The notes under the pieces are model-generated. The model searched no databases. It was not told the DNA's origin and saw nothing but the letters and a program-made list of their open reading frames with translations. Shown in pieces: positions 1 to 64,000 of a stretch of 64,000 nt of DNA (position 1 is the stretch's first letter; each line of letters begins with the position of its first letter). Made by a program: the position numbers and the translations under genes. The DNA is from Hydrogenophaga sp. (GTDB taxonomy: Bacteria > Pseudomonadota > Gammaproteobacteria > Burkholderiales > Burkholderiaceae_C). The stretch covers positions 1-64,000 of the forward strand of contig NZ_JAUSOO010000036.1 of assembly GCF_030656115.1 (NCBI RefSeq). Direction: 5' to 3'.

Positions 1-432
1 CGCAAGGTGCTGGGCAACAACGGCGCCACGCTCAAGAAGTTCGGCAAGCTGGTGGGCGCGCTGGTGCAGGAAGAAGGCGTGAACGAAAAGATGGCCGAGT
101 TCATCAACCCCATTGCGGTGCTGGGTGAGCAGATCACCAAGTTCACCATGGAACTGGGCTTCAAGGGCATGCAGAACGCCGACGAAGTGGGCGCCGCCGC
201 CGTGGACTACCTGCGCGTGGCCGGTCACCTGGTGTTTGGCTATTTCTGGGCCCGCATGGCGCAGGTGGCGCTGCGTGAAATTGCCGCTGGCAACACCGAC
301 CCGTTCTACGTGGCCAAGCTGCAGACCGCGCGTTTCTACTTTGCCAAGCTGTTCCCCGAAACCGCCATGCTGATGCGTACCGCGCGCACGGGCAGCAAGG
401 TGCTGATGGATACCGACGCGGCATTGGCTTGA
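1..432 (+). CDS. Acyl-CoA dehydrogenase, C-terminal fragment (5' end outside window)
   Basis: The reading frame is open from the first base and stops at 432, giving the last 143 residues of a longer protein. The segment is mostly helical and resembles the C-terminal domain of the large (about 600 residue) FadE-type acyl-CoA dehydrogenases, with a stretch ending in an RTARTGSKVLM motif. Family members catalyse the first, FAD-dependent step of beta-oxidation. The following genes (multifunctional hydroxyacyl-CoA dehydrogenase, thiolase, thioesterase) supply the rest of the cycle, which supports the call. The catalytic core is not in the window, so substrate range cannot be judged. Confidence 0.8.
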   Translation, partial: RKVLGNNGATLKKFGKLVGALVQEEGVNEKMAEFINPIAVLGEQITKFTMELGFKGMQNADEVGAAAVDYLRVAGHLVFGYFWARMAQVALREIAAGNTDPFYVAKLQTARFYFAKLFPETAMLMRTARTGSKVLMDTDAALA

Positions 433-475
433 GACGCTTCCTCCCTTCCTCACATCCATCTTCAGAGGCGTTCAC

Positions 476-916
476 ATGATCAAGACTTCCCTCAGTGCGT
501 TATTGCTGGTGGTATGTACCAGTGGTGTCTGGGCCCAGAACACCCCAGTGGGCACCTGGCACTCGATCGACGACAAGACCCAGGAGATCAAGTCCGAGAT
601 CGTCATTGCCGACAACGGCGGTGTGCTGTCTGGCAAGGTGGTCAAGCTCTTGCGCAAAGAAGCCAAACAGGATGCGGTGTGCGACCAGTGCACCGACGAC
701 CGCAAGGACAAGCCGGTGCTGGGTCTGGAAATCATCCGAGGCGCCCAAAAAGCCGAGGGCAAGGATGTGTGGGAAGGCGGCAAGATTTTGGACCCCGAAA
801 ACGGCAAGGCCTACACCTTGCGCCTGACACCCATCGAAGCGGGCAAAAAGCTGGAAGTGCGCGGCTCGGTGTTTGGCATTGGGCGCACGCAAACCTGGGT
901 TCGGGTGATGAACTGA
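476..916 (+). CDS. DUF2147 family exported protein
   Basis: A 146-residue protein with an N-terminal signal peptide (hydrophobic residues 5-20, probable cleavage after VWA) and a mature part starting with a GTWHSIDD motif, typical of DUF2147. The family is a small secreted lipocalin-like domain with no established biochemical role. It lies 43 bases after the acyl-CoA dehydrogenase and upstream of the hydroxyacyl-CoA dehydrogenase, a position I recall as recurrent in Comamonadaceae fad operons. A purine-rich AGAGG lies about 8 bases before the start. The family call is firm; the function is unknown. Confidence 0.85.
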   Translation: MIKTSLSALLLVVCTSGVWAQNTPVGTWHSIDDKTQEIKSEIVIADNGGVLSGKVVKLLRKEAKQDAVCDQCTDDRKDKPVLGLEIIRGAQKAEGKDVWEGGKILDPENGKAYTLRLTPIEAGKKLEVRGSVFGIGRTQTWVRVMN

Positions 917-934
917 TCGTCCCCGCAGAACTTG

Positions 935-1018
935 ACCCACCCCCGCCGCGCTTCGCGCGACCCCCTGCAGGGGGCGGCACTGGCAGCCCGGCAAAGCCGG
1001 TTCTGCGGTGCCTCTGGG
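935..1018 (+). repeat. Dispersed GC-rich intergenic repeat, copy 1
   Basis: About 80 bases containing two short hairpins (CCCCCTGCAGGGGG and CCCGGCAAAGCCGG) fill most of the gap between the DUF2147 gene and the next gene. A closely similar copy lies at 5215-5293 in the gap before the thioesterase, sharing the run GCCCGGCAAAGCCGGTTC except for a few changes elsewhere. The hairpins could also affect transcript stability or termination. Confidence 0.8.
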
Positions 1019-1058
1019 TTAACTCAGACATCGAATAACGTGCAAAGGAACCCGATTT

Positions 1059-3458
1059 ATGAACCGATTTCAAGTGAAAAAAGTCGCCGTGCTCGGCGCG
1101 GGCGTGATGGGCGCGCAGATTGCTGCGCACCTGGTCAACGTCAAAGTGCCCGTCGTCCTCTTCGACCTGCCCGCGAAGGAAGGCCCCAAGAACGGCATCG
1201 TGACGCGCGCGGTGGATGGCCTGAAAAAGCTCAAGCCTTCGCCGCTGGGTGTGGCCAGCGACGCCGATCTGATCGGCCAGGCCAATTACGAAGAGCACAT
1301 GGAGCAGTTGCGCGACTGCGACCTGATCATCGAAGCGATTGCCGAGCGCATGGACTGGAAGCTTGATCTGTACAGCAAGATCGCGCCCTTCCTGGCACCG
1401 CACGCCATCGTGGCCAGCAACACCTCGGGCCTGTCGATCACGACGCTGAGCGAGGCGCTGCCCGAAAGCATCAAGCCGCATTTCTGCGGTATCCACTTCT
1501 TCAACCCGCCGCGCTACCTGACGCTGGTGGAGCTGATCGCCACCCCCACCACCGAACCCCAGGTGCTGGACGACCTGGAAGCTTTTGTGACCAGCGGCCT
1601 GGGCAAGGGCGTGGTGCGGGCCAAAGACACGCCCAACTTCATTGCCAACCGCATCGGCATTGCCGGCATGCTGGCCACGATGAAAGAGGTGGAGAACTTC
1701 GGCCTGACCTATGACGTGGTGGACGACCTGACCGGCAAGCGCCTGGGCCGCGCCAGCAGCGGCACCTTCCGCACCGCCGACGTGGTGGGGCTGGACACCA
1801 TGGCCCACGTGGTCAAGACGCTGCAAGACAACCTGAGTCTGGAGACCGATCCGTTCTACGAGAGTTTCGGCACGCCGCCGGTGCTCAAGGCGCTGATCGA
1901 CGCGGGCCACCTGGGCCAGAAAACCAAGGCCGGCTTCTTCAAAAAAGTGGGCCGCGACATCTTGCGCTACGAGCTGGAGAGCGGTGAATACGTGCCCGCC
2001 GGTGCCAAGGCCGACGAGGTCTATGGCCGCATGCTCAAGCGCCCCGCCGCCGAGCGTCTGAAGCTGCTGCGCAACGCCGAAGGCCCGCAGGGCCAGTTCT
2101 TGTGGGCGATTCTGCGCAACAGCTTTCATTACGCGGCCGTGCACCTGGCCAGCATTGCGGACACCGCGCGTGACGTGGACCAGGCCATGCGCTGGGGCTT
2201 CGGCATGAAGCAAGGCCCGTTTGAGCTGTGGCAGGAAGCCGGCTGGCTGGACGTGGCGAAGATGGTCCAGGAAGACATTGACGCCGGCAAGGCGCTGAGC
2301 AAAGCGCCGCTGCCTGACTGGGTGTTCAAAGGCCCGGTGGCCGAGGCCGGTGGTGTGCACACCGCGCAGGGTTCGTGGAACCCGTCCAAGGGCGTGTTCG
2401 AAGCGCGCCGCAGCCTGCCGGTCTATGGGCGCCAGCACTTCCCCGAGCTGTTGCTGGGCGAAGCCGGTCCGAAGTTCGAAACCGCGGGCACCACCATCGA
2501 AGAGAACGACGCCATCCGCGTGTGGACACTCGACGGTGACGTGCTGATCGCCAGCATCAAGACCAAGATGCACGCCATCAGCCCCGACGTGTGCGAAGGC
2601 CTGATGGCCGCGATCGATCTGGCAGAAAAGGAATACCAGGGTCTGGTGGTGTGGTCCGGCGACGAGCCCTTCAGCGCCGGCGCCGACCTGCAGGCCATGC
2701 TGCCGGCCTTCATGGCCGTGGGCGTGAGCGCGATCGAAGACGCCGAAGGCTTCATGCAGCAGACCATGCTGCGCCTGCGTTATGCCAACGTGCCGGTGGT
2801 GTCCGCCGTGCGCGGCCTGGCGCTGGGCGGTGGCTGCGAGCTGGCCGTGTACAGCGCGCGCCGTGTGGTGCACATGGAGAGCTACATCGGTCTGGTGGAA
2901 GTGGGCGTGGGCCTGGTGCCGGGCGCCGGTGGCCTCACCTACATCGCCCGCCGCGCTGCGGAAAACGCCGAAACCTCCACGGGCAAGGACCTGCTGCCTT
3001 TCCTCACCGAAGGCTTCACCGCCGCGGCGATGGCCAAGGTGGGGACCAGTGCGCTGGAGTCGCGCAAGCTCGGCTACGTGCTGCACTCCGACGTGATCGT
3101 GCCGCACAAGGACGAGCTGCTGTTCGTCGCCATCAACGAGGCGAAGGCCCTGTTCAACGGCGGCTACCGCGCACCGCACAAGCGCCTGTTCCCGGTGGCC
3201 GGGCGCGACGGCAAGGCCACCATCCTGGGCAGCCTGGTCAACATGCGCGACGGCGGCTTCATCAGCCAGCACGATTTCCACATCGCTTCGCTGATTGCGG
3301 GGGTGGTGACGGGCGGCGACGTGGAGCCCGGCACGCTGGTGAACGAAGACTATCTGATGACGCTGGAGCGCCAGGCGTTTTGCTCGCTGATCGTGCATCC
3401 GAAGACGCAGGAGCGGATTCTGGGGATGTTGAACACGGGCAAGCCGGTTCGGAATTGA
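1059..3458 (+). CDS. 3-hydroxyacyl-CoA dehydrogenase / enoyl-CoA hydratase, FadN-type fusion
   Basis: A 799-residue bifunctional beta-oxidation enzyme. The N-terminal NAD-binding fold carries GAGVMGAQIA at residues 13-22, followed by the 3-hydroxyacyl-CoA dehydrogenase C-terminal domains (IHFFNPPRYL near residue 147, NFIANR near 194). A crotonase domain follows from about residue 500, with the oxyanion/CoA loops FSAGADLQAML and LGGGCELA. This order (dehydrogenase first, hydratase last) matches Bacillus FadN and is the reverse of E. coli FadB. It should hydrate 2-enoyl-CoA and oxidise 3-hydroxyacyl-CoA in the cytoplasm. AAGGA lies upstream of the ATG. Its neighbours are an acyl-CoA dehydrogenase and a thiolase. 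Confidence 0.93.
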   Translation: MNRFQVKKVAVLGAGVMGAQIAAHLVNVKVPVVLFDLPAKEGPKNGIVTRAVDGLKKLKPSPLGVASDADLIGQANYEEHMEQLRDCDLIIEAIAERMDWKLDLYSKIAPFLAPHAIVASNTSGLSITTLSEALPESIKPHFCGIHFFNPPRYLTLVELIATPTTEPQVLDDLEAFVTSGLGKGVVRAKDTPNFIANRIGIAGMLATMKEVENFGLTYDVVDDLTGKRLGRASSGTFRTADVVGLDTMAHVVKTLQDNLSLETDPFYESFGTPPVLKALIDAGHLGQKTKAGFFKKVGRDILRYELESGEYVPAGAKADEVYGRMLKRPAAERLKLLRNAEGPQGQFLWAILRNSFHYAAVHLASIADTARDVDQAMRWGFGMKQGPFELWQEAGWLDVAKMVQEDIDAGKALSKAPLPDWVFKGPVAEAGGVHTAQGSWNPSKGVFEARRSLPVYGRQHFPELLLGEAGPKFETAGTTIEENDAIRVWTLDGDVLIASIKTKMHAISPDVCEGLMAAIDLAEKEYQGLVVWSGDEPFSAGADLQAMLPAFMAVGVSAIEDAEGFMQQTMLRLRYANVPVVSAVRGLALGGGCELAVYSARRVVHMESYIGLVEVGVGLVPGAGGLTYIARRAAENAETSTGKDLLPFLTEGFTAAAMAKVGTSALESRKLGYVLHSDVIVPHKDELLFVAINEAKALFNGGYRAPHKRLFPVAGRDGKATILGSLVNMRDGGFISQHDFHIASLIAGVVTGGDVEPGTLVNEDYLMTLERQAFCSLIVHPKTQERILGMLNTGKPVRN

Positions 3459-3477
3459 TGATGTTGTTGGTACGCGT

Positions 3478-3563
3478 GCCCCCATCCCAGCCTTCCCCCA
3501 GAGGGGGAAGGGGTGGAGTCCGTTTGACCCCTTCCCCCTCTGGGGGAAGGCAGGGATGGGGGC
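3478..3563 (+). repeat. Paired palindromic repeat (family R1), upstream of the DUF559 gene
   Basis: Two inverted arms, starting GCCCCCATCCCAGCCTTCC and ending with its near reverse complement, enclose a loop of about a dozen bases. Each arm holds its own small palindrome (CCCCCAGAGGGGG). The same arm recurs at 3940-3973, and pairs occur at 21792-21884 and 23889-24031. The 3' arm supplies the ATG at 3556 of the DUF559 frame. Confidence 0.9.
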
Positions 3564-4005
3564 TCTTCGCCTACTGAAGAACATGCAAAACCAGGCCACC
3601 CCCAACGCCAGAGTCAACGCCCGTGCCCTGCGACGGGACATGACCGACGCCGAGCGAAAGCTCTGGTCGGGGCTTCGCGGCGAGCAGTTGGGTTTCAAGT
3701 TCCGCCGACAACACCCGCTGGGCGCTTACATCGCTGACTTTGCCTGCTTAGAGCCGAAGCTCATCGTCGAGCTCGATGGCTCGCAGCATGTTGACAACCA
3801 GGCCTACGACATGGCACGGGAAGCTTTCTTCAAGGCCCAAAGCTTTGCCGTGCTGCGTTTTCCGTCCAACGCACCGTTCCAGAAACTCGATGGCGTGCTG
3901 AGCGCCATCCTTCATCAACTCAACAGCTTGGCGGGCGTTGCCCCCATCCCCGCCTTCCCCCAGAGGGGGAAGGAGCCAGACACCGCACAAGGAGCGAAAC
4001 CATGA
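3556..4005 (+). CDS. DUF559 (Vsr-like) endonuclease-domain protein
   Basis: A 149-residue protein with the DUF559 fold of the PD-(D/E)XK/Vsr superfamily: TDAERKLW (Glu33), GFKFRRQHPLG, IADFAC (Asp61), then IVELDGSQH (Glu72, Asp74, His78). The annotated ATG lies inside the preceding palindromic repeat. An alternative ATG at 3583 (MQNQATPN) may be the true start, since the conserved domain begins after it. The last 20 or so residues (from about 129) are translated from another repeat arm, and the frame overlaps the thiolase start by 4 bases. It interrupts an otherwise standard fad operon. Members are presumed DNA nucleases, but cellular roles are unknown; a link to repeat mobility is only inference. 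Confidence 0.85.
   Translation: MGALRLLKNMQNQATPNARVNARALRRDMTDAERKLWSGLRGEQLGFKFRRQHPLGAYIADFACLEPKLIVELDGSQHVDNQAYDMAREAFFKAQSFAVLRFPSNAPFQKLDGVLSAILHQLNSLAGVAPIPAFPQRGKEPDTAQGAKP
3940..3973 (+). repeat. Single R1 palindromic repeat arm at the 3' end of the DUF559 gene
   Basis: About 34 bases nearly identical to the first arm at 3478, with the inner palindrome CCCCCAGAGGGGG. It is read through as the C-terminal tail of the DUF559 protein. With the pair at 3478-3563 it brackets that gene. Confidence 0.85.
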
Positions 4006-5210
4006 GCAAACAGATTCAAGACGCCTACATCGTCGCCGCCACCCGCACCCCCATCGGCCGTTCGCACAAGGGCTCGTTCAAGCACCTGCGCCCGGACGAC
4101 CTGCTGGCCCACGCCCTGCGGTCGGCCATGGCCCAGGTGCCCGGCCTGGACCCGAAGGCCGTGGAAGACGTGATCTGCGGTTGCGCCATCCCTGAAGGGC
4201 AACAGGGCCTGAACGTGGCGCGCATCGGTGCCATCCTGGCCGGCCTGCCCAATTCGGTGGGCGGCATCACCGTCAACCGCTTCTGCGCTTCGGGCCTGTC
4301 GGCGGTGCAGATGGCGGCCGACCGCATCCGCGTCGGCGAGGCCGACGTGATGATCGCCGCCGGCACCGAGAGCATGAGCATGGTGCCGATGATGGGCAAC
4401 ACGCCCAGCCTGTCACCCAGCATCTTCCGCAACACCGACGACGTCGAGAGCTACGGCATCGCCTACGGCATGGGCCTGACGGCCGAGAAGGTGGCGCAGC
4501 AGTGGAAGGTGTCGCGCGACGCGCAGGACGCGTTTGCGGTGCAGTCGCACCAGCGCGCCGTGATCGCGATGAAGAACGGCGAGTTCAGCGACGAAATCAC
4601 GCCGGTGGAGGTGACCGACCGCAGCGTGAACCTGGAGACCGCCGAGGTCGCCACCCGCAGCCGCATCATCAGCCTGGACGAAGGTGCGCGCCCCGACACC
4701 TCGCTCGAAGGCCTGGCCAAGCTGCGCACCGTGTTCGCCGCGCGCGGCTCGGTCACCGCCGGCAACAGCTCGCAGACCAGCGACGGCGCTGGCGCGCTGA
4801 TCCTGGTGAGCGAGGCCGCCTTGAAGCGCTACAACCTCACGCCGCTGGCCCGTTTCGTGAGCTACGCGTCGCGCGGTGTGCCGCCGCACCTCATGGGCAT
4901 CGGCCCGGTGGAAGCCATCCCGGCTGCGCTGAAAAATGCGGGCCTGACGCAGGATGACATCGACTGGTTCGAGCTCAACGAAGCCTTCGCTGCGCAGTCG
5001 CTGGCGGTCATGAACACGCTGGGCCTGGATCCGGCCAAGGTCAACCCCATGGGTGGCGCCATCGCGCTCGGCCACCCGCTGGGCGCCACCGGTGCCATCC
5101 GCGCGGCCACCGTGGTGCACGCGCTGCGCCGGCACAACAAAAAGTACGGCATGGTCACGATGTGCGTGGGCATGGGGCAGGGCGCTGCGGGCATTTTTGA
5201 GCGGGTGTAG
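4002..5210 (+). CDS. Acetyl-CoA C-acyltransferase (3-ketoacyl-CoA thiolase)
   Basis: A 402-residue thiolase that closes the beta-oxidation cycle by CoA-dependent cleavage of 3-ketoacyl-CoA. Cys95 in VNRFCASGLS is the acyl-accepting nucleophile; His358 in GHPLGATG and Cys388 in CVGMGQGAAG complete the active site. Length and motifs match the FadA/FadI class. A good ribosome binding site (AAGGAG) lies 9 bases upstream of the ATG, inside the end of the DUF559 frame. It presumably works with the FadN-like enzyme upstream; whether it prefers medium/long chains or acetoacetyl-CoA cannot be told from sequence alone. Confidence 0.93.
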   Translation: MSKQIQDAYIVAATRTPIGRSHKGSFKHLRPDDLLAHALRSAMAQVPGLDPKAVEDVICGCAIPEGQQGLNVARIGAILAGLPNSVGGITVNRFCASGLSAVQMAADRIRVGEADVMIAAGTESMSMVPMMGNTPSLSPSIFRNTDDVESYGIAYGMGLTAEKVAQQWKVSRDAQDAFAVQSHQRAVIAMKNGEFSDEITPVEVTDRSVNLETAEVATRSRIISLDEGARPDTSLEGLAKLRTVFAARGSVTAGNSSQTSDGAGALILVSEAALKRYNLTPLARFVSYASRGVPPHLMGIGPVEAIPAALKNAGLTQDDIDWFELNEAFAAQSLAVMNTLGLDPAKVNPMGGAIALGHPLGATGAIRAATVVHALRRHNKKYGMVTMCVGMGQGAAGIFERV

Positions 5211-5214
5211 ACGT

Positions 5215-5293
5215 GACCCCCCGCGCCGCTTCGCGTCACCCCCCAGGGGGGCGGCACTGGCGGCCCGGCAAAGCCGGTTCCGCTGTGCCCTGG
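5215..5293 (+). repeat. Dispersed GC-rich intergenic repeat, copy 2
   Basis: Similar to 935-1018: a CCCCCCAGGGGGG hairpin, then GGCGGCACTGGC and the CCCGGCAAAGCCGG hairpin. It starts a few bases after the thiolase stop and fills much of the gap before the thioesterase start. Confidence 0.8.
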
Positions 5294-5371
5294 GTGGGAC
5301 CTCGCTTGCGCAGGGAGGTTGCGTCGCTTGGAAGACTGTGGGCTCCCCATTTTGTTTGCACACTGTCTCCT

Positions 5372-6193
5372 ATGAATCCACACGTTTTTGACCAAGCCAT
5401 CGCGCTCACCGCCACGGCCGATGGTGAGTACACCGGTGCCACCTCACCCGCCTACGCCAACATGGTGGGACCGTTTGGCGGCATCACGGCGGCCACCGTG
5501 CTGCATGCGGTGATGTTGCATCCCGCCTTGCTGGGCGAGCCGCTGTCGCTCACGGTGAACTTTTGTGCCGCCCTGGCCGACGGCCCTTTTGCGGTGTCTG
5601 CGCAGCCGGTGCGCACCAACCGCTCGACCCAGCACTGGGTGATGGCGCTCACGCAGATCGCCGCATCGGGCGACACCGAGACGGTGGTGACCGCGTCGGC
5701 CGTGACGGCCGCGCGCCGCGAAACCTGGAGTGTGGACGACGAGCCCATGCCTGCCGTTCCAACCCCGACCGAGGTGCCGCCGTACACCGTGCCTTCACCG
5801 GTCGAGTGGATCCGGCGCTACGAGATGCGTCCCATCGAAGGGGCGATCCCGAACAGCTGGGACGGCACGGGCAGCGACAGCCGCTCGCGCCTGTGGATGC
5901 GTGAGACCCAGCCACGCTCGCTGGACCTCTGCGGTCTCGCTGCATTGGCCGATGTGTTTTTTCCACGCATCTGGCTGCGCCGCGCCACGCGCGTACCTGT
6001 GGGCACGGTGTCGATGACGGTGTATTTCCATGCAGGTTCCGCGCAGCTGGCCGAAGTGGGCCATGGCTGGGTGCTGGGCCAGGCGCGTGCGCAGGCCTTT
6101 CGCAATGGGTTTTTTGACCAGACCGCCCAGCTCTGGAACGAAGCCGGCCACCTGTTGGCCACCACCCACCAGGTGGTGTATTTCAAAAGCTGA
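5372..6193 (+). CDS. Acyl-CoA thioesterase, double hotdog (TesB/4HBT_3-like)
   Basis: I chose the ATG at 5372 (MNPHVFDQ, 273 residues) because the open frame upstream is repeat-derived. The protein has two hotdog halves: residues 20-120 with GPFGGITAATVLHAV, and a C-terminal half ending GHLLATTHQVVYFK, a signature of thioesterase-family proteins related to TesB. It should hydrolyse acyl-CoA to free acid and CoA. As the last gene of the fad operon it may release CoA from end products or dead-end intermediates. It is convergent with the patatin gene, only 24 bases away. The family is clear; the substrate is not. Confidence 0.85.
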   Translation: MNPHVFDQAIALTATADGEYTGATSPAYANMVGPFGGITAATVLHAVMLHPALLGEPLSLTVNFCAALADGPFAVSAQPVRTNRSTQHWVMALTQIAASGDTETVVTASAVTAARRETWSVDDEPMPAVPTPTEVPPYTVPSPVEWIRRYEMRPIEGAIPNSWDGTGSDSRSRLWMRETQPRSLDLCGLAALADVFFPRIWLRRATRVPVGTVSMTVYFHAGSAQLAEVGHGWVLGQARAQAFRNGFFDQTAQLWNEAGHLLATTHQVVYFKS

Positions 6194-6217
6194 GTCCGAA
6201 GCCGTGGCCTCCAGGGC

Positions 6218-8512
6218 TCACGGCCGGCCCAGAAACAGGTACAGACCGGTGTAGCCGCGCGGCGCGCTCACCACGCTCAGGTACAGCGGGCCGATGCCGG
6301 TGTCGGCGCCCACAAACAGGCTGCCGCCGGCGCGCAGGCCGTCAAAGCCGATGTCGCGGCTTTGCGCCCAGGCGTTGCCCGCTTCCAGCGATCCGCCCGC
6401 AAACAGGGCCCGGGCCACGCCCACGCGCAGCGGCAAGCGGCGGTAGTAGGTGAGGCGACCAAACAGCAGGTAGTTGCCCGCCACCTGGCCCACGCGGTAG
6501 CCCGAGAGTTGCTGGAAACCGCCGAGCGAATATTCGTCGATCGCACCGGGTGGAACCTGGCTGGCGCGTGCGAACCGCCCGCCAACGTTGATGGTGTGCG
6601 CACCCCAGGATTTGACCCCGGTGGCGCTGCCTTCCATGCGGGTGAAGCTGCTGCTGCTTTGACCCTCGAAGCTGCGCCGCCCCACCACCACCTCGCCTTT
6701 CAAGCGGTAGCCGTCCGAGGGAAAGTTGGCAAAGTCGAGCTGGTCGGAAATGACGGCGGCGCGCAGGCCCAGTTCGCGCCACCCCAGCGACTGCAACACG
6801 TCATTCGGAATGATGCCTGCCACCAGTTCGGGCGTGGTGCGCCGCTGCGAGGCCACCACGCCCAAGCGCATGTCACCCAGATGGCCCAGCAAACCCATGG
6901 ACCAGCCGATGTCGGCACCCAGCTGAATGCCCTGGCGCTGCACCAGCGCAAGGGCGGCGCCGTCGGTGTTGAAGATCTCCACCTTGCGAAGGCTCGCGTC
7001 CACATACGCTGCTGCAAAGCGCTCGCTGGCGGTGTCCAGCGGCTGGTAAATTTCCGAATACAAGCCCACCGTTTCACCCAGTTGCACGCGGTTGCGCCAC
7101 TCGGCACCGCGTTCGTTGAGCCAGTGGCGGTTGTGGCTGATGCGCAGGTTGAAGGCGCCCTGGCCCTGGAAGTCGGTGCGCAGGTCCAGCCCCACGCGCA
7201 GGTAGTTGGGTCCCCAGTCGTTGGGTCGCAGGCGGATCGCCAGGTCTTCTTCGCCGCTGTCTTCGCGTCGGCTCAGGCGGTAATCCACCCGCTCGTAGTC
7301 GCTGGTGGCGGCCAGTTTTTGCAAGTCGCGCTCAATCAGCGGCACGTCCACGCGCAAGCCGGCGGCCGTGTCCATGGTCACGGCCAGGCGTCCGGCGCGC
7401 TCTTCGCTCACGCCTTCAAAGCGCACGCTGGCAATGCGCCCGATGCGTTGGGTGTTGGCTTCCAGGCGTGTGCGGCGTGCGGCGGTCCATTGCTGGTAGC
7501 GAGGGGGATCGGCGGCAAAGCGCAGCAGTGCCTCGCGCACGCTGTGCGCGTAGTCGTTGCCGATCTTCACCAGCTCGGGTGCCCGGTTGAAGTCGGCCGA
7601 GGTGAGGCGGCCCAGCGGCGGCAGCAACAGCAGATCGTTGTGGGTCAGCGTGGCGATGCTGGCCTGCACGTTTTGTTCGGTCAGGATGTTGACCATTTGC
7701 GCGGTGATGCCCAGCACGCTGTCGAGCGTGTCGCGCGCGGCCAGCGGCGTGCCAATGTTCACGGCAATCACCACGTCGGCGCCCATGCGCCGCGCCACGT
7801 CCACCGGCAGGTTGTTCACCAGTCCGCCGTCGCCCAGCAGCTGGCCGTCCACCTCCAGCGGGGCAAACACGCCCGGCACCGACATGCTGGCGCGCAGGGC
7901 GGCGGCCAGGTCGCCGTGCTCCATCACCACCGCCTGGCCGGTTTCCATGTCGGTGGCCACGGCGCGAAACGGGGTGGGCAGACCGTCAAACGTGGCCAGG
8001 TGGCGGGTGGACAAGGTGTAGCGCCGCAGCAGCACTTCCAGCGATCGGGTGGACACGGCGCCGCTGGGCAACCGAAACTCGCCGTCGCGAAAGCCCAGTT
8101 GCAACACCGGCGAGAGTTCAAAGTCTTCTTCCTTGCGGCGTTGCGACAGCAGCTGGCGCGGCTCGCGGCGCTCAAACAGGTCGCCCCATGCCACCGCCAG
8201 AATTTCGCGCTCCAGCTCGTCGGCGCTCATGCCGCTGGCGTACAGGCCGCCCACAATGGCGCCCATCGAGGTGCCCACGATCAGGTCCACCGGTACTTGC
8301 GCGGCCTCCAGCGCCTTGAGCACGCCCACATGCGCAAACCCGCGCGCACCGCCGCCCGAGAGCACCAGCCCCACCACCGGGCGGGTGGCGGCTTCGGCGG
8401 GGGGCACAGGCTCGGTGGCCCACAACGGGCTGGCCAGCGCCAGCGTGGCGGCGGCCAGCATCTGGAGCCACAGGCGTTGCAGCAGGTGCTGGACGGGGTG
8501 AGCGGTTGGCAT
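6218..8512 (-). CDS. Patatin-like phospholipase with POTRA and outer-membrane barrel (PlpD type)
   Basis: The start at 8512 (MPTAHPVQ, 764 residues) places a signal peptide at about residues 12-33. The passenger is a patatin domain with the oxyanion motif GGGARG (53-58), nucleophile Ser82 in GTSMG and dyad Asp228 in DGG. A POTRA-like segment (about residues 320-400) and a C-terminal Omp85-type beta-barrel ending LYLFLGRP follow. This matches Pseudomonas PlpD, a type Vd autotransporter whose phospholipase A1 domain crosses the outer membrane. It is monocistronic, divergent from the enoyl-CoA hydratase gene and convergent with the thioesterase. Confidence 0.92.
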   Translation of the reverse strand: MPTAHPVQHLLQRLWLQMLAAATLALASPLWATEPVPPAEAATRPVVGLVLSGGGARGFAHVGVLKALEAAQVPVDLIVGTSMGAIVGGLYASGMSADELEREILAVAWGDLFERREPRQLLSQRRKEEDFELSPVLQLGFRDGEFRLPSGAVSTRSLEVLLRRYTLSTRHLATFDGLPTPFRAVATDMETGQAVVMEHGDLAAALRASMSVPGVFAPLEVDGQLLGDGGLVNNLPVDVARRMGADVVIAVNIGTPLAARDTLDSVLGITAQMVNILTEQNVQASIATLTHNDLLLLPPLGRLTSADFNRAPELVKIGNDYAHSVREALLRFAADPPRYQQWTAARRTRLEANTQRIGRIASVRFEGVSEERAGRLAVTMDTAAGLRVDVPLIERDLQKLAATSDYERVDYRLSRREDSGEEDLAIRLRPNDWGPNYLRVGLDLRTDFQGQGAFNLRISHNRHWLNERGAEWRNRVQLGETVGLYSEIYQPLDTASERFAAAYVDASLRKVEIFNTDGAALALVQRQGIQLGADIGWSMGLLGHLGDMRLGVVASQRRTTPELVAGIIPNDVLQSLGWRELGLRAAVISDQLDFANFPSDGYRLKGEVVVGRRSFEGQSSSSFTRMEGSATGVKSWGAHTINVGGRFARASQVPPGAIDEYSLGGFQQLSGYRVGQVAGNYLLFGRLTYYRRLPLRVGVARALFAGGSLEAGNAWAQSRDIGFDGLRAGGSLFVGADTGIGPLYLSVVSAPRGYTGLYLFLGRP

Positions 8513-8843
8513 GGGTGGTGCGCTTGGGGTGAGCGGGGTCAAACAATCGGTGCCACGGGCCAGCCCGTTGGCGGCAGCGCAAAGTGTAGGGGGCGTGTCC
8601 CGCATTGGGCATGCCTACCCAGACGGCGCGCGCCTTTCGTGGTAATTTGCAGGGCTTGTGCAAAGCCGCCGTGACGTTGTTGCAACGCCATGCCGTGCCT
8701 GCGTACTGTCTGCGGCTTCGCGCCTGGCCCTGACGGCTTTGCGTCAGCCTTGATCTGGCAATTTTCAGTTCCCGATGGCCCGTCTTCAAACCCCTGAAAA
8801 GGTTCGGCGCGGGCCGTCTCCATCCAGCGATATTTCACCGACC
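8513..8843. other. Intergenic region between divergent patatin and hydratase genes
   Basis: These 331 bases must hold both divergent promoters, but I see no convincing -35/-10 pair. The only recognisable element is the short dispersed repeat at 8658-8697. Some frames stay open through it, but they lack family features. Confidence 0.6.
8658..8697 (-). repeat. Short dispersed repeat related to 49991-50036
   Basis: On the minus strand this reads GCATGGCGTTGCAACAACGT followed by CACGGCGGCTTTGCAC. It aligns over about 40 bases, at roughly three quarters identity by eye, with the plus strand at 49991-50036. Both copies lie just upstream of a gene start. Confidence 0.6.
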
Positions 8844-9608
8844 ATGAGCGACATCCTCGTCCACACCGAAGCCGGCGTTTGCACCCTCACGTTCAACCGC
8901 CCCGACAAGAAGAACTCCATCACCGCCGCCATGTACGGCGCTCTGGCCGATGCGCTGCAGGCCGCCGAAGCCGACAGCGCGGTGCGCTGCGTGGTGTTCC
9001 AGGGGGTTGAGACGGTGTTCACCGCCGGCAACGACATCGGCGATTTTCTGAACAACCCGCCCGCCACACACGACTCGCCGGTGTTCCGCTTTCTGCGCGG
9101 CATCGCCCAGTTTCCCAAGCCCGTCATCGCTGCGGTGTGCGGCCCGGCGGTGGGCATTGGCACCACGCTGCTGTTTCATTGCGATCTGGTCTACGCTGGT
9201 GACAACGCGGCGTTTTCCATGCCCTTCGTGAACCTGGGCCTGTGTCCGGAAGCCGCCTCCAGCCTGCTGGTGCCGCAGATGCTGGGCTACCACCGCGCGG
9301 CCGAAGCGCTGTTGCTGGGCGAGCCTTTCATGGCCGAGGCGGCGCTGGAGGTGGGGCTGGTCAACCGCGTGCTGCCGCCCACCGAAACCGCAGGCTATGC
9401 GCAGAGCGTGGCGCGCAAGCTGGCGGCCAAACCCATCAGCTCGCTCATCGAGACCAAACGCCTGATGAAAAAAGGCCAGTCACAGCAGGTCATGGCCACC
9501 ATGGCCGAAGAAGGCCAGAGCTTTGGCCGCATGCTCAGCGAGCCCGCCGCGCGCGAGGCCTTCACCGCGTTCATGGAACGCCGCAAGCCCGACTTTTCGC
9601 AGCTTTGA
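8844..9608 (+). CDS. Enoyl-CoA hydratase/isomerase family protein
   Basis: A 254-residue crotonase-fold protein; I chose the ATG at 8844 (MSDILVHTEAG). Motifs in order: FNRPDKKNSIT, the oxyanion loop TAGNDIGDF, the second loop AVGIGTTLLFHCDL, then NLGLCPEAASS. The Glu in PEAASS sits where delta3,delta2-enoyl-CoA isomerases keep their catalytic acid, and the usual second hydratase Glu is not obvious, so isomerase activity on unsaturated acyl-CoA is as likely as hydratase. It is not co-directional with the patatin gene and appears monocistronic. A short Cys-rich gene follows after 130 bases. Confidence 0.85.
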   Translation: MSDILVHTEAGVCTLTFNRPDKKNSITAAMYGALADALQAAEADSAVRCVVFQGVETVFTAGNDIGDFLNNPPATHDSPVFRFLRGIAQFPKPVIAAVCGPAVGIGTTLLFHCDLVYAGDNAAFSMPFVNLGLCPEAASSLLVPQMLGYHRAAEALLLGEPFMAEAALEVGLVNRVLPPTETAGYAQSVARKLAAKPISSLIETKRLMKKGQSQQVMATMAEEGQSFGRMLSEPAAREAFTAFMERRKPDFSQL

Positions 9609-9739
9609 TGGGGCCTGCGCGGCGTCGGTTTGGGCGCCGGTCAAAGGGGGTGGCCTGTCGGGTTTTTGCGATCCGCGTAAGCTGGCATCCAAGGCTGCGG
9701 ACCTGTAGCCGCGCCCGCTTTCACCCCAGGAGTTTCACC

Positions 9740-9916
9740 ATGGACGACCCCCGCTGCTGCGGCACCGGCACCTGCATCATCAACGACGAAGGTTTCTGCT
9801 GGTGCGGCCAGCAATGGAACGGCGAGCGCATGTGTTTTCCTGAACCGGCGCCCTCAGCGCCAGCCGTTGAAGCCGCCACAGACCCAGCCGAAGACGGCGG
9901 CAACGGAACCTATTGA
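9740..9916 (+). CDS. Small cysteine-rich protein, function unknown
   Basis: A 58-residue ORF starting MDDPRCCGTG. Six Cys residues (6, 7, 12, 20, 22, 32) lie in the first 32 residues, followed by an acidic, Ala/Pro-rich tail. A CAGGAG ribosome binding site lies about 8 bases before the ATG, supporting translation. The spacing CC-x4-C-x7-C-x-C-x9-C suggests metal binding or disulfides. There is no signal peptide, which favours a cytoplasmic metal site. I recall similar short proteins annotated as hypothetical in Comamonadaceae but cannot name a family. Confidence 0.7.
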   Translation: MDDPRCCGTGTCIINDEGFCWCGQQWNGERMCFPEPAPSAPAVEAATDPAEDGGNGTY

Positions 9917-9959
9917 TCCGCTTCCCCGTGGGCCAGAAACGGGGAGCAACCCTCAAGCT

Positions 9960-10568
9960 TCACAGCGCGCCCACCAGCGCGGTGTAGGCCGCGCGGGTCT
10001 GCGGCGACACCGCCGCCAGTACCTGCGCATGCGCTGTTTTGTGCCGTGCCAGCAACCGGGCCGACGCCACCGCTTTGGAGCGGCAATACCAGTGGCAGCT
10101 GTGCTGGAACAGATACAGCTCGGCAGAGAGCATGAACGCCTGTTCTTTGCGGCCCAGGCCGGCGGTGTTTTGCACGGCGCTGGCAAAGCCTTGGGCGTGA
10201 ATCGCCATCAGCCGGCGCAGGTCGAAGGTGGCTGCGGGCAGCCAGCGGCTGGCCAGGGGCACCGCCAGCGGCCAGCGCAACACGCGGGCCTGCTCGTCGC
10301 CCATGCGGGCCATGTCGGCGGCCAGGCGGTCCAGCTGGTCGCTCACCGACTGCTCGGTGCTCACCAGCATGCGCCAGATGGGTTCGCTGCGCTGCGGGTC
10401 GCTTTCACCCAGCGCCCGCAGGTAGCCTTCGGTGAGTTGCTCCATCAGCTTTTCCAGCTGGTATTTGTGAAGGTAGCCGCTGAGCAAGCCGATGCGCTGG
10501 CGCTGTTCGATGTTTTTCATGACGTAGGCGCCCACGCCCAAGGCCAGCATGATGAGATAAGTGTCCAT
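9960..10568 (-). CDS. Uncharacterised helical protein with N-terminal membrane anchor
   Basis: The chosen start at 10568 (MDTYLIMLALG) gives 202 residues. Residues 3-18 form one hydrophobic segment; the rest is predicted helical and soluble (YLHKYQLEKLMEQL, FDLRRLMAIHAQGFA, AELYLFQHSCHWYC). I do not recognise a domain. It follows the Tim44-domain gene on the same strand, but a strong terminator lies between them, so it probably has its own promoter. It converges on the small Cys-rich gene. Confidence 0.6.
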   Translation of the reverse strand: MDTYLIMLALGVGAYVMKNIEQRQRIGLLSGYLHKYQLEKLMEQLTEGYLRALGESDPQRSEPIWRMLVSTEQSVSDQLDRLAADMARMGDEQARVLRWPLAVPLASRWLPAATFDLRRLMAIHAQGFASAVQNTAGLGRKEQAFMLSAELYLFQHSCHWYCRSKAVASARLLARHKTAHAQVLAAVSPQTRAAYTALVGAL

Positions 10569-10647
10569 GGCGCTATTGTCGGGCCGCGCGCACGGCTGTG
10601 GCGTTCGCCCTTCGGCACGGGCACGACGGCAGAGCGGTTGCCGCCAC

Positions 10648-10677
10648 AAAAAAGCCCCAACGCTTGCGCGCTGGGGC
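10648..10677 (-). terminator. Rho-independent terminator of the Tim44-domain gene
   Basis: Read on the minus strand, a GC-rich hairpin with outer stem GCCCCA/TGGGGC is followed directly by six T residues. It lies about 65 bases beyond the stop at 10742. Confidence 0.85.
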
Positions 10678-10741
10678 CTGGGTCATCGTGTGGTCTGGCG
10701 GGGGCGGTTCAGAAAAACCACACCATCGCCTGTCAACCGAT

Positions 10742-11683
10742 TTATTGCATTTGCTGAATGCCGGCGAGCAGCCAGCCGCTCGAACCGTGGCGGGGCTTGG
10801 TCAGGTGCCAGATTTCGTCGAAGGCTTCGGTGGCTGCGTTGTCACCCTCGCGGGTTTCGCCGGTGAAGCGCACGCTCACCACATAGCCGTCGGCGTTTTC
10901 CTCCACGTCGATCACATCGCCGTCGATGCGCACCACGTCGGTGTGCTGCTCGGCGGCGCCGCGGTCGGACAGGTCCATTTTCAATTCGGCAAACATCTCG
11001 GGCGTGGTGAACTGGCGCAGATCGTCCAGGTTGCCGGCGTCGTTGGCAGTTTGCAGACGGATGAAGTTGACCTTGGCGTTGCGCACGAAGCCCGCCACGT
11101 CAAAGTCGGCCGGAATGCGGTTGCTGCTGGCGGCGTTGGCGCCGATGCCTGAACCAATACCGGAGCCAATCATGGAGCCGCCCGTGCTCGCGGCGGGGGT
11201 TGGCATGGCCGATTGGTACGCGCGCGTTTGCGGCGTACCCCCAGCGGCGCCAGCGCCGGCGTAGGCCATGCCACCGTTGGAGCCGGCCTGGGCCATGGCG
11301 CGCTTGCGCATCACAAAGCCCACCACGGCCAGCACCGCCACGATCAGCAGGCCGATCATGAGCATGTTGGCCATGGCTTCACCAAAACCCAAGTGCGAAG
11401 CCAGTGCCATCAGGCCCAGACCCGCCGCAAGGCCGGCAATGGGGCCCATCCATTTGCTGCGGCTGGACGCGGCAGCGGCGGCCGGTGCGGCTGCGGCAGC
11501 CGCGCCCGGGGTTGCGGAAGGCGTTTGGGCCGGGGTTGCATTGGGTGCCCTGGCTGGGGTGGCGTCGCGTTGCATGCCCAGCGACTTGCCGCCGCCCAGT
11601 TTGCGCGCTTCGGCGTCCATGGCCACGGTGGACAGGCCCAAGGCAAATACCATGGCCAGCAGAGAAAGGGTCTTCTTCATCAA
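10742..11683 (-). CDS. Tim44-like domain membrane protein
   Basis: A 313-residue protein. Residues 1-27 form a signal peptide (LSLLAMVFALGLS), then a low-complexity Ala/Pro-rich stretch, two membrane segments around residues 90-135 (IAGLAAGLGLMALA and MLMIGLLIVAVLAVVGFVM), a Gly/Ala-rich linker, and a C-terminal Tim44-like domain from about 195 (DVAGFVRNAKVNFIRLQTAND ending near FDEIWHLTKP). Bacterial Tim44-domain proteins of this layout are common in betaproteobacteria and have no defined function; mitochondrial Tim44 is an import motor adaptor. A terminator follows. Confidence 0.88.
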   Translation of the reverse strand: MMKKTLSLLAMVFALGLSTVAMDAEARKLGGGKSLGMQRDATPARAPNATPAQTPSATPGAAAAAAPAAAAASSRSKWMGPIAGLAAGLGLMALASHLGFGEAMANMLMIGLLIVAVLAVVGFVMRKRAMAQAGSNGGMAYAGAGAAGGTPQTRAYQSAMPTPAASTGGSMIGSGIGSGIGANAASSNRIPADFDVAGFVRNAKVNFIRLQTANDAGNLDDLRQFTTPEMFAELKMDLSDRGAAEQHTDVVRIDGDVIDVEENADGYVVSVRFTGETREGDNAATEAFDEIWHLTKPRHGSSGWLLAGIQQMQ

Positions 11684-11821
11684 GGTCTCCAGTGAAAAGG
11701 GATTGAAACGGGTTGGACGTTAACGCAATGAAGACGCTTTAAAAAGCAGATAAATTGGGATGTTAACTTCGTTAAAAGCAGATGTTTTGATGTGCAAATT
11801 CCGGGAAAACCCGCATGGCCG

Positions 11822-13408
11822 TTAAGAGGGGTCTTGGGTGTGCAACCGCACGCGCGCCTTGATGGCTTGCTGTACGGCGCGGCGCAAAGCGCTGTAACGG
11901 CCCAGCAGGGCTTCCATGTCGGCCAGCGGCAGCACGCCAGCGGCGGCAGCCGCCAGCACCCCGGCCTTCAGCGCCTGGTAGTGCTGTTCCATGGTTTGGG
12001 CGTCCAGCGCCGTGGCGGCTGGGTGGTGTTCGTCGTGCGCCGTCAGCAGCGCCTGGGTGGCGGCCACCCAGGCCTGGTGTTGCGCCACCAGCTCGGCGCC
12101 AGCGCCAGCAGGCAGTTGCAGCGGGGCGGCGGCCAGCGCCTGGCGGGCGCAGGTTTCGTAATAGCGCTGTATGCGCAGCAGCTCGGCCAGCCGCTCGCTG
12201 CCCAAAGTGCTCAGGGCCGAACGGCTCAGGCGCTCGGCAAAAGTTTCCACGGCGGCGTCGAGCTGGGTCATCACGGTTTGGTCGCTGGCCAGCGCGGCCG
12301 GTGCAGCGCCGCCGAGAGCGGCACGCGCCATGCGCACGCACAGCTGCCCGAACCGGGTGACCTCGCGCTCCAGCGCGTCCAGCGCCAGGGTGGGCACGGC
12401 CAGCACGTTGTCGTCCAGAAAGCGGGGCTGGGCCTCGTCTTCCTCGCGCGCGCGAAAGCGCTGCAGGAGCCAACGCGTGAGCCGGTCGGCCAGCGGCCAC
12501 ATGAGCAGCACGCCCAGCAGGTTGAAGGTGGTGTGAAACAGCGCCAGCTTGGTGGCCGGGTCGTGCGGCAGGTCCAGCCATTCGCCCGCGCGCGACAAGG
12601 CGCCAATGAGCCAGGGCAACAGCAGCAAGGCCACGGTGCCCGTGAGCAGGTTGAAGATCACGTGCGCGGCGGCCGTGCGCCGGGCGTTGGGCGTGGCGCC
12701 AATACCGACCAGGGCGGTGGTGACCGCGCTGCCAATGTTGGCGCCAATGACCACGGCGGCGGCCCCCTGCGGGCCAATCAGCCCGCTCTGGGCTGCCGTG
12801 AGGGTGATCGTCATGGCCGCGCTGGATGACTTCATCATCACCGTCATCATCAGCCCGATGCCCAATTGGGCCAGTACCGAAACCGCGTCGGTGCCCTGCG
12901 GCAAGCTGACCTGGTCGGCCAGCCCCACAAAGGTCTGCTGCAGCAGCCCGATACCCAGGAACAGCAGGCCAAAGCCCGCCAGCGTCGTGCCCAGCGCGCC
13001 GCGTCGCTGGTGTTCACCCGTTATCCGCATCAGCGCGCCCAGGCCCACCAGCGGCAGTGCCAGCGCCTCCACCTTGAATTTCAGGCCCACCAAGGCCACG
13101 ATCCAGCTGGTCATGGTGGTGCCCACGTTGGCCCCAAACACCACCCACACCGCCGGTGCCAGACCCAGCAGACCGGCGTTGACAAAACCAATGGCGGCCA
13201 CGCTCACGGCCGTGGACGACTGCACCATGGCCGTGACCAGGGCGCCCGACCCCAGGGCGTGCCAGCGGGTGCGCGTGGCATTGCTCAGGATGTTGTGCAA
13301 AGCCGGTCCGGCGGCGAGCTTGAGGCCGTCGGTCATCATGGACATGCCCAGCAGGAACAGGCCCAGTCCGCCCACCAACTGGCTGATCGATTGCCATACG
13401 TTGCTCAA
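11822..13408 (-). CDS. Na+/phosphate cotransporter-like protein with PhoU-like tail
   Basis: A 528-residue membrane protein. Two Na/Pi-cotransporter repeats carry MVQSSTAVSV near residue 70 and MMKSSSAAMT near residue 190, followed by a cytosolic PhoU-like helical domain from about 330. No ATG fits the frame near the conserved start, but a TTG at 13408 gives MSNVWQSISQ, has GAGGGG upstream and overlaps the preceding stop as TTGA, so I use it. The family imports or exports phosphate with sodium. It is last in a four-gene operon with a DASS permease, a stress protein and a cation/H+ antiporter. Confidence 0.85.
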   Translation of the reverse strand: MSNVWQSISQLVGGLGLFLLGMSMMTDGLKLAAGPALHNILSNATRTRWHALGSGALVTAMVQSSTAVSVAAIGFVNAGLLGLAPAVWVVFGANVGTTMTSWIVALVGLKFKVEALALPLVGLGALMRITGEHQRRGALGTTLAGFGLLFLGIGLLQQTFVGLADQVSLPQGTDAVSVLAQLGIGLMMTVMMKSSSAAMTITLTAAQSGLIGPQGAAAVVIGANIGSAVTTALVGIGATPNARRTAAAHVIFNLLTGTVALLLLPWLIGALSRAGEWLDLPHDPATKLALFHTTFNLLGVLLMWPLADRLTRWLLQRFRAREEDEAQPRFLDDNVLAVPTLALDALEREVTRFGQLCVRMARAALGGAAPAALASDQTVMTQLDAAVETFAERLSRSALSTLGSERLAELLRIQRYYETCARQALAAAPLQLPAGAGAELVAQHQAWVAATQALLTAHDEHHPAATALDAQTMEQHYQALKAGVLAAAAAGVLPLADMEALLGRYSALRRAVQQAIKARVRLHTQDPS

Positions 13409-14772
13409 AACACCCCCTCTGCCACCAGGGCAATGGCACCAATGCACACCACGTTCAGCACCAGACCGCAGCGCATCATGGTGGCTTGCGGGACCAGATT
13501 GGTGGCAAACACGATGGCGTTGGGCGGGGTGGCCACGGGCAGCATGAAGGCACACGACGCCCCCACCGCAATGGCCGCCGCCAGCAGCGGACCCGACAGG
13601 CCCAGGGCCGGGCCCACGCCCAGAAAGATCGGAATCAACAGCGCAGCGCTGGCGGTGTTGCTCACCAACTCGGTGAGAAACACCACAAAGGCGATCACGC
13701 CCAGCAGCAGCCACAGCGCTGAAGCGCCCTGCACCACGCTCACCAGTGCACCCGCCATGAACGCGCTGGCACCGCTGACCTGCATGACCTGGCTCAGCGC
13801 CAGGCCGCCACCAAACAGCAGCAGCACGCCCCAGTGTGTCTGGCGTTCCAGGGTGTCCCAATCGAGCGTGCGGCTGGCCACCAGCGCCACCAGGGCGGCG
13901 ATGGCGATCCAGCTGTCGAGGTCGGCGGTGATGCCCAGTGCCTGGCCCAGCGGTGCGGATCCGATCCAGCCCGCTGCGGTGAGGGCAAAGATGACCAGCG
14001 TGGTGCGCCGGGCGGTGGTCCATTCAAAAGTCTCTGGCACCAGCACCATGCGGCCACCCAAGCTTGGGCGCAGCACCAGGTACAGCACGCCCACCATCAG
14101 GGGCATCAGCAGGGCCACCATGGGGATGCCCAAGCGCATCCATTCGGCAAAGCCAATGCCCGCCTGCGCGGCGGCGATCGCGTTGGGCGGGCTGCCCACC
14201 AGTGTGCCAATGCCACCAATGCTGGCGCTGTAGGCCACACCCAGCAGCACAAACATGCGCTCGCGCGGGCCAATGCCGCCGGGTGTATCGGCTTCGTGCT
14301 CTTCGCCGTCGCGCAACAGCCCCAGTGCCATGGGCAGCACCATGGCGGCGGTGGCGGTGTTGCTGATCCACATGGAAAGCAGCGCGGTCAGGCCAAACAG
14401 CAGCGCCACCGCGCGTGCGCGGTGCCCGGCCGCCAGGCGCAGCACGGCATGGGCCAGGGCGCGGTCCAGCCCTTGCCGCTGCAAGGCGGCGGCCAGCGCA
14501 AAGCCGCCGAGAAACAGAAAAATGATGGGGTGCGCAAACGACGCCAAAGCCTCGCGCATGCCCATGAGCCCGGCCGCCACCGCCAGCAGCGGCACCAGCA
14601 GGGCGGTCACGCTCAGGTGCAGCGCCTGGGTCATCCACAGCGCGCCGATGAGGGTGAACAAGGCCAGGCCGGCGCGCAAGGCATCGGCGCCGGCCACGGA
14701 CTGGTGCACGGCTGCGGCCAGCGCCACGCAGGCCAGGGTGCGCAGCCAGGGGGTGGGCATGGGCAGCGCCAT
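13405..14772 (-). CDS. DASS/SLC13 family sodium-coupled anion symporter
   Basis: A 455-residue protein with about 11-12 membrane segments. It has the two SNT motifs that bind Na+ and substrate carboxylate in this family: SNTATAAMVLP in the first half and SNTASAALLIP in the second. Likely substrates are dicarboxylates or sulfate/phosphate-like anions; the sequence does not decide. The ATG at 14772 lies one base after the stress-protein stop. The downstream Na/Pi gene starts within its stop codon, so expression is coupled. Confidence 0.88.
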   Translation of the reverse strand: MALPMPTPWLRTLACVALAAAVHQSVAGADALRAGLALFTLIGALWMTQALHLSVTALLVPLLAVAAGLMGMREALASFAHPIIFLFLGGFALAAALQRQGLDRALAHAVLRLAAGHRARAVALLFGLTALLSMWISNTATAAMVLPMALGLLRDGEEHEADTPGGIGPRERMFVLLGVAYSASIGGIGTLVGSPPNAIAAAQAGIGFAEWMRLGIPMVALLMPLMVGVLYLVLRPSLGGRMVLVPETFEWTTARRTTLVIFALTAAGWIGSAPLGQALGITADLDSWIAIAALVALVASRTLDWDTLERQTHWGVLLLFGGGLALSQVMQVSGASAFMAGALVSVVQGASALWLLLGVIAFVVFLTELVSNTASAALLIPIFLGVGPALGLSGPLLAAAIAVGASCAFMLPVATPPNAIVFATNLVPQATMMRCGLVLNVVCIGAIALVAEGVF

Positions 14773-14773
14773 G

Positions 14774-15667
14774 TCAGCGGGCACGGGCCGTGGACACCAA
14801 CACGTCGGCACTGCCCTCGGCCAGCATGTGCTTGGTCACGCTGCCCAGCAGCAGGTCTTCGGCGACCGACTGACCGTGTTTGCCCAGCACCACCAGGTCG
14901 CAGTCGAGCGCCAGTTCTTGCTGGGCCATGCGCATGGAGGGGTCGCCCTCCACGATGCACGGCGTCCACTGGCCGGCCTTGAGCCCCGCGTTTTCGGCCA
15001 GCGCATGCACCTGCTGCACGGCCTGGGTGCGGGCTTGCTGGCGGTAGTGCTCGATGGTGTTGGCGTCCACGCCGGCAAAGTGCAGTTTTTCCTCAAACGG
15101 CACCTGAAAGGCGTTGAACAGCACCAGCTGCGCGTGGGGTGCCACGCGGCGCGCCACCGCCAGCGCCTGCAACGACCAGGGCGAAAAGTCCAGCGCCACC
15201 AGCGCGCGCCGGTAGGCTGCGTGGGGTGTCTGTCGCACCACCAGCAAGGGGCGGGTGGTGCGGCGCAGCAGCCGTTCTGATGTGGAGCCCAGCACCTGGC
15301 GCCGCAAGAAGCCTTCGCCGCGCGCGCCCAGCACCAGCAGGGCGGCGTTCAGCGCGTCGGCCTTGAGGCCAATCTCGTCCAGCACCGAGCCGCTGGCCAG
15401 CGCCGTGTGCACGTTGACGTGTCGCGCGGTGTGCAGATCGGCTGCGAGCTGATCGAGCTGTTGCTGGGCGTCGGCTTCCAGCTGGGTGGCCAGCGGGTGG
15501 CTCGTGCCCAACCACTGCCGCAGGCTGTGCAGGGCACCGCCCGACAGCACGTGCATCAGCGTGAGCGGCGCACCGGTTTCGTGGGCCAGGTGGGCCGCGC
15601 GCTCGGCGGCGTGGCGGGCCAGTGGCGAAAAATCGGTCACCGCCAGGATCGGTTGCGTCGGGTTCAT
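14774..15667 (-). CDS. Universal stress protein with two Usp domains
   Basis: A 297-residue tandem Usp protein. Each half carries the ATP-binding pattern G-x2-G-x9-G-S: LGARGEGFLRRQVLGS in the first and LGKHGQSVAEDLLLGS in the second, so both domains probably bind ATP. The start at 15667 overlaps the antiporter stop (ATGA). Usp proteins often regulate partner transporters. Its place between a KefB-like antiporter and a DASS permease suggests such a role here, which is inference. Confidence 0.9.
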   Translation of the reverse strand: MNPTQPILAVTDFSPLARHAAERAAHLAHETGAPLTLMHVLSGGALHSLRQWLGTSHPLATQLEADAQQQLDQLAADLHTARHVNVHTALASGSVLDEIGLKADALNAALLVLGARGEGFLRRQVLGSTSERLLRRTTRPLLVVRQTPHAAYRRALVALDFSPWSLQALAVARRVAPHAQLVLFNAFQVPFEEKLHFAGVDANTIEHYRQQARTQAVQQVHALAENAGLKAGQWTPCIVEGDPSMRMAQQELALDCDLVVLGKHGQSVAEDLLLGSVTKHMLAEGSADVLVSTARAR

Positions 15668-17337
15668 GGGGCGTGCTCCTTGTTGCGAATGTCGTGGGCC
15701 AGGCGTTCGGCGGCGTGGTCGGCTGCGTCGTCGAATGGGCTGAAGATGCGCTGTATGCCCGCTTCGCCCATGGCGCGGCCATGGGCGGCGTCGCGCACCA
15801 CACCCGCGATCTCGCCGCTGTAGCGGGCTGCCTGCAAGGCATGCAGCAGCGCGCGGTTGGACTCCCATTGCGGAAAGCTGGTGATCACCCAACGGGCGTG
15901 TTTCAGGGGCAGGCTTTCCAGAAAGTCGGCGTCCTCGCCGTCGCCAAAATACACCGGCAGGCCCCGGCCTTGCAGCTCGCGCACGGCTTCGGGGTCGAAG
16001 TCCACGCCCACCGCCTCGATGCCCGCCGCGCGCAACTGCAGCAGCAGGCGGCTGCCGTAGCGGCCCAGGCCAAACACAATCACCTCGGCCGGGTTGCTTT
16101 GTGCGGGCTGTTGTTCGGCGGCAATTTCCCGGAACGGGTTCTTGCGTTCAAACACGCCCAGCCACGGCGCCAGGCGTTCGTACAGCGGTTGCGAATACAG
16201 AATCATGTAGGTCGACAGGGTGATGGTGATCAGCCCTACCAGCGTGGTCAGGCCCAGCGCCTGCACGCCTATGTGGCCCAGCGTGATGCCCATGGCCACA
16301 AACACGATGGAGAACTCGCTGATTTGCGCCACCGTGAGCCCGGCCATGAAGCCGGTGCGCTTGCGGTAGCCCATATAGCCCATGATGGCCATCACGATCA
16401 GCGGGTTGCCGATCAGCACAAACGCCGACAGCACCAAGGCCGGCACCACCTCGGCACCCAGGGTGGAAAAGTCCAGCTTGGCCCCGAGGTCGATGAAAAA
16501 GAACAGCAGCAAAAAGTCGCGGATGCCGGTGAGCCGGGCGTTCATGGCCTCGCGGTAGGGCGTGGACGCCAGCGAAAAGCCCGCCATGAAGGCGCCCGCC
16601 TCTTTGCTGAAACCCGCCCACTCGCCCAGCGCCGCCAGCGCCACGCCCCAGGCAATGGCAAACACCAGCAGCAGCTCTTGCGAGCGCGCCATGGACGCCA
16701 CCACCGCTGGCAACACCCAGCGCATCAGCACGTACATGAGCACCGCCGCCAAGCTCAACCGCCAGCCCAGCGACAGCGCCACGTCCAGCAGGCCGGTGTC
16801 GCTGCCCGCATCGCCCGTGCCGCGCAGCGCGCTCATGGCCATCATGGCGATCACCACGGCCAGGTCTTGCACGATCAGAAAGCCCACCGCAATGCGCCCG
16901 TGCAGGCTGTCCAGCTCGCGCTTGTCCGACAGCAGCTTGACGATGATGATGGTGCTGGAAAACGTGAGCGCCACCGCCACGTAAATGGCGTCCATCACGT
17001 CGCGGCCCAGAGCCAGAATGATGGCAAAACCAATGACGATGGTGAACGCCAACTGGCCCAGCCCGGTGGCCAGCGCCACCGGCCCGATGTGGCGAATGTG
17101 GTGCAAATCCAGCTTGAGGCCCACCGCAAACAGCAGCACCGCCACGCCCACCTGCGCGAGCAAATCAATCTGGTCGTGCGCCGTGACCAGGCCCAACACC
17201 GCCGGCCCCACCACCACACCGACCACGATGTAGGCAATGAGCACCGGCTGGCGCAGCCGGACAAACACGGCGCCCGCCAAAGCGCAGATCAGGAGGAGGA
17301 TGGCAAATTCTGCGAAGGGTCCGTGCATGGAGGGCAT
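15664..17337 (-). CDS. Monovalent cation:proton antiporter-2 (KefB/KefC-like)
   Basis: A 557-residue CPA2 antiporter: about 12 membrane segments forming the Na+/H+ exchanger domain, then a cytosolic TrkA-N (RCK) domain with VFGLGRYGSR near residue 415 for nucleotide binding. Family members exchange K+ or Na+ for H+ and are gated by nucleotides or glutathione adducts. I chose the ATG at 17337; 17328 is equally possible, and neither has a strong Shine-Dalgarno. It is the first gene of the operon antiporter-usp-DASS-NptA. Confidence 0.88.
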   Translation of the reverse strand: MPSMHGPFAEFAILLLICALAGAVFVRLRQPVLIAYIVVGVVVGPAVLGLVTAHDQIDLLAQVGVAVLLFAVGLKLDLHHIRHIGPVALATGLGQLAFTIVIGFAIILALGRDVMDAIYVAVALTFSSTIIIVKLLSDKRELDSLHGRIAVGFLIVQDLAVVIAMMAMSALRGTGDAGSDTGLLDVALSLGWRLSLAAVLMYVLMRWVLPAVVASMARSQELLLVFAIAWGVALAALGEWAGFSKEAGAFMAGFSLASTPYREAMNARLTGIRDFLLLFFFIDLGAKLDFSTLGAEVVPALVLSAFVLIGNPLIVMAIMGYMGYRKRTGFMAGLTVAQISEFSIVFVAMGITLGHIGVQALGLTTLVGLITITLSTYMILYSQPLYERLAPWLGVFERKNPFREIAAEQQPAQSNPAEVIVFGLGRYGSRLLLQLRAAGIEAVGVDFDPEAVRELQGRGLPVYFGDGEDADFLESLPLKHARWVITSFPQWESNRALLHALQAARYSGEIAGVVRDAAHGRAMGEAGIQRIFSPFDDAADHAAERLAHDIRNKEHAP

Positions 17338-17462
17338 CTTATTCGGAGGTGTTCCGTGTGAGGGGTATTCCACAGGGGGGTTGTGGGGCTTGCATCCCTG
17401 GGTTTTCCATGGTGGTCAGCCGCCTGTCCTGCTCACCGAGGCTTGCCGTGCAGGGCACGGTG

Positions 17463-17512
17463 GGGTGCGGCGGGCGGGGATCGCACCCACGGCCCCGGGC
17501 TTCGGAGGCCTG
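17463..17512 (-). pseudogene. tRNA-Arg(CCG)-like 3' half, degenerate
   Basis: Read on the minus strand, 17512-17496 folds as an anticodon arm: stem CAGGC/GCCCG with one mismatch, seven-base loop CTCCGAA, hence anticodon CCG with T33 and A37. A five-base variable loop follows, then a T arm with stem GTGGG/CCCGC and loop TGCGATC, keeping T54, C56 and A58. The acceptor strand pairs poorly and ends CCC rather than CCA, and the D arm does not fold, so this is not a functional tRNA. It may be a remnant of an integration site. Confidence 0.4.
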
Positions 17513-17549
17513 TGCGCTGGTGCTCCCATCGTGCGCGCGAATGGGTTTT

Positions 17550-17563
17550 TGCAATCGTTTGCA
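17550..17563. promoter_or_regulatory. LacI-family operator-like site O1
   Basis: TGCAATCGTTTGCA is a palindrome with one mismatched pair around the CG centre. It matches the LacI/GalR/PurR operator pattern and differs at one base from the core of the perfect site 98 bases downstream. Confidence 0.6.
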
Positions 17564-17646
17564 TCATTTCATTTTTCAAATCGTTATTTTTCAGATAAAG
17601 CCTTGTTACGTAACCGTGACGTCGCACAAATTCAGGGTTTACGCTA

Positions 17647-17664
17647 AATGCAAACGTTTGCATT
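17647..17664. promoter_or_regulatory. LacI-family operator O2 (perfect palindrome)
   Basis: AATGCAAACGTTTGCATT is a perfect 18-base palindrome with the central CG and the AAACGTTT core typical of LacI-family operators such as that of PurR. It lies 99 bases before the 35-codon ORF and 219 before the solute-binding protein gene, so it probably controls that unit. Confidence 0.75.
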
Positions 17665-17762
17665 AATGATCGAATGGCACCGCTTTCTGGTGCTTTCTAC
17701 CGGACGTTCCCGGGATACCGCAGCCGGAAAGAAGTTTCATCACTACCCTCTGGAGACCCTTC

Positions 17763-17870
17763 ATGCAGAACCTATTCCATCGGGCCGCCTGGTGCGCCCG
17801 CGCCGTTGCCGCCCGCGCCAACCTGCTGCTGAAGAACGGCCGCGCAGACACCGACGCCCTGTCGATTTGA
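17763..17870 (+). CDS. Small 35-residue ORF upstream of the solute-binding protein
   Basis: It starts MQNLFHRAAW and ends DTDALSI. It has a TGGAG sequence 6-10 bases upstream, codon usage like the local genes (mostly G/C third positions), and ends 12 bases before the next start. It is Arg/Ala-rich and probably an amphipathic helix. It resembles no family I know. It could be a small protein or a translated leader for the gene below; the spacing and ribosome binding site are the only support. Confidence 0.4.
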   Translation: MQNLFHRAAWCARAVAARANLLLKNGRADTDALSI

Positions 17871-17882
17871 AGGACACGGACC

Positions 17883-19238
17883 ATGCACCGATCCCCCACC
17901 CCTTGGCATTCATTCCGTTCGCAAGCGGTGCGCCGCACCAAGCTGGGCCACAGCTTCTGTCTGCTGTCTTGGGTGCTCTGCGCCTGGGCCGCGCAGCCCG
18001 CCCTGGCGGATGACTACCAGGGTCCCGAGCTCAAAGGCGAAACCCTGACCATCAGCTGCCCATGGACGGGGGCAGAGGGGGACAACTTCCGCAGCGTCAC
18101 CGCCTTGTTTGAACGCCGAACCGGTGCGGTGGTGCACCACGCCTGTTCGCAAAGCTCTGAGCAGGCGATCCTCGCCAACGCAAAAAGCGGGACATCCACG
18201 AACATTTCGGTCATTCCCCAGCCCGGTTTGGCCGCCCAGCTGGCGAGCATGGGTGCCATGGTGCCTCTGGGTGCCAAAACCCAAGCCTGGATGGAGCGCG
18301 CCTATGCCGCCGGGCAATCCTGGGCGGAACTCGGTCAGTTCTCGAATGCACAGGGCAAGAAGGAACTGTATGGTCTTGCGTTCAATGTGAATGTCAAAAG
18401 CCTGGTCTGGTACATCCCGAAGCGGTTTGAGGAAAAGGGCTACAAGGCCCCCCAATCCATGGAGCAGTTGGAGGCATTGACCCAGCGCATGGTCAAAGAC
18501 GGTGTGACGCCGTGGTGCATTGGTCTGGAAAGCGAAGCTGCCAGTGGCTGGCCTGCCACCGATTGGGTCGAGGACATGATGCTTCGGTTGCACCCGACCA
18601 GCGTCTACGACGATTGGGTCACCAACAGAATTCCGTTCAACGACCCCAGGGTGCTCGAAGCCATCAAAGCCTACGGAAAGATCGCAACCGATCCGGCCCT
18701 GGTTGCTGGCGGCCCCAAGGCCGTGAACAGCACCAGCTTCAAGGAAAGCCCCCGCGGCCTGTTTGGCAACCAGCCGGCCTGCTACATGCATCGCCAAGCC
18801 AGCTTCATTTCGTCGTTTTTCCCCGAGCGCCAGGCGCAGGAGGCAGACTTTTTCTACTTCCCTTCGTACGTGAAAAAAATGCTGGGCTTCCCCGTCCTGG
18901 GCGGTGGTACCTTGTTCACCATCACCCAAGACAGCAAGGCGGCCAGGGCTTTCATGGCGTTTCTGCAACATCCGCAGGCCCACGAAACGTGGATGGAGCG
19001 CGGAGGCTTTCTGACCCCCCACCGAGCGGCGGACCGCCGCAAATACCGTGACCGCCTGCAGCGCAAGGCGGGGGACATTCTTCTGGGGGCAACCACCATC
19101 CGCTTTGATGGCTCTGACCTCATGCCCGCGGCGGTGGGTGCTGGAACGTTCTGGAAGGGCATGCTGGACTACACGGGCGGCAAAAACCTGGAAGTCGTCA
19201 CGGCCGACATCGACAAATCCTGGAAAGCCCTGAAGTAA
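17883..19238 (+). CDS. Carbohydrate ABC transporter substrate-binding protein, orphan
   Basis: A 451-residue family-1 extracellular solute-binding protein. The N-terminus has a twin-basic stretch, then a hydrophobic signal segment (about 25-42, cleavage near ALADD). The mature protein shows typical features such as GLAFNVNVKSLVWYIPK and, near the end, GGTLFTITQDSKAARAFMAFL, and resembles alpha-glucoside-type binding proteins. No permease or ATPase gene follows; the next gene is a TetR regulator, so it must use a transporter encoded elsewhere or serve in sensing. The upstream region has two LacI-type operators, consistent with sugar-responsive control. Confidence 0.85.
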   Translation: MHRSPTPWHSFRSQAVRRTKLGHSFCLLSWVLCAWAAQPALADDYQGPELKGETLTISCPWTGAEGDNFRSVTALFERRTGAVVHHACSQSSEQAILANAKSGTSTNISVIPQPGLAAQLASMGAMVPLGAKTQAWMERAYAAGQSWAELGQFSNAQGKKELYGLAFNVNVKSLVWYIPKRFEEKGYKAPQSMEQLEALTQRMVKDGVTPWCIGLESEAASGWPATDWVEDMMLRLHPTSVYDDWVTNRIPFNDPRVLEAIKAYGKIATDPALVAGGPKAVNSTSFKESPRGLFGNQPACYMHRQASFISSFFPERQAQEADFFYFPSYVKKMLGFPVLGGGTLFTITQDSKAARAFMAFLQHPQAHETWMERGGFLTPHRAADRRKYRDRLQRKAGDILLGATTIRFDGSDLMPAAVGAGTFWKGMLDYTGGKNLEVVTADIDKSWKALK

Positions 19239-19360
19239 GGGACCGGCGGGGCTGGGTCAGCCGCCTGTGCGGGTGGCCAGGGCTGTCGGGCCGGCATGGG
19301 AGCAAGGTCAAAACCGGGGCCTGCTTGTCCACACCGCGACAGCGCATGGTATTTATACAA

Positions 19361-19374
19361 AGCAAATGCTTGCT
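19361..19374. promoter_or_regulatory. Candidate TetR-family operator
   Basis: AGCAAATGCTTGCT is an inverted repeat (AGCAA/TTGCT arms, 4-base centre) 32 bases before the TetR start, downstream of an AT-rich stretch TATTTATAC that could serve as -10. The arms resemble sites of TetR regulators of acyl-CoA metabolism. Autoregulation of the operon is inferred. Confidence 0.45.
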
Positions 19375-19406
19375 GAAAATAGGGCGGGCTGCTATGGTGC
19401 TTGCCC

Positions 19407-20087
19407 ATGAGCCACGCCGCACCTGAACCACCCGCCCTGGATGCCCAGCGCCGCTCGCGCGGGCGCCCCCGAAAAACCGCTGATGAACTGGACGACGGCA
19501 ACCGCCGCCAGGAACTGCTGTACGCCGCGGCGCGCCTGTTTCGCCAGCAAGGCTTTGCGGCCACCAGCACGCGCGACATTGCCGCCGCGGCGGGCATGCG
19601 TTCGGGCTCGCCGTTTTATCACTTTGAAAACAAGGCCGCGCTGTTGGGCGCGGTGATGCAAGAGGGCATGCGCAGCGCGCTGCAGCGCCAGGCCCAGGCG
19701 ATGAGATCGGCCGCTGAAAACGCCGCCAGCACCGGCCGCACGCTGAGCGCGCGCGAATGCCTGCGGGTGCTGGTGCGCAGCCATTTCGAGGTGCTGCTCG
19801 GCCCCGACAGCGACTTCATCCCGGTCATGCTCTACGAGTGGCGTTCGCTCAGTGAAGCGCAGCGCACCGAGGTGAACCGCCTGAAAGCCGAATACGAAGC
19901 CGCCTGGGTGCCGGTGCTGCAGGTGCTGCACGCCAGCGGCGAGCTGCAGGGCGACCCGGGGTTGGCGCGGCTGATGCTGTTTGGTGCGCTGAACTGGTCG
20001 GTGCAGTGGTACGACGCTGCCCGCCAGGCCACGCTGGACGACCTGACACAGACCGCGCTGCAACTCTTTTTGAAGGAGCCGACATGA
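19407..20087 (+). CDS. TetR family regulator of the acyl-CoA carboxylase operon
   Basis: A 226-residue repressor-type protein. A basic N-terminal arm (RRSRGRPRK) precedes the TetR helix-turn-helix at about residues 36-80 (TSTRDIAAAAGMRSGSPFYHF), followed by a ligand-binding domain. I chose the ATG at 19407; an in-frame TTG six bases earlier is less likely. The stop overlaps the next start (ATGA), so it is first in the operon. By analogy with AtuR of Pseudomonas it may sense a terpenoyl- or branched acyl-CoA; that analogy rests on the gene set, not on residues. Confidence 0.87.
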   Translation: MSHAAPEPPALDAQRRSRGRPRKTADELDDGNRRQELLYAAARLFRQQGFAATSTRDIAAAAGMRSGSPFYHFENKAALLGAVMQEGMRSALQRQAQAMRSAAENAASTGRTLSARECLRVLVRSHFEVLLGPDSDFIPVMLYEWRSLSEAQRTEVNRLKAEYEAAWVPVLQVLHASGELQGDPGLARLMLFGALNWSVQWYDAARQATLDDLTQTALQLFLKEPT

Positions 20088-20995
20088 AGGCGAACACCCC
20101 GGCCAGCGCCGGTTACCGCTCGGTTTTTGCACCCGGCCTGCTGGCGCAGCGCGTGGTGGTGGTCACGGGCGGGGGCTCGGGCATTGGCCGCTGCACCGCC
20201 CACGAACTGGCCAGCCTGGGTGCCCATGTGGTGCTGATCGGGCGCAACCTGGCCCGGCTGCAAGACACGGCGGGTGAGATCGTGGCCGACGGCGGCCGGG
20301 CAAGCTTTCATGCCTGCGACATCCGCCAGGAAGACGCGGTGCGCACCGTGGTCACCGCCACCGTGGCGGCGCATGGGCGCATCGACGGCCTGGTGAACAA
20401 CGCCGGCGGGCAGTACATCACGCCGCTGGAAAACATCAGCGCCAAGGGCTGGCAAGCCGTGATCGACACCAACCTCACCGGCGGCTTTCTGATGGCGCGC
20501 GAATGCTATGTGCAGAGCATGCAGGCGCATGGCGGTGCCATCGTCAACATCGTGGCCGACATGTGGGGCTCCATGCCCGGCATGGGCCACAGCGGCGCGG
20601 CGCGCGCGGGCATGGTGAGCTTCACCGAAACGGCGGCCCTGGAATGGGCGCGCAGCGGCGTGCGGGTGAACGCCGTGGCGCCGGGCTACATCGCGTCCAG
20701 CGGCATGGACCACTACCCGCCCGAGGCTGGTGACATGCTGCGCGAGATGCGCGGCACCGTGCCGGCCGGGCGCTTTGGCAACGAGGCCGAAACGTCGGCG
20801 GCCATTGTGTTTTTGCTCAGCCCGGCGGCCAGTTTCATCAGTGGCAGCGTGTTGCGCGTGGACGGCGCGCGCCCGCAGGTGCGCATGGGCTGGGGCCAGG
20901 TGGCCGCGCCCGTTGAGGTGCAGACCCGCGACGCGGTGAAGCCTTTCGATGGGTTTCACCGGTATGTGACGCCGAAGGTGTTCCAGGATGTTTGA
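20084..20995 (+). CDS. SDR oxidoreductase, enoyl-CoA reductase (PECR/DECR)-like
   Basis: A 303-residue short-chain dehydrogenase with the NADP-binding TGGGSGIG at 28-35 and NNAG at 105-108. The usual YxxxK is missing: the region reads GHSGAARAG (168-176), placing Ser170 and Arg174 at the Tyr and Lys positions. I recall the same HSGAARAG sequence from peroxisomal trans-2-enoyl-CoA reductase, so the protein probably acts on a CoA-bound double bond rather than an alcohol. It overlaps the TetR stop by 4 bases and the next start by 8. In atu clusters, SDRs hold comparable positions. Confidence 0.82.
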   Translation: MKANTPASAGYRSVFAPGLLAQRVVVVTGGGSGIGRCTAHELASLGAHVVLIGRNLARLQDTAGEIVADGGRASFHACDIRQEDAVRTVVTATVAAHGRIDGLVNNAGGQYITPLENISAKGWQAVIDTNLTGGFLMARECYVQSMQAHGGAIVNIVADMWGSMPGMGHSGAARAGMVSFTETAALEWARSGVRVNAVAPGYIASSGMDHYPPEAGDMLREMRGTVPAGRFGNEAETSAAIVFLLSPAASFISGSVLRVDGARPQVRMGWGQVAAPVEVQTRDAVKPFDGFHRYVTPKVFQDV

Positions 20996-22667
20996 GTCCA
21001 GCTTCAACCCCCACAGCCCACAGGCCCAGCAGCGGCGCGACGCCATGCTGGCCCGTGTGGCGCAGCTGCGCGCCTTGGAGCACCGCGCCGCGCAGGCCTC
21101 GGCCCAATCGAAACCGGTGTTTGACAAGCGCGGCCAGTTGCTGCCGCGCGAGCGCGTGGCGCTGCTGCTCGACCCCGGTGCGCCGTATCTGCCGCTGTGT
21201 TCCCTGGCCGGTTTTCTGCAAGACAGCAAAGACCCCGACAAGTCGGTGCCCGGTGGCGGCATGGTGGCCGGCATCGGTTTCATTGCCGGCGTGCGCTGCA
21301 TGGTGGTGGCCAGCGACTCGGGCATCGAAGCCGGCGCCATCCAGCCACGCGGGCTGGAAAAGATCTTGCGCGTGCAAGACATGGCGCTGGAAAACAAACT
21401 GCCGTTCATCCACCTGGTGGAAAGCGCGGGCGCCAACCTCATGAAATACCAGGTGGAAGGCTTTGTGCTCGGCGGCGCGCTGTTTCGCAACCTGGCGCGG
21501 CATTCGGCCGCGGGCCTGCCGGTCATCACCGTGCAACACGGCTCGGGCACAGCCGGTGGCGCTTACATGCCGGGGTTGAGCGACGTGGTGGTCATGGTGC
21601 GCGGCCGCTCGCGGGCGTTTCTGGCCGGCCCGCCGCTGCTGATGGCCGCCACCGGCGAGGTGGCCACCGAAGAAGAGCTGGGCGGGGCGCAGATGCACAC
21701 CGGTGTGTCGGGGTTGGGCGAGTATCTGGCGGAAGACGACCGGCAGGCGCTGGGCTTGGCGCGGGCGGTGGTGGGACAGTTGGCTGCGCGTGCCCCCACC
21801 CCAGCCCTCCCCCAGAGGGGGAGGGGGCCAGACGGGGGCGCCTCTTCGCTCCCTCCCCCTCTGGGGGAGGGCTGGGGTGGGGGCGCCCCCGATCCTCACT
21901 TCCCCGCCGAAGACCTGCTGGCCCTCATGCCCGCCCACCACCGCGAGCCGGTGGACATGCGCGAGGTCATGCTGCGCATCACAGACGCCTCCGAGTTGCT
22001 TGAGTTCAAGCCGCTCTACGGCGCTGCCACGGTGTGCGCCCAGGCCCGCATCGGTGGCCATGCGGTGGGCATCATCGGCAACAACGGCCCCATCGACGTG
22101 GCTGGCGCCAACAAGGCCACGCACTTCATCCAGTGGATGTGCCAGCTCGGCCACCCGATCATTTACCTGCAAAACACCACCGGCTACATGGTGGGCAAAG
22201 ACAGCGAGCAGGGCGGCATGATCAAGCACGGCAGCAAGATGATCCAGGCCGTGACCAACGCCACCGTGCCGCAAATCACCCTGCAATGCGGCGCCTCGTT
22301 TGGCGCGGGCAACTACGGCATGTGCGGCCGCGGCTACGCGCCCCGTTTCCTGTTCAGCTGGCCCAACGCGCGCACGGCGGTGATGGGTGGCGAGCAGGCC
22401 GCGCGCACCATGCAGATCGTGGCCGAGGCCGGCATGGCGCGCAAAGGCATCACGCCCGACCCGGCGCAGATGCAAACCCAGTTCGACCAGATCGTCAACG
22501 TGTTTGAAAGCCAGGCCGATGCGTTTTACACCAGCGGCCTGGTGCTGGACGACGGCGTGATCGACCCGCGCGACAGCCGCGCCGTGTTGCGTTTTTGTCT
22601 GGACACCTGCGCCGAGGCCGCCGCGCACCAGCCCCGCCCCATGCAGTTTGGCGTGGCGCGCATGTGA
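20988..22667 (+). CDS. Acyl-CoA carboxylase beta subunit (carboxyltransferase), MCC/GCC type, with repeat insertion
   Basis: A 559-residue carboxyltransferase of the methylcrotonyl/geranyl-CoA carboxylase class. It has the N-domain motif GSGTAGGAYMPGLSD and C-domain GASFGAGNYGMCGRGYAPRFLF, and transfers CO2 from carboxybiotin to a branched enoyl-CoA. Residues 269-299 (APTPALPQ through WGGGAP) are encoded by a palindromic repeat inserted in frame between the two crotonase-like halves; family members lack this segment. It works with the biotin-carrying alpha subunit at 24861. A geranyl-CoA (atuC-like) substrate is favoured by the TetR and SDR neighbours, methylcrotonyl-CoA (liuB) by family similarity. 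Confidence 0.88.
   Translation: MFESSFNPHSPQAQQRRDAMLARVAQLRALEHRAAQASAQSKPVFDKRGQLLPRERVALLLDPGAPYLPLCSLAGFLQDSKDPDKSVPGGGMVAGIGFIAGVRCMVVASDSGIEAGAIQPRGLEKILRVQDMALENKLPFIHLVESAGANLMKYQVEGFVLGGALFRNLARHSAAGLPVITVQHGSGTAGGAYMPGLSDVVVMVRGRSRAFLAGPPLLMAATGEVATEEELGGAQMHTGVSGLGEYLAEDDRQALGLARAVVGQLAARAPTPALPQRGRGPDGGASSLPPPLGEGWGGGAPDPHFPAEDLLALMPAHHREPVDMREVMLRITDASELLEFKPLYGAATVCAQARIGGHAVGIIGNNGPIDVAGANKATHFIQWMCQLGHPIIYLQNTTGYMVGKDSEQGGMIKHGSKMIQAVTNATVPQITLQCGASFGAGNYGMCGRGYAPRFLFSWPNARTAVMGGEQAARTMQIVAEAGMARKGITPDPAQMQTQFDQIVNVFESQADAFYTSGLVLDDGVIDPRDSRAVLRFCLDTCAEAAAHQPRPMQFGVARM
21792..21884 (+). repeat. Paired R1 palindromic repeat inserted in frame in the carboxyltransferase gene
   Basis: Two 34-base arms, starting GCCCCCACCCCAGCCCTCCC and ending with the exact reverse complement, surround about 25 bases. 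The total of 93 bases is a multiple of three and contains no stop in the coding frame, so the gene stays open. Confidence 0.92.
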
Positions 22668-22700
22668 ACCGCCTTTTCCCCCAAAAACCGGAGACAAGCC

Positions 22701-23873
22701 ATGCAATTCACCCACGAACACCGCGAAATCCAGAACACGCTCAAGCGCTTCATTCAAGACGAGATCAACCCGCATGTGGACGAATGGGAGGCGGCTGAAA
22801 TCTTCCCGGCGCACGAGGTGTTCAAGGGCCTGGGCCAGCTGGGCCTGTTGGGCCTGACCAAGCCCGAGGCCTTTGGCGGTGCCGGGCTGGACTATTCCTA
22901 CAGCCTGGCCATGGCCGAAGCGCTGGGCCACATCGACTGCGGCGGCGTGCCCATGGCCATTGGCGTGCAGACCGACATGGCCACGCCCGCGCTGGCCCGC
23001 TTTGGCAGCGACGAGCTGCGTGCCCAGTTTCTGGCGCCGGCCATTGCCGGCGACATGGTGGGTTGCATCGGCGTGAGCGAGCCCGCGGCGGGCAGCGACG
23101 TGGCCGGCATCAAAACCGTTGCCCGCAAAGACGGTGACGACTACGTCATCAGCGGGCAAAAAATGTGGATCACCAACAGCCTGCAGGCCGACTGGATGTG
23201 CATGCTGGTGAACACCAGCGAAGGCCCCGCGCACAAAAACAAGAGCCTGGTGATGGTGCCCATGCGCGAAAACGGTCGGCTGCTGCCCGGCATTGAAGTG
23301 GGCCAAAAGATCAAAAAAATCGGCATGAACAGCAGCGACACCGGGCTGATCTATTTCGACGAGGTGCGCGTGCCGCAGCGCTACCGCATTGGGCAAGAGG
23401 GCGCGGGCTTCATCTACCAGATGCAGCAGTTTCAGGAAGAGCGCCTGTGGTGCGCCGCCAGCACGCTGCAGAGCCTGAGCAACTGCATCCAGTGGACGGT
23501 GGACTGGGCGCACGAGCGCAAGCTGTTTGGCGCCACGCTGGCCGACCAGCAGTGGGTGCAGTTCAAGCTGGCCGAACTCAAGGCCGACGTGGAGAGCCTG
23601 CGCGCGCTCACCTACATGGCCTGCGAACACTATGTGGCCGGCGAAGACGTGACCGAATGGGCCACCATGGCCAAGCTCAAGGCCGGCCGCCTGAACCGCG
23701 TGGTGCCCGACACCTGCCTGCAGTTTTGGGGCGGCATGGGCTTCACCTGGGAAAACAAGGTGTCGCGCATGTACCGCGATGGCCGCCTGGCCTCCATTGG
23801 CGGCGGGGCCGACGAGGTGATGCTCGGCATTCTGGCCAAAAGCATGGGCTTGCAGAAGCGGCCGGTGAAGTGA
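22701..23873 (+). CDS. Acyl-CoA dehydrogenase, citronellyl/isovaleryl-CoA type
   Basis: A 390-residue FAD-dependent acyl-CoA dehydrogenase of standard length. Motifs: CIGVSEPAAGSDVAG (FAD/substrate loop near residue 118), KMWITNS, and QFWGGMGFTWENKVSRMYRD near the C-terminus. It should form the 2,3-double bond of the CoA ester before carboxylation by the adjacent carboxylase. The INPHVDEWEAAEIFPAHEV segment and the neighbourhood resemble citronellyl-CoA dehydrogenase (AtuD) more than isovaleryl-CoA dehydrogenase, but this is from memory. AACCGGAGAC upstream provides a ribosome binding site. Confidence 0.88.
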   Translation: MQFTHEHREIQNTLKRFIQDEINPHVDEWEAAEIFPAHEVFKGLGQLGLLGLTKPEAFGGAGLDYSYSLAMAEALGHIDCGGVPMAIGVQTDMATPALARFGSDELRAQFLAPAIAGDMVGCIGVSEPAAGSDVAGIKTVARKDGDDYVISGQKMWITNSLQADWMCMLVNTSEGPAHKNKSLVMVPMRENGRLLPGIEVGQKIKKIGMNSSDTGLIYFDEVRVPQRYRIGQEGAGFIYQMQQFQEERLWCAASTLQSLSNCIQWTVDWAHERKLFGATLADQQWVQFKLAELKADVESLRALTYMACEHYVAGEDVTEWATMAKLKAGRLNRVVPDTCLQFWGGMGFTWENKVSRMYRDGRLASIGGGADEVMLGILAKSMGLQKRPVK

Positions 23874-23888
23874 TGCCTCTGCATGCGG

Positions 23889-24031
23889 GCCCCCACCCCA
23901 GCCCTCCCCCAGAGGGGGAGGGAGCTAAGACAAGACGGCCCTTATTTCTCCCACGTCCGCAGAGGGATGAGGCGAAGACAGGGCGGCCCTTCTTTCTCCC
24001 TCCCCCTCAGGGGGAGGGTTGGGGTGGGGGC
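23889..24031 (+). repeat. Paired R1 palindromic repeat between dehydrogenase and hydratase genes
   Basis: Inverted arms begin at 23889 (GCCCCCACCCCAGCCCTCCC) and end at 24031. About 75 intervening bases contain two copies of a GGCGGCCCTT-like motif and a degenerate inner arm. It fills most of the 190-base gap in an otherwise overlapping operon. Confidence 0.88.
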
Positions 24032-24063
24032 TCCCCCGTCAACACCTCACAGGACAGACATCC

Positions 24064-24864
24064 ATGACGCCTTTCCAAATCTCCCGACAAGGCAGCGTCG
24101 AACACTGGACGCTCAACGACCCCGGCAGCCGCAACGCCCTGAGCGACAGCCTGGTGCTGGCCCTGTTTGAGGCCTGCCTGCGGGCCAGGCACGACAGCAG
24201 CCTGCGCGGCATTGTGCTCAGCGGTGCGGGCGGTGCCTTCAGCGCCGGGGGCAGTCTGGGCGGATTCGCTAGCGCCATCGGCCAGCCCTTGATGCCCGGC
24301 CAAGACGACCCCCTGATCGCCCTCAACCGCAGCTTTGGCGATGTGCTGCACGCCCTCGGCGAACTGCCGCAGTGGCTGGTGTGCGCGGTGGACGGCCCGG
24401 CCATGGGTGGCGGTTTTGGCCTGGTGTGCTGTGCGGACCTGGTGATTGCCACCGAGCGTTCGGTGTTCGCCACACCCGAGGTCACGCTGGGCCTGCCTCC
24501 GGCGCAAATTGCGCCCTTTGTGTGGCAGCGCCTGGGCGACGCGGTGGCGCGGCAATGCCTGCTCAGCGGTGTGCGCTGGAGCGCCGCGCAGGCGCAGGCC
24601 GCGGGTCTGGTGAACACCGTGGTGGCCAACGACGCACTCCCCGCCGCCGTGGACGGCGCCGTGCGGGCCTACCGCGCCACAGCCCCGGGCGCGGTGGCCG
24701 CCACCAAGCGCTTGCTGCAGCGCCTGCGCACCCACGCGCCCGACCTGCGCACCGAGGCCGCCACCGCGTTTGCCGCCGCGCTGCGTGGCCCCGAAGCCGC
24801 CGCCGGCCTGCACGCCTTCTCTCACCAACGGCCCGCCCCCTGGGCCCAGGAAGACCCGGCATGA
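24064..24864 (+). CDS. Enoyl-CoA hydratase, AtuE/LiuC-like
   Basis: A 266-residue crotonase starting at 24064 (MTPFQISR), after the repeat. Oxyanion loops are GAFSAGGSLGGF and AMGGGFGLVCCADL; the following LGLPPAQIAPFV is a stretch I associate with hydratases of the atu/liu clusters (isohexenylglutaconyl-CoA or methylglutaconyl-CoA hydratase). It would hydrate the product of the carboxylase. Its stop overlaps the alpha-subunit start (ATGA), indicating coupled translation. Confidence 0.83.
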   Translation: MTPFQISRQGSVEHWTLNDPGSRNALSDSLVLALFEACLRARHDSSLRGIVLSGAGGAFSAGGSLGGFASAIGQPLMPGQDDPLIALNRSFGDVLHALGELPQWLVCAVDGPAMGGGFGLVCCADLVIATERSVFATPEVTLGLPPAQIAPFVWQRLGDAVARQCLLSGVRWSAAQAQAAGLVNTVVANDALPAAVDGAVRAYRATAPGAVAATKRLLQRLRTHAPDLRTEAATAFAAALRGPEAAAGLHAFSHQRPAPWAQEDPA

Positions 24865-27107
24865 AGAAACTGCTGATCGCCAACCGGGGCGAAATCGCCC
24901 GCCGCATCGTCCGCACCGCCCATGCGATGGGCATCGCCACCGTGGCCGTGTATTCCGACGCCGACCGCGACGCACTGCATGTGCGCGAAGCCACCACCGC
25001 CGTGGCGCTGGGTGGCCTGAGCGCGGCCGATTCTTATTTGCGCGTGGACGCTTTGCTGGCCGCCGCCCGCGCCAGCGGTGCCGACGCCGTGCACCCCGGC
25101 TACGGCTTTCTGAGCGAAGACGCCGACTTTGCCCAGGCCGTGCTCGACGCGGGCCTGGTCTGGGTCGGGCCACCGCCCGCTGCCATCCGCGCGCTGGGCA
25201 GCAAGTCGGGCGCCAAAGCGCTGGCGCTGGCCCATGGCGTGCCGTGCTTGCCGGGTTACGCGGGCGCCGACCAAAGCCCCGAGGTGTTTGAAGCCGAGGC
25301 CGTGCGCCTGGGTTTTCCGCTCATGGTGAAGGCTGTCGCCGGTGGCGGCGGGCGCGGTATGCGCCTGGTGACCGACATGGCCCAACTGCGCCCCGCGCTG
25401 CACAGCGCCCGCTCCGAAGCCCTGGCCGGCTTTGGCAACGGCGACCTGCTGATCGAACGCGCCCTGCTGCGCCCGCGCCATGTGGAGGTGCAGGTGTTTG
25501 CCGACGCACACGGCCACGGCATCCACCTGGGCGAACGCGACTGCTCGGTGCAACGCCGCCACCAGAAAATCATCGAAGAAGCCCCCAGCCCGGCGGTTTC
25601 GCCCGCGCTGCGCGCTGAGCTGGGCCGCTGCGCCGTGGCGCTGGCGCAGGCGGCGGGTTATGTGGGCGCGGGCACGGTGGAGTTTTTGCTGGACGAAGAC
25701 CCTCACCCCAACCCGCCAGCGGGCGAGGGAGCAAGACAGCGTTTCGCCGCCGGGCCGCCCCAAGGCGAAACAGCCCCCTCGGGGGGCAGCGACCCGCGCA
25801 GCGGCGGAGCATGGGGGCCAAGTTTCGCCGCCGGGCCGCCCCAAGGCGAAACAACCCCCTCGGGGGGCAGCGACCCGCGCAGCGGCGGAGCGTGGGGGCC
25901 AAGTTTCGCCGCCGGGCCGCCCCAAGGCGAAACAGCCCCCTCGGGGGGCAGCGACCCGCGCAGCGGTGGAGCGTGGGGGCACAAGTTCTTTTTGATGGAG
26001 ATGAACACCCGCCTGCAGGTCGAGCACCCCGTCACGGAAATGCTCACCGGGCTGGACCTGGTGGAATGGCAGATCCGCGTGGCGCGGGGCGAACCCTTGC
26101 CGCTCACACAAGACCAGGTGCGCTGGCAGGGCCACGCCATCGAGGTGCGCCTGTGCGCCGAAGACGACGACCACACGCCGCACACCGGCCGCGTGCGCCA
26201 CTTCAGCGCACCCGCCGCGTCTCCTGGCCTGCGGTTTGACCACGCGCTGGAAACCGGCAGCACCGTCACCCCGTTGTACGACGCCATGCTGGGCAAGCTG
26301 GTTGCCCACGCGCCCACCCGGGGCGAAGCCATAGACCGCCTGGCCCACGCGCTGGCCCACACCCAGGTGCTGGGTCTGCCCACCAACCGCGCTTTTCTGG
26401 CCAGCTGCCTGCAGCACCCCGTGTTTCGTGCGGGCGCTGCGCGCATTCCGTTTCTGGCCGAACACGGCACCGCCGTGCGCGCCGCCTTGCAGCCCACGCC
26501 CGAAGCGCAGGTGGTGGCCGCGCTCGCTGCGCTGTACGCCACCGCCGCCCCAGCCGCAGCCTTGCCCAGCCCTTTTGCGCGCCGCCTGCGCTGGCGCTCC
26601 GGTGCCACCACCCTGGCGCTCAGCGTGCAAGAAACCGGCGCTGGCGCGGTGTGCGTGTGGGTGGACGAACACACCCATGTGGCCCAGGTGCAAACCCGCG
26701 GTGCAGGCGCGCTGTGCATCACGCTCGACGGCGTGGGTTGGCAAGCCCAGGCCGTGGCGCTGGGCCCGGTGGGCGGTGTACCGCGCTGGCATGTGCAGCT
26801 CGGCGGCGGCACCGGCCCGCTGGCCAGCCAGGATGTGTGGCTGGACGACCTGGGCTTTGCCCCGCGCGCGGCCGCTGGCGGTGCCGCTGCCGGGCGCGAA
26901 CTGCGTGCGCCGTTCAACGGCAAGCTGCTGGCCCTGCACGCCCAGGTGGGCGACGCCGTGCTGCGCGGCGCCCCGTTGCTGGTGATCGAGTCCATGAAAC
27001 TCGAACACACCCTGGCCGCCCCGCGCGACGGCACCCTGGAAAGCCTGAACGCGGCCGTGGGCCAGCAAGTCACACCCGGTCAGCTGCTCGCCACTTTCAT
27101 GGCTTGA
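24861..27107 (+). CDS. Acyl-CoA carboxylase alpha subunit (biotin carboxylase + BCCP), with repeat insertion in the ATP-grasp domain
   Basis: A 748-residue subunit. The biotin carboxylase N-domain starts KKLLIANRGEIARRI; the ATP-grasp glycine loop is GGGGRGM near residue 165; after the insertion come EMNTRLQVEHPVTE and the C-domain; the biotinyl domain has ESMKLEH with biotin-accepting Lys713. Residues 281-373 (93 residues) are repeat-encoded and split the normally continuous LLDED-KFFLMEMNTR segment. Without it the protein would be about 655 residues, the usual size. It loads CO2 onto biotin using ATP and bicarbonate for the beta subunit at 20988. Whether the enzyme still works is open. Confidence 0.88.
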   Translation: MKKLLIANRGEIARRIVRTAHAMGIATVAVYSDADRDALHVREATTAVALGGLSAADSYLRVDALLAAARASGADAVHPGYGFLSEDADFAQAVLDAGLVWVGPPPAAIRALGSKSGAKALALAHGVPCLPGYAGADQSPEVFEAEAVRLGFPLMVKAVAGGGGRGMRLVTDMAQLRPALHSARSEALAGFGNGDLLIERALLRPRHVEVQVFADAHGHGIHLGERDCSVQRRHQKIIEEAPSPAVSPALRAELGRCAVALAQAAGYVGAGTVEFLLDEDPHPNPPAGEGARQRFAAGPPQGETAPSGGSDPRSGGAWGPSFAAGPPQGETTPSGGSDPRSGGAWGPSFAAGPPQGETAPSGGSDPRSGGAWGHKFFLMEMNTRLQVEHPVTEMLTGLDLVEWQIRVARGEPLPLTQDQVRWQGHAIEVRLCAEDDDHTPHTGRVRHFSAPAASPGLRFDHALETGSTVTPLYDAMLGKLVAHAPTRGEAIDRLAHALAHTQVLGLPTNRAFLASCLQHPVFRAGAARIPFLAEHGTAVRAALQPTPEAQVVAALAALYATAAPAAALPSPFARRLRWRSGATTLALSVQETGAGAVCVWVDEHTHVAQVQTRGAGALCITLDGVGWQAQAVALGPVGGVPRWHVQLGGGTGPLASQDVWLDDLGFAPRAAAGGAAAGRELRAPFNGKLLALHAQVGDAVLRGAPLLVIESMKLEHTLAAPRDGTLESLNAAVGQQVTPGQLLATFMA
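25701..25979 (+). repeat. In-frame repeat insertion: one short repeat plus three tandem 81-base units
   Basis: It starts with a 36-base GC-rich element (CCTCACCCCAACCCGCCAGC...), followed by three nearly identical 81-base units at 25737-25817, 25818-25898 and 25899-25979, each containing TTTCGCC...GGCGAAA arms and a CCCCCTCGGGGGG palindrome. Each unit encodes 27 residues ending SGGAWG. The total of 279 bases keeps the frame. Confidence 0.95.
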
Positions 27108-27192
27108 GAGGCTGAAAGGCTGAGAGGTGAATACGCCGGCCTTTCCAGGCGCGGCGGGTTTGCGGGCCTGGGGCGCCCGCTGCGCCGGGCGT

Positions 27193-28257
27193 TCAGAGCG
27201 CTTCAACCGTGCGGCTGTGCCAGTTCAGCAGGGTTTTGCGCACCGTCATCAGCGGGGCGAGGTCGGCAAACGCTTTGCGCACCACGTCGGCCGCAAAGTC
27301 CGCCATGAAGTGGGACTTGAGCAGGGCGCGGGCGCGGTCCACCCCAATGTCCTCATAGGGCACCGACGACATCACCAAAAAGCCGTCGCTGGGAATGCGG
27401 CCGGCCCGCATGTTGGCCCGGATGATGCCGGCCGCCTTGCGGATCGGGTCGGCCAGGTCCGGGCTGTAGGGGCCGATGATGAGGGCCAGGTTGGGCAGGT
27501 GCAGCCAGTCAAAACCGCGCCCCACGCACAGCATCCATTCGCGGTGCTCAATGTGCAGCGTGCGGTTGGTGGTGCGCAGGGCGGCGATGTGGCGCAGGTT
27601 GCCCAGCAGCAAGGGCAGCAGGTCGGCGCGGATCTGGGTCGGCATGTCGGGCAGCAGTTGCAGCAGGCGCGCCGGCAGGGTTTCCATGTCGGCTTCGCCC
27701 AGGTCGGCCATGTTCAGCGTCTGGCCGTGGGCGCCATGCACCACGATCGCGTCTTCGTCCGTTTCAAAGCCGCAGACCAGCGGGTACACCGTGCCGTGGG
27801 TGGCGCCAAACAACACCGACACCTCGCGTTGAATCTCAAAGGTGTGGGCGCGTGCGTCGTCGGTGCGGTAGTGAAAACCGGCGCAGCCCCGGCGCTCGTC
27901 GCCCTTGGAATAGTGGTAGGTGATCATCACCAGCGCCTGCCTGCCGCTGCGCACCACCTTGTCCATGGCGGCGGTGAGCGTTTCGCCCAGGTGCGGCCAG
28001 CCCAGGTTGAAGATGCCGCCCAAATTGCGAAACGGCAGGATGATGCCTTTGGGCGTTTGCGTGGCAATGGGAATGTTGATGCGCCCGTCCATGCACTTCA
28101 TCACCAAAATGGCCGTGGGGTGGCGGGCCAGGTGGCGCTGGCGCGCCAGCCAGGCTTCGGGGCTGGCGTAGTCTTGCGCGTGCCGCTGGGCCAGGCCAAA
28201 CAGCCAGTCGATGCGCTCGGCAATCGGGCTTTGCAGCGGGGCGGGGCTGTGTTGCAT
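27193..28257 (-). CDS. Carbonic anhydrase-like protein (CsoSCA-like, free-standing)
   Basis: A 354-residue protein starting at 28257, 16 bases after the SulP gene. KCMDGR gives Cys55, Asp57 and Arg59, the C-x-D-x-R dyad of beta-class carbonic anhydrases. TYHYSKGDERRGC gives His115 and Cys125, a spacing of ten that resembles the carboxysome shell enzyme CsoSCA rather than the H-x2-C of standard beta enzymes. No carboxysome genes are present. It probably interconverts CO2 and bicarbonate. Pairing with a SulP transporter suggests a bicarbonate uptake/hydration unit. The fold assignment is by motif only. Confidence 0.65.
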   Translation of the reverse strand: MQHSPAPLQSPIAERIDWLFGLAQRHAQDYASPEAWLARQRHLARHPTAILVMKCMDGRINIPIATQTPKGIILPFRNLGGIFNLGWPHLGETLTAAMDKVVRSGRQALVMITYHYSKGDERRGCAGFHYRTDDARAHTFEIQREVSVLFGATHGTVYPLVCGFETDEDAIVVHGAHGQTLNMADLGEADMETLPARLLQLLPDMPTQIRADLLPLLLGNLRHIAALRTTNRTLHIEHREWMLCVGRGFDWLHLPNLALIIGPYSPDLADPIRKAAGIIRANMRAGRIPSDGFLVMSSVPYEDIGVDRARALLKSHFMADFAADVVRKAFADLAPLMTVRKTLLNWHSRTVEAL

Positions 28258-28273
28258 GGCCGTGCCCAGGGGC

Positions 28274-29917
28274 TTACTGGAAGGTGTGCAGCCGGGCCGC
28301 AAACCCCGAGCGCTCCATCAGCGATTTGGGTTGCGCATTCAGCCCCACCATGCCCAGGTGCCCGCCGCGTTTGTGCACCGCCTTGTGCAACTGCTCCAGC
28401 GCGTCCAGCCCGGTGGTGTCCAGCGAGATGAGCTGGCTGGCGTCGAGCATCACGTTGACCGGTGTGCTGGAGGCCTCCACCTCGGCCACGATCGGGTCGA
28501 TCTTGGCCACGGCACCAAAAAACAGCGAGCCGTACAGCCGGAAGGTGATCTGCTGTTCGTTGCGCGAGATGGGCTCGGCGCGAAATATGTCGCTCTGGCG
28601 GCGCACGAACAGCACCACGGCCAGCACCAGACCCAGCTCCACCGCCACCGTCAGGTCAAACACGATGGTGACCAGAAAGGTGGACACCATCATCAGCCGG
28701 TAGTGGTTGCTGAACTGCTTGAGCCGCCCAAACTCGCGCCATTCGCCCATGTTCCAGGCCACAAACATCAGCACACCCGCCAGCACCGCCAGCGGAATGT
28801 GCGCCGCCAGTGGCGCGGCCAGCAGCACCACCGCGGCCAGCGTGAGGGCGTGCACCATGCCCGCCACCGGCGACACCGCGCCCGAGCGGATGTTGGTCAC
28901 CGTGCGGGCAATGGTGCCGGTGGCGGGCATGCCGCCAAAAAACGGCACCACCGCGTTGGCAATGCCCTGCGCCATCAGCTCCTGGTTGGGGTCGTGTTTG
29001 GGCGCGTCGCCCAACTGGTCGGCCACGCGGGCGCACAGCAGCGACTCAATGGCGCCCAGCAGCGCAATGGTGAGCGTGGGCGTCACCAGCATCTTCACCG
29101 TTTCCCAGGAAAAATCGGGCAGCGCAAACGCCGGTGCACCCTGCGGAATGCCGCCAAAGCGCGAGCCAATGGTTTCCACCGGCAGGGCCAAAACCCAGGC
29201 CACCAGCGAGAGCGAGATCAGCGCCACCACCGGCGCGGGCAGGCGCGAGGTGGCGCGCAAGGCGCTCACAGTCTCAATTTTGTCGAGCTGGCGGCGAAAC
29301 TGCGAATCCACCGCCCACAGGCGCGGCCACACAAACAGCCCCGCCACACACGCCGCACCCAGGCCAAACGCGTACAGGTTGAAGCTGGCCATGTGCTGGG
29401 CAATGGTGCTGAGCTGGCTGAAAAAGTCGGCCGGCATTTTGGCAATGTCCAGCCCCAGCAGGTCGCGCACCTGCGACAGCCCAATGAGCACCGCAATGCC
29501 GTTGGTGAAGCCAATCACCACACTCACCGGCACATAACGCACCAGCGTGCCCAGCCGAAACAGGCCCAGCAAAAACAGCAGCACGCCCGCGCTGGCTGTG
29601 GAGATCAGCAGGTTGGCCACGCCGTAGCGCTCCACAATGCCGTAGACGATGACGATGAACGCGCCCGCCGGCCCACCAATCTGCACCGATGTGCCACCCA
29701 GCGCCGAAATGATGAACCCGGCGATGATCGCGGTCCACAACCCCGCCTCGGGCTTGAGCCCGCTGGCAATGGCAAATGCCATGGCCAGCGGCAGCGCCAC
29801 AATGCCCACGGTGGCACCGGCCCCCATGTCTTTGGCCAGCTTTTCGCTGTTGTAGCCCTTCAGATCGTTCAGCAAGCGGGGCCGGAATGGCGCCAGGGGG
29901 GGCAGGTTTTTCAGCAT
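28274..29917 (-). CDS. SulP family anion transporter with STAS domain (BicA-like)
   Basis: A 547-residue SulP/SLC26 transporter: about 12-14 membrane segments beginning GATVGIVALPLAMAFAIASG, the conserved VQIGGPAGAFIVIVY near residue 77 and GGMPATGTIARTVTNIRSGA near 300, then a cytosolic STAS domain from about 440 (LDASQLISLDTTGLDALEQL). Substrates in the family include sulfate, bicarbonate and dicarboxylates. The downstream carbonic anhydrase-like gene favours bicarbonate, which is inference. It is first of a two-gene operon. Confidence 0.88.
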   Translation of the reverse strand: MLKNLPPLAPFRPRLLNDLKGYNSEKLAKDMGAGATVGIVALPLAMAFAIASGLKPEAGLWTAIIAGFIISALGGTSVQIGGPAGAFIVIVYGIVERYGVANLLISTASAGVLLFLLGLFRLGTLVRYVPVSVVIGFTNGIAVLIGLSQVRDLLGLDIAKMPADFFSQLSTIAQHMASFNLYAFGLGAACVAGLFVWPRLWAVDSQFRRQLDKIETVSALRATSRLPAPVVALISLSLVAWVLALPVETIGSRFGGIPQGAPAFALPDFSWETVKMLVTPTLTIALLGAIESLLCARVADQLGDAPKHDPNQELMAQGIANAVVPFFGGMPATGTIARTVTNIRSGAVSPVAGMVHALTLAAVVLLAAPLAAHIPLAVLAGVLMFVAWNMGEWREFGRLKQFSNHYRLMMVSTFLVTIVFDLTVAVELGLVLAVVLFVRRQSDIFRAEPISRNEQQITFRLYGSLFFGAVAKIDPIVAEVEASSTPVNVMLDASQLISLDTTGLDALEQLHKAVHKRGGHLGMVGLNAQPKSLMERSGFAARLHTFQ

Positions 29918-30017
29918 GGTGAAATGTTACCGTTCGCTAAGGTTCGCAGAACTTACAGGCAGTTGACAGCGGCATGAGGGTTTACACTGAATTTTTGATT
30001 TTTTTGGGTGAATTCAG

Positions 30018-30530
30018 ATGTATACGACCTGGCGCAAGCTGCCTCGGTGGCTGCTGGCGGGCCTGCTGGCCCTGCTGGTGGCCGCCTGCGATCCGCAAAA
30101 CATCAGCGAGCTGGAAGAGGGCGTGTCCACCGAAGCCGATGTGCGCGAGCGCTTCGGCGCACCCGAAGCCGTGTGGGAAGGCCCGGACGGCGCCCAAACC
30201 TACGAATACAACCGCCAGCCCGCCGGCCACACCAACTACATGATCACCATCGGCCCCGACGGCAAAATGGCCGCGCTGCGCCAGGTGCTCACCCCCCGCA
30301 ACTTCGCCCAGGTGCAGCCCGGCATGATGATGGAAGACGTGCGCCGCATGCTCGGCAAGCCCATGAAAATCACCACCTACGCGCTCAAGCGCGAAACGCA
30401 CTACGACTGGCGCTACCAGGACGGGCCAAACGAAAGCGACAGCAAGGTGTTCACGGTGATCTTCACGCCCGATCTGCGGGTGGTGTCAACCCTGTCGATA
30501 CGCGATCCGGACCTGGACCGCAACCGCTGA
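30018..30530 (+). CDS. Outer-membrane lipoprotein with two SmpA/OmlA (BamE-like) repeats
   Basis: A 170-residue lipoprotein. The signal peptide ends in a lipobox LVAAC with Cys24 as lipidated residue; Asp25 follows, which in enterobacteria could retain it in the inner membrane. Two related modules follow: GVSTEADVRERFGAP near residue 35 and GMMMEDVRRMLGKP near 108, each the start of an OmlA/BamE-type unit. BamE itself has one. It is convergent with hsdM and divergent from the SulP gene. A TTGACA at 29963 may be a -35, but I see no good -10. Confidence 0.78.
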   Translation: MYTTWRKLPRWLLAGLLALLVAACDPQNISELEEGVSTEADVRERFGAPEAVWEGPDGAQTYEYNRQPAGHTNYMITIGPDGKMAALRQVLTPRNFAQVQPGMMMEDVRRMLGKPMKITTYALKRETHYDWRYQDGPNESDSKVFTVIFTPDLRVVSTLSIRDPDLDRNR

Positions 30531-30549
30531 GCGCCTGAGCGTCCTGGGC

Positions 30550-32166
30550 TCAAGGCAGCAAACTCAAGCCCAGTTCTTTCAAAAACGCGTTGTGCTTGGC
30601 CTTGGCCACCGCAATGCGTTCTTCAACCGCCACCAATTCCGCGTGCGTTGCCGCCAGATCAATCTCGGCCTCGCCCACCGCCGTGCTGATGTAGCGCGAA
30701 ATATTCAGGTTGAAACCCTTCTTCTCAATCTCCGCCATCTCCACCCGGCGTGCATACCGCGCCTCTTCCTCACGGAACTGGTAGGTCTTGATGATCTTGG
30801 CGATGTGCTCTTCGGTCAACAGGTTCTGGCGCTTGCCTTTGACGAAGTGTTCCGCCGCGTTGATGAACAGCACGTCGTCCGGCTTCTTGCACTTTTTCAG
30901 CACCAAGATACAGACCGGAATACCGGTGGAATAAAACAGGTTCGCAGGCAGGCCAATCACCGTGTCGATATGCCCGTCCTTCAGCAGCTTGGTGCGAATG
31001 CGTTCCTCCGCGCCACCGCGAAACAGCACCCCGTGCGGCAGGATGATGGCCATCACGCCTTCATCCTTTAAATAGTGGAAACCGTGCAGAAGGAAGGCAA
31101 AGTCGGCGGCCGATTTAGGCGCGAGGCCGTGGTTCTTGAAGCGCACATCGTCGGCCAGCGCGTCGGTCGGCTCCCAGCGGTAGCTGAACGGCGGGTTGGC
31201 CACGATGGCATCGAAGCTCGGCTTCTTGGCCGGGTTCTGCTCCCGCATCATGTCCCACTCGTTGAGCAGGGTGTCGCCGTGGAAGATCTCGAACTCCGTG
31301 TCCTTCACCCCGTGCAGCAGCATGTTCATGCGCGCCAAGTTGTAGGTGGTGATGTTCTTTTCCTGGCCGGAGATTTTGCCGATGGTGCCGCCAGCCTTGT
31401 TTACCTTCTTGCGCACGTTGAGCAGCAGCGAGCCGGAGCCGCAGGCGAAGTCCATCACGCTCTCCAGCCGCTTCTTGGTGCCGGTCTTCGGCTCCTGGCT
31501 GTCCAGCGTGACGATGGCCGAGAGGATGTCGGAAATCTGCTGCGGGGTGTAAAACTCCCCCGCCTTCTTGCCCGACCCAGCGGCAAATTGGCCGATCAGG
31601 TACTCGTAGGCATCGCCCAGTGCGTCAACGCTCGTAGAGAACTCCGCCAGCCCTTCGGCGATCTTCTGGATGATGGTGCAGAGCTTGGTGTTGCGGTCGG
31701 TGTAGGTTTTGCCCAGCTTGGGCGAACTCAGGTCGATCTCGGAAAACAGGCCCTGAAAAGTGCTCTCAAAGGACTCTGTCTCGATGTACTTGAAGCCCGA
31801 CTGCAGCATATTCAGCAGCTCGGGGTTTTGCGTGCGCGCCATGTGGGCAATGCTGCTCCACAGGTGCATGGGCAAGATCACATAGTGCACCTTGCGCCGC
31901 ATCTGCTTTTCAAACGCGGACACGTCGGACGTGTTGTCGGCGTACCAAAGCGTCAGGGGCGGCACGCCACGGCCATCCGGCTGCGCCTGCGGGTAGTCCT
32001 TGCCCAGCTCCTTTTTCGCGGCGGCTTCGTAGTTGTCAGACAGGTAACGCAGGAACAGAAACGACAGCATGTAGTCGCGGAAATCGTCCGCATCCATTGC
32101 CCCGCGCAATTGGTCGGCGATGCTCCAGAGGGTGTTGCCCAGTTGTTTTTGGTTGGTTTCTGTCAT
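30550..32166 (-). CDS. hsdM: Type I restriction-modification methyltransferase subunit
   Basis: A 538-residue N6-adenine methyltransferase of a type I system. The N-terminal helical domain (MTETNQKQLGNTLW...) precedes GEFYTPQQISDIL, the SAM-binding DFACGSGSLLLNV near residue 238 and the catalytic VANPPFSY near 323. It methylates the sequence chosen by HsdS and forms the restriction complex with HsdR. It is the last gene of the operon, 15 bases after the rhuM-like fragment; no good Shine-Dalgarno precedes the ATG. Confidence 0.95.
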   Translation of the reverse strand: MTETNQKQLGNTLWSIADQLRGAMDADDFRDYMLSFLFLRYLSDNYEAAAKKELGKDYPQAQPDGRGVPPLTLWYADNTSDVSAFEKQMRRKVHYVILPMHLWSSIAHMARTQNPELLNMLQSGFKYIETESFESTFQGLFSEIDLSSPKLGKTYTDRNTKLCTIIQKIAEGLAEFSTSVDALGDAYEYLIGQFAAGSGKKAGEFYTPQQISDILSAIVTLDSQEPKTGTKKRLESVMDFACGSGSLLLNVRKKVNKAGGTIGKISGQEKNITTYNLARMNMLLHGVKDTEFEIFHGDTLLNEWDMMREQNPAKKPSFDAIVANPPFSYRWEPTDALADDVRFKNHGLAPKSAADFAFLLHGFHYLKDEGVMAIILPHGVLFRGGAEERIRTKLLKDGHIDTVIGLPANLFYSTGIPVCILVLKKCKKPDDVLFINAAEHFVKGKRQNLLTEEHIAKIIKTYQFREEEARYARRVEMAEIEKKGFNLNISRYISTAVGEAEIDLAATHAELVAVEERIAVAKAKHNAFLKELGLSLLP

Positions 32167-32181
32167 TTTTTTGGGCGTTGC

Positions 32182-32292
32182 CTAGTTATTGGTTTGAACT
32201 GTCAAGGATTCCTTGATAACTGAATCCGCATCCAGCTCCCTCTCCTCGTGGAAGTTCTTGTCTTCTATGGTGTGGAGGATCGGATCGTTCAT
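32182..32292 (-). pseudogene. Short coupled ORF, probable RhuM-family remnant
   Basis: A 36-codon frame whose ATG overlaps the prrC stop as ATGA, the same junction used at three other places in this operon. The sequence starts MNDPILHTIEDK and contains ELDADSVIKESLTVQT, which closely resembles a conserved stretch of RhuM-family proteins (typically about 300 residues) often found inside type I restriction loci. It therefore looks like a decayed or internally deleted rhuM that is still open and possibly translated. The RhuM match is from memory, and the frame is too short to be certain. Confidence 0.45.
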
Positions 32293-33542
32293 GGTCTTGT
32301 GGCCGGTGTGGACGCTGCGGCAGGAAGGGATGCAGTCGTTGGCGCTTCAAAAATTTCAGGCAGATCAAACTTAAACTTCGTGACGAAATCTTCCAGAATG
32401 CGCCGAAACAGATCCTTGTTGTCCTCCCCCATTTCAGTCGGTTCGTGGATCGCGTATTTGCCATGGCTGAGCAGGTTCAGGGCGCGGTTGTAGAGCGCCC
32501 GGTCTTCCTCGTTGCTCAGAGCCTTGAGGCAAAAGGAAATGTCCGCATGGCCAAAGAAGGACGCGGTCTTTTCCATGATGCTGCGCAGGGCATTGAAATG
32601 AAAAGTGTAGAGCTTGCCGGTGCCGGGGGCAGCGGCGCGCTGGAGTTCGGCTAGTGACGCGACATGATGGAAGAAGGGCGTGTCGTCCGTGGCCCGAAGC
32701 GTGTAAGTCTCTCCACCGTTATCGCGATGCAGGAAGTAGCGCTTGTGCGTCACCTTTGCCTGCTCCTCTTTCGTTCTGCCAAGCTCGTTGCACATCACGT
32801 TGAAAAACAGCGCGTGATGAGATGAGAAAACCACCTTGATGGGCGCTGGCGCACCGCTCTGGTCTTTACGGCTTGCTGCGCGGCGCAGGAGCTGTGCCAG
32901 ATCGCAGGCGATAGCGATCGCGTTGTTGTCGTCCAGCGAGGAGATGGGGTCGTCGATGTAAAGGTATTTCTTCAACTGATAGGAGACATGGCCGTCGAGC
33001 ATCCGCTCGCAGATGGCCATGAAAAGGCACCAAATGAAAATGTTCTGCTCGCCTCGGGAAATCTTGATGTTCGGCTCCATGATTCGCTCAGGCTCCGCGC
33101 CCGGTCTTTGCCGCAGAACTTCTTTGGAAAAACTGATCGTCCAGTTGGTGTAGTCAATGTCGAAATCGAAGTCTGCGTAACTATCAAGATAGCCCGCAAT
33201 CGTTTCGTCCAGCGCAAGGTCTTTCAATCCATTGAAGAAAGTAGAGCGATCATTGAGGCGCAGTAGCCGGACAGCATCACCGTCGAGATCGTTCTCCCAA
33301 GTGAAGAGGTCTTCGGTGTAGGCGTTGAAATAGAGCGTGTCGGCGACACCCTGTGGATTCCTCCGGGTCCTTCGCTTGCCTGCGTCCTTGAACTCCATCG
33401 CAAGCCTTGTTTTGCCCGTGCGGTTGTAGGCGTAAAGGAGAATGATCTGCGTCGGTTTCGTAGGATTGTTCAAGTCATCTCGGAGACGTGTGACCAGCTT
33501 CCGTAGATTCGCCAAGCGATGAATCTTGGGTTTACTGGTCAT
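32289..33542 (-). CDS. prrC: PrrC-like anticodon nuclease
   Basis: A 417-residue protein close to the 396 of E. coli PrrC. The N-terminus carries a Walker A in LLYAYNRTGKTRLAMEF (36-52), an ABC-like signature ISRGEQ (161-166), Walker B YLYIDDPISSLDDNN (193-207) and an H-loop SSHH (240-243). The C-terminal nuclease domain has Arg320, Glu324 and His360, matching PrrC's Arg320/Glu324/His356 triad in order, with almost the same spacing. PrrC is held silent by its type I enzyme and cleaves tRNA-Lys when phage disable restriction. Here it lies between hsdS and hsdM with ATGA overlaps at both ends. The start overlaps the hsdS stop. Confidence 0.88.
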   Translation of the reverse strand: MTSKPKIHRLANLRKLVTRLRDDLNNPTKPTQIILLYAYNRTGKTRLAMEFKDAGKRRTRRNPQGVADTLYFNAYTEDLFTWENDLDGDAVRLLRLNDRSTFFNGLKDLALDETIAGYLDSYADFDFDIDYTNWTISFSKEVLRQRPGAEPERIMEPNIKISRGEQNIFIWCLFMAICERMLDGHVSYQLKKYLYIDDPISSLDDNNAIAIACDLAQLLRRAASRKDQSGAPAPIKVVFSSHHALFFNVMCNELGRTKEEQAKVTHKRYFLHRDNGGETYTLRATDDTPFFHHVASLAELQRAAAPGTGKLYTFHFNALRSIMEKTASFFGHADISFCLKALSNEEDRALYNRALNLLSHGKYAIHEPTEMGEDNKDLFRRILEDFVTKFKFDLPEIFEAPTTASLPAAASTPATRP

Positions 33543-34885
33543 GCCTCAACCTCGCTCAATGCTGGGAAAAGCTGCTGCATCAGGCCTTTCTTGTGGGTCT
33601 TGAGGGCTTCGTGCTTTTGGGTTTGCGCGGCGATGAGGTCATCTATGCTGGTGAGGCAGTCGGCGATGCGTTGTTGTTCGTCGGCATCTTTCGGCAACTG
33701 CACGCGCAACTTCGCTTGCTCGGTAATCCCGATGTAGGCTCTGGTTCCTCCTCCCGATACTTCGAGGAGGTTCGATTGGAATGTCATGGAGACAAATAGC
33801 TGAGCCAGGAACTCATTCGAAAGCTTCTTCCGGTCTTTGACGCGGTAATAAGTGACCTGAGGAGTCAGCATTAGATAGGGCGTGTGGATTTTTCTGACGA
33901 CAGCTACCTCACCGACGGTGCCTTTGTGCGAGAGAAGAACATCACCTTCCTTGGCGAATCCCTTTTGCAATGTGTCAGCCTGCTCTTTGCTAATGAAGTG
34001 GCAGGTTTCGATGTCGATCAGGCCACCGTTGAGATCGCTTGCCATGATGAACGGTATCCCGTTGGCGACATAGTCGGACGACTTGGGGTGAATGCTCCCG
34101 TGATTCCCGTCCTTCGGTGCATACAGAACACCGGCTTCGACCAATCCACCGACTGTAGTTGGAATCCACTCCCCGGCGTTTTGAAATTCAGGAAACCGTA
34201 GGCGGGGTTGGGTTTCGCCTTCGCGGGGGAAAAGCTGCTGCATCAGCCCTTTTTTATGGGTCTTGAGCGCGTCCACTTTCCGCGCTTGTGCAGCCAGCAA
34301 CTCGTCCAACGAACTCAGGCAGTCGGCAATTTTTTGTTGTTCGGCAGGGCTTGGAGTCGGGATTTCGACATCGAAGAAGGTCTCCTTGCTTATGTTCAGC
34401 AAACCATTGCTCCGTGCACCGCTTGTGATGTGGCGCTTTAGCTGCCTGCCATGCTGATTTTGTTCAAAGCACTGCTGAAAGAAGCCGTTTGCGTAGCCAT
34501 TCTTGAGCCGGAAACAGATGAAGACATTCGGTGCCGCGACTTCTCCCCATCCCTGCAACAGATAGACACAGCCCTGCGGGAACTTGAGCGAGTTGCCTTT
34601 GTTGAAAACAAAGTCGCCGTCTCTGACCAACACATAAAGCTGATACTGGTTGCCGGAGATGTCCCGCCCGAACTTCTCGGCCTGTGGGACAAAACCAATC
34701 CCGGCAGAGATGCTAACTGGCGTCAGCTTTTTTTCTCCGACCCGTTCCGTCACCGATGTGGCTGCTTCTCGAAGGGTGACGGGCTCCCACTCTCCCGTCC
34801 CCCGAAACTCAGGAAATCGCAGTTTCGGCACCAGCGCGGGCCTTGCCTCTTCCGTCCTCTCGGTGGTTGGCGTTTTGGGGCTCAT
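33539..34885 (-). CDS. hsdS: Type I restriction-modification specificity subunit
   Basis: A 448-residue HsdS with two target recognition domains separated by helical conserved regions. SPAEQQKIADCLSSLDELLAAQ... LKTHKKGLMQQLFP near residue 180-220 is repeated as DEQQRIADCLTSIDDLIAAQ... LKTHKKGLMQQLFP at the C-terminus. Each TRD reads one half of a bipartite target. The near-identical repeats (LKTHKKGLMQQLFP twice) are normal for the family and are sites where TRDs can be swapped. Coupled by ATGA to both neighbours. Confidence 0.95.
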   Translation of the reverse strand: MSPKTPTTERTEEARPALVPKLRFPEFRGTGEWEPVTLREAATSVTERVGEKKLTPVSISAGIGFVPQAEKFGRDISGNQYQLYVLVRDGDFVFNKGNSLKFPQGCVYLLQGWGEVAAPNVFICFRLKNGYANGFFQQCFEQNQHGRQLKRHITSGARSNGLLNISKETFFDVEIPTPSPAEQQKIADCLSSLDELLAAQARKVDALKTHKKGLMQQLFPREGETQPRLRFPEFQNAGEWIPTTVGGLVEAGVLYAPKDGNHGSIHPKSSDYVANGIPFIMASDLNGGLIDIETCHFISKEQADTLQKGFAKEGDVLLSHKGTVGEVAVVRKIHTPYLMLTPQVTYYRVKDRKKLSNEFLAQLFVSMTFQSNLLEVSGGGTRAYIGITEQAKLRVQLPKDADEQQRIADCLTSIDDLIAAQTQKHEALKTHKKGLMQQLFPALSEVEA

Positions 34886-35232
34886 GGTTTCTCCTGTGTT
34901 TCGTTGTCATCGGCATCCCACATCTCGCGGTAGGCGTTGATGTAACTCGCGGTGGCGTGCTGGTCCAGCGTCCAGTAGTGGCGGCACAGGGTTTTGAACA
35001 GGGCCAGGCCCTCTGGCAGGCAGGCGTGGTCTAAAAGCTGGTCCAGTGTGTGCTCAATCCGCTGAATATCGCGGCTGCCGCTGCGCACCATTTCCTGGAC
35101 GACGGGTGTCAGGGCTTCGACGGCCTGCTCGCGCAGCGTTTGCAGCTCGGCCATGCTCTGGGTCAGCTCCGCGAGCAAGTCTTGGTAGGTGGCTGCGCCC
35201 GGCTTGGCGGTGCGCTGTTGGGGGATGGTCAT
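34882..35232 (-). CDS. Small helical protein of the restriction operon, function unknown
   Basis: A 116-residue, strongly helical protein (DLLAELTQSMAELQTLREQA reads as a coiled coil) with a conserved-looking LFKTLCRHYWTLDQHATASYINAYREMWD tail. No membrane segment or catalytic motif is visible. It is coupled by 4-base overlaps to the AlbA_2 gene before it and hsdS after it, so it is an integral part of the operon. A regulator or adaptor of the HsdS/PrrC complex is possible but unsupported. Confidence 0.65.
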   Translation of the reverse strand: MTIPQQRTAKPGAATYQDLLAELTQSMAELQTLREQAVEALTPVVQEMVRSGSRDIQRIEHTLDQLLDHACLPEGLALFKTLCRHYWTLDQHATASYINAYREMWDADDNETQEKP

Positions 35233-36704
35233 TTCAACAAGGCCTTTCCTTGTTCGGTCAGGCGGTATTTTTGTGTGGGGCTGCGTGGTGAGTCTGGCTG
35301 GGTCATCTCGACCAAGTGCTGCTTAAGGGCCGGGTTCAAATAGCCTTGCAAAAAGCTAGGGCGGTGTTTGAGGTTGAGCGACTGCATCAGCTCCTTCGTT
35401 CCTTGGGCTTCTTGTTCCAGGGCCACGCACAGTCGGCGAACTTGTTCGGTTACTTGTTCGGTTGCTTGTTCGGTTGCTTGCCCTGCGACTGGGTCGGCGA
35501 CTTGCGGTATGACAGGGTTGCCAGTCTCCGCCCACTGCGCCTTGGGTCGCTGCACCCGGGCGGTGAACTGGTTGCCGCTGACCTCGCTGATCAGTTCAAT
35601 TTGGGGCCACTCGCCCAGCGCACGGGGTATGCCACTGCCCATGCCTCGGTAGGGCAGCAGCCTAAAGGCGTGCTCACTCAGGGTGGGGTTGCGGCGGTTG
35701 CTTTTGCCCCGGCGTATGTCCTCAATGCTCAAGCTGTCGGGCAGGGCGCCGGGGCTGATGATGTCGATGTGGTCGCGAAACACCAAGATGCGGATGGACG
35801 CGCTGGTGAAGTAGTCGCGGTGCACCAGGGCGTTGACCAACAGCTCTTGCAGGGCAATTTCGGGCACTTCCAGAATGCCCGGTGAGTTAAAGCCCTGGTT
35901 GCCCTGCACGCGGCGCAAATTGCGTTTGATGAAGGCGAGCGCATCAGCGTATTGGGCGGGCAGGGTGCCGCTGAAGTCTTGGCTGTCTTGGTAGTGGCTG
36001 TCGGCAATGCTGTTGCCAAAGAAGGCCACAGCCTTGATGGTGAACGCGGGGCACCAGCGCAGGGGGTTGCGGCCAAAGAGCATGAGGCCGGCAAGGGTCA
36101 GTTCGAGACCATTGCCCAACCCCAGGTTTTGCAACAGGGCGTCGAGCGGTAGCTCGGCCAGAGCGGTGTCGGCTGCGTAGTGCTGGGCCAGGTAGCGGCG
36201 AAAGGCGGGTTCGTCCAGATCGGCGCTGGTGGTGCCCGTGACCGGCACCACATCGGCGTAAACCAGGCCACCACTTTGGAACATGCGCTGCATTTCTTCG
36301 CGGGCGGTCACATGGCGCTTGTCGGCGCCCTGTTTGACCCAGATGCGGCCTTGGTTGTCCAGATAGGGCTTGGCCAGCCCGTTGGGCACGGTGACCACCA
36401 TCACCAGCCCGGCGTGGGTCTTGATGTTTTCGGTGATGGGGTGGATGGGCGGGCGCACATGCTGGCTGCTGGCGTTGCTGAGCATCTGGTTGAGGTGGCG
36501 AATATCGGCGGCGCTCAGGCCGGTGATGGTGCCATCGTCGGCCACACCAATGAGCAGCGTGCCGCCGCCGCTGTTGGCAAAGGCAGCCAGTTCGGCGGCC
36601 AGGGCGTCGGGGCTGTTGAACGTGCGCTTGAATTGCTGGCGGGTGTGCTCGCCCAGGGCAATGCGCTCCAGCAGCTCGGCTTCGGTGAGCGGGGTCTCAT
36701 TCAT
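35229..36704 (-). CDS. AlbA_2 (Schlafen-type) domain putative ATP-binding regulator
   Basis: A 491-residue protein. The N-terminal AlbA_2/divergent AAA-type domain (about 10-130) has TRQQFKRTFNS and SGGGTLLIGVADDGTITG. The middle part (about 230-370) has the LQELLVNALVHRDYF helix typical of the companion ATP-binding domain. The C-terminus is a winged helix. A linker at about residue 410-425 reads ATEQATEQVTEQV from a 12-base tandem repeat. Such proteins are frequent in type I restriction loci and are thought to be regulators, but no mechanism is established. It overlaps hsdR by 8 bases. Confidence 0.85.
   Translation of the reverse strand: MNETPLTEAELLERIALGEHTRQQFKRTFNSPDALAAELAAFANSGGGTLLIGVADDGTITGLSAADIRHLNQMLSNASSQHVRPPIHPITENIKTHAGLVMVVTVPNGLAKPYLDNQGRIWVKQGADKRHVTAREEMQRMFQSGGLVYADVVPVTGTTSADLDEPAFRRYLAQHYAADTALAELPLDALLQNLGLGNGLELTLAGLMLFGRNPLRWCPAFTIKAVAFFGNSIADSHYQDSQDFSGTLPAQYADALAFIKRNLRRVQGNQGFNSPGILEVPEIALQELLVNALVHRDYFTSASIRILVFRDHIDIISPGALPDSLSIEDIRRGKSNRRNPTLSEHAFRLLPYRGMGSGIPRALGEWPQIELISEVSGNQFTARVQRPKAQWAETGNPVIPQVADPVAGQATEQATEQVTEQVRRLCVALEQEAQGTKELMQSLNLKHRPSFLQGYLNPALKQHLVEMTQPDSPRSPTQKYRLTEQGKALLK
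35440..35480 (-). repeat. 12-base tandem repeat within the AlbA_2 gene
   Basis: Three to four copies of a unit close to TTGTTCGGTTGC (plus strand), encoding a four-residue TEQA/TEQV repeat. Unit length is a multiple of three, so copy-number change would alter linker length rather than frame. Confidence 0.8.
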
Positions 36705-39700
36705 AGGCGCTGAGCCCCGAAATTTCGCGCCCCCCGGCGCGCTGGGTGAGCAGCGGGTGCAGGTCTTGCATCAAGGCCAGTTCGGCATGTACCCGGGCCT
36801 TGAAGCCGAGGTCGAGCGGTGCCATGAGGTCGGTCAGTTGTTCGCCATCAAAAATCATGCGGTCAAGGATGCCGTCTACAAAGGCTTGCAGGGCGGCGGT
36901 GGCGAGGCCGTGCCTGGCGGCGATATGGGCGAGTTCCTTGGCGTTTTTCTCGGCCTTGAAGCGGGTGTAGCCGTCCCGAATGGCCGCCTCAGAGAGACCT
37001 TCTCCGGCCTTGAGCGTGCCGATGTATTCGGCTATTGCCTCGCGCTCGTTCATGAACTTGGCATCGGCGCTGATGAGGCCGATGAGTTCTTCGCGGGTCA
37101 TCGTGGTCTTGCCTGGGCCTTTGCCCATCTCGCCCGCCGAGAACTTGGCGATGAGGCCCATGATGTAGTCGTAGTCGATGACGGCGGAGGCGAAGAGCAC
37201 GAACTCGAAGTCGAGTTGGTCCACGGGGTCGTCGGTGGTGCCGTCTTTGCCGCCGGTCTTACCGCGCTGGTCTCTGAGCTGTCTGGCGGTTTCCAGGTAT
37301 TCGCCTTTGAATCCGCGCAGGTTTTCATCGGGCAGCACCTGCTCGATGGCGGCTTTGTTGTCGTCGCTGAGATCGGTGTATTGGTCGAGCTGGGTCTTGA
37401 GGCGCTGCACTTCCTTGAAGTGGGTGACGAAGGCGGCGCGGGCCGCGTCGCCCTTCAGGTTGGCCACGGCGGAGGGCGTGCAATCAAGGCCTTGGGATTT
37501 CATGAAGCCTTCGAGCTTCTGCACGGCGGTCTCCAGCTTCTGGATGACCACGGGCGCCTTGTCTACCAGCCAGATTTCTCGCGCCTGTTCGGCGGTCTTC
37601 TCGCCACTGAAGAGGGCGATGGCGGCGTCCACTGAATCTTGTTGCTGCCGGAAGTCGAGGATGTTGCCGTAGGGCTTGGTGCCGTTGAGCACGCGGTTGG
37701 TGCGCGAGAAAGCCTGTATCAGGCCGTGGTGCTTGAGGTTCTTGTCCACATAGAGCGTGTTCAGGAACTTGGAGTCGAAGCCGGTGAGCAGCATGTCCAC
37801 CACGATGGTGATGTCGATCTTCTGCGCCGGGGGGTAGTCGGCATTGGGCCACTGCTGGTCTTTGATGCGCTTTTGCACGTCCTGGTAATACAGGTCGAAC
37901 TCACTCAGGCGGTGGTTGGTGCCGAAGCAGGCGTTGTAGTCGGCGACGATGGCTTCCAGTGCCTGCTTCTTTTTCTCCGGCTCGATCTGGTTGTCTTCCT
38001 GCTCCTGCGGCAGGTCACTGGACAGCTGGTTGATGTCCTTTCTGGTCTCCTCGTTTTCCGCAAGTTGGGCGGGCGGTGAAAAGACGCAGGCGATGTTCAG
38101 CGGCTTAAAGTCGGGGTCGGCGGCCAGTTTGTCCGCCTGCAGGGCTTGGAACAGCGCGTGGTATTCGATGGCGTCGTTGATGGACGCGGTGGCGAGGATG
38201 GCGTTGAAGCGGCGCCCGCCGGTGGCGGCATCGTGCTTGGCCAGAATTTCGCCCACGATGGCCGCTTTGGGAAACGGCGGTTTGGGTCCACTGTCTTTGG
38301 GCGCCCCTTTGCCAGCCGGTTTCGCTTCTTTCTCGTTTTTGGGCTTCGGCTTGAAATAGTCGATGTGAAAGCGCAGGACGTTGCCGTCCTCGATGGCGTG
38401 GGTGATGGTGTAGGCGTGGAGCTGTTTCTGGAACAGGTCTTCCGTGGTGCGCATCGAGGCCTGGGTGTCCTCGATCTTCTGCAAGGTGGCATTGGCGTCG
38501 AAGATCGGCGTGCCGGTGAATCCGAAAAGCTGGGCCTTGGGGAAGAACGCTTTGATGGCCTTGTGGTTGTCGCCAAACTGCGAGCGGTGGCATTCGTCGA
38601 AGATGAAGACGATGCGCTTGTCGCTCAGCGCTTCGAGCTGTTCTTTGTAGGTGGCTTGGCCGTTCTTGGCCCGTTGCTTGTTGCGCTTGCTGCTTTCATC
38701 CAGCGCCAGGCCCAGTTTCTGGATGGTGGTGACGATGACCTTGTCGGCGTAGTCCTCAGACAGCAGGCGGCGCACCAGGGCGGCGGTGTTGGTGTTCTCT
38801 TCGACGCAGCCTTCCTGGAACTTGTTGAATTCCTCCCGCGTCTGGCGGTCGAGGTCTTTGCGGTCCACCACGAACACACACTTGTGGATGTGGTCGTTTT
38901 CCTTCAGCAGGGTGGAAGCCTTAAAGGAGGTGAGCGTCTTGCCGCTGCCCGTGGTGTGCCAGATGTAGCCGTTGCCGTTGTCCTCAAGGATGCACTGCAC
39001 GATGTGCTGCACTGCATAGACTTGGTACGGCCGCATGACCATGAGCTTCTGCTCGCCGGCCAGCAGCACCATGTAGCGGCTGATGGTGCGGCCGAGGTCG
39101 CACTTTTTCAGGAAGTCTTCAGCGAACTCGTCGAGCTGGGTGACCTTGCGGTTGTCTTCGCTGGCGAACTCGTAGATGGGCAGAAAGCGCTCGTCGGCGT
39201 TGAAGGCGAAGTGGCGGGCGTTGTTGTTGGCGAAGTAGTAGGTGCGGTCGCGGTTGCTGATGATGAACAGCTGCATGAAGCAGAGCAGCGTCTTGGTGTA
39301 GCCGTTGCCGGGGTCGTGCTTGTACTCGACGATCTGCTCCATGGCCCGGCGCGGGTTCACGCCCAGGGTTTTCAGCTCGATCTGCACACAAGGCACGCCG
39401 TTGATGAGGATGAGAACGTCGTAGCGGTGGTGGCTGTTGTCGGTGTTGATACGCAGCTGGTGGATGACTTCGAAATGGTTCTTGCACCAGTCTTTGATGT
39501 TCACCAGTGTGTAGTTCAGCGGCGTGCCGTCGTCGCGGGTGAAGGCGTTGATGCTGCGCAGGGTCTTGGCCGCGGCGTACACATCCGGGGTAACGATTTC
39601 GTCCAGCAGCCTGGCGAACTCGGATTCGGTCAGCTTGACGCGGTTGAGGGCTTCGAACTTCGCGCGGAAGTTCTTTTCCAGTGAAGCACGGTCGCGGATG

Positions 39701-39828
39701 TCTGCGCGGTATTCGTATTTGAGGCTGTTTTGGAGCTTGCCTATGAAGCCGTACTCGATCTGATCCTCCTTGACGGCCTGTGGCGGTGTGCCGGGCGGCT
39801 GGTCGTAGGAGCGCTTTGAAGTAGGCAT
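36697..39828 (-). CDS. hsdR: Type I restriction endonuclease/translocase subunit
   Basis: With the ATG at 39828 the protein has 1043 residues, usual for HsdR. The N-terminal nuclease domain has YDVLILI and QIELKTLG (PD-(D/E)XK, residues about 135-155). The SF2 motor follows: Walker A TTGSGKT near 292, DECHRS near 410, GFTGTPIF near 435 and helicase motifs including LLTGFDSKFLNTLYVDK. A C-terminal helical domain binds HsdM. It translocates DNA and cleaves unmethylated DNA when complexes collide. An alternative ATG at 39879 is in frame; neither has a clear ribosome binding site. First gene of the operon. Confidence 0.93.
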   Translation of the reverse strand: MPTSKRSYDQPPGTPPQAVKEDQIEYGFIGKLQNSLKYEYRADIRDRASLEKNFRAKFEALNRVKLTESEFARLLDEIVTPDVYAAAKTLRSINAFTRDDGTPLNYTLVNIKDWCKNHFEVIHQLRINTDNSHHRYDVLILINGVPCVQIELKTLGVNPRRAMEQIVEYKHDPGNGYTKTLLCFMQLFIISNRDRTYYFANNNARHFAFNADERFLPIYEFASEDNRKVTQLDEFAEDFLKKCDLGRTISRYMVLLAGEQKLMVMRPYQVYAVQHIVQCILEDNGNGYIWHTTGSGKTLTSFKASTLLKENDHIHKCVFVVDRKDLDRQTREEFNKFQEGCVEENTNTAALVRRLLSEDYADKVIVTTIQKLGLALDESSKRNKQRAKNGQATYKEQLEALSDKRIVFIFDECHRSQFGDNHKAIKAFFPKAQLFGFTGTPIFDANATLQKIEDTQASMRTTEDLFQKQLHAYTITHAIEDGNVLRFHIDYFKPKPKNEKEAKPAGKGAPKDSGPKPPFPKAAIVGEILAKHDAATGGRRFNAILATASINDAIEYHALFQALQADKLAADPDFKPLNIACVFSPPAQLAENEETRKDINQLSSDLPQEQEDNQIEPEKKKQALEAIVADYNACFGTNHRLSEFDLYYQDVQKRIKDQQWPNADYPPAQKIDITIVVDMLLTGFDSKFLNTLYVDKNLKHHGLIQAFSRTNRVLNGTKPYGNILDFRQQQDSVDAAIALFSGEKTAEQAREIWLVDKAPVVIQKLETAVQKLEGFMKSQGLDCTPSAVANLKGDAARAAFVTHFKEVQRLKTQLDQYTDLSDDNKAAIEQVLPDENLRGFKGEYLETARQLRDQRGKTGGKDGTTDDPVDQLDFEFVLFASAVIDYDYIMGLIAKFSAGEMGKGPGKTTMTREELIGLISADAKFMNEREAIAEYIGTLKAGEGLSEAAIRDGYTRFKAEKNAKELAHIAARHGLATAALQAFVDGILDRMIFDGEQLTDLMAPLDLGFKARVHAELALMQDLHPLLTQRAGGREISGLSAYE

Positions 39829-39977
39829 GGGGAGGGGTGAAACGCACAGCTTTTGAACGGCCGCGCTGATTGGGGGCATGACGTCGCTCGGACATTCTAG
39901 AGGCTTGCCAGCGGCCGGTTTTTCTTGGTAACGGGTGTGCTTAAAGCCGTGGCAGCAAGCTGCATGCCCTTGTCGCC

Positions 39978-40718
39978 TCAAGTCCCGCGCAGGCGCTGCC
40001 AGTCGTCCAGCGCCGGGCGCAGCACCAGCAGCAACAGCAGCGCCGCCAGCGGCACGGTGCTGATGTAACCCGCGTATTTGAAGCCCAGTGCACCGGCCAG
40101 CCCGCCCAGGAAGAAGCAGGCGATGAGCTGGCTGTGCACGCGCAGGCGGTCGCGGTTGGCGCGCACCGGCTGGTGGCCCAGGTGGCGGTTCACGTACAGC
40201 AGCTTGCCCAGCTCGATGCCGTAGTCGGTGAGCAGGCCGGTGATGTGGGTGGTGCGGATGACGGCGCGCGAGATCTTGGTGATCACCGCGTTTTGCAGCC
40301 CCATGATGAAACACAGCAGCACCACGGTGAGCGGCAGAAACACGGTGGTGAGCAGGCTGATGGCGGCGCCGAACAGGCCAAACACCAGCAGCAGCGAAGC
40401 TTCGAGCATGAGCGGCAGGCCGTAGGCGCTGCGCAGTTCGTGCCGCAGGCCCCAGTTGACCAGCCAGGCGGTGGTCATGGCGCCCAGCAAGAAAGCCAGC
40501 ACCGCACCCAGACCGGCACCGGCCAGCGCGAGCTGGCCCAGCACCAGGTTGTCGGCCACCGACGACAGGATGCCCGTCATGTGCGAGGTGTATTGGCCCA
40601 CGGCCAGAAAACCGCCCGCGTTGGTCGCGCCCGCCACAAAGGCCAGCACCGAACCCAGCTTCAGGTCGGCCTGCGGCGTGCGCTGCAGGCTGGTGAAACC
40701 GCGAATGGGTTCAAACAT
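39978..40718 (-). CDS. YoaK-like DUF1275 family membrane protein
   Basis: A 246-residue inner-membrane protein with about six hydrophobic segments. Conserved family stretches include AFVAGATNAGGFLAVGQYTSHMTGI near residue 27 and MGLQNAVITKISRAVIRTTHITGLLTDYG near 140. The DUF1275 family is widespread but has no proven function; transport is presumed. It ends 30 bases upstream of metG's coordinates but is on the same strand and follows metG in the direction of transcription. Confidence 0.88.
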   Translation of the reverse strand: MFEPIRGFTSLQRTPQADLKLGSVLAFVAGATNAGGFLAVGQYTSHMTGILSSVADNLVLGQLALAGAGLGAVLAFLLGAMTTAWLVNWGLRHELRSAYGLPLMLEASLLLVFGLFGAAISLLTTVFLPLTVVLLCFIMGLQNAVITKISRAVIRTTHITGLLTDYGIELGKLLYVNRHLGHQPVRANRDRLRVHSQLIACFFLGGLAGALGFKYAGYISTVPLAALLLLLVLRPALDDWQRLRGT

Positions 40719-40748
40719 GGACGGCGGCGGTCTCGGGCGCTCAGTCTC

Positions 40749-42803
40749 TCAGTGAATGCGCATGCCGGGTTGGGCGCCCGGCCAGGGGTTGAGGATGTGG
40801 ATGCCGGGCTGGGCTTTTTCGTCGGCGTGGCTGGCGGCCAGCACCATGCCTTCGCTCAGGCCAAACTTCATTTTGCGCGGCGCCAGGTTGACCACCACCA
40901 CGGTGAGCTGGCCCACCAGGTCTTCGGGCTTGTACATGCTGGCGATGCCGCTGAACACGTTGCGCATGCGGCCTTCGCCCACGTCCAGCGTGAGGCGCAG
41001 CAGCTTGGTGGAGCCTTCTACCGCTTCGCAGTTGACGATTTGCGCGATGCGCAGGTCGATCTTGGCGAAGTCGTCGATGGAGATGGTGGGGGCGATGGCT
41101 TCGCCGCCAGGGATCACCTGGGGTTCTTCGGGCGCTGGGGGAGGCTCGAACAGCGCGTCGAGCTGCTTCACATCCACGCGCTGCATCAGGTGCTGGTAGG
41201 CACCGATGCGGTGGCCGGCGCCCAGCAGACGGCCGGCGTCGGCGAATTTCAGGGGCTCGATGTTCAGGAAGGCTTCGACGTTGGCGGCCAGCGCGGGCAG
41301 CACCGGCTTCAGGTAGAGCGAGATCAGGCGGAAGGCTTCGATGCAGGTGCTGCACACGTCTTGCAGCCGGCCGTCCATGCCTTCTTTTTTGGCCAGTTCC
41401 CAGGGCTTGTTCTGGTCCACATAGGCGTTCACCCGGTCGGCCAGCAGCATGATGTCGCGCAGGGCTTTGCCGTATTCGCGCTCGGCGTACAGCTCGGCCA
41501 CGGTGGGCGCCAGGGTTTGCAGGTGGTCGAGCAGGGCGTCGCCGTCGGCCGACACGGCGCCCAGCTGGCCGTCAAAGCGCTTGGCAATGAAACCGGCGGC
41601 GCGCGAGGCGATGTTGATGTATTTGCCCACCAGATCGCTGTTGACCCGGGCCATGAAGTCTTCGGGGTTGAAGTCCACGTCTTCGTTTTTGCCGCTGAGC
41701 TTGGCCGCGAGGTAGTAGCGCAGCCACTCGGGGTTCATGCCCAGTTCCAGGTATTTCAGCGGGTTCAGGCCGGTGCCCCGGCTTTTGCTCATCTTTTCGC
41801 CGTTGTTGATGGTCAAAAAGCCGTGCACAAACACCGCGTTGGGCACCTTGCGGCCGCTGAACTTCAGCATCGCGGGCCAGAACAGGGTGTGGAAGGTGAT
41901 GATGTCTTTGCCGATGAAGTGGAACTGCTCGGTGTCGGGGTCGGCCATGAAGGCGTCGTAATCGCGCCCGGTTTTGTCGAAATAGTTCTTCAGCGAAGCC
42001 AGGTAGCCAATGGGCGCGTCCAGCCACACATAAAAGTATTTGCCCGGCGCGTCGGGGATTTCAATGCCGAAATACGGCGCGTCGCGGCTGATGTCCCAGT
42101 CGCCCATTTTGGGTTTGCCGTCTTCGCCGGGCTCGATCCATTCGGCAATCTTGTTCAGCACCTCGGGCTGCACCGCGCCGCTTTGCGTCCACTGGTCCAG
42201 AAAGGCCAGGCAGCGCGGGTCCGACAGCTTGAAGAAAAAGTGGTCGGACGTTTTCAGCACCGGCACCGCGCCCGAGAGCGCCGAGTACGGGTTGTGCAGA
42301 TCGGTGGGCGCGTACACCGCGCCACAGACCTCGCAGTTGTCGCCGTACTGGTCTTTGGCGCCGCACTTGGGGCAACCGCCTTTGATGAAGCGGTCGGGCA
42401 GGAACATGTTTTTCTCGGGGTCGAAAAACTGCTCGATGGTGCGGGTCTCGATCAGGTCGTTGGCCTTGAGCGCGCGGTAAATGTCTTGCGCCAGCTGGTG
42501 GTTTTCCGGGCCGTCGGTGCTGTGCCAGTTGTCAAATGCAATGTGAAAACCGTCCAGGTAGGGCTTGCGGCCTGCGGCGATGTCGGCCACGAACTGCTGC
42601 GGCGTTTTGCCGGCCTTTTCGGCGGCGATCATGATCGGCGCGCCGTGCGCGTCGTCGGCGCACACAAAATGCACTTCGTGGCCCTGCATGCGCTGAAAGC
42701 GCACCCAGATGTCGGCCTGGATGTATTCCATGATGTGGCCGATGTGGAAATGGCCGTTGGCGTAGGGCAGGGCGGTGGTGACGAACAGGCGTCTCTGGCT
42801 CAT
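40749..42803 (-). CDS. metG: Methionyl-tRNA synthetase
   Basis: A 684-residue class I synthetase that charges tRNA-Met. HIGH motif at 20-23, a zinc-binding insert [17 protein letters not shown] near 145, KMSKS near 335, anticodon-binding helices, and a C-terminal EMAP/tRNA-binding domain from about 580 ([16 protein letters not shown]) used for dimerisation. Full-length for the proteobacterial enzyme. It is divergent from apbC, a common arrangement in proteobacteria. Confidence 0.97.
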
Positions 42804-43016
42804 GGCGGGGGCTTTCTATCTGGGGAGCCTGCGATTTTAGGCCGCTTGCGTGCGCCGGGTCCGGCGCTGGCCGGCACGTGGTGCACCCATCGCGCCACGG
42901 TGTTGATGGGAAGTCCTCATGGCGTTTGTGTGTATCGGGCGGGGTGGGGCGGGCGGGTAGACTTTGCGCCACCTCTTTCACCCACCAAAAACCGTTCCCC
43001 ACAGGAGATTCCTTAC

Positions 43017-44108
43017 ATGGCCGTTGATCAACAAGCGCTGCTGGCTGCCCTGCAGGCTGTGACAGACCCCAATACCGGCAAAGACTTCGTGTCCACCAAG
43101 GCGCTGAAAAACCTGCAGGCCCACGACGGCGATGTGTCGTTTGACGTGGAGCTGGGCTACCCCGCCAAGAGCCAGATGCCGTCGCTGCGCAAGGCGCTGA
43201 TCGCGGCGGCCAAGGGCGTGGCCGGTGTGGACAACGTGTCGGTGAACCTGAGCATGAAGATCACCGCCCACGCCGTGCAGCGCGGTGTGCAACTGCTGCC
43301 GCAGGTGAAAAACATCATTGCGGTGGCCTCGGGCAAGGGGGGTGTGGGCAAGAGCACCACCGCGGTGAACCTGGCGCTGGCGCTGGCCGCCGAGGGCGCC
43401 AAGGTGGGCATTCTGGATGCGGACATTTACGGCCCCAGCCAGCCGATGATGATGGGCGTGGAAGGCCGGCCTGAGAGCGCCGACGGCCAGACCATGGAAC
43501 CGCTGGAAAACTACGGCGTGCAGGTGATTTCCATTGGTTTCCTGGTGGACCGCGACGAAGCCATGATCTGGCGCGGCCCCATGGCCACCCAGGCGCTGGA
43601 GCAGCTGCTGCGCCAAACCAACTGGAAAGACCTGGACTATTTGATCGTGGACATGCCACCCGGCACCGGCGACATCCAGCTCACGCTGAGCCAGCGCGTG
43701 CCGCTCACGGGCGCCGTGATCGTGACCACGCCGCAAGACATTGCCCTGCTCGACGCACGCAAGGGCATCAAGATGTTTGAAAAAGTGGGCGTGCCGATTT
43801 TGGGCATTGTGGAAAACATGGCGGTGTACTGCTGCCCCAACTGCGGCCACACCGAGCACATTTTTGGCGCCGACGGCGGCAAGAACATGGCGGCCGAATA
43901 CGGCATGGACTACCTGGGCGCGCTGCCGCTGAACATGCAGATCCGCGTGCAGGCCGACAGCGGCATGCCCACCGTGGTGGCCGACCCGGACGGCGAAATC
44001 TCCGGCATCTACAAGGCCGTGGCGCGCCAGGTGGCGATCAAGATCGCGGCCCGGGCCAAGGACTTCTCCAGCAAGTTCCCGAGCATCAAAATCTCCAAAG
44101 AAACCTGA
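43017..44108 (+). CDS. apbC: Iron-sulfur cluster carrier ATPase, Mrp/ApbC/NBP35 family
   Basis: A 363-residue protein: an N-terminal MIP18/DUF59 domain (residues 1-90) and a P-loop ATPase with SGKGGVGKST at 105-114, a deviant Walker A. The CxxC that bridges a 4Fe-4S cluster between subunits is Cys273 and Cys276 (CCPNCGH). It receives and transfers Fe-S clusters in the cytoplasm. ACAGGAG lies 10 bases upstream of the ATG and a clear terminator follows. Confidence 0.95.
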   Translation: MAVDQQALLAALQAVTDPNTGKDFVSTKALKNLQAHDGDVSFDVELGYPAKSQMPSLRKALIAAAKGVAGVDNVSVNLSMKITAHAVQRGVQLLPQVKNIIAVASGKGGVGKSTTAVNLALALAAEGAKVGILDADIYGPSQPMMMGVEGRPESADGQTMEPLENYGVQVISIGFLVDRDEAMIWRGPMATQALEQLLRQTNWKDLDYLIVDMPPGTGDIQLTLSQRVPLTGAVIVTTPQDIALLDARKGIKMFEKVGVPILGIVENMAVYCCPNCGHTEHIFGADGGKNMAAEYGMDYLGALPLNMQIRVQADSGMPTVVADPDGEISGIYKAVARQVAIKIAARAKDFSSKFPSIKISKET

Positions 44109-44130
44109 CCGGTTTTGCCTGAGCATCCCG

Positions 44131-44153
44131 GGGCCGCTCGCAGCGGCCTTTTT
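44131..44153 (+). terminator. Rho-independent terminator after apbC
   Basis: The perfect stem GGCCGCT/AGCGGCC with a 3-base loop is followed by five T residues, 24 bases after the stop. Confidence 0.9.
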
Positions 44154-44201
44154 GCTTTGGTCTTTTTGTTGTTGTGATCACCGAAAGTTCGTCTGAAGTC
44201 C

Positions 44202-44636
44202 ATGCCCATGTCGCCCCGCAACCGCCGCATCGTCCAGGCCATCCTGTACGAGACCATCGCCATCGCCTGTGTCGCACCCATGCTGGTGCTGGTGTTCGGG
44301 CAGTCGCCGCTGTCTTCGCTGGGGCTGTCGGTCACCATGTCCAGCATTGCGCTGGCCTGGAACTACGGCTTCAACGCCCTGTTTGAGCGCTGGGAAGCGC
44401 GGCAAAGCGTGAAGGGCCGTTCGTGGCCGCGCCGGGCCGCGCACGGGCTGGGCTTCGAGGGCGGGCTGGCGCTGATCCTGGTGCCCGTCATGGCGGGCTG
44501 GCTCGGCATCACCTGGTGGCAGGCGTTCGTGGCCGACCTGGGCATTTTGCTGTTTTTCCTGGTCTACACGGTGGTGTTCACCTGGGTGTTTGACCGGGTG
44601 TTCGGGCTCCCGCAGTCGGCCCAGGCGGTGCCTTGA
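44202..44636 (+). CDS. PACE family multidrug/biogenic amine efflux protein
   Basis: A 144-residue, four-helix membrane protein made of two tandem bacterial transmembrane pair (BTP) units: RRIVQAILYETIAIA...WNYGFNALFERWE and RAAHGLGFEGGLALILVP...YTVVFTWVFDRVF. This is the AceI/PACE pattern of proton-coupled exporters of chlorhexidine-type biocides and short diamines. The family residues Glu (YE) and WNYGFN/YTVVFTWVFD are present. It has a bidirectional terminator downstream. The second ATG (44208) is an alternative start. Confidence 0.88.
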   Translation: MPMSPRNRRIVQAILYETIAIACVAPMLVLVFGQSPLSSLGLSVTMSSIALAWNYGFNALFERWEARQSVKGRSWPRRAAHGLGFEGGLALILVPVMAGWLGITWWQAFVADLGILLFFLVYTVVFTWVFDRVFGLPQSAQAVP

Positions 44637-44677
44637 GCGCCCCCACTGCGCGCGGCCGCTGAGCGTCTGAAAGCAAC

Positions 44678-44706
44678 AAAGCCCCGCTCAAGAGAGCGGG
44701 GCTTTG
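44678..44706. terminator. Bidirectional terminator between convergent PACE and DUF4148 genes
   Basis: AAAGCCCCGCTC and GAGCGGGGCTTT form a perfect stem with a four-base loop; A and T runs on the two sides allow use by both strands. Confidence 0.88.
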
Positions 44707-44744
44707 GCTGGGTGGGGCGTTGTCTGGCTTGGCCCGGCAGCGCG

Positions 44745-45128
44745 TCAGCGTGCGGTGTTGACCTGGCCAGCGGCTTGTGCGTTGAAGGCGCGGCTGGTGG
44801 GGTAGGCGCCCGGGTTCAGGTCTTTCAGCTTCTCGCTGACTTCGCCATGGGCCGCCACGTCGCCCGTGCGGATCGCTTCGGCCAGTTCAGCGCGCACCTC
44901 GGTGCGGCTTTTGCCCGCTTGAGCGATGGGGGTGGCGTAGCGCTCTGGGTACACCTGGTTCAGCAGGCGGCCCGACTCGTCGTGTGCCGGCATGTTGCCG
45001 GTGCGGATCGCTTCGGCCAGCTCGGCCTTCACTTGTTCGCGGGTTTTGGGGCCGTCGGCGGCAAACACCTGGCTGGCGGACAAAGCGATCAGGGCGGCGG
45101 CGATGGCGGTAACGTGCTTGCGGTTCAT
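44745..45128 (-). CDS. DUF4148 family exported protein, two repeats
   Basis: A 127-residue protein with a signal peptide (cleavage near QVFAAD, residues 20-25) and two copies of the DUF4148 motif: TREQVKAELAEAIRTGN near residue 29 and SRTEVRAELAEAIRTGD near 73. The family is almost confined to Burkholderiales, periplasmic, of unknown role and often near redox or metal stress regulators. It is divergent from the two-component system and shares its upstream region, including the CusR-like box. Ends at a bidirectional terminator. Confidence 0.85.
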   Translation of the reverse strand: MNRKHVTAIAAALIALSASQVFAADGPKTREQVKAELAEAIRTGNMPAHDESGRLLNQVYPERYATPIAQAGKSRTEVRAELAEAIRTGDVAAHGEVSEKLKDLNPGAYPTSRAFNAQAAGQVNTAR

Positions 45129-45254
45129 GGTGAAACTCCTGGTGGGCGTTGAAACGTGGGTCGAATCCGGTTAGGCCGGTTCAACAGGAAAGCCGTTGCG
45201 CCTTCCATGGAGATGAATTCTCGACACCCAAACCAACGGTTTTCAAACAGCCAG

Positions 45255-45270
45255 ATTACAAATTTGTCAT
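45255..45270. promoter_or_regulatory. CusR/HprR-like operator between DUF4148 and the response regulator
   Basis: ATTACAAATTTGTCAT is palindromic except for one pair. It matches, with one mismatch, the TGACAA-NN-TTGTCA pattern I recall for CusR/HprR-class response regulators, the class encoded by the adjacent gene. Position suits control of both divergent genes. Confidence 0.55.
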
Positions 45271-45321
45271 CCAGATAAACCCTGAGATGTGCGACCATGC
45301 AGCCCCGATAGATTCACTCCC

Positions 45322-46020
45322 ATGAGCCCAGCGATGCGTGTCCTTGTCGTCGAAGACGAACCCAAACTGGTCCAGTACCTGCACCAGGGCCTGACCGAAA
45401 ACGGCTACGTCGTGGACGTGGCGCGCGACGGCATCGAAGGCCGCCGCCTGGCCACCGGTGGGCAATACGATCTGGTGTTGCTCGACGTGATGTTGCCCGG
45501 CGTGGACGGTTACGGCGTGCTGTCTGCCCTGCGCGCCCAGGACGGCAAGACGCCCGTGCTGATGCTCACCGCACGCGACAAGATCGAAGACCGTGTCAAA
45601 GGGCTGGAGGGCGGGGCAGACGACTACCTGGTGAAACCTTTCGCCTTCTCCGAACTGCTGGCCCGCATGGGTGCGCTGCTGCGGCGTGGCGCCTTTGCCA
45701 GCCCGCAGGCCGCCACCGTGCTGCGCCTGGCCGACCTGGAGGTGGACCTCGTGTCACGCCGCTGCACGCGCGGCCAGCAGCGGCTGGACCTCACCGCCAA
45801 AGAATTCAACCTGCTGGCGCTGCTGACCCGCCGGCGCGGGCAGATCCTGTCCCGAACCACGTTGGCCGAACAGGTCTGGGACATGCACTTCGACTCCGAC
45901 ACCAACGTCGTGGAAGTGGCCGTGCGCCGCCTGCGCGCCAAGCTCGACGACCCCTTTTCCACCCGCCTGCTGCACACCGTGCGCGGCATGGGTTATGTGC
46001 TGGAAGAGCGCACGCCATGA
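45322..46020 (+). CDS. OmpR-family response regulator, heavy-metal/redox (CusR/IrlR) type
   Basis: A 232-residue regulator. The receiver domain has the acidic pair ED (11-12), phosphoacceptor Asp55 in LLDVMLPG and Lys105 in VKPF. The C-terminal winged helix has the recognition helix in [15 protein letters not shown]. The [12 protein letters not shown]...[13 protein letters not shown] stretch is typical of the CusR/CopR/IrlR class. I chose the ATG at 45322; 45334 (MRVLVVED) is possible. Its stop overlaps the kinase start (ATGA). Confidence 0.9.
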
Positions 46021-47384
46021 GCCCTCTCAACCTGCCCAGCCCGCCGTGCCTGCCTTGCGGGCCCTCCATTGCGCAACGCCTCTCGCGCGCCATGGCCCTG
46101 CTCATGCTGGTGGGTCTGGGCGTACTCAGCGTGGCCAAATACTCGGTCATCGCCATGCGCATGGACGTGGACCAACAAGTCTCGCTGCAAGAGAAAAGCC
46201 AATACCTGGCCAAAGCCATTGGCATTGCCTGCGAAAGTGGTGAGCCCGGCCTGTTGCAGCGCATGACCCTGTTCGACCCCGTGCGCTCGTCCACCCGCAT
46301 GCAGCTCTGGCGTGGCGACGGCAGCGTACTCTTTCAAGACGACATGGCTCCGTTTGCCCACAGCCGCAGCACCGCGTTCGACGTGCCGACCGAACGCATG
46401 GTGGGCGGCAAAGTGAGCGTGTCGCTGGACCTGGACACCACCCACGACCACCGCATCCTGCGCGAGGCCGCCATCACCTTGCTCATGACCACCCTGTTCG
46501 GTGCGGCGGCGGCCGGCTTTGCCATCCGGTGGCTGGTGCGCCGCGAACTGCGCCCCCTGCTGTCGTTGACCCGGCAGATGGACAGCATCTCGCCGCAGCG
46601 GCTGGACCAGCGCCTGGTCGTGGAACGCACCTCCAAAGAACTCGATCCCTGGGTGGCGCAGTTCAACGCCCTCATGGACCGGCTGCAAAGCGCTTACCAG
46701 CAGCTGGAGGCCTTCAACGCCGACGTGGCCCACGAACTGCGCACCCCGCTGACCGCCCTGATTGGGCAGACCGAGGTCGCCCTGTCGCGCGAACGCAGCA
46801 CCGATTCGCTGTGCGACACGCTGGCGTCCAACCTGGAAGAAATGCAGCGCCTCTCGGCCATCGTCAACGACATGCTGTTTCTCTCGCAGGCCGACCGGGG
46901 CGCCGTGGCCCGGCGCAGTGCGCCGGTCAGCCTGGCCGAGCTGGCGCACCAGGTGGCCGAATTCCACGAAGGCGTGCTCGACGAAGCCGGGCTGCGGCTC
47001 ACGGTCGAGGGCGACGCCCGCGTCTCGGTGGACGCGCCGCTGGTCAAACGGGCCATCTCCAACCTGATGGGCAACGCCACGCGCTTTGCCGAACCCGGCT
47101 CCACCGTGCAGGTGAAGATCCAGCCCGATGCCAGCGCCGATGGGCAGGGTGTGCGGGTGGTGGTGGAAAACCGGGGGACGGTCATCGAGCCCCAGCACCT
47201 GCCGCACCTGTTCGACCGGTTTTTCCGGGCCGAAGCCTCGCGCGTCTGCACCGGCGAAACCCACCACGGCCTGGGCCTGGCCATCGTCGCGGCCATTGCG
47301 CGCATGCACGCGGGCAATACCTTTGCCCGTTCACAAGACCGGGTGACCCAGATCGGCTTCACCCTCGGTCCGCAGCGGGTTTGA
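46017..47384 (+). CDS. Sensor histidine kinase, heavy-metal/redox (CusS/IrlS) type
   Basis: A 455-residue membrane kinase. Two membrane segments (about 27-45 and 152-175) flank a periplasmic sensor. HAMP follows, then HisKA with phosphorylated His239 in [14 protein letters not shown], and an ATPase domain with N-box [14 protein letters not shown] and G-box [16 protein letters not shown]. It partners with the regulator upstream. No metal-binding His/Met cluster stands out in the periplasmic loop, so metal sensing is not supported directly; oxidant sensing as for HprS is an alternative. Confidence 0.9.
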
Positions 47385-47491
47385 CCGCAGGGTCCCGGCG
47401 CACCGGGTTTTGACGTGTGCGCGACACCGGACAAGCCCGCCGCCCAGGGCCCAACCGGGTGCATGCGCAGCGCATCGGCCACAATAGATCG

Positions 47492-47974
47492 ATGCGCACC
47501 CAACCCCCGATTCCCACCGAATTCGAACCCGAATTCATCGCCGGCCTGAAAACCATTTTTGAAGAAAAAATCGTCTTCAACCAGGTGCTCGGCCTCAAGA
47601 TCACCAGCCTCAAGCCCGAACGCGTCACCGCCCGCATCGACATGAAACCCGAGCTGGTGGGCCACTACAGCTACAACCGCATCCATGGTGGCGTCATCAG
47701 CGCCGGGCTCGACGCCATGGGCGGCCTCGCCTGCATGGCCGCCATTGGCGCGCGCCACATGGACGAATCCCCCGAACAGCGCCTGCACCGCTTCGCCAAA
47801 CTCGGCACCATCGACCTGCGCATCGACTACCTGCGCCCCGGCATCGGCAGCCACTTCGAGTTGCGCGCCGAAGTCATGCGCCTGGGCTCGCGCGTGGCCT
47901 CCACCCGCATGGAGTTTCTGGGGCCTGATGGCAAATTGCTGTCTTGCGGGTCGGGGGCATATATCGTGTCGTGA
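47492..47974 (+). CDS. Hotdog-fold thioesterase family protein
   Basis: A 160-residue single-hotdog protein starting MRTQPPIPTEF. The conserved YNRIHGGVISAGLDAMGG near residue 66 is the helix/active-site segment of PaaI/YiiD-like thioesterases, and DLRIDYLRPG near 117 follows. It should hydrolyse an acyl-CoA; the substrate is not predictable. It follows the kinase by 107 bases and may have its own promoter. Confidence 0.83.
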   Translation: MRTQPPIPTEFEPEFIAGLKTIFEEKIVFNQVLGLKITSLKPERVTARIDMKPELVGHYSYNRIHGGVISAGLDAMGGLACMAAIGARHMDESPEQRLHRFAKLGTIDLRIDYLRPGIGSHFELRAEVMRLGSRVASTRMEFLGPDGKLLSCGSGAYIVS

Positions 47975-48038
47975 GGCGGCGGATTCCCCGTTGCATACCT
48001 ATGGCTCCATGCCCGGCAACACGCGGTACCGATCGCGC

Positions 48039-48779
48039 TCAATCGCGGCCGGCCCGCTCGATGGCCGCAGCGATGGCTTCTGGATCGGTGAACCATACTT
48101 CGTGGTTGCCGCTGCACTCCGCGTAGCGGAACAGGCCCAGCCGCTCCGAGAGGCGTGGATGCCAGCCAAGGCTGTGGGGCAGTGCGGTGTCCATGCGGCA
48201 ATTGACGTAGCTCTTGGGCACGGCCATGGCCGCCATCGGTTGGCTCAGGACGATCTGGTCCTGAAACGTCTTGTAAGGGTGGACGTTGAGTTGCTCGAAT
48301 GCGCGGGTGGCCAAAGCCAGGTCGGCATCGTTGATCAAGGCCTCGCGCCAGACAGGGAAAGGCAACATCACGCCGCCGCCGGTCTGCGTGGCTATGCTGT
48401 TGAACAGTGCAACGTAGTGTGGTGGCACCAAGTCATTCAGGCGTTCGCCAGGCTGCGGCACAAAGGCGTTGACGTAAACCAGGCGCGCGATGCGTTGGGG
48501 CAGCAGATCGGCCACGCGTGAAATAACCATGCCGCCGTCGCTGTGGCCCACCAAGCGCACCTGATTCAGGTTGTGCTCTTCGATGTAGGTCTTCAGGGAT
48601 TGCGCAGCATCTTCCAGGCCGGTGCAAGCTCGGTCGTCACCGGGTCGGTTGCCGGCCAGCGTAGGGCAATGTACGGTATGTCCGACAGCACGCAGGTGGG
48701 ATGCTGCAGCCTCCAATTCCGCACCGGTGTGCCAGGTGCCGTGAACCAGCACGTAGGTGCCGGGAGTCGTGGTGTTCAT
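48039..48779 (-). CDS. Alpha/beta hydrolase
   Basis: A 246-residue hydrolase starting at 48779 with AAGGAG upstream. YVLVHGTWHTG (oxyanion region, residues 9-19), nucleophile Ser80 in GHSDGG, and a C-terminal SGNHEVW with the likely catalytic His. It resembles the EstA/salicylate-esterase-like group of small hydrolases. It lies downstream of, and on the same strand as, the broken AraC regulator, which may have controlled it. Confidence 0.85.
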   Translation of the reverse strand: MNTTTPGTYVLVHGTWHTGAELEAAASHLRAVGHTVHCPTLAGNRPGDDRACTGLEDAAQSLKTYIEEHNLNQVRLVGHSDGGMVISRVADLLPQRIARLVYVNAFVPQPGERLNDLVPPHYVALFNSIATQTGGGVMLPFPVWREALINDADLALATRAFEQLNVHPYKTFQDQIVLSQPMAAMAVPKSYVNCRMDTALPHSLGWHPRLSERLGLFRYAECSGNHEVWFTDPEAIAAAIERAGRD

Positions 48780-48911
48780 GTGTGTCTCCTTCTTTGGTTT
48801 CGCCCGCCCAGGATTGGGCTGTTGGCGTGAACCCATTCTGAACAAGACGGACTGGGGTAGATGGCCGCTGTGTGCCGTTGATATGGCCGTTGCGTGCCGC
48901 GTTGCGCAGCC

Positions 48912-49865
48912 TCATGGCCCCTTGCGCAGCGCGGCCGGTGTGTTGCCTAAATGCTGGCGGCACAGGCGCACAAAGTGGGAGGGGTCAAGGAGGCCCACGC
49001 GACGGCCAACCTCGGCCGTGGTCAGCCGACGCATGGCAGTGCTCTGCAGCATGCGTTTTGCCTGGGCCATGCGCTCGGCCATCAGTTGGTTGGCAAAGGT
49101 CTGGCCGTTTGCCGCCATGGCGCGGTGCAAGGTGTGAACTGAAACACCCAGCGAGGTGGCCACATCGGTGGCCGTGAGGCCGGGCTCTGCCAAGCGCTGG
49201 CGCAGTTGCAGTGCGACGCGCTCAGCCAAGCTTGGCATGTGGTTGGTGGCTACCGTCGTTTCACCGCACGCCAGGGAAAGCAGGCTGCCCAACTGGTCGG
49301 TGAGCAAATTGACGGGCAGCGGCGGAGCGCAGGCTATTTTGGGCTCCCACGGACGGGCAAAGGCGGCCAGTGCGCAGCCCCAACCGGGTTCGGATGTTCG
49401 GAAGGCTCGGGCCACATGGGTTTCAGGCTCTGCGAGCCAGCGGGCCACCCATTCCAGGGGAAGTTCCAGGGAGACGGTGCTGGGACCCTCGGGAAAATCA
49501 AAGTGGTAGGGACGCCGGGAGTCAACCAGGGTGAAATCGCCTGCAGCCAGCAAGGCTTGGCGGCCGTCCTGCTCTACGCGCCAGGGACTGCCCAAATTGC
49601 CCAGCTAGCAGAAGTTGTCGTGGTTGCGGGCGATGCCACGCAACGTACGCCAGACTTGCTGGGCGTCACCCGTGACACGGTTCACGCCGATGGGGACCAA
49701 CGAGGCCGAGACCAGTTCGCCACGAAACCCTTGTCGCACGGGGCTGGTGGCATCTATGGCCAGAAAGCCCTCAGAAATCGCATCCACCCAGTATTCCAGC
49801 CGCTGCGCAGGCGCAACGTCGTCGGTGCTCCAGCGATGGGGTCTGGCTGCGGCAGTGTCGTGCAT
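48912..49865 (-). pseudogene. AraC family regulator interrupted by an in-frame amber codon
   Basis: The frame from MHDTAAARPH (49865) encodes an AraC-type N-terminal ligand domain (LEYWVDAISEGF...GFRGELVSASL), then meets TAG at 49607-49605 after NHDNFC. It continues in the same frame with SPWRVEQDGRQALLAAGDF and a complete C-terminal double helix-turn-helix ending DPSHFVRLCRQHLGNTPAALRKG. The two parts together have the usual length (about 317 residues), with no shift and only this stop. The N-terminal domain would be truncated to 86 residues. A fragment from 49595 could be made separately. Inactive gene or sequencing error. Confidence 0.82.
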
Positions 49866-49990
49866 GGGGCGAAGTGTGCAACACGGCAGGCCACCAGCCC
49901 ATAGAAATTGCCCTATGGGTGACCTGTGCAGTGAGCCCTTGCGGCCTTGTGATCGTGGACCGTGGTGCCGCACGACCTCGGACCAACGCG

Positions 49991-50036
49991 GTGACGGCAA
50001 TGCCTTGCAACAACGCCATGGCGGTTTTGCGTATGT
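49991..50036 (+). repeat. Short dispersed repeat related to 8658-8697
   Basis: GCCTTGCAACAACGCCATGG followed by CGGTTTTGCG aligns with the minus strand at 8658-8697. It lies about 50 bases before the MoxR start. Confidence 0.6.
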
Positions 50037-50083
50037 CCTATAGGGGATACTTGGTGTAATGCGGTTGACTCCCCCTCTTCACC

Positions 50084-51217
50084 ATGGCCACTCGCTCACG
50101 TCCCGCTGACCCAGCCCGCCTTGCCCCGGCCTCTCGCACTGCGCAGCGCCTGCCAGCCGAGCAGCTCTACGCCGACGAACTGGCGCACCTGGCCGTACAC
50201 GACACCCTGACCCGCCCACCCGGTTGGCAGCTGTCAATGCCAGCGGTGCGCAGCTTTATTCTGGGTGGCAGCGTGGCGGGCCAGACCCTGCGGCGCAAGA
50301 TGGTGTGCGCACCCAGCCTGATCGAGCGGTCGCTGGTGACGCTGGCCTCCCAGCGGGCGCTGTTGCTGGTGGGCGAGCCGGGCACCGCCAAAAGCCTGCT
50401 GAGCGAGCTGCTGGCCGCAGCGGTGTGCGGCACCAGCACACTCACCGTGCAAGGCAGTGCCGCCACCACCGAGGACCACATTCGGTACGGCTGGAACTAC
50501 GCCCTGCTGCTCAACCAAGGCCCCAGTGTGCAGGCCTTGGTGCCATCCCCCCTGCTGCGGGCCATGCAAAACGGCCAAATTGCCCGGTTTGAAGAAATCA
50601 CCCGCTGCCCGCCCGAGGTGCAGGATGCGCTGCTGTCGGTGCTCTCCGAGCGCCTGCTCACGGTGCCCGAGCTGCCCGCCCACGACACGGTATTTGCCCA
50701 GCCCGGCTTCAACCTGATTGCCACGGCCAACACCCGCGACCGTGGGGTCAACGAAATGTCGGCGGCACTCAAGCGCCGCTTTGCCTTCGAGACCGTGCTG
50801 CCGATTGCCGACCACGTCAGCGAGCTGGCGCTGGTGTACAGCGAAGTCACGCGCCTGCTGGCACAGGGTGGTGTGCCCGTCACACCCAACGAACCGTTGC
50901 TGGAAGTGCTGGTCACCACCTTTCGGGATCTGCGCCAGGGCGTGGACCAGGAAGGCGGGGCCACCGACCGGCTCAGCAGCGTGCTGAGCACCGCCGAAGC
51001 CGTCAGCGTGGCGCACGCCGTCACCCTGCGCGGCCACTATCTGCGAGGCGACAACGGCCAGCCCAGCGATCTGGTGGAGGCACTGGTCGGCACCGCCGCC
51101 AAAGACAACGCAGACGATCTCAAAAAACTGCGCCGCTACATCGAGCACCGCGCAGCCAAGCGCACTGGCGAACACTGGGTGGCCTTCCATGCCGCCCGCC
51201 ACGCCCTGCCACAGTAA
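50084..51217 (+). CDS. MoxR-family AAA+ ATPase (YehL-like)
   Basis: A 377-residue AAA+ protein. Walker A GEPGTAKS at 97-104, Walker B/FEE at 169-171, sensor 1 LIATANTRDRGVNEM at 211-225 and the arginine region LKRRFAFE at 229-236. MoxR ATPases remodel or load substrates, usually with a VWA-protein partner; one is encoded four genes downstream. It is first in the six-gene operon and overlaps the DUF5682 gene by 29 bases. By family and neighbours it corresponds to E. coli YehL. Confidence 0.9.
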   Translation: MATRSRPADPARLAPASRTAQRLPAEQLYADELAHLAVHDTLTRPPGWQLSMPAVRSFILGGSVAGQTLRRKMVCAPSLIERSLVTLASQRALLLVGEPGTAKSLLSELLAAAVCGTSTLTVQGSAATTEDHIRYGWNYALLLNQGPSVQALVPSPLLRAMQNGQIARFEEITRCPPEVQDALLSVLSERLLTVPELPAHDTVFAQPGFNLIATANTRDRGVNEMSAALKRRFAFETVLPIADHVSELALVYSEVTRLLAQGGVPVTPNEPLLEVLVTTFRDLRQGVDQEGGATDRLSSVLSTAEAVSVAHAVTLRGHYLRGDNGQPSDLVEALVGTAAKDNADDLKKLRRYIEHRAAKRTGEHWVAFHAARHALPQ

Positions 51218-53708
51218 ACGCGGCGAAACCGTGGTGCAGCCCCGCATCATTGGCATCCGCCACCACAGCCCGGCCTGTGCCCGGCTGGTGGCCCATGCGC
51301 TGACCCAGGATAGACCCGCCGCCGTGCTGATTGAAGGCCCCGCCGATTTCAACGCCCGCATGGCCGAGCTGCTGCTGCCGCACCGCCTGCCGCTGGCGCT
51401 CTACAGCTATGCCCACACCGAGCAAGGCGTGTCGCAATGCTGGTTTCCGCTGGTGGACCATTCGCCCGAGTGGGTGGCCCTGAAGCAAGGCCACGCCCAG
51501 GGAGCCACGGTGCGCTTTGTGGACTTGCCACACTGGCAGTACCGCACCCTGCCTGCCCAGGCCCGTCACCCATTGGCAGCGCCAGACCGCTATGCCCGCC
51601 TCACCCAGGCACTGGCCCAGCGGCTGGCTTGCGATGGCGACCATGCGCTGTGGGATCACCTGTTCGAGTCGCAGGCGCTGGACCATGCCGCCGCCTTCCA
51701 GGCGCTGGAGCAGCGTCTGGCGGTGTACTTCCATGATCTGCGCGGCGACCCCGCACAGCCCACTACGCCAGACGATGCGGCCCGCGAAGACCACATGGCG
51801 CAGTGGCTGGCCTGGGCCTGCCAGCACTTTGCGGGGCAGCCGGTGCTGCTGGTCTGCGGCGGCTGGCACAAGCGGGCCATCGAAGCCCTGTGGCCCACAC
51901 GCCATGTGCCGCAGGAGCCCACCAGCCCCGCCGCACCCGAGGTAGGCACAGCAGGCGCGTATCTGGTGCCTTGCGAATACCGCCAGCTCGAAGCCCTGGC
52001 GGGCTATGCCGCAGGCATGCAATCGCCGCAGTATTACCAGTGGCTGATGCAACGCGGTGCCGGGCCAGCGGCACGCCAGGCCACGCAAGCCATCGTGCAG
52101 CGGCTGCGGGCCAAAAAACTGCCCCTGAGCACCGCCGACTGGGTGGCCTTTGAAGCCACCCTCACCGGTCTGGCTCGCTTGCGCGGGCATGCCGAGCCAC
52201 TTCGCGTGGACATTCTGGATGCCGTGCAGTCGGCCTTCGTCAAAGAAGCCCTCGATGCCCCCGCCCCCTGGAGTGGCCACCGGCTGCTGACCACCCAAGA
52301 CCACCCCGTGCTGCGCGAAGCCCTGCTGGCCCTGACCGGCGAAGGGAGTGGCCAGCTGGCCCCCAACACGCCCCTGCCGCCGCTGGTGGCCGATGTGGCC
52401 CGGCGGCTGGCTGACAGCGGCCTGAGCCTGAGCACCACCCCCCAGACCAAGGTGCTGGACCGCCGCCACCCTGCCGACCTGCCAGCCGCACACACCCTGT
52501 GGCAGCTCAAGCTGCTGGGCATTGAAGGCATCACCCTGACGCAACTGCGCGTACCCACGGGCACCCAGCACCTGCACCAGACACTGGCCTACGAAGAACA
52601 CTGGCACCTGGTGCAACACCCGCGCTGGCTGCCCAGCCTGATAGAAGCCGCCGCCCACGGCTCCACCCTGGCCGCCGCCGCCCGCGCCTGCCTGCTGGCA
52701 CGCCTCACCCCCGACCCGTCAGCCAGCCGGCCCCCTCAACCCTCTGCCAACGACCTGGCCCAAGGGCTGACCGAGGCCATCCGCGCCGGTTTTTTTGACC
52801 TGGGCGATGCGCTGGCCCACGCCCTGACGGCCAGCATCCAGGCCAGCCACCACCACGGCGAGCTGGCCACCGCCGCACAACTGCTACTGGATGTGGCCAC
52901 CGCAGGCTTCTGGGGGCAAGACACCCGCCCCATGCTGCTGGCCACCCTGCAAGCCCTGGGCGAGCGGCTGCTGTGGCTGCTCGATGCCCTGGACATGCCA
53001 CAGCACACCCACCCCCACACCAGTACCGGCACCGCTGCCGCCACCCAGCCCGCCAGCCCCCACAGCCGGGCCACGCTGGATGCCGATGTGGCCGCCGTGC
53101 GCGCGCTCGGCGGCCTGCTGCGCCTGGGTGCCAGCCAGCCCGTGGCCGGTTTCGATGCAGATTTCGCGCTGGCTTGCCTGTTGCGCTTTGCCCGCTCGGC
53201 CCACACACCACCCGCGCTGCGCGGTGCGGCTGCGGGGTTGGCCTGCACCCAAGCCCACCGCTACCCGCCAGACGGTGGCCTGGCACCGGGCGAACTGGTG
53301 GCTCTGATGCGGGCCATTCCCCCGCGCACCCAGCTGGGCGACTACCTGTTTGGCCTGTTTGCCCTGACCCGCGCCCTGGTACAAGACCAGCCCGAGCTGG
53401 TTCAAGCCCTGCACGACACCCTGGCACAGATGAGCCACCAAGACTTCATTGCCGCTTTGCCCGCTCTGCGCGAAGCCTTTGCCTGGTTTCCTCCGCGCGA
53501 GCGGGGCCACATGGCCGCCCAGGTGGCGGGCCTGCTGGGTCTGTCCGCCCCCGAACGCAACCAATTGACACAACTGCCCCAAGGCGGGGCACTGTATTTA
53601 CATGCACGCCGCACCGAATCCCAGGCACTGGCCTGGGCACAAGCCTGCGGCCTGCTGGAACCACCACATCCGTCGCATCTGTCACCTCTGCAACCCTTGC
53701 CACCATGA
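51189..53708 (+). CDS. DUF5682 family protein (YehM-like)
   Basis: An 839-residue protein. The N-terminal domain starts RIIGIRHHSPACARLV near residue 19 and continues VLIEGPADFN and VRFVDLPHW, the hallmark of DUF5682. It shares features with erythromycin-esterase/TraB-like folds (HHSP, EGP), so a hydrolytic role is conceivable but unproven. The rest is helical, Ala/Leu-rich, and possibly repeat-like. The start at 51189 lies inside the MoxR gene, and the stop overlaps the next ATG (ATGA). It is encoded with MoxR, DUF4132, VWA and SWIM partners, as in the yeh locus of E. coli. Confidence 0.85.
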   Translation: MPPATPCHSKRGETVVQPRIIGIRHHSPACARLVAHALTQDRPAAVLIEGPADFNARMAELLLPHRLPLALYSYAHTEQGVSQCWFPLVDHSPEWVALKQGHAQGATVRFVDLPHWQYRTLPAQARHPLAAPDRYARLTQALAQRLACDGDHALWDHLFESQALDHAAAFQALEQRLAVYFHDLRGDPAQPTTPDDAAREDHMAQWLAWACQHFAGQPVLLVCGGWHKRAIEALWPTRHVPQEPTSPAAPEVGTAGAYLVPCEYRQLEALAGYAAGMQSPQYYQWLMQRGAGPAARQATQAIVQRLRAKKLPLSTADWVAFEATLTGLARLRGHAEPLRVDILDAVQSAFVKEALDAPAPWSGHRLLTTQDHPVLREALLALTGEGSGQLAPNTPLPPLVADVARRLADSGLSLSTTPQTKVLDRRHPADLPAAHTLWQLKLLGIEGITLTQLRVPTGTQHLHQTLAYEEHWHLVQHPRWLPSLIEAAAHGSTLAAAARACLLARLTPDPSASRPPQPSANDLAQGLTEAIRAGFFDLGDALAHALTASIQASHHHGELATAAQLLLDVATAGFWGQDTRPMLLATLQALGERLLWLLDALDMPQHTHPHTSTGTAAATQPASPHSRATLDADVAAVRALGGLLRLGASQPVAGFDADFALACLLRFARSAHTPPALRGAAAGLACTQAHRYPPDGGLAPGELVALMRAIPPRTQLGDYLFGLFALTRALVQDQPELVQALHDTLAQMSHQDFIAALPALREAFAWFPPRERGHMAAQVAGLLGLSAPERNQLTQLPQGGALYLHARRTESQALAWAQACGLLEPPHPSHLSPLQPLPP

Positions 53709-56700
53709 CCACTACTGTCCGCCACCCAAAAACCACCGCCAACCCCCTGCTGGCCCGCCCCGATGGCAGCCGTGCCACCTCCGCTTGGCTGAACGCAAGG
53801 CGCAATGAGGCCGAAGCAGCCCTCCAGCACATGCACAAGCACGCGACCCATTCATACGCATTGCTGGGGCCGAACAACACGCCCGAAGTCAACGGCGCAC
53901 TGGTTTCAAAGTACCCCTACAACAGCGACCTGTACAGGGTGCTGCTGGCCGACTGGCACGGCGAAGCGGTGCTGCCCCTTCTGGAAGAACGGATCAGTTC
54001 CACCATCTGTCTGCGCCTGGTGTGCACCTTCCACACCGATGCCGCACAGGCCCTGCTGATGCGCCATGTGGACCAACCAGCGGTGCGTGCTGCCGTCATC
54101 GACCGCTCCAGGCGCTGGCCCGTGGACACCCTGCGCCGCCTGCTGGCTCAAGCCCCCAGCCGCACCCAAGCCGCAGCACAAGTGCTGCTCAAACTGGTGG
54201 ACGAGCACCCCGACTGGCTGGCGGCGCTGCAAACCCAGTTGGCCCAGGCCCCTGCCGACGATGCCCAGGGCAGCGCCGAGCGCAAGGTGCTGGAGCGCCT
54301 GCTCAGCGCCCCCGCCGAGCGCATACCCGATGCCAGCCCGGACGAACTGCCCCCCATCCTGCGCCAGCCCCCTTGGGCCAACCGCAAAGCACAGCCGCCG
54401 CTGCCAGTGCTGGCACTCCAAGCCTTGCCAGACGAAGCCGTGGTGCATTGGGATCGCTGGCAACTGACACCGTCACACGGCACACCCAAACAGGTGGTTG
54501 AGATTGATTTTCGTTGCGAGAACTTTAACGAAAGTCTCTCACCAGAGGCATCTGCCCAAACCCAGGCGACGGAGAATCCGCACTGCCCATGGTCCATTCC
54601 GAAAAAAGCCCTGTTTCTGCTGGGTGTGCCGCCGCAACGGCTGGACGCGGTACTGGCAGCCGAAGCCCTGCAACCCGATGATTTGCAATCTTTCCCCACA
54701 AAATGGTGTTCCGACCGGCTGAGCTACCTGGCCGTGTTGAGCGACGGACTGGCCATGTCAACACTGCGGCAATGGATCCACCCCGCCTCGCAACGAACCC
54801 CGGATGACTGGGGTTTCAACAGCTATGGATATCTCTCCTCTGCGTTCACCAGCCTAGCTCACCATTTCAGGCACCTGGGGCCTGCTTTCACCGAGCTACT
54901 GTTGCAGCAGTCACTGCATAAATTGCAAAAAAATTGGGTGCCATTTCTGAACGTCCTGGAATCAGTGGACTTGGCCGCCTGGATGTCCAAGGTGGGCTAC
55001 CCAAGCCGCTACCACCGCGCCTACGTTCAGCAATGGCTCAACCAGTACGCTGCCTGCGCGGCACAGGCCCTGATTCCACTGGCCTTCGGTGCCGACCCGG
55101 CCCAGTACGGACATGCCCGCCATCACCTGCACTGGCTGGCCCGCAACGGCCACCGGCAGGCCATTGACGCACAGGCCGCCCGCCACGGCCCCGCCGCTGT
55201 GCAGGCTGTGGCGCAGCTGCTGGCCGTGCCGCTGGAATGTCTGCTGCCCGACAAGCTGCCCACCGCCCAGCCCAAATGGCTGGCACTGCACGCCTTGCCG
55301 CCACTGCTGCTGGCTGGCTCGGGCCAGGCCGTGCCGCAGGCGCAGGTGCCTGCGGTGCTGATGTGCATGGCGCTGTCCAAAGGTGGTCTGCCCTACGAGG
55401 GGCTGCGGCTGGTCGAGCAGGCCCTCACCCCCGATTCACTCAGCCGGTTTGCCCTGGCCCTGTTCAAGCAATGGGAGGCCAACGACTCGCCCACGAAAGA
55501 CCGCTGGATTTTTGAACAGCAAGGCCGCCTGGGCAACGATGCCACCGCCCGCGCACTGGCCCAGAGCATCCGCCAGTGGCGTGCGGGACTCAACCGCATC
55601 CGCGCCTACGAAGGGCTGGAGATGCTGGCCGAGATCGGCACCGACACCGCCCTCATGCTGCTCCACAGCTTTGCCCAGCAGGCCCGGTTTGGCGACCTGA
55701 CCGACCGCGCCACCCAGGCCATCCAGCGCGTGGCCAACGAACGCGACCTGACGATGGATCAACTGACCGACCGCACCGTGCCCACCCTGGGGCTGAACGA
55801 GCGCGGTCTGCTGGTGCTGGATTTCGGGCCGCGCCAGTTCCAGGCCCACCTCACCCCCGACCTGACCCCACTGCTGGCCGATGCCGAAGGCCGCCCGCTC
55901 AAAACCCTGCCCAAACCCAACGCGCAAGACAGTGCCACACAGGCCAAAGACGCGGCAGCGGACTGGAAAGACTTTAAAAAACAGCTCAAAACCGTGGCCA
56001 GCGCCCAGATCGCCCGCCTCGAAAACGCCATGTGCCAGCAGCGCCGCTGGACGGCCAACGAGTTCATCCCCTTTTTTGTGCGCCACCCGCTGCTGCGCAC
56101 CCTGACACAGCGGCTGGTGTGGGCCGCGTTTGACGCATCGGGCCAGCTGTTGGGCTGCCTGCGCATTGCCGAAGACCTGACGCTGGTCGATGTGGCAGAC
56201 GAGCCCTTTGACCTGGACACGCTGCCCGAAGGCAGCCACCTCGGACTGCCCCACCCGCTGGAGTTGCTTGAAGACGTGCGCAATGCCTGGGGCCAGCTGC
56301 TGGCCGACTACGGCATTGCGCAACCCTTTGAACAACTGGCCCGCCCGCTCCACACATTGACAGCCGATGAGCTGACCCGCGCCGATTTGCCGCGCTACGC
56401 CGACCGCCTTGTGGGCACAGGCAGCCTGCTGGGCCTGGAAAACCGGGGTTGGAAGCGCCACGCGGGCGACGGCGGCATGATTGACCACTTTGCCAAACCC
56501 GTGGCCCCCGGCCTGGTGGCGAGGCTGTGCATAGAAGAAGGCGAATGGTTCATTGCCGGCCCGCCACCCGCTGGCGATGTGAGCCACACCCTGAGAGGCC
56601 TGTACCTGATCCGCAGCGCCAGCAGCAACACCACCGCGACAGCCGCCCCACCCCGCTGGGCCGAGTTGCCCCCCATCGCCCAGGCCGAAATGCTGCGCGA

Positions 56701-56731
56701 CCTGGAAAAAATGGCCTGGCATACCCACTGA
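53705..56731 (+). CDS. DUF4132 family protein, first paralogue (YehI/MolR-like)
   Basis: A 1008-residue protein. The N-terminal two thirds are helical (HEAT-like in appearance: CLRLVCTFHTDAAQALLMRHV, RRWPVDTLRRLLAQ). The C-terminal DUF4132 domain (about 685-1008) begins LTDRTVPTLGL and includes DWKDFKKQLKTVASAQIARLE, FIPFFVRHPLLRTLTQRLVW and LGLENRGWKRHAGDGGM. I do not see the WGR domain of E. coli YehI. The next gene is a shorter paralogue with the same C-terminal motifs. Function unknown; it is embedded in the MoxR-VWA operon. Confidence 0.85.
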   Translation: MTTTVRHPKTTANPLLARPDGSRATSAWLNARRNEAEAALQHMHKHATHSYALLGPNNTPEVNGALVSKYPYNSDLYRVLLADWHGEAVLPLLEERISSTICLRLVCTFHTDAAQALLMRHVDQPAVRAAVIDRSRRWPVDTLRRLLAQAPSRTQAAAQVLLKLVDEHPDWLAALQTQLAQAPADDAQGSAERKVLERLLSAPAERIPDASPDELPPILRQPPWANRKAQPPLPVLALQALPDEAVVHWDRWQLTPSHGTPKQVVEIDFRCENFNESLSPEASAQTQATENPHCPWSIPKKALFLLGVPPQRLDAVLAAEALQPDDLQSFPTKWCSDRLSYLAVLSDGLAMSTLRQWIHPASQRTPDDWGFNSYGYLSSAFTSLAHHFRHLGPAFTELLLQQSLHKLQKNWVPFLNVLESVDLAAWMSKVGYPSRYHRAYVQQWLNQYAACAAQALIPLAFGADPAQYGHARHHLHWLARNGHRQAIDAQAARHGPAAVQAVAQLLAVPLECLLPDKLPTAQPKWLALHALPPLLLAGSGQAVPQAQVPAVLMCMALSKGGLPYEGLRLVEQALTPDSLSRFALALFKQWEANDSPTKDRWIFEQQGRLGNDATARALAQSIRQWRAGLNRIRAYEGLEMLAEIGTDTALMLLHSFAQQARFGDLTDRATQAIQRVANERDLTMDQLTDRTVPTLGLNERGLLVLDFGPRQFQAHLTPDLTPLLADAEGRPLKTLPKPNAQDSATQAKDAAADWKDFKKQLKTVASAQIARLENAMCQQRRWTANEFIPFFVRHPLLRTLTQRLVWAAFDASGQLLGCLRIAEDLTLVDVADEPFDLDTLPEGSHLGLPHPLELLEDVRNAWGQLLADYGIAQPFEQLARPLHTLTADELTRADLPRYADRLVGTGSLLGLENRGWKRHAGDGGMIDHFAKPVAPGLVARLCIEEGEWFIAGPPPAGDVSHTLRGLYLIRSASSNTTATAAPPRWAELPPIAQAEMLRDLEKMAWHTH

Positions 56732-56782
56732 ATATCCATATCCCCGATACCGCTGACCCACCCACCACACAGCAAGCTTGCC

Positions 56783-58987
56783 ATGACATCCTCCAAAGCG
56801 ACTGCACAGACCCCGCCGCTCAGCACAGCAGACATCCATGCCACGCCCGACGGACAGTTTCACTGGTCACCTGCCAACCGCCAACTATTGGCCCAAGCAC
56901 AGGAGCTCCCAGCACCGGACGAGGCGGGCATGACAGCCCCGGAGCAAAACCGCGATTTTTACGCCAGCTTCCGCAGAGCTGCCCGCCTTGACCAACGCCT
57001 TGAAGTCGTTGAACTGGTTCAACTGCTGCATTGCCAGCCCCAAGCTGCTTTCGATGTATTCCGGGGACTGTTGAGCGGCATGGAATCGGCGTATGAGCCG
57101 ATGCTGCGCAAATCCGAATACAGCAAGGCCCGCAAGCTGCTGGCCATCATGATGGATTGGCACGATGCCCGGCTGCTTGATCTGTTGATGATCTATGACA
57201 ACGAACCCATGATGCAAGAGGCTTTGTTGAACTGTGTACCGCGCTGGCCCTTGTACACGCTGCGGTACTTGCTGGATCAACGAACCCGCCATTCAGGTAC
57301 TTTTGTTGTCAACAATTTGCGCGCCCACCCCGACTGGTTGGAGCACCTGCGGCCAACATGCAGCGAGGCCCAACTGGATCGCCTGAACAGGCTGACCACT
57401 GACATCGACTGGGCCAGCTGGTCCGCCACAGACCAGGGCGGTGCACATGGCAACGCCGCCCCAGCCGCCCACCTGCCACCCGATACACCAGCCTTGCTGC
57501 GCGAGCCCCCCTGGCTGCGCGCCACCAAACCCACGGCCAAAGAAAAAGCCACCCAACCCTGGTTGAAGCTACCCACCAAGCTGCCAGGTGTCCCGCACTA
57601 CATCGACACAGAGAAATTGGCCAAGCCAGTGCTGCGCGAGAGCGGTCTGCCTCTTTCATCTGAACCCACACAGCATCTGTTGCAAATGCTGGCCCTGTGC
57701 AAGCCCCGCCAACCCTACAGTGGGCTGGCACAGGTGCTGCCCGCTTTCACGCCCACATCGCTGGCAGAAATGGGGCGGAAACTGTGCCTCGACTGGGCGG
57801 TGGCACGCTACCCCACCGAGCACAACTGGATACTTCTGGCCCAAGCCTGGCTGGGCGATACCACTACGTTGGAGGAATTGAAGGACGATATCGCCGATTG
57901 GCCCAGCGAGGGAGCCTTTGGCCGCGCCAAGCTGGGCCTGCAAGTGATTGCCGACATGGGCATTTACCAGCAATCGGACGAGGCGCTGCGTGCGCTGGTG
58001 CGCTTTGCCGAAAAAGGCAAACCCTCACTGCGCGGCCCCGCACGCCAGCAAATACAGATCGCGGCACAGGGCATGGGCCTCAGCCCAGACCAACTGACCG
58101 ACCGGCTCGTGCCCACCCTGGGCCTGACCGAGGCGCAGGACTGGCAGTTCAGCTTGGGCCAGCGCCACTACACCCTGCACTTTGACGAAAGCCTGCTGCC
58201 CTACGTGACCGATGCCAAGGGCACCCGGCTCAAAGACCTGCCCAAACCCACCACCAGTGAACAAGCCGAGGACGATGTACGCCGCTGGAAGGCCCTGAAA
58301 AAATCTGCCCGCACCCTGGCCAGCGAACAGATTGCCCGGCTGGAACTGGCCATGATGGGCACCCGTGATTGGACGCGGTCCGACTTCGAGCGCATCTTTA
58401 TGCAGCACCCGTTGCTGCGCCTGCTGGGGCAGCGCCTGTTGTGGGTCAACACCCCACCCGACGGGGGCGGTGTGACGCTGTTTCGCCTGTCCGAAGAGTT
58501 CAGCCCATTGAATGCACAAGACGAGCCGGTGACCCTGCCCGACAACACCCGCATCACCCTGGCCCATCCGCTGGAAATGACACCCGAAGAGCTGGCCGTG
58601 TGGCAGCAGGTGTGGGATGACTACCGCATCGTGCCCCCCTTTGAACAATTGCACCGTGCCGTCTTGCGCCTCACACCCGAAGAGCTGACCCAGCCTGCAC
58701 ACATCGTCCGCCAACTCGATCAACCGGTGGCCGTGGGCAGCTTGCTGGGTTTGCTGCAAAAAAACTGGACGCGCGTGGGCGATGGCGCAGACGTGTTCGG
58801 CCTGCGCCTGGCTCTGGGCGAGGGAGCCAGCGCAACCGTCGATTTGCAAGAGGGCTTTTGCGTTGCCGTGCCCAACTCGACCCCTGTGCAGCACCTGCGC
58901 GAAGTCGGTTTTCATGGCCCTTGCACCGACCGCCAGCGCAGCGAAGTGCTGCGCACCCTCAGCCTGCTGCCCCCGCCCACCGCCTGA
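56783..58987 (+). CDS. DUF4132 family protein, second paralogue
   Basis: A 734-residue protein. From about residue 436 it parallels the C-terminus of its neighbour: LTDRLVPTLGL, WKALKKSARTLASEQIARLE, FERIFMQHPLLRLLGQRLLWV, LGLLQKNWTRVGDGADVFGL. The N-terminal part is helical and more divergent. The tandem arrangement suggests an old duplication, perhaps giving a heteromeric pair. It starts 51 bases after the first copy, the largest gap in the operon, and is followed 8 bases later by the VWA gene. Confidence 0.83.
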   Translation: MTSSKATAQTPPLSTADIHATPDGQFHWSPANRQLLAQAQELPAPDEAGMTAPEQNRDFYASFRRAARLDQRLEVVELVQLLHCQPQAAFDVFRGLLSGMESAYEPMLRKSEYSKARKLLAIMMDWHDARLLDLLMIYDNEPMMQEALLNCVPRWPLYTLRYLLDQRTRHSGTFVVNNLRAHPDWLEHLRPTCSEAQLDRLNRLTTDIDWASWSATDQGGAHGNAAPAAHLPPDTPALLREPPWLRATKPTAKEKATQPWLKLPTKLPGVPHYIDTEKLAKPVLRESGLPLSSEPTQHLLQMLALCKPRQPYSGLAQVLPAFTPTSLAEMGRKLCLDWAVARYPTEHNWILLAQAWLGDTTTLEELKDDIADWPSEGAFGRAKLGLQVIADMGIYQQSDEALRALVRFAEKGKPSLRGPARQQIQIAAQGMGLSPDQLTDRLVPTLGLTEAQDWQFSLGQRHYTLHFDESLLPYVTDAKGTRLKDLPKPTTSEQAEDDVRRWKALKKSARTLASEQIARLELAMMGTRDWTRSDFERIFMQHPLLRLLGQRLLWVNTPPDGGGVTLFRLSEEFSPLNAQDEPVTLPDNTRITLAHPLEMTPEELAVWQQVWDDYRIVPPFEQLHRAVLRLTPEELTQPAHIVRQLDQPVAVGSLLGLLQKNWTRVGDGADVFGLRLALGEGASATVDLQEGFCVAVPNSTPVQHLREVGFHGPCTDRQRSEVLRTLSLLPPPTA

Positions 58988-58995
58988 AGGCTGGC

Positions 58996-60141
58996 ATGAC
59001 AGCACCCATCCCCGAGCTGACCCCGGCGCAACGCTGGCGCTTGCTGCTGGGCGAGGCCGCACAGCCCATCCTACAGCCCGGCTTGGGTGCTGCCCACCCA
59101 CACACCTCTGCGATGGACGGGGCTTTGGCCTGGCTGTATGGCCGCGACGATGGGCTGCAACCCGCCGACATGCTGGACAGACACGGTGGCCACGAAGCCT
59201 CGCGCCTGAGCGTGCCCGAGTGGATCAACCAGATACACACGCTGTTTCCCCGGGAAACCATTGAGCGGCTGGAGCGCGATGCCATCGAACGCTACGGCAT
59301 TGATGAAATCGTCACCAACCCCGACGTGCTGGCCCGCGCCACCCCCAACCCAGCCCTGCTGGCCGCCGTCATGCGCACCCGGCACCTGATGAACCCGGCG
59401 GTACTGGCCCTGGCACGTCAACTGGTGGCCCAGGTGGTGGCCGAGCTGATGGACAAGCTTGCGCACGAGCTGCGGCGTTCTTTCTCGGGCACGCGCCAGC
59501 GCCAGACGCTGGGCAGGCAAGGCGCATCCAGCCAGTTTGCCGCCCGCGAAACCCTGCGCCGCAACCTGCGCCACTACGATGTGCAGCGCCAACAGCTGGT
59601 GGTGCCACACCCCTTGTTTCACACCCAGCTGCGGCGGCACTTGCAGCGGTGGCAGGTGCTGCTGCTGGTGGATCAAAGCGGCAGCATGGTGGGCAGCGTG
59701 ATCCATGCCGCCATCACCGCCGCCTGCCTGTGGAACCTGCCAGGCATCCAGACCCATCTCATTGCCTTTGACACCCAAATCGTCGATCTGACCCGCGAGG
59801 CCCACGACCCCGTGGAAACGCTCATGCAGGTGCAGCTGGGCGGCGGCACCGACATTGGCCGTGCCGTGGACTATGCCGCCAGCCAGATCGAGGTGCCCAA
59901 ACGCGCCATCGTTGTCATCATCAGCGACTTTTACGAGGGCGGCAGCGAATACGTGCTGACAGAGCATGTGCGTGCGCTGGTTGCACAAGGCACCCAGGTG
60001 CTGGGCCTGGCCGCGCTGGACGAGCAGGCCAACCCCAGCTACGACCGCCAGCTGGGCGCACGGCTGGTGGAAGCCGGTGCCCACATCGCAGCCATGACCC
60101 CCGGCCAGCTGGCGGGCTGGCTGGCCGAAAAAATCCAATGA
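58996..60141 (+). CDS. VWA domain protein (YehP-like)
   Basis: A 381-residue cytoplasmic protein. The N-terminal helical region (1-215) precedes a VWA domain with an intact metal-ion-dependent adhesion site: DQSGS at 226-230, Thr in GGGTD at 282-286 and SDFYEGG further on. VWA proteins of this kind are partners of MoxR ATPases. I use the ATG at 58996; the open frame upstream overlaps the DUF4132 gene. The stop overlaps the SWIM gene start (ATGA). Confidence 0.9.
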   Translation: MTAPIPELTPAQRWRLLLGEAAQPILQPGLGAAHPHTSAMDGALAWLYGRDDGLQPADMLDRHGGHEASRLSVPEWINQIHTLFPRETIERLERDAIERYGIDEIVTNPDVLARATPNPALLAAVMRTRHLMNPAVLALARQLVAQVVAELMDKLAHELRRSFSGTRQRQTLGRQGASSQFAARETLRRNLRHYDVQRQQLVVPHPLFHTQLRRHLQRWQVLLLVDQSGSMVGSVIHAAITAACLWNLPGIQTHLIAFDTQIVDLTREAHDPVETLMQVQLGGGTDIGRAVDYAASQIEVPKRAIVVIISDFYEGGSEYVLTEHVRALVAQGTQVLGLAALDEQANPSYDRQLGARLVEAGAHIAAMTPGQLAGWLAEKIQ

Positions 60142-62261
60142 CCATGCCACCGCCTGCCGACCAGCCCCCCGCAGCCAACCACACCCCTGGCTCTCCACTG
60201 CATGCCAGTGTGCGCACAGATTTGATCCACCTCACCCCCGAGGCCCTGACCCAACTCACCAACGCCGGGTTGGTCAAACGCGCCCAGCGCGAGTACGCAG
60301 CGGGCTACCAGCCCAGCCTGACGCTGCTGGACGATGCCACCCTGGTGGCTGAATTCCCTGATGGCATCACCACCCGCTGGCCAGCGGGCAGGCCGATTGC
60401 CCAAGCCCAGTGCAACTGTGTGGCCACCAGCATGTGTCGCCACCGCATCATTGCGGCCTTGCGGTTCAGAGACGGTGTGATCTCCGAGACACCCACCACC
60501 ACACCGCACACCAGCACCACCGCACCACCGCCGCAGCAGCCAGATCCACCTTCCCCCGGTCAGGCCAGCGATGCCCTGCTGGCTGCCCTGCTGGCCCCCA
60601 ACCTGTTGGCCCACGCCGCCAAAGTGCGTGATGCGGGCCTGGTGGTCCAGACTCGCCGCAGGCAGGCGGGCGAACCCTGCGACACCGCCCGCCTGCCTGC
60701 GGCCACGGTGCGTTTCTGGGCCGGTTCGGCCATCGAGGCCGCACGCTGCGATTGCATCCACCAGTCTGCCTGCGAGCATGTGGCCTTGGGCGTGTGGGCA
60801 TTTCGCCTGGCCGATGCCCATGCCCCGGCGCAGGCCAGCACAGCGGTGCAACTGGGCACACCCGCCTCGGCCCTGCACCTGGACAGTGCCCCCTACCTGG
60901 CCCTGCTGGCCACCTTGCTGCAACACGGCGTGGTCAACGGCCCAGCGGCCAGCGCCCAGGCCTTGAGCGTGGCCCAGACCGCCGCCCGCGCCAGCGGTGC
61001 GCAGTGGCTGGAGCTGACGCTGCTGGACATGGGGAACTGGGTCACCGCCTACACCGCCCGCAGTGCCCGCTACGCCATCGAAACCGGGGCCGACCTGGCC
61101 GCCGAGCTGGTGCTGCGCCTGAAGCAAGGGGCCGCTGCCGGGCAGGCCAAAGCTATTTTGGGCGTGGGCCAGCCCGGTCAGGTGGCCCTGGACAGCCTGC
61201 GCCTGATGTGCCTGGGCGCACGCACCGAGCGCGACGGCCCACAGCGCCTCACCCGGCTGGTGCTGGCCGATGTGGACACCGGCACCCGCATGGTGCTGAT
61301 GCACCCTTGGCAAGTGCCCGCCGACCAGGGCGAGGCTGCCGAAGCCGCGCTGCGCGCACAGACACGCCTGGCCCCCGGCCTGCCCATGCGGGCCTTGGTC
61401 AGCGGCCAGCTGCTGGCGCAACAGGCCAAGCGCCTGGCCGATGGTCAGGTGCAACTGTCACGCACCCGCACCTCGCACAACAGCCTGCTGCCCCAGTCGG
61501 GCGACTGGAGCCCGCTGCCGATGCCACTGAAGCACACGCGGGTGGCCGATCTGCGGCACGAGCGCAACCTCCACCCGCACCGACTGACACAAGAAAGACG
61601 CGCCGCCCGCACCTTCACCGTGTTCAGCCCCCACCGGGTGGACGATGTGCTGTACGACCCCTACGAACAAACCGTGCAATGCGTGGCCTACGATGCCGAC
61701 GGCGAGCCCCTGCTGGTGCGCCGCAGCCACGAGACCCACAACCGCCAGGCGCTGGCACTGCTGGCCGCCATTGCCAGCGGAGCCCACGGCCCCGTGCGCC
61801 ACCTCAGTGGCACGCTGCGCTGGCTGGACGACCTGCCTCTGTTGGAGCCGTGGAGCGTGGTGTGCAACGAGCTGCTGGTGCTGGACTTTGCCCCCTCAGA
61901 CACCCGCCCCGACGCACTGGCCAGCCTGCCCCTGGGCCAGCTGCACCAGCGGGTTCCCCGCAACCCGCTGCTGGCGGCGCTGGACATGGTGCGTGCGCTG
62001 GGCGGCGCTGTGCTGCACCACGGAGCCGCCCAGTTGCCCGGCTCATGGCAGGCCGATGCGGCAACCGCCGCCGCCCAGCTCCATGCACTGGGCCTGACCG
62101 CGTTGTCACAGGCCCTGACACTCACCGCCCGGCATGTCAGCACCTTCGCCAGTCAAGGCTCAGGTGGCGCAGCACTGGCCGACCAGTTCGCCCGGCTCAT
62201 GGGCTTGCGCCAACTGCACGAAGACGCATTGGCCGTCCTGAGGAGCGAGACCCAGGCGTGA
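60138..62261 (+). CDS. SWIM zinc-finger protein with two motifs (YehQ-like)
   Basis: A 707-residue protein. A first SWIM motif C-x-C-x5-C-x-H lies at Cys92, Cys94, Cys100, His102 (CNCVATSMCRH), and a second of identical spacing at Cys204, Cys206, Cys212, His214 (CDCIHQSACEH). A Pro/Thr-rich linker (118-142) separates them. SWIM fingers bind DNA or protein. The long C-terminal part has no recognised domain. Last gene of the operon. Confidence 0.88.
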   Translation: MTMPPPADQPPAANHTPGSPLHASVRTDLIHLTPEALTQLTNAGLVKRAQREYAAGYQPSLTLLDDATLVAEFPDGITTRWPAGRPIAQAQCNCVATSMCRHRIIAALRFRDGVISETPTTTPHTSTTAPPPQQPDPPSPGQASDALLAALLAPNLLAHAAKVRDAGLVVQTRRRQAGEPCDTARLPAATVRFWAGSAIEAARCDCIHQSACEHVALGVWAFRLADAHAPAQASTAVQLGTPASALHLDSAPYLALLATLLQHGVVNGPAASAQALSVAQTAARASGAQWLELTLLDMGNWVTAYTARSARYAIETGADLAAELVLRLKQGAAAGQAKAILGVGQPGQVALDSLRLMCLGARTERDGPQRLTRLVLADVDTGTRMVLMHPWQVPADQGEAAEAALRAQTRLAPGLPMRALVSGQLLAQQAKRLADGQVQLSRTRTSHNSLLPQSGDWSPLPMPLKHTRVADLRHERNLHPHRLTQERRAARTFTVFSPHRVDDVLYDPYEQTVQCVAYDADGEPLLVRRSHETHNRQALALLAAIASGAHGPVRHLSGTLRWLDDLPLLEPWSVVCNELLVLDFAPSDTRPDALASLPLGQLHQRVPRNPLLAALDMVRALGGAVLHHGAAQLPGSWQADAATAAAQLHALGLTALSQALTLTARHVSTFASQGSGGAALADQFARLMGLRQLHEDALAVLRSETQA

Positions 62262-62318
62262 GCCGAACGCTTGACATAAGGCAGCGCACAACGGGTGCAG
62301 GCGGTGTCCAATAAAGGC

Positions 62319-63464
62319 ATGAATACCTTGGCTGCGCGCATTTTGAGGGTTGGGTTGGCTTCGCTCTGGCTGTTTGGGTTCTGGCTGGGTGCGCTTGCTG
62401 CGGAGCCTCCTGCGCCAGTGGTTGCGGGGTCGCCCGTGCTGCAGGTGTTCGTGCGCGACGGCTGTCCCTACTGCGCCGACGCGAAGACGTTCCTCGACGG
62501 TGTGCAGCGCCAGCAGCCCGAACTGCAAATCGTCTACCGCAGCGTTGACACCGATCCGGCGGCTCGCGACGCGTTGAGCGCGCTGTCGCAAGCCCATGGT
62601 GTCTGGCCCCCGGGCGTGCCCGCCTTTCTGGCCGCTGGGCAGCTGATCGTGGGCTTCGAGAGCGCATCGACCACCGGGCAGGAGGTGCTTCGGCTCATCG
62701 ACACCGGTACGCAGGTGCAGAAGCAGACGGTTGACAGCGCGCTCTTCGGCAGGCTCAGCGCACAGCGCCTGGGGCTGCCGCTGTTCACCCTGGCGCTGGG
62801 TCTGCTGGACGGTTTCAACCCCTGCGCGATGTGGGTGCTGCTCTTCCTGCTGGCCATGCTGGTGCGGCAGAACGACCGGCGGCGCATCGTGCTCATCGCG
62901 GGCACCTTTGTCTTCGTCAGCGGCGCCGTTTACTTTGCGTTCATGGCGGCGTGGCTGAACGTGTTTCTGGCGGTGGGTCTGTCGCAGCCGGTGCGGCTGC
63001 TGTTGGCGGGCGTGGCGCTGCTCATCGGTGCGTTCAACGTGAAGGACTTCTTCGCGCTCGGCCGTGGCTTCAGCTTCAGCATTCCCGAAGGCGCCAAACC
63101 CGGCTTGGTGGCGCGCATGCATGGCGTGCTGCAGACCCAGGCGCTGGCCGCGTCGCTGCTGGGCGTGGCGGCGCTGGCGGTGGTGGTGAACCTGGTCGAA
63201 TTGTTGTGCACCGCAGGCCTGCCTGCCATTTACACCGCGGTGCTGGCGCAGCAGCAACTGGGCCCGACCGCGCACCTGGCTTACCTGGCTCTGTACATCG
63301 TGGGCTACATCGCCGACGACACGCTGATGGTCACGCTGGCCGTGCTGGCGCTCAACCGAGGCAAGCTCACCGAGCGCGCCGGGCGCGGACTGAAGCTGCT
63401 CAGCGGCGTGGTGATGCTGGCACTGGGGCTGGTGTTGCTGCTCAGGCCGGAGTGGCTGGTGTGA
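62319..63464 (+). CDS. Glutaredoxin-like domain fused to CcdA/DsbD-like membrane domain
   Basis: A 381-residue protein. A signal/anchor (residues 8-28) precedes a periplasmic thioredoxin-fold domain with Cys49 and Cys52 (GCPYC, a glutaredoxin-type CPYC). About six membrane helices follow from residue 145, with LDGFNPCAMWVLLFLLAML and VELLCTAGLP as the Cys-bearing helices found in DsbD/CcdA transporters. It probably moves electrons from the cytoplasm to periplasmic thiols. The thioredoxin part precedes the membrane part, unlike DsbD, where it is last. The ATG at 62319 is chosen because the signal peptide follows directly. Confidence 0.8.
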   Translation: MNTLAARILRVGLASLWLFGFWLGALAAEPPAPVVAGSPVLQVFVRDGCPYCADAKTFLDGVQRQQPELQIVYRSVDTDPAARDALSALSQAHGVWPPGVPAFLAAGQLIVGFESASTTGQEVLRLIDTGTQVQKQTVDSALFGRLSAQRLGLPLFTLALGLLDGFNPCAMWVLLFLLAMLVRQNDRRRIVLIAGTFVFVSGAVYFAFMAAWLNVFLAVGLSQPVRLLLAGVALLIGAFNVKDFFALGRGFSFSIPEGAKPGLVARMHGVLQTQALAASLLGVAALAVVVNLVELLCTAGLPAIYTAVLAQQQLGPTAHLAYLALYIVGYIADDTLMVTLAVLALNRGKLTERAGRGLKLLSGVVMLALGLVLLLRPEWLV

Positions 63465-63491
63465 GAGGCGGCGAGTCTGTTTGCACAGGCT

Positions 63492-63884
63492 TCACCGCCT
63501 GGGCCGCACCCACCACCAAGCCCCCGCCACCAGCACCGCAAACCCGGTGTAGGCCGCCACAAACACCCACCAGGGCGCGTCCCAATACAGCAGGCGCGCC
63601 AGCCAATGTTCGATGAAGCTTTCGGTGTAGCCGCCTTGCCCGGCCAGGCGGCGCAGGTCTTGTTCCCACACGGACAGCGGGCAGAGTTGGCCGAGCCAGG
63701 TTTGGGCGGTGATGAAGAGCATCAGGCCCAGATGGGTGGCGCGCAGACCGAGGTGGTGCACCCAGCGCCAGCCCAGCGCACCGCCGACGAGCACCAGCGG
63801 CAGCAGCCCCACCACGAACAGCACCAGGGCGGTGTGCAGGGTCAGCAGGGCGTCGGCCAGCAGGGCCGCCGTGGCGGGGTTCAT
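63492..63884 (-). CDS. DUF2784 family membrane protein
   Basis: A 130-residue protein with about four membrane segments: LADALLTLHTALVLFVVGLLPLVLV, LGLRATHLGLMLFITAQTWLGQLCPLSVWE, a polar stretch with GGYTESFIEHWLARLLYWDAPWW, and a C-terminal helix. These are the characteristic blocks of DUF2784, whose function is unknown. It converges on the thiol transporter gene with 27 bases between stops. Confidence 0.88.
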   Translation of the reverse strand: MNPATAALLADALLTLHTALVLFVVGLLPLVLVGGALGWRWVHHLGLRATHLGLMLFITAQTWLGQLCPLSVWEQDLRRLAGQGGYTESFIEHWLARLLYWDAPWWVFVAAYTGFAVLVAGAWWWVRPRR

Positions 63885-63929
63885 GGCGCCGATTCTGATC
63901 CAGGACGGCGCCGAACCGGCCCAGGGGTT

Positions 63930-64000
63930 CTAGCGAACCGGTGCCGCAAAGGCGTGGGTGAAAGCCAGGTTGCTTAAACCGGGCAAGCTGTGACACGACG
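63930..64000 (-). CDS. Possible 3' end of a gene cut by the window edge
   Basis: A minus-strand frame is open from the window end to a TAG at 63930-63932, encoding about 22 residues ending AFAAPVR. Spacing to the DUF2784 start (45 bases) suits an operon, but the fragment is too short to identify. Confidence 0.25.
   Translation of the reverse strand, partial: SCHSLPGLSNLAFTHAFAAPVR

Follow-up and report, generated by a model that had tools for sequence, protein, structure and literature searches.

A rearranged yeh-type operon in Hydrogenophaga sp. encoding a MoxR-VWA pair and a probable TIKI-like domain

Six adjoining genes of Hydrogenophaga sp. encode a MoxR-type ATPase, a DUF5682 protein, two DUF4132 proteins, a CoxE-type VWA protein and a SWIM-type protein, and no function has been assigned to the set; what might these products do together? 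We addressed this question in a stretch of 64,000 nucleotides (hereafter, the window) and in related loci. The genes lie on a single strand (Table 1). MoxR and DUF5682 overlap by 29 bp and DUF5682 and DUF4132 a by 4 bp, gaps of 51 and 8 bp precede DUF4132 b and the VWA gene, respectively, and the VWA and SWIM genes overlap by 4 bp. The six genes form one operon of approximately 12 kb, and the ORF list agrees with the initial annotation in coordinates, overlaps and gaps. An HMM search of the six proteins, which that annotation had proposed, upheld its DUF4132 and DUF5682 assignments, all three scores exceeding the cut-offs; five proteins received Pfam families, but the SWIM-type protein had no match at E ≤ 0.1. 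Two families that the annotation left uncharacterised can be taken further: DUF5682 receives a probable TIKI/TraB-like fold, and the DUF4132 family a HEAT-like solenoid model.

Table 1. Features of the operon and its upstream DNA (window coordinates)
Feature	Position	Strand	Details
MoxR-type AAA+ ATPase	50084..51217	+	377 aa; AAA_5 at 50360-50782, 131 bits (Pfam)
DUF5682 protein	51189..53708	+	839 aa; 289.7 bits, cut-off 26 (Pfam)
DUF4132 protein a	53705..56731	+	1008 aa; DUF4132 domain 55889-56452, 173.7 bits, cut-off 27
DUF4132 protein b	56783..58987	+	734 aa; DUF4132 domain 58220-58762, 145.1 bits, cut-off 27
CoxE-type VWA protein	58996..60141	+	381 aa; VWA_CoxE at 59458-60120, 174.9 bits (Pfam)
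SWIM-type protein	60138..62261	+	707 aa; C-x-C-x5-C-x-H motifs at 60411-60443, 60747-60779
Predicted TraB/PrgY/TIKI-like domain of DUF5682	51243..51905	+	residues 19-239
DUF5682 invariant residues	H25/H26 51261-51266, E49 51333-51335, H227 51867-51869	+	
HEAT-like solenoid of DUF4132 a	about 53918-55765	+	structure model
Candidate operator GTATGTCCTATAGGGGATAC	50031..50050	.	20-bp imperfect palindrome 5′ of first gene

The yeh-type gene set and its two subtypes

All five families are contiguous on a single strand in the window, which places the operon in the yeh-type set, and the yehI, yehL, yehM, yehP and yehQ names to which the families had been referred were found as annotated in E. coli. 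The operon is a rearranged form of this widespread bacterial gene set. The expected conservation of the genes as a group was borne out: among the 80 top-ranking related loci, distant genomes included, 64 contain all five families, as do 54 of the 60 loci with both flanks covered; the set is found in at least six bacterial phyla. The order DUF4132-MoxR-DUF5682-VWA-SWIM, shared by 58 of the 80 loci, is frequent but not defining, and the window departs from it with MoxR-DUF5682-DUF4132-DUF4132-VWA-SWIM. This rarer type of order was seen in three rhizobial plasmid loci, i.e., L119 (the one case among the 80, with one DUF4132 gene), L203 and L204. A shared origin of the order in the window and on the rhizobial plasmids was rejected, since these loci fall in separate parts of the tree, where the window locus branches with Rhizobacter; the fork parting them has a support of only 89 in a quick tree with long branches flagged, which left out 11 of 97 loci as incomplete.

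The E. coli molR-yehI-yehL-yehM-yehP-yehQ locus contains the same five families, and its MoxR-DUF5682-VWA-SWIM genes keep the relative order of the window (Escherichia loci L099 and L106). It differs in the presence of yehK, in the location of its DUF4132 genes, which lie upstream of yehL whereas both genes of the window lie between DUF5682 and VWA, and in a WGR domain in one DUF4132 protein, also annotated in an E. coli record. The duplication of DUF4132, initially regarded as setting the window apart, does not do so: an E. coli locus also shows two such genes, one with an internal stop, and at least two DUF4132 ORFs (fragments counted) are present in 30 of the 80 loci. DUF4132 b is shorter than its paralogue, and the two are only 29-31% identical; therefore, a recent duplication was rejected. 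WGR is a DNA-binding type of domain. Its absence, the second proposed distinction, is true of the window operon, DUF4132 a included, but 33 of the 80 loci likewise have none in the sequence covered; the other 47 contain WGR, in 46 cases within a DUF4132 ORF. No WGR domain was found in the host genome (97% complete), so a WGR-borne link to DNA is not directly applicable here.

The set has two subtypes, which have MoxR, DUF5682, VWA and SWIM in common and carry either DUF5691 or DUF4132 as a HEAT-like scaffold; the host genome holds both. Subtype A has the order SWIM-DUF5691-MoxR-DUF5682-VWA, as on a Deinococcus taeanensis plasmid, in L025 and in L004/L005 of this host, and one further locus shows the first four genes. 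It shares the His/Glu/His residues of DUF5682 with the window operon, but its SWIM protein is shorter, with a single motif instead of two. The SWIM proteins of the two subtypes align at the zinc motif only (2.8%, hhalign), and a remote relationship between DUF5691 and DUF4132 was discarded (0.41%). The clustering of 4777 unlabelled neighbour ORFs from 97 loci yielded no further conserved partner, the largest cluster covering 21 loci; this clustering is weak, being based on simple ORF calls in GC-rich DNA, and many of the 25 clusters listed are apparently genus-bound or junk frames. A neighbour cluster of subtype A turned out to be SWIM and DUF5691 themselves.

Upstream of the operon, one of three inverted repeats is a palindrome with overlapping 12-nt arms (83% complementary) that occurs once in the window; it is a candidate operator. 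On the other side, the gene to the right of the operon has an 88% match in one congener from position 62268, just beyond the SWIM stop codon. A clean empty site was not found, as the upstream side of this congener had no match and relatives of the left-flank genes lie elsewhere.

The MoxR-VWA pair and the spread of the set

MoxR has midasin as its closest solved relative by sequence. The residues that we take to be its Walker A and B motifs, sensor N and arginines are kept in 15/15 aligned sequences, and what we presume to be the DxSxS, T260 and D311 of VWA in 25/25, the MIDAS residues being intact; a PDB profile search with the VWA alignment returned only weak rows (best E 0.31). A MoxR with intact ATPase motifs thus accompanies a MIDAS VWA, as in chaperone pairs, and the initial suggestion of an ATP-driven remodelling machine stands. 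RavA-ViaA, CoxD-CoxE, the VMAP/iSTAND ternary systems and midasin likewise combine a MoxR AAA+ protein with a MIDAS VWA, but their third components are unlike those of the window; RavA has a LARA domain, with ViaA as its partner. The mechanism of MoxR-VWA pairs, among which CoxD-CoxE and the chelatases are listed, is described in PMC7159879 (section 8).

MoxR-VWA conflict systems have already been described, and the initial annotation had named a conflict, defence or stress system as a possibility on which the sequence did not decide; the operon could be an anti-phage device in the manner of the VMAP/iSTAND ternary systems, with a MoxR-VWA switch and DUF5682 as effector. The patchy spread of DUF5682 agrees with this: it was found in one of 35 congeners, in the other (DUF5691) subtype, in 16 of 370 genomes of the class, the host's own counted, and in 26 of 72,556 plasmid records, one plasmid locus adjoining type I restriction genes and IS elements. 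Nevertheless, the bpMoxR model scored 18.6 bits against the window MoxR, below the Pfam cut-off of 27, and Pfam lists no VMAP, iSTAND or beta-propeller third component for any of the six proteins, which places the operon outside the ternary systems. PADLOC (2023 library) matched none of the six proteins at E ≤ 0.1 and only two of nine neighbours, weakly; we interpret these two as an Mrp-like ATPase and a response regulator. The genes closest to the operon code for an AraC-type regulator, a hydrolase and a protein with a glutaredoxin domain. Additionally, viral contigs yielded no confirmed relative, only 1 of 50,697 phage records contained one, and, of 5426 E. coli genomes, 5155 carry 80% or more of the homologous four-gene stretch. 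We consider a defence role rather improbable.

DUF5682 and its predicted TIKI-like domain

DUF5682 is a family that, like DUF5691, is named in none of the 5.39 million open papers searched. Based on sequence comparison and modelling, its first ~240 residues are probably a TraB/PrgY/TIKI-type domain, an assignment proposed ahead of structure modelling. In hhalign, DUF5682 reached 50% with PrgY-type TraB, a value that richer profiles raised to 68.4% over 224 columns, against 0.04-9.3% for the controls (other family profiles and reversed profiles), the highest of which was MoxR; there was no match with TraB profiles of the GumN type (0.65%; 2.6% with richer profiles). A 99.3% row of the DUF5682 C-terminal profile was discarded as trivial self-overlap. 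Residues 4-239 of the AF2 model (pLDDT 85.5, pTM 0.84) were aligned by VIA-align with chains 8b6h_DQ, 8bqs_DQ and 7w5z_E (Z 9.5-9.7, rmsd 4.4-4.6, 182-198 residues). All three chains were deposited under the name "TraB family protein" and represent the sole two distinct PDB sequences among the matches listed for a TraB profile (E 0.012). The top VIA row was an importin (Z 10.6), Foldseek alone gave nothing for the model at E ≤ 0.001, and a PDB profile search with the DUF5682 alignment yielded weak matches, none better than E 0.88.

E49 and H227 are invariant in 50/50 DUF5682 sequences of both subtypes. H25/H26 also occur in 50/50, but 37 of these sequences were found by a pattern that itself includes H25/H26, so the fair count is 13/13, plus 12/12 in a 12-sequence set. 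These residues align with TraB residues and would correspond to three of the four in the 2His/2Glu set; the fourth would be a second Glu, and E94, E160, E200 and D112 are likewise invariant in the alignment. DUF5682 thus shares with the TraB/PrgY/TIKI superfamily the predicted alpha/beta fold, the first His of a GX2H-type motif, the Glu on the next strand and a second His in register. What sets it apart is the fusion to a large helical region at the C-terminal end and the AAA+ and VWA partners encoded with it. In the first motif, the window protein retains the G, as does the majority of a 38-row alignment, but P takes its place in 8/12 rows of the 12-sequence set; the G two positions before H227 is A in 8/50.

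The CoxE type of the VWA protein (Table 1) and the presence of CoxD-CoxE and the chelatases among known MoxR-VWA pairs are consistent with another role, in which MoxR and VWA would be maturation factors that insert a metal or cofactor into a client, either DUF5682, as a metal-binding TIKI-like protein, or DUF4132. PMC6254334 bears on this point in both directions: Tiki itself is metal-dependent, whereas RRSP, also a TIKI enzyme, is metal-independent while requiring every residue of its 2His/2Glu set. SWIM, WGR and HEAT parts would be unexpected in a maturase for one enzyme, and no outside neighbour cluster, all of them unannotated, is common to most of the 97 loci. We regard such a maturase as unlikely.

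The DNA-damage link and the proposed machine

Of the two C-x-C-x5-C-x-H motifs of the SWIM protein, which are of the zinc-finger kind, the first is kept in 39/39 aligned sequences and the second in 23/39; as a PDB profile search, its alignment returned only weak rows (best E 0.067). DUF4132 a is modelled as a HEAT-like solenoid followed by a distinct C-terminal domain, for which the Foldseek and VIA match lists were taken up by the HEAT part.

DUF4132 and WGR relatives are reported to be under damage control in E. coli, through LexA, and in Deinococcus, through DdrO. PMC4576408 and PMC11039860 state that molR is LexA-regulated, and PMC8533742 reports that mitomycin C induces DRA0166 (DUF4132) and DR2173 (WGR) of Deinococcus radiodurans, data that concern genes and not a located operon of this type; the single Deinococcus locus examined is of the DUF5691 subtype, DUF4132 not being annotated in that stretch. 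The window operon has no LexA-type box at its start. When positions 40001-64000 of the window and the 80 loci were scanned with three LexA-type patterns, no site recurred at the operon starts covered, many starts lying beyond that DNA, and LexA/SOS control was rejected as a general rule. What speaks for such control is the literature and a one-mismatch box 10 bp before an E. coli DUF4132 gene, itself 1 of 10 such sites in the locus, where 9.06 are expected by chance. The name MolR has also led to a proposed role in molybdate regulation, a suggestion repeated in PMC8533742. The name is all that speaks for it: in the same paper, moeA and moeB are not differentially expressed, and none of seven annotated neighbourhoods names a molybdenum gene, which makes this role highly implausible.

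We tentatively favour, with a probability of roughly 0.4, a model in which MoxR and VWA form a machine that powers a TIKI-like hydrolase while the SWIM and HEAT proteins select its targets, perhaps in the DNA-damage response. The viability of E. coli DGF-298, which lacks the entire set (PMC10652928), counts against it. The operon products would form one multi-protein machine. By analogy with known pairs, the MoxR ring and its VWA co-chaperone may take hold of a protein and remodel it, be it a substrate or DUF5682 itself, while the HEAT scaffold (WGR-bearing in many relatives) and the SWIM fingers would bring the machine to its target. DUF5682, the predicted hydrolase, would then cleave a bond in that target, either peptide or ester. 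The likeliest setting is the handling of proteins on nucleoprotein under damage or stress, because DUF4132/WGR relatives are reported under DNA-damage control; this damage link is the weakest step. In a bolder form, which we consider distinctly improbable, DUF5682 would be an AAA+-gated TIKI-type protease, for which MoxR and VWA unfold or extract DNA-bound proteins and pass them on to its attached TIKI active site while the SWIM/HEAT(-WGR) scaffold recognises nucleoprotein. If true, this ATP-dependent protease would define a class of its own, with no relationship to the proteolytic sites of Clp, Lon and FtsH; it would come in two scaffold subtypes, occur across several phyla and in most E. coli, and possibly clear protein from damaged DNA.

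What is new is the placement of the N-terminal part of DUF5682 in the TIKI/TraB group, probable as it is, with named candidate residues, and the recognition of two subtypes with interchangeable scaffolds. Together, they make an obscure 12-kb operon a testable machine in E. coli.

The six-gene operon and the arrangement of the window copy

The six ORFs have the coordinates and spacing that the initial annotation gave them, and Pfam HMM search upheld its MoxR, DUF5682, DUF4132 (twice) and VWA assignments, with AAA_5 as the MoxR match and VWA_CoxE as the VWA match. The proposed SWIM protein contains two C-x-C-x5-C-x-H motifs, while no Pfam model matched it. NCBIfam returned only sub-threshold matches for the six proteins, i.e., MoxR to GvpN (38.6 of 266.8 bits) and to MadB (31.3 of 475 bits) and two weaker ones for VWA, and PADLOC models matched none of the six.

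Coordinates of the operon genes and of other features
Feature	Record	Positions	Strand	Remark
MoxR	window	50084-51217	+	
DUF5682	window	51189-53708	+	
DUF4132a	window	53705-56731	+	
DUF4132b	window	56783-58987	+	
VWA	window	58996-60141	+	
SWIM	window	60138-62261	+	
Imperfect palindrome, 20 bp	window	50031-50050		precedes the operon and occurs once in the window; possibly an operator
AraC-type regulator adjoining alpha/beta hydrolase	window	48039-49595		similar adjacent match pair in one congener
Lowest 2-kb G+C of the window	window	32001-34000		0.535 (other values 0.585-0.720); possibly an acquired stretch
Second host DUF5682 (L004/L005)	G000:C64, another host contig	52778-55309		
Partial DUF5682 relative	phage record MT835988.1	11763-12776		26.5% identity; human faecal samples

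A scan with a DUF5682 alignment across 84,980 species, each represented by a single genome, gave at least 525 relatives among the 593 pattern matches listed. We compared the best 80 of these at least 525 loci, classing ORFs on the operon strand by iterated HMMs. DUF5682 was present in 80, VWA in 77, MoxR in 74, SWIM in 73 and DUF4132 in 67; as DUF5682 was the query, these counts show which neighbours it has, not how often the other families stand alone. The genes are conserved together: all five families occur in 64 of the 80 loci and in 54 of the 60 whose DNA covered both flanks, and the order DUF4132-MoxR-DUF5682-VWA-SWIM was found in 58/80. With fragments counted and some loci on incomplete contigs, 37 loci had one DUF4132 ORF, 15 had two, 14 had three, one had four and 13 had none. 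Six phyla are represented among the rows named in the tree described below: Pseudomonadota, Actinomycetota, Myxococcota, Acidobacteriota, Planctomycetota and Chloroflexota.

In the window, the two DUF4132 genes, whose products are about 30% identical, are placed between DUF5682 and VWA; a single DUF4132 has the same placement in three rhizobial plasmid loci (L119, L203 and L204). A tree built by a quick method from DUF5682, MoxR and VWA (86 rows) joins the window to Rhizobacter (SH-aLRT 100) and places it outside a group (support 89) that contains the rhizobial, Variovorax, Burkholderia and E. coli rows. That the three rhizobial loci do not group with the window suggests more than one origin for this gene order. 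Our own WGR profile detected WGR in 47 of the best 80 of at least 525 loci, in 46 of them within a DUF4132 ORF; among 7 proteins searched with Pfam, 3 showed it. The host genome (97% complete) has none, in agreement with the absence first noted, and the window copy is a rearranged variant without WGR.

Subtypes, distribution and regulation

The second host DUF5682 belongs to another subfamily (809 bits, versus 290 bits for the window copy). Its relatives stand in the order SWIM-DUF5691-MoxR-DUF5682-VWA (subtype A), as does a Deinococcus plasmid annotation, and a Methylosinus plasmid has the first four of these genes. DUF5691 gave HEAT matches under the cut-off and no detectable homology to DUF4132 (0.41%). 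Both subtype A and the yeh-type subtype B of the window comprise MoxR, DUF5682, VWA and a SWIM-motif protein, together with a helical-repeat protein of exchangeable family.

Occurrence near the host is patchy. DUF5682 was found in one of 35 congeners, that one of subtype A, and, counting the host's own genome, in 16/370 class-level genomes (13 above the cut-off) and, by protein search, in 17/397 phylum-level genomes. The set is common in E. coli, where the yehL-yehQ stretch was matched in 5290/5426 genomes, with at least 80% of it in 5155. Relatives occur in 26 of 72,556 plasmid records, some of them chromosome-sized, and in one of 50,697 phage records, as a partial match; none of 39 pattern matches in viral contigs codes for a relative. 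On Iodobacter fluviatilis plasmid pl1 (L202), the operon neighbours type I restriction genes; IS elements adjoin its DUF4132 genes, and its SWIM gene is short and precedes a hypothetical gene that overlaps it. On an E. coli F-type plasmid (L205), the yehI-to-yohO stretch, apparently chromosomal DNA carried along, lies between IS26 copies with resistance genes nearby. The set is dispensable, at least in part, because a reduced E. coli strain is described as lacking all of it (excerpt of PMC10652928) and the DUF4132 region is reported as disrupted in an ST131 subbranch of 184 isolates (excerpt of PMC9334617).

Excerpts of PMC11039860 and PMC4576408 list molR as LexA-regulated, and DRA0166 (DUF4132) and DR2173 (WGR) are reported to be up after mitomycin C in an IrrE-dependent manner (excerpt of PMC8533742). 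In one E. coli locus, a one-mismatch LexA box ends 10 bp upstream of the first DUF4132 gene, which has an internal stop in the strain examined; one-mismatch sites there number 10, versus 9.06 expected by chance. Since the start of the window operon has no LexA box, the DNA-damage link is suggestive only.

Predicted protein functions

The N-terminal part of DUF5682 is probably TIKI/TraB-like, an idea that came from motif reading and was recorded prior to modelling. With the AF2 model (38 sequences; mean pLDDT 85.5, pTM 0.84), Foldseek alone gave no match at E <= 0.001. When the model was searched again with VIA, 8b6h_DQ and 8bqs_DQ (both Z 9.7) and 7w5z_E (Z 9.5) aligned to the N-terminal part only, with rmsd 4.4-4.6 over 182-198 residues; the rest of the 50 rows fall within or extend into the helical C-terminal region (top, an importin, Z 10.6). 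These three chains are named 'TraB family protein', which we learned after the structure match, when a TraB alignment searched against the PDB gave them as its sole rows (E 0.012).

Independently of the structure match, in hhalign the N-terminal profile matched PrgY-type TraB at 50% over 192 columns with six TraB sequences (five control profiles, 0.04-2.6%), at 59% with nine, and at 68.4% over 224 columns once 12 DUF5682 rows including subtype A were added (six control profiles, 0.06-9.3%; reversed profiles, 0.08-0.20%). GumN-type TraB was unmatched in hhalign (0.65% and 2.6%); the PrgY and GumN profiles match each other at 94.6%. DUF5682 motifs align on those of TraB as GIRHH/GTAH, LIEG/AVELC, REDHMA/RDRYMA and CGGWH/GAGH. 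R24, H25, H26, E49, E94, D112, E160, R199, E200 and H227 are invariant in 50/50 DUF5682 sequences; for R24/H25/H26 this is partly selected, as RHHSPA was part of the search pattern that retrieved 37 of the 50, and these three residues are also invariant in the remaining 13 and in 12 rows found without that pattern, the window among them. Cleavage by RRSP is reported to require every residue of its 2His/2Glu (excerpt of PMC6254334), and DUF5682 has counterparts of three of the four.

The DUF4132 model (45 sequences; pLDDT 81.0, pTM 0.77) comprises a HEAT-like solenoid, at about residues 72-687, and a C-terminal alpha/beta domain; the latter had no match in the structure-search lists, which were filled by the solenoid. 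R771, E773, H794, R820, H850, D868, Y869 and R880 are invariant in 45/45 sequences, and the C-terminal part (residues 700-1005 of DUF4132a) may be a second enzyme. The MoxR ATPase and VWA MIDAS residues are intact, and among solved structures midasin is closest to MoxR in sequence (E 5.9e-27 across about 100 positions). The mechanism proposed for characterised MoxR-VWA pairs is capture of a peptide by the VWA protein and remodelling of that peptide by the ATPase (excerpt of PMC7159879).

Among the open-access papers covered, a set that excludes bioRxiv preprints and the majority of the subscription-journal literature, DUF5682 and DUF5691 are unmentioned, and DUF4132 is named in three, none of which also names DUF5682. 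The operon is real, conserved and uncharacterised; our analysis adds the probable TIKI/TraB-like nature of DUF5682 and the recognition of two subtypes of the set.
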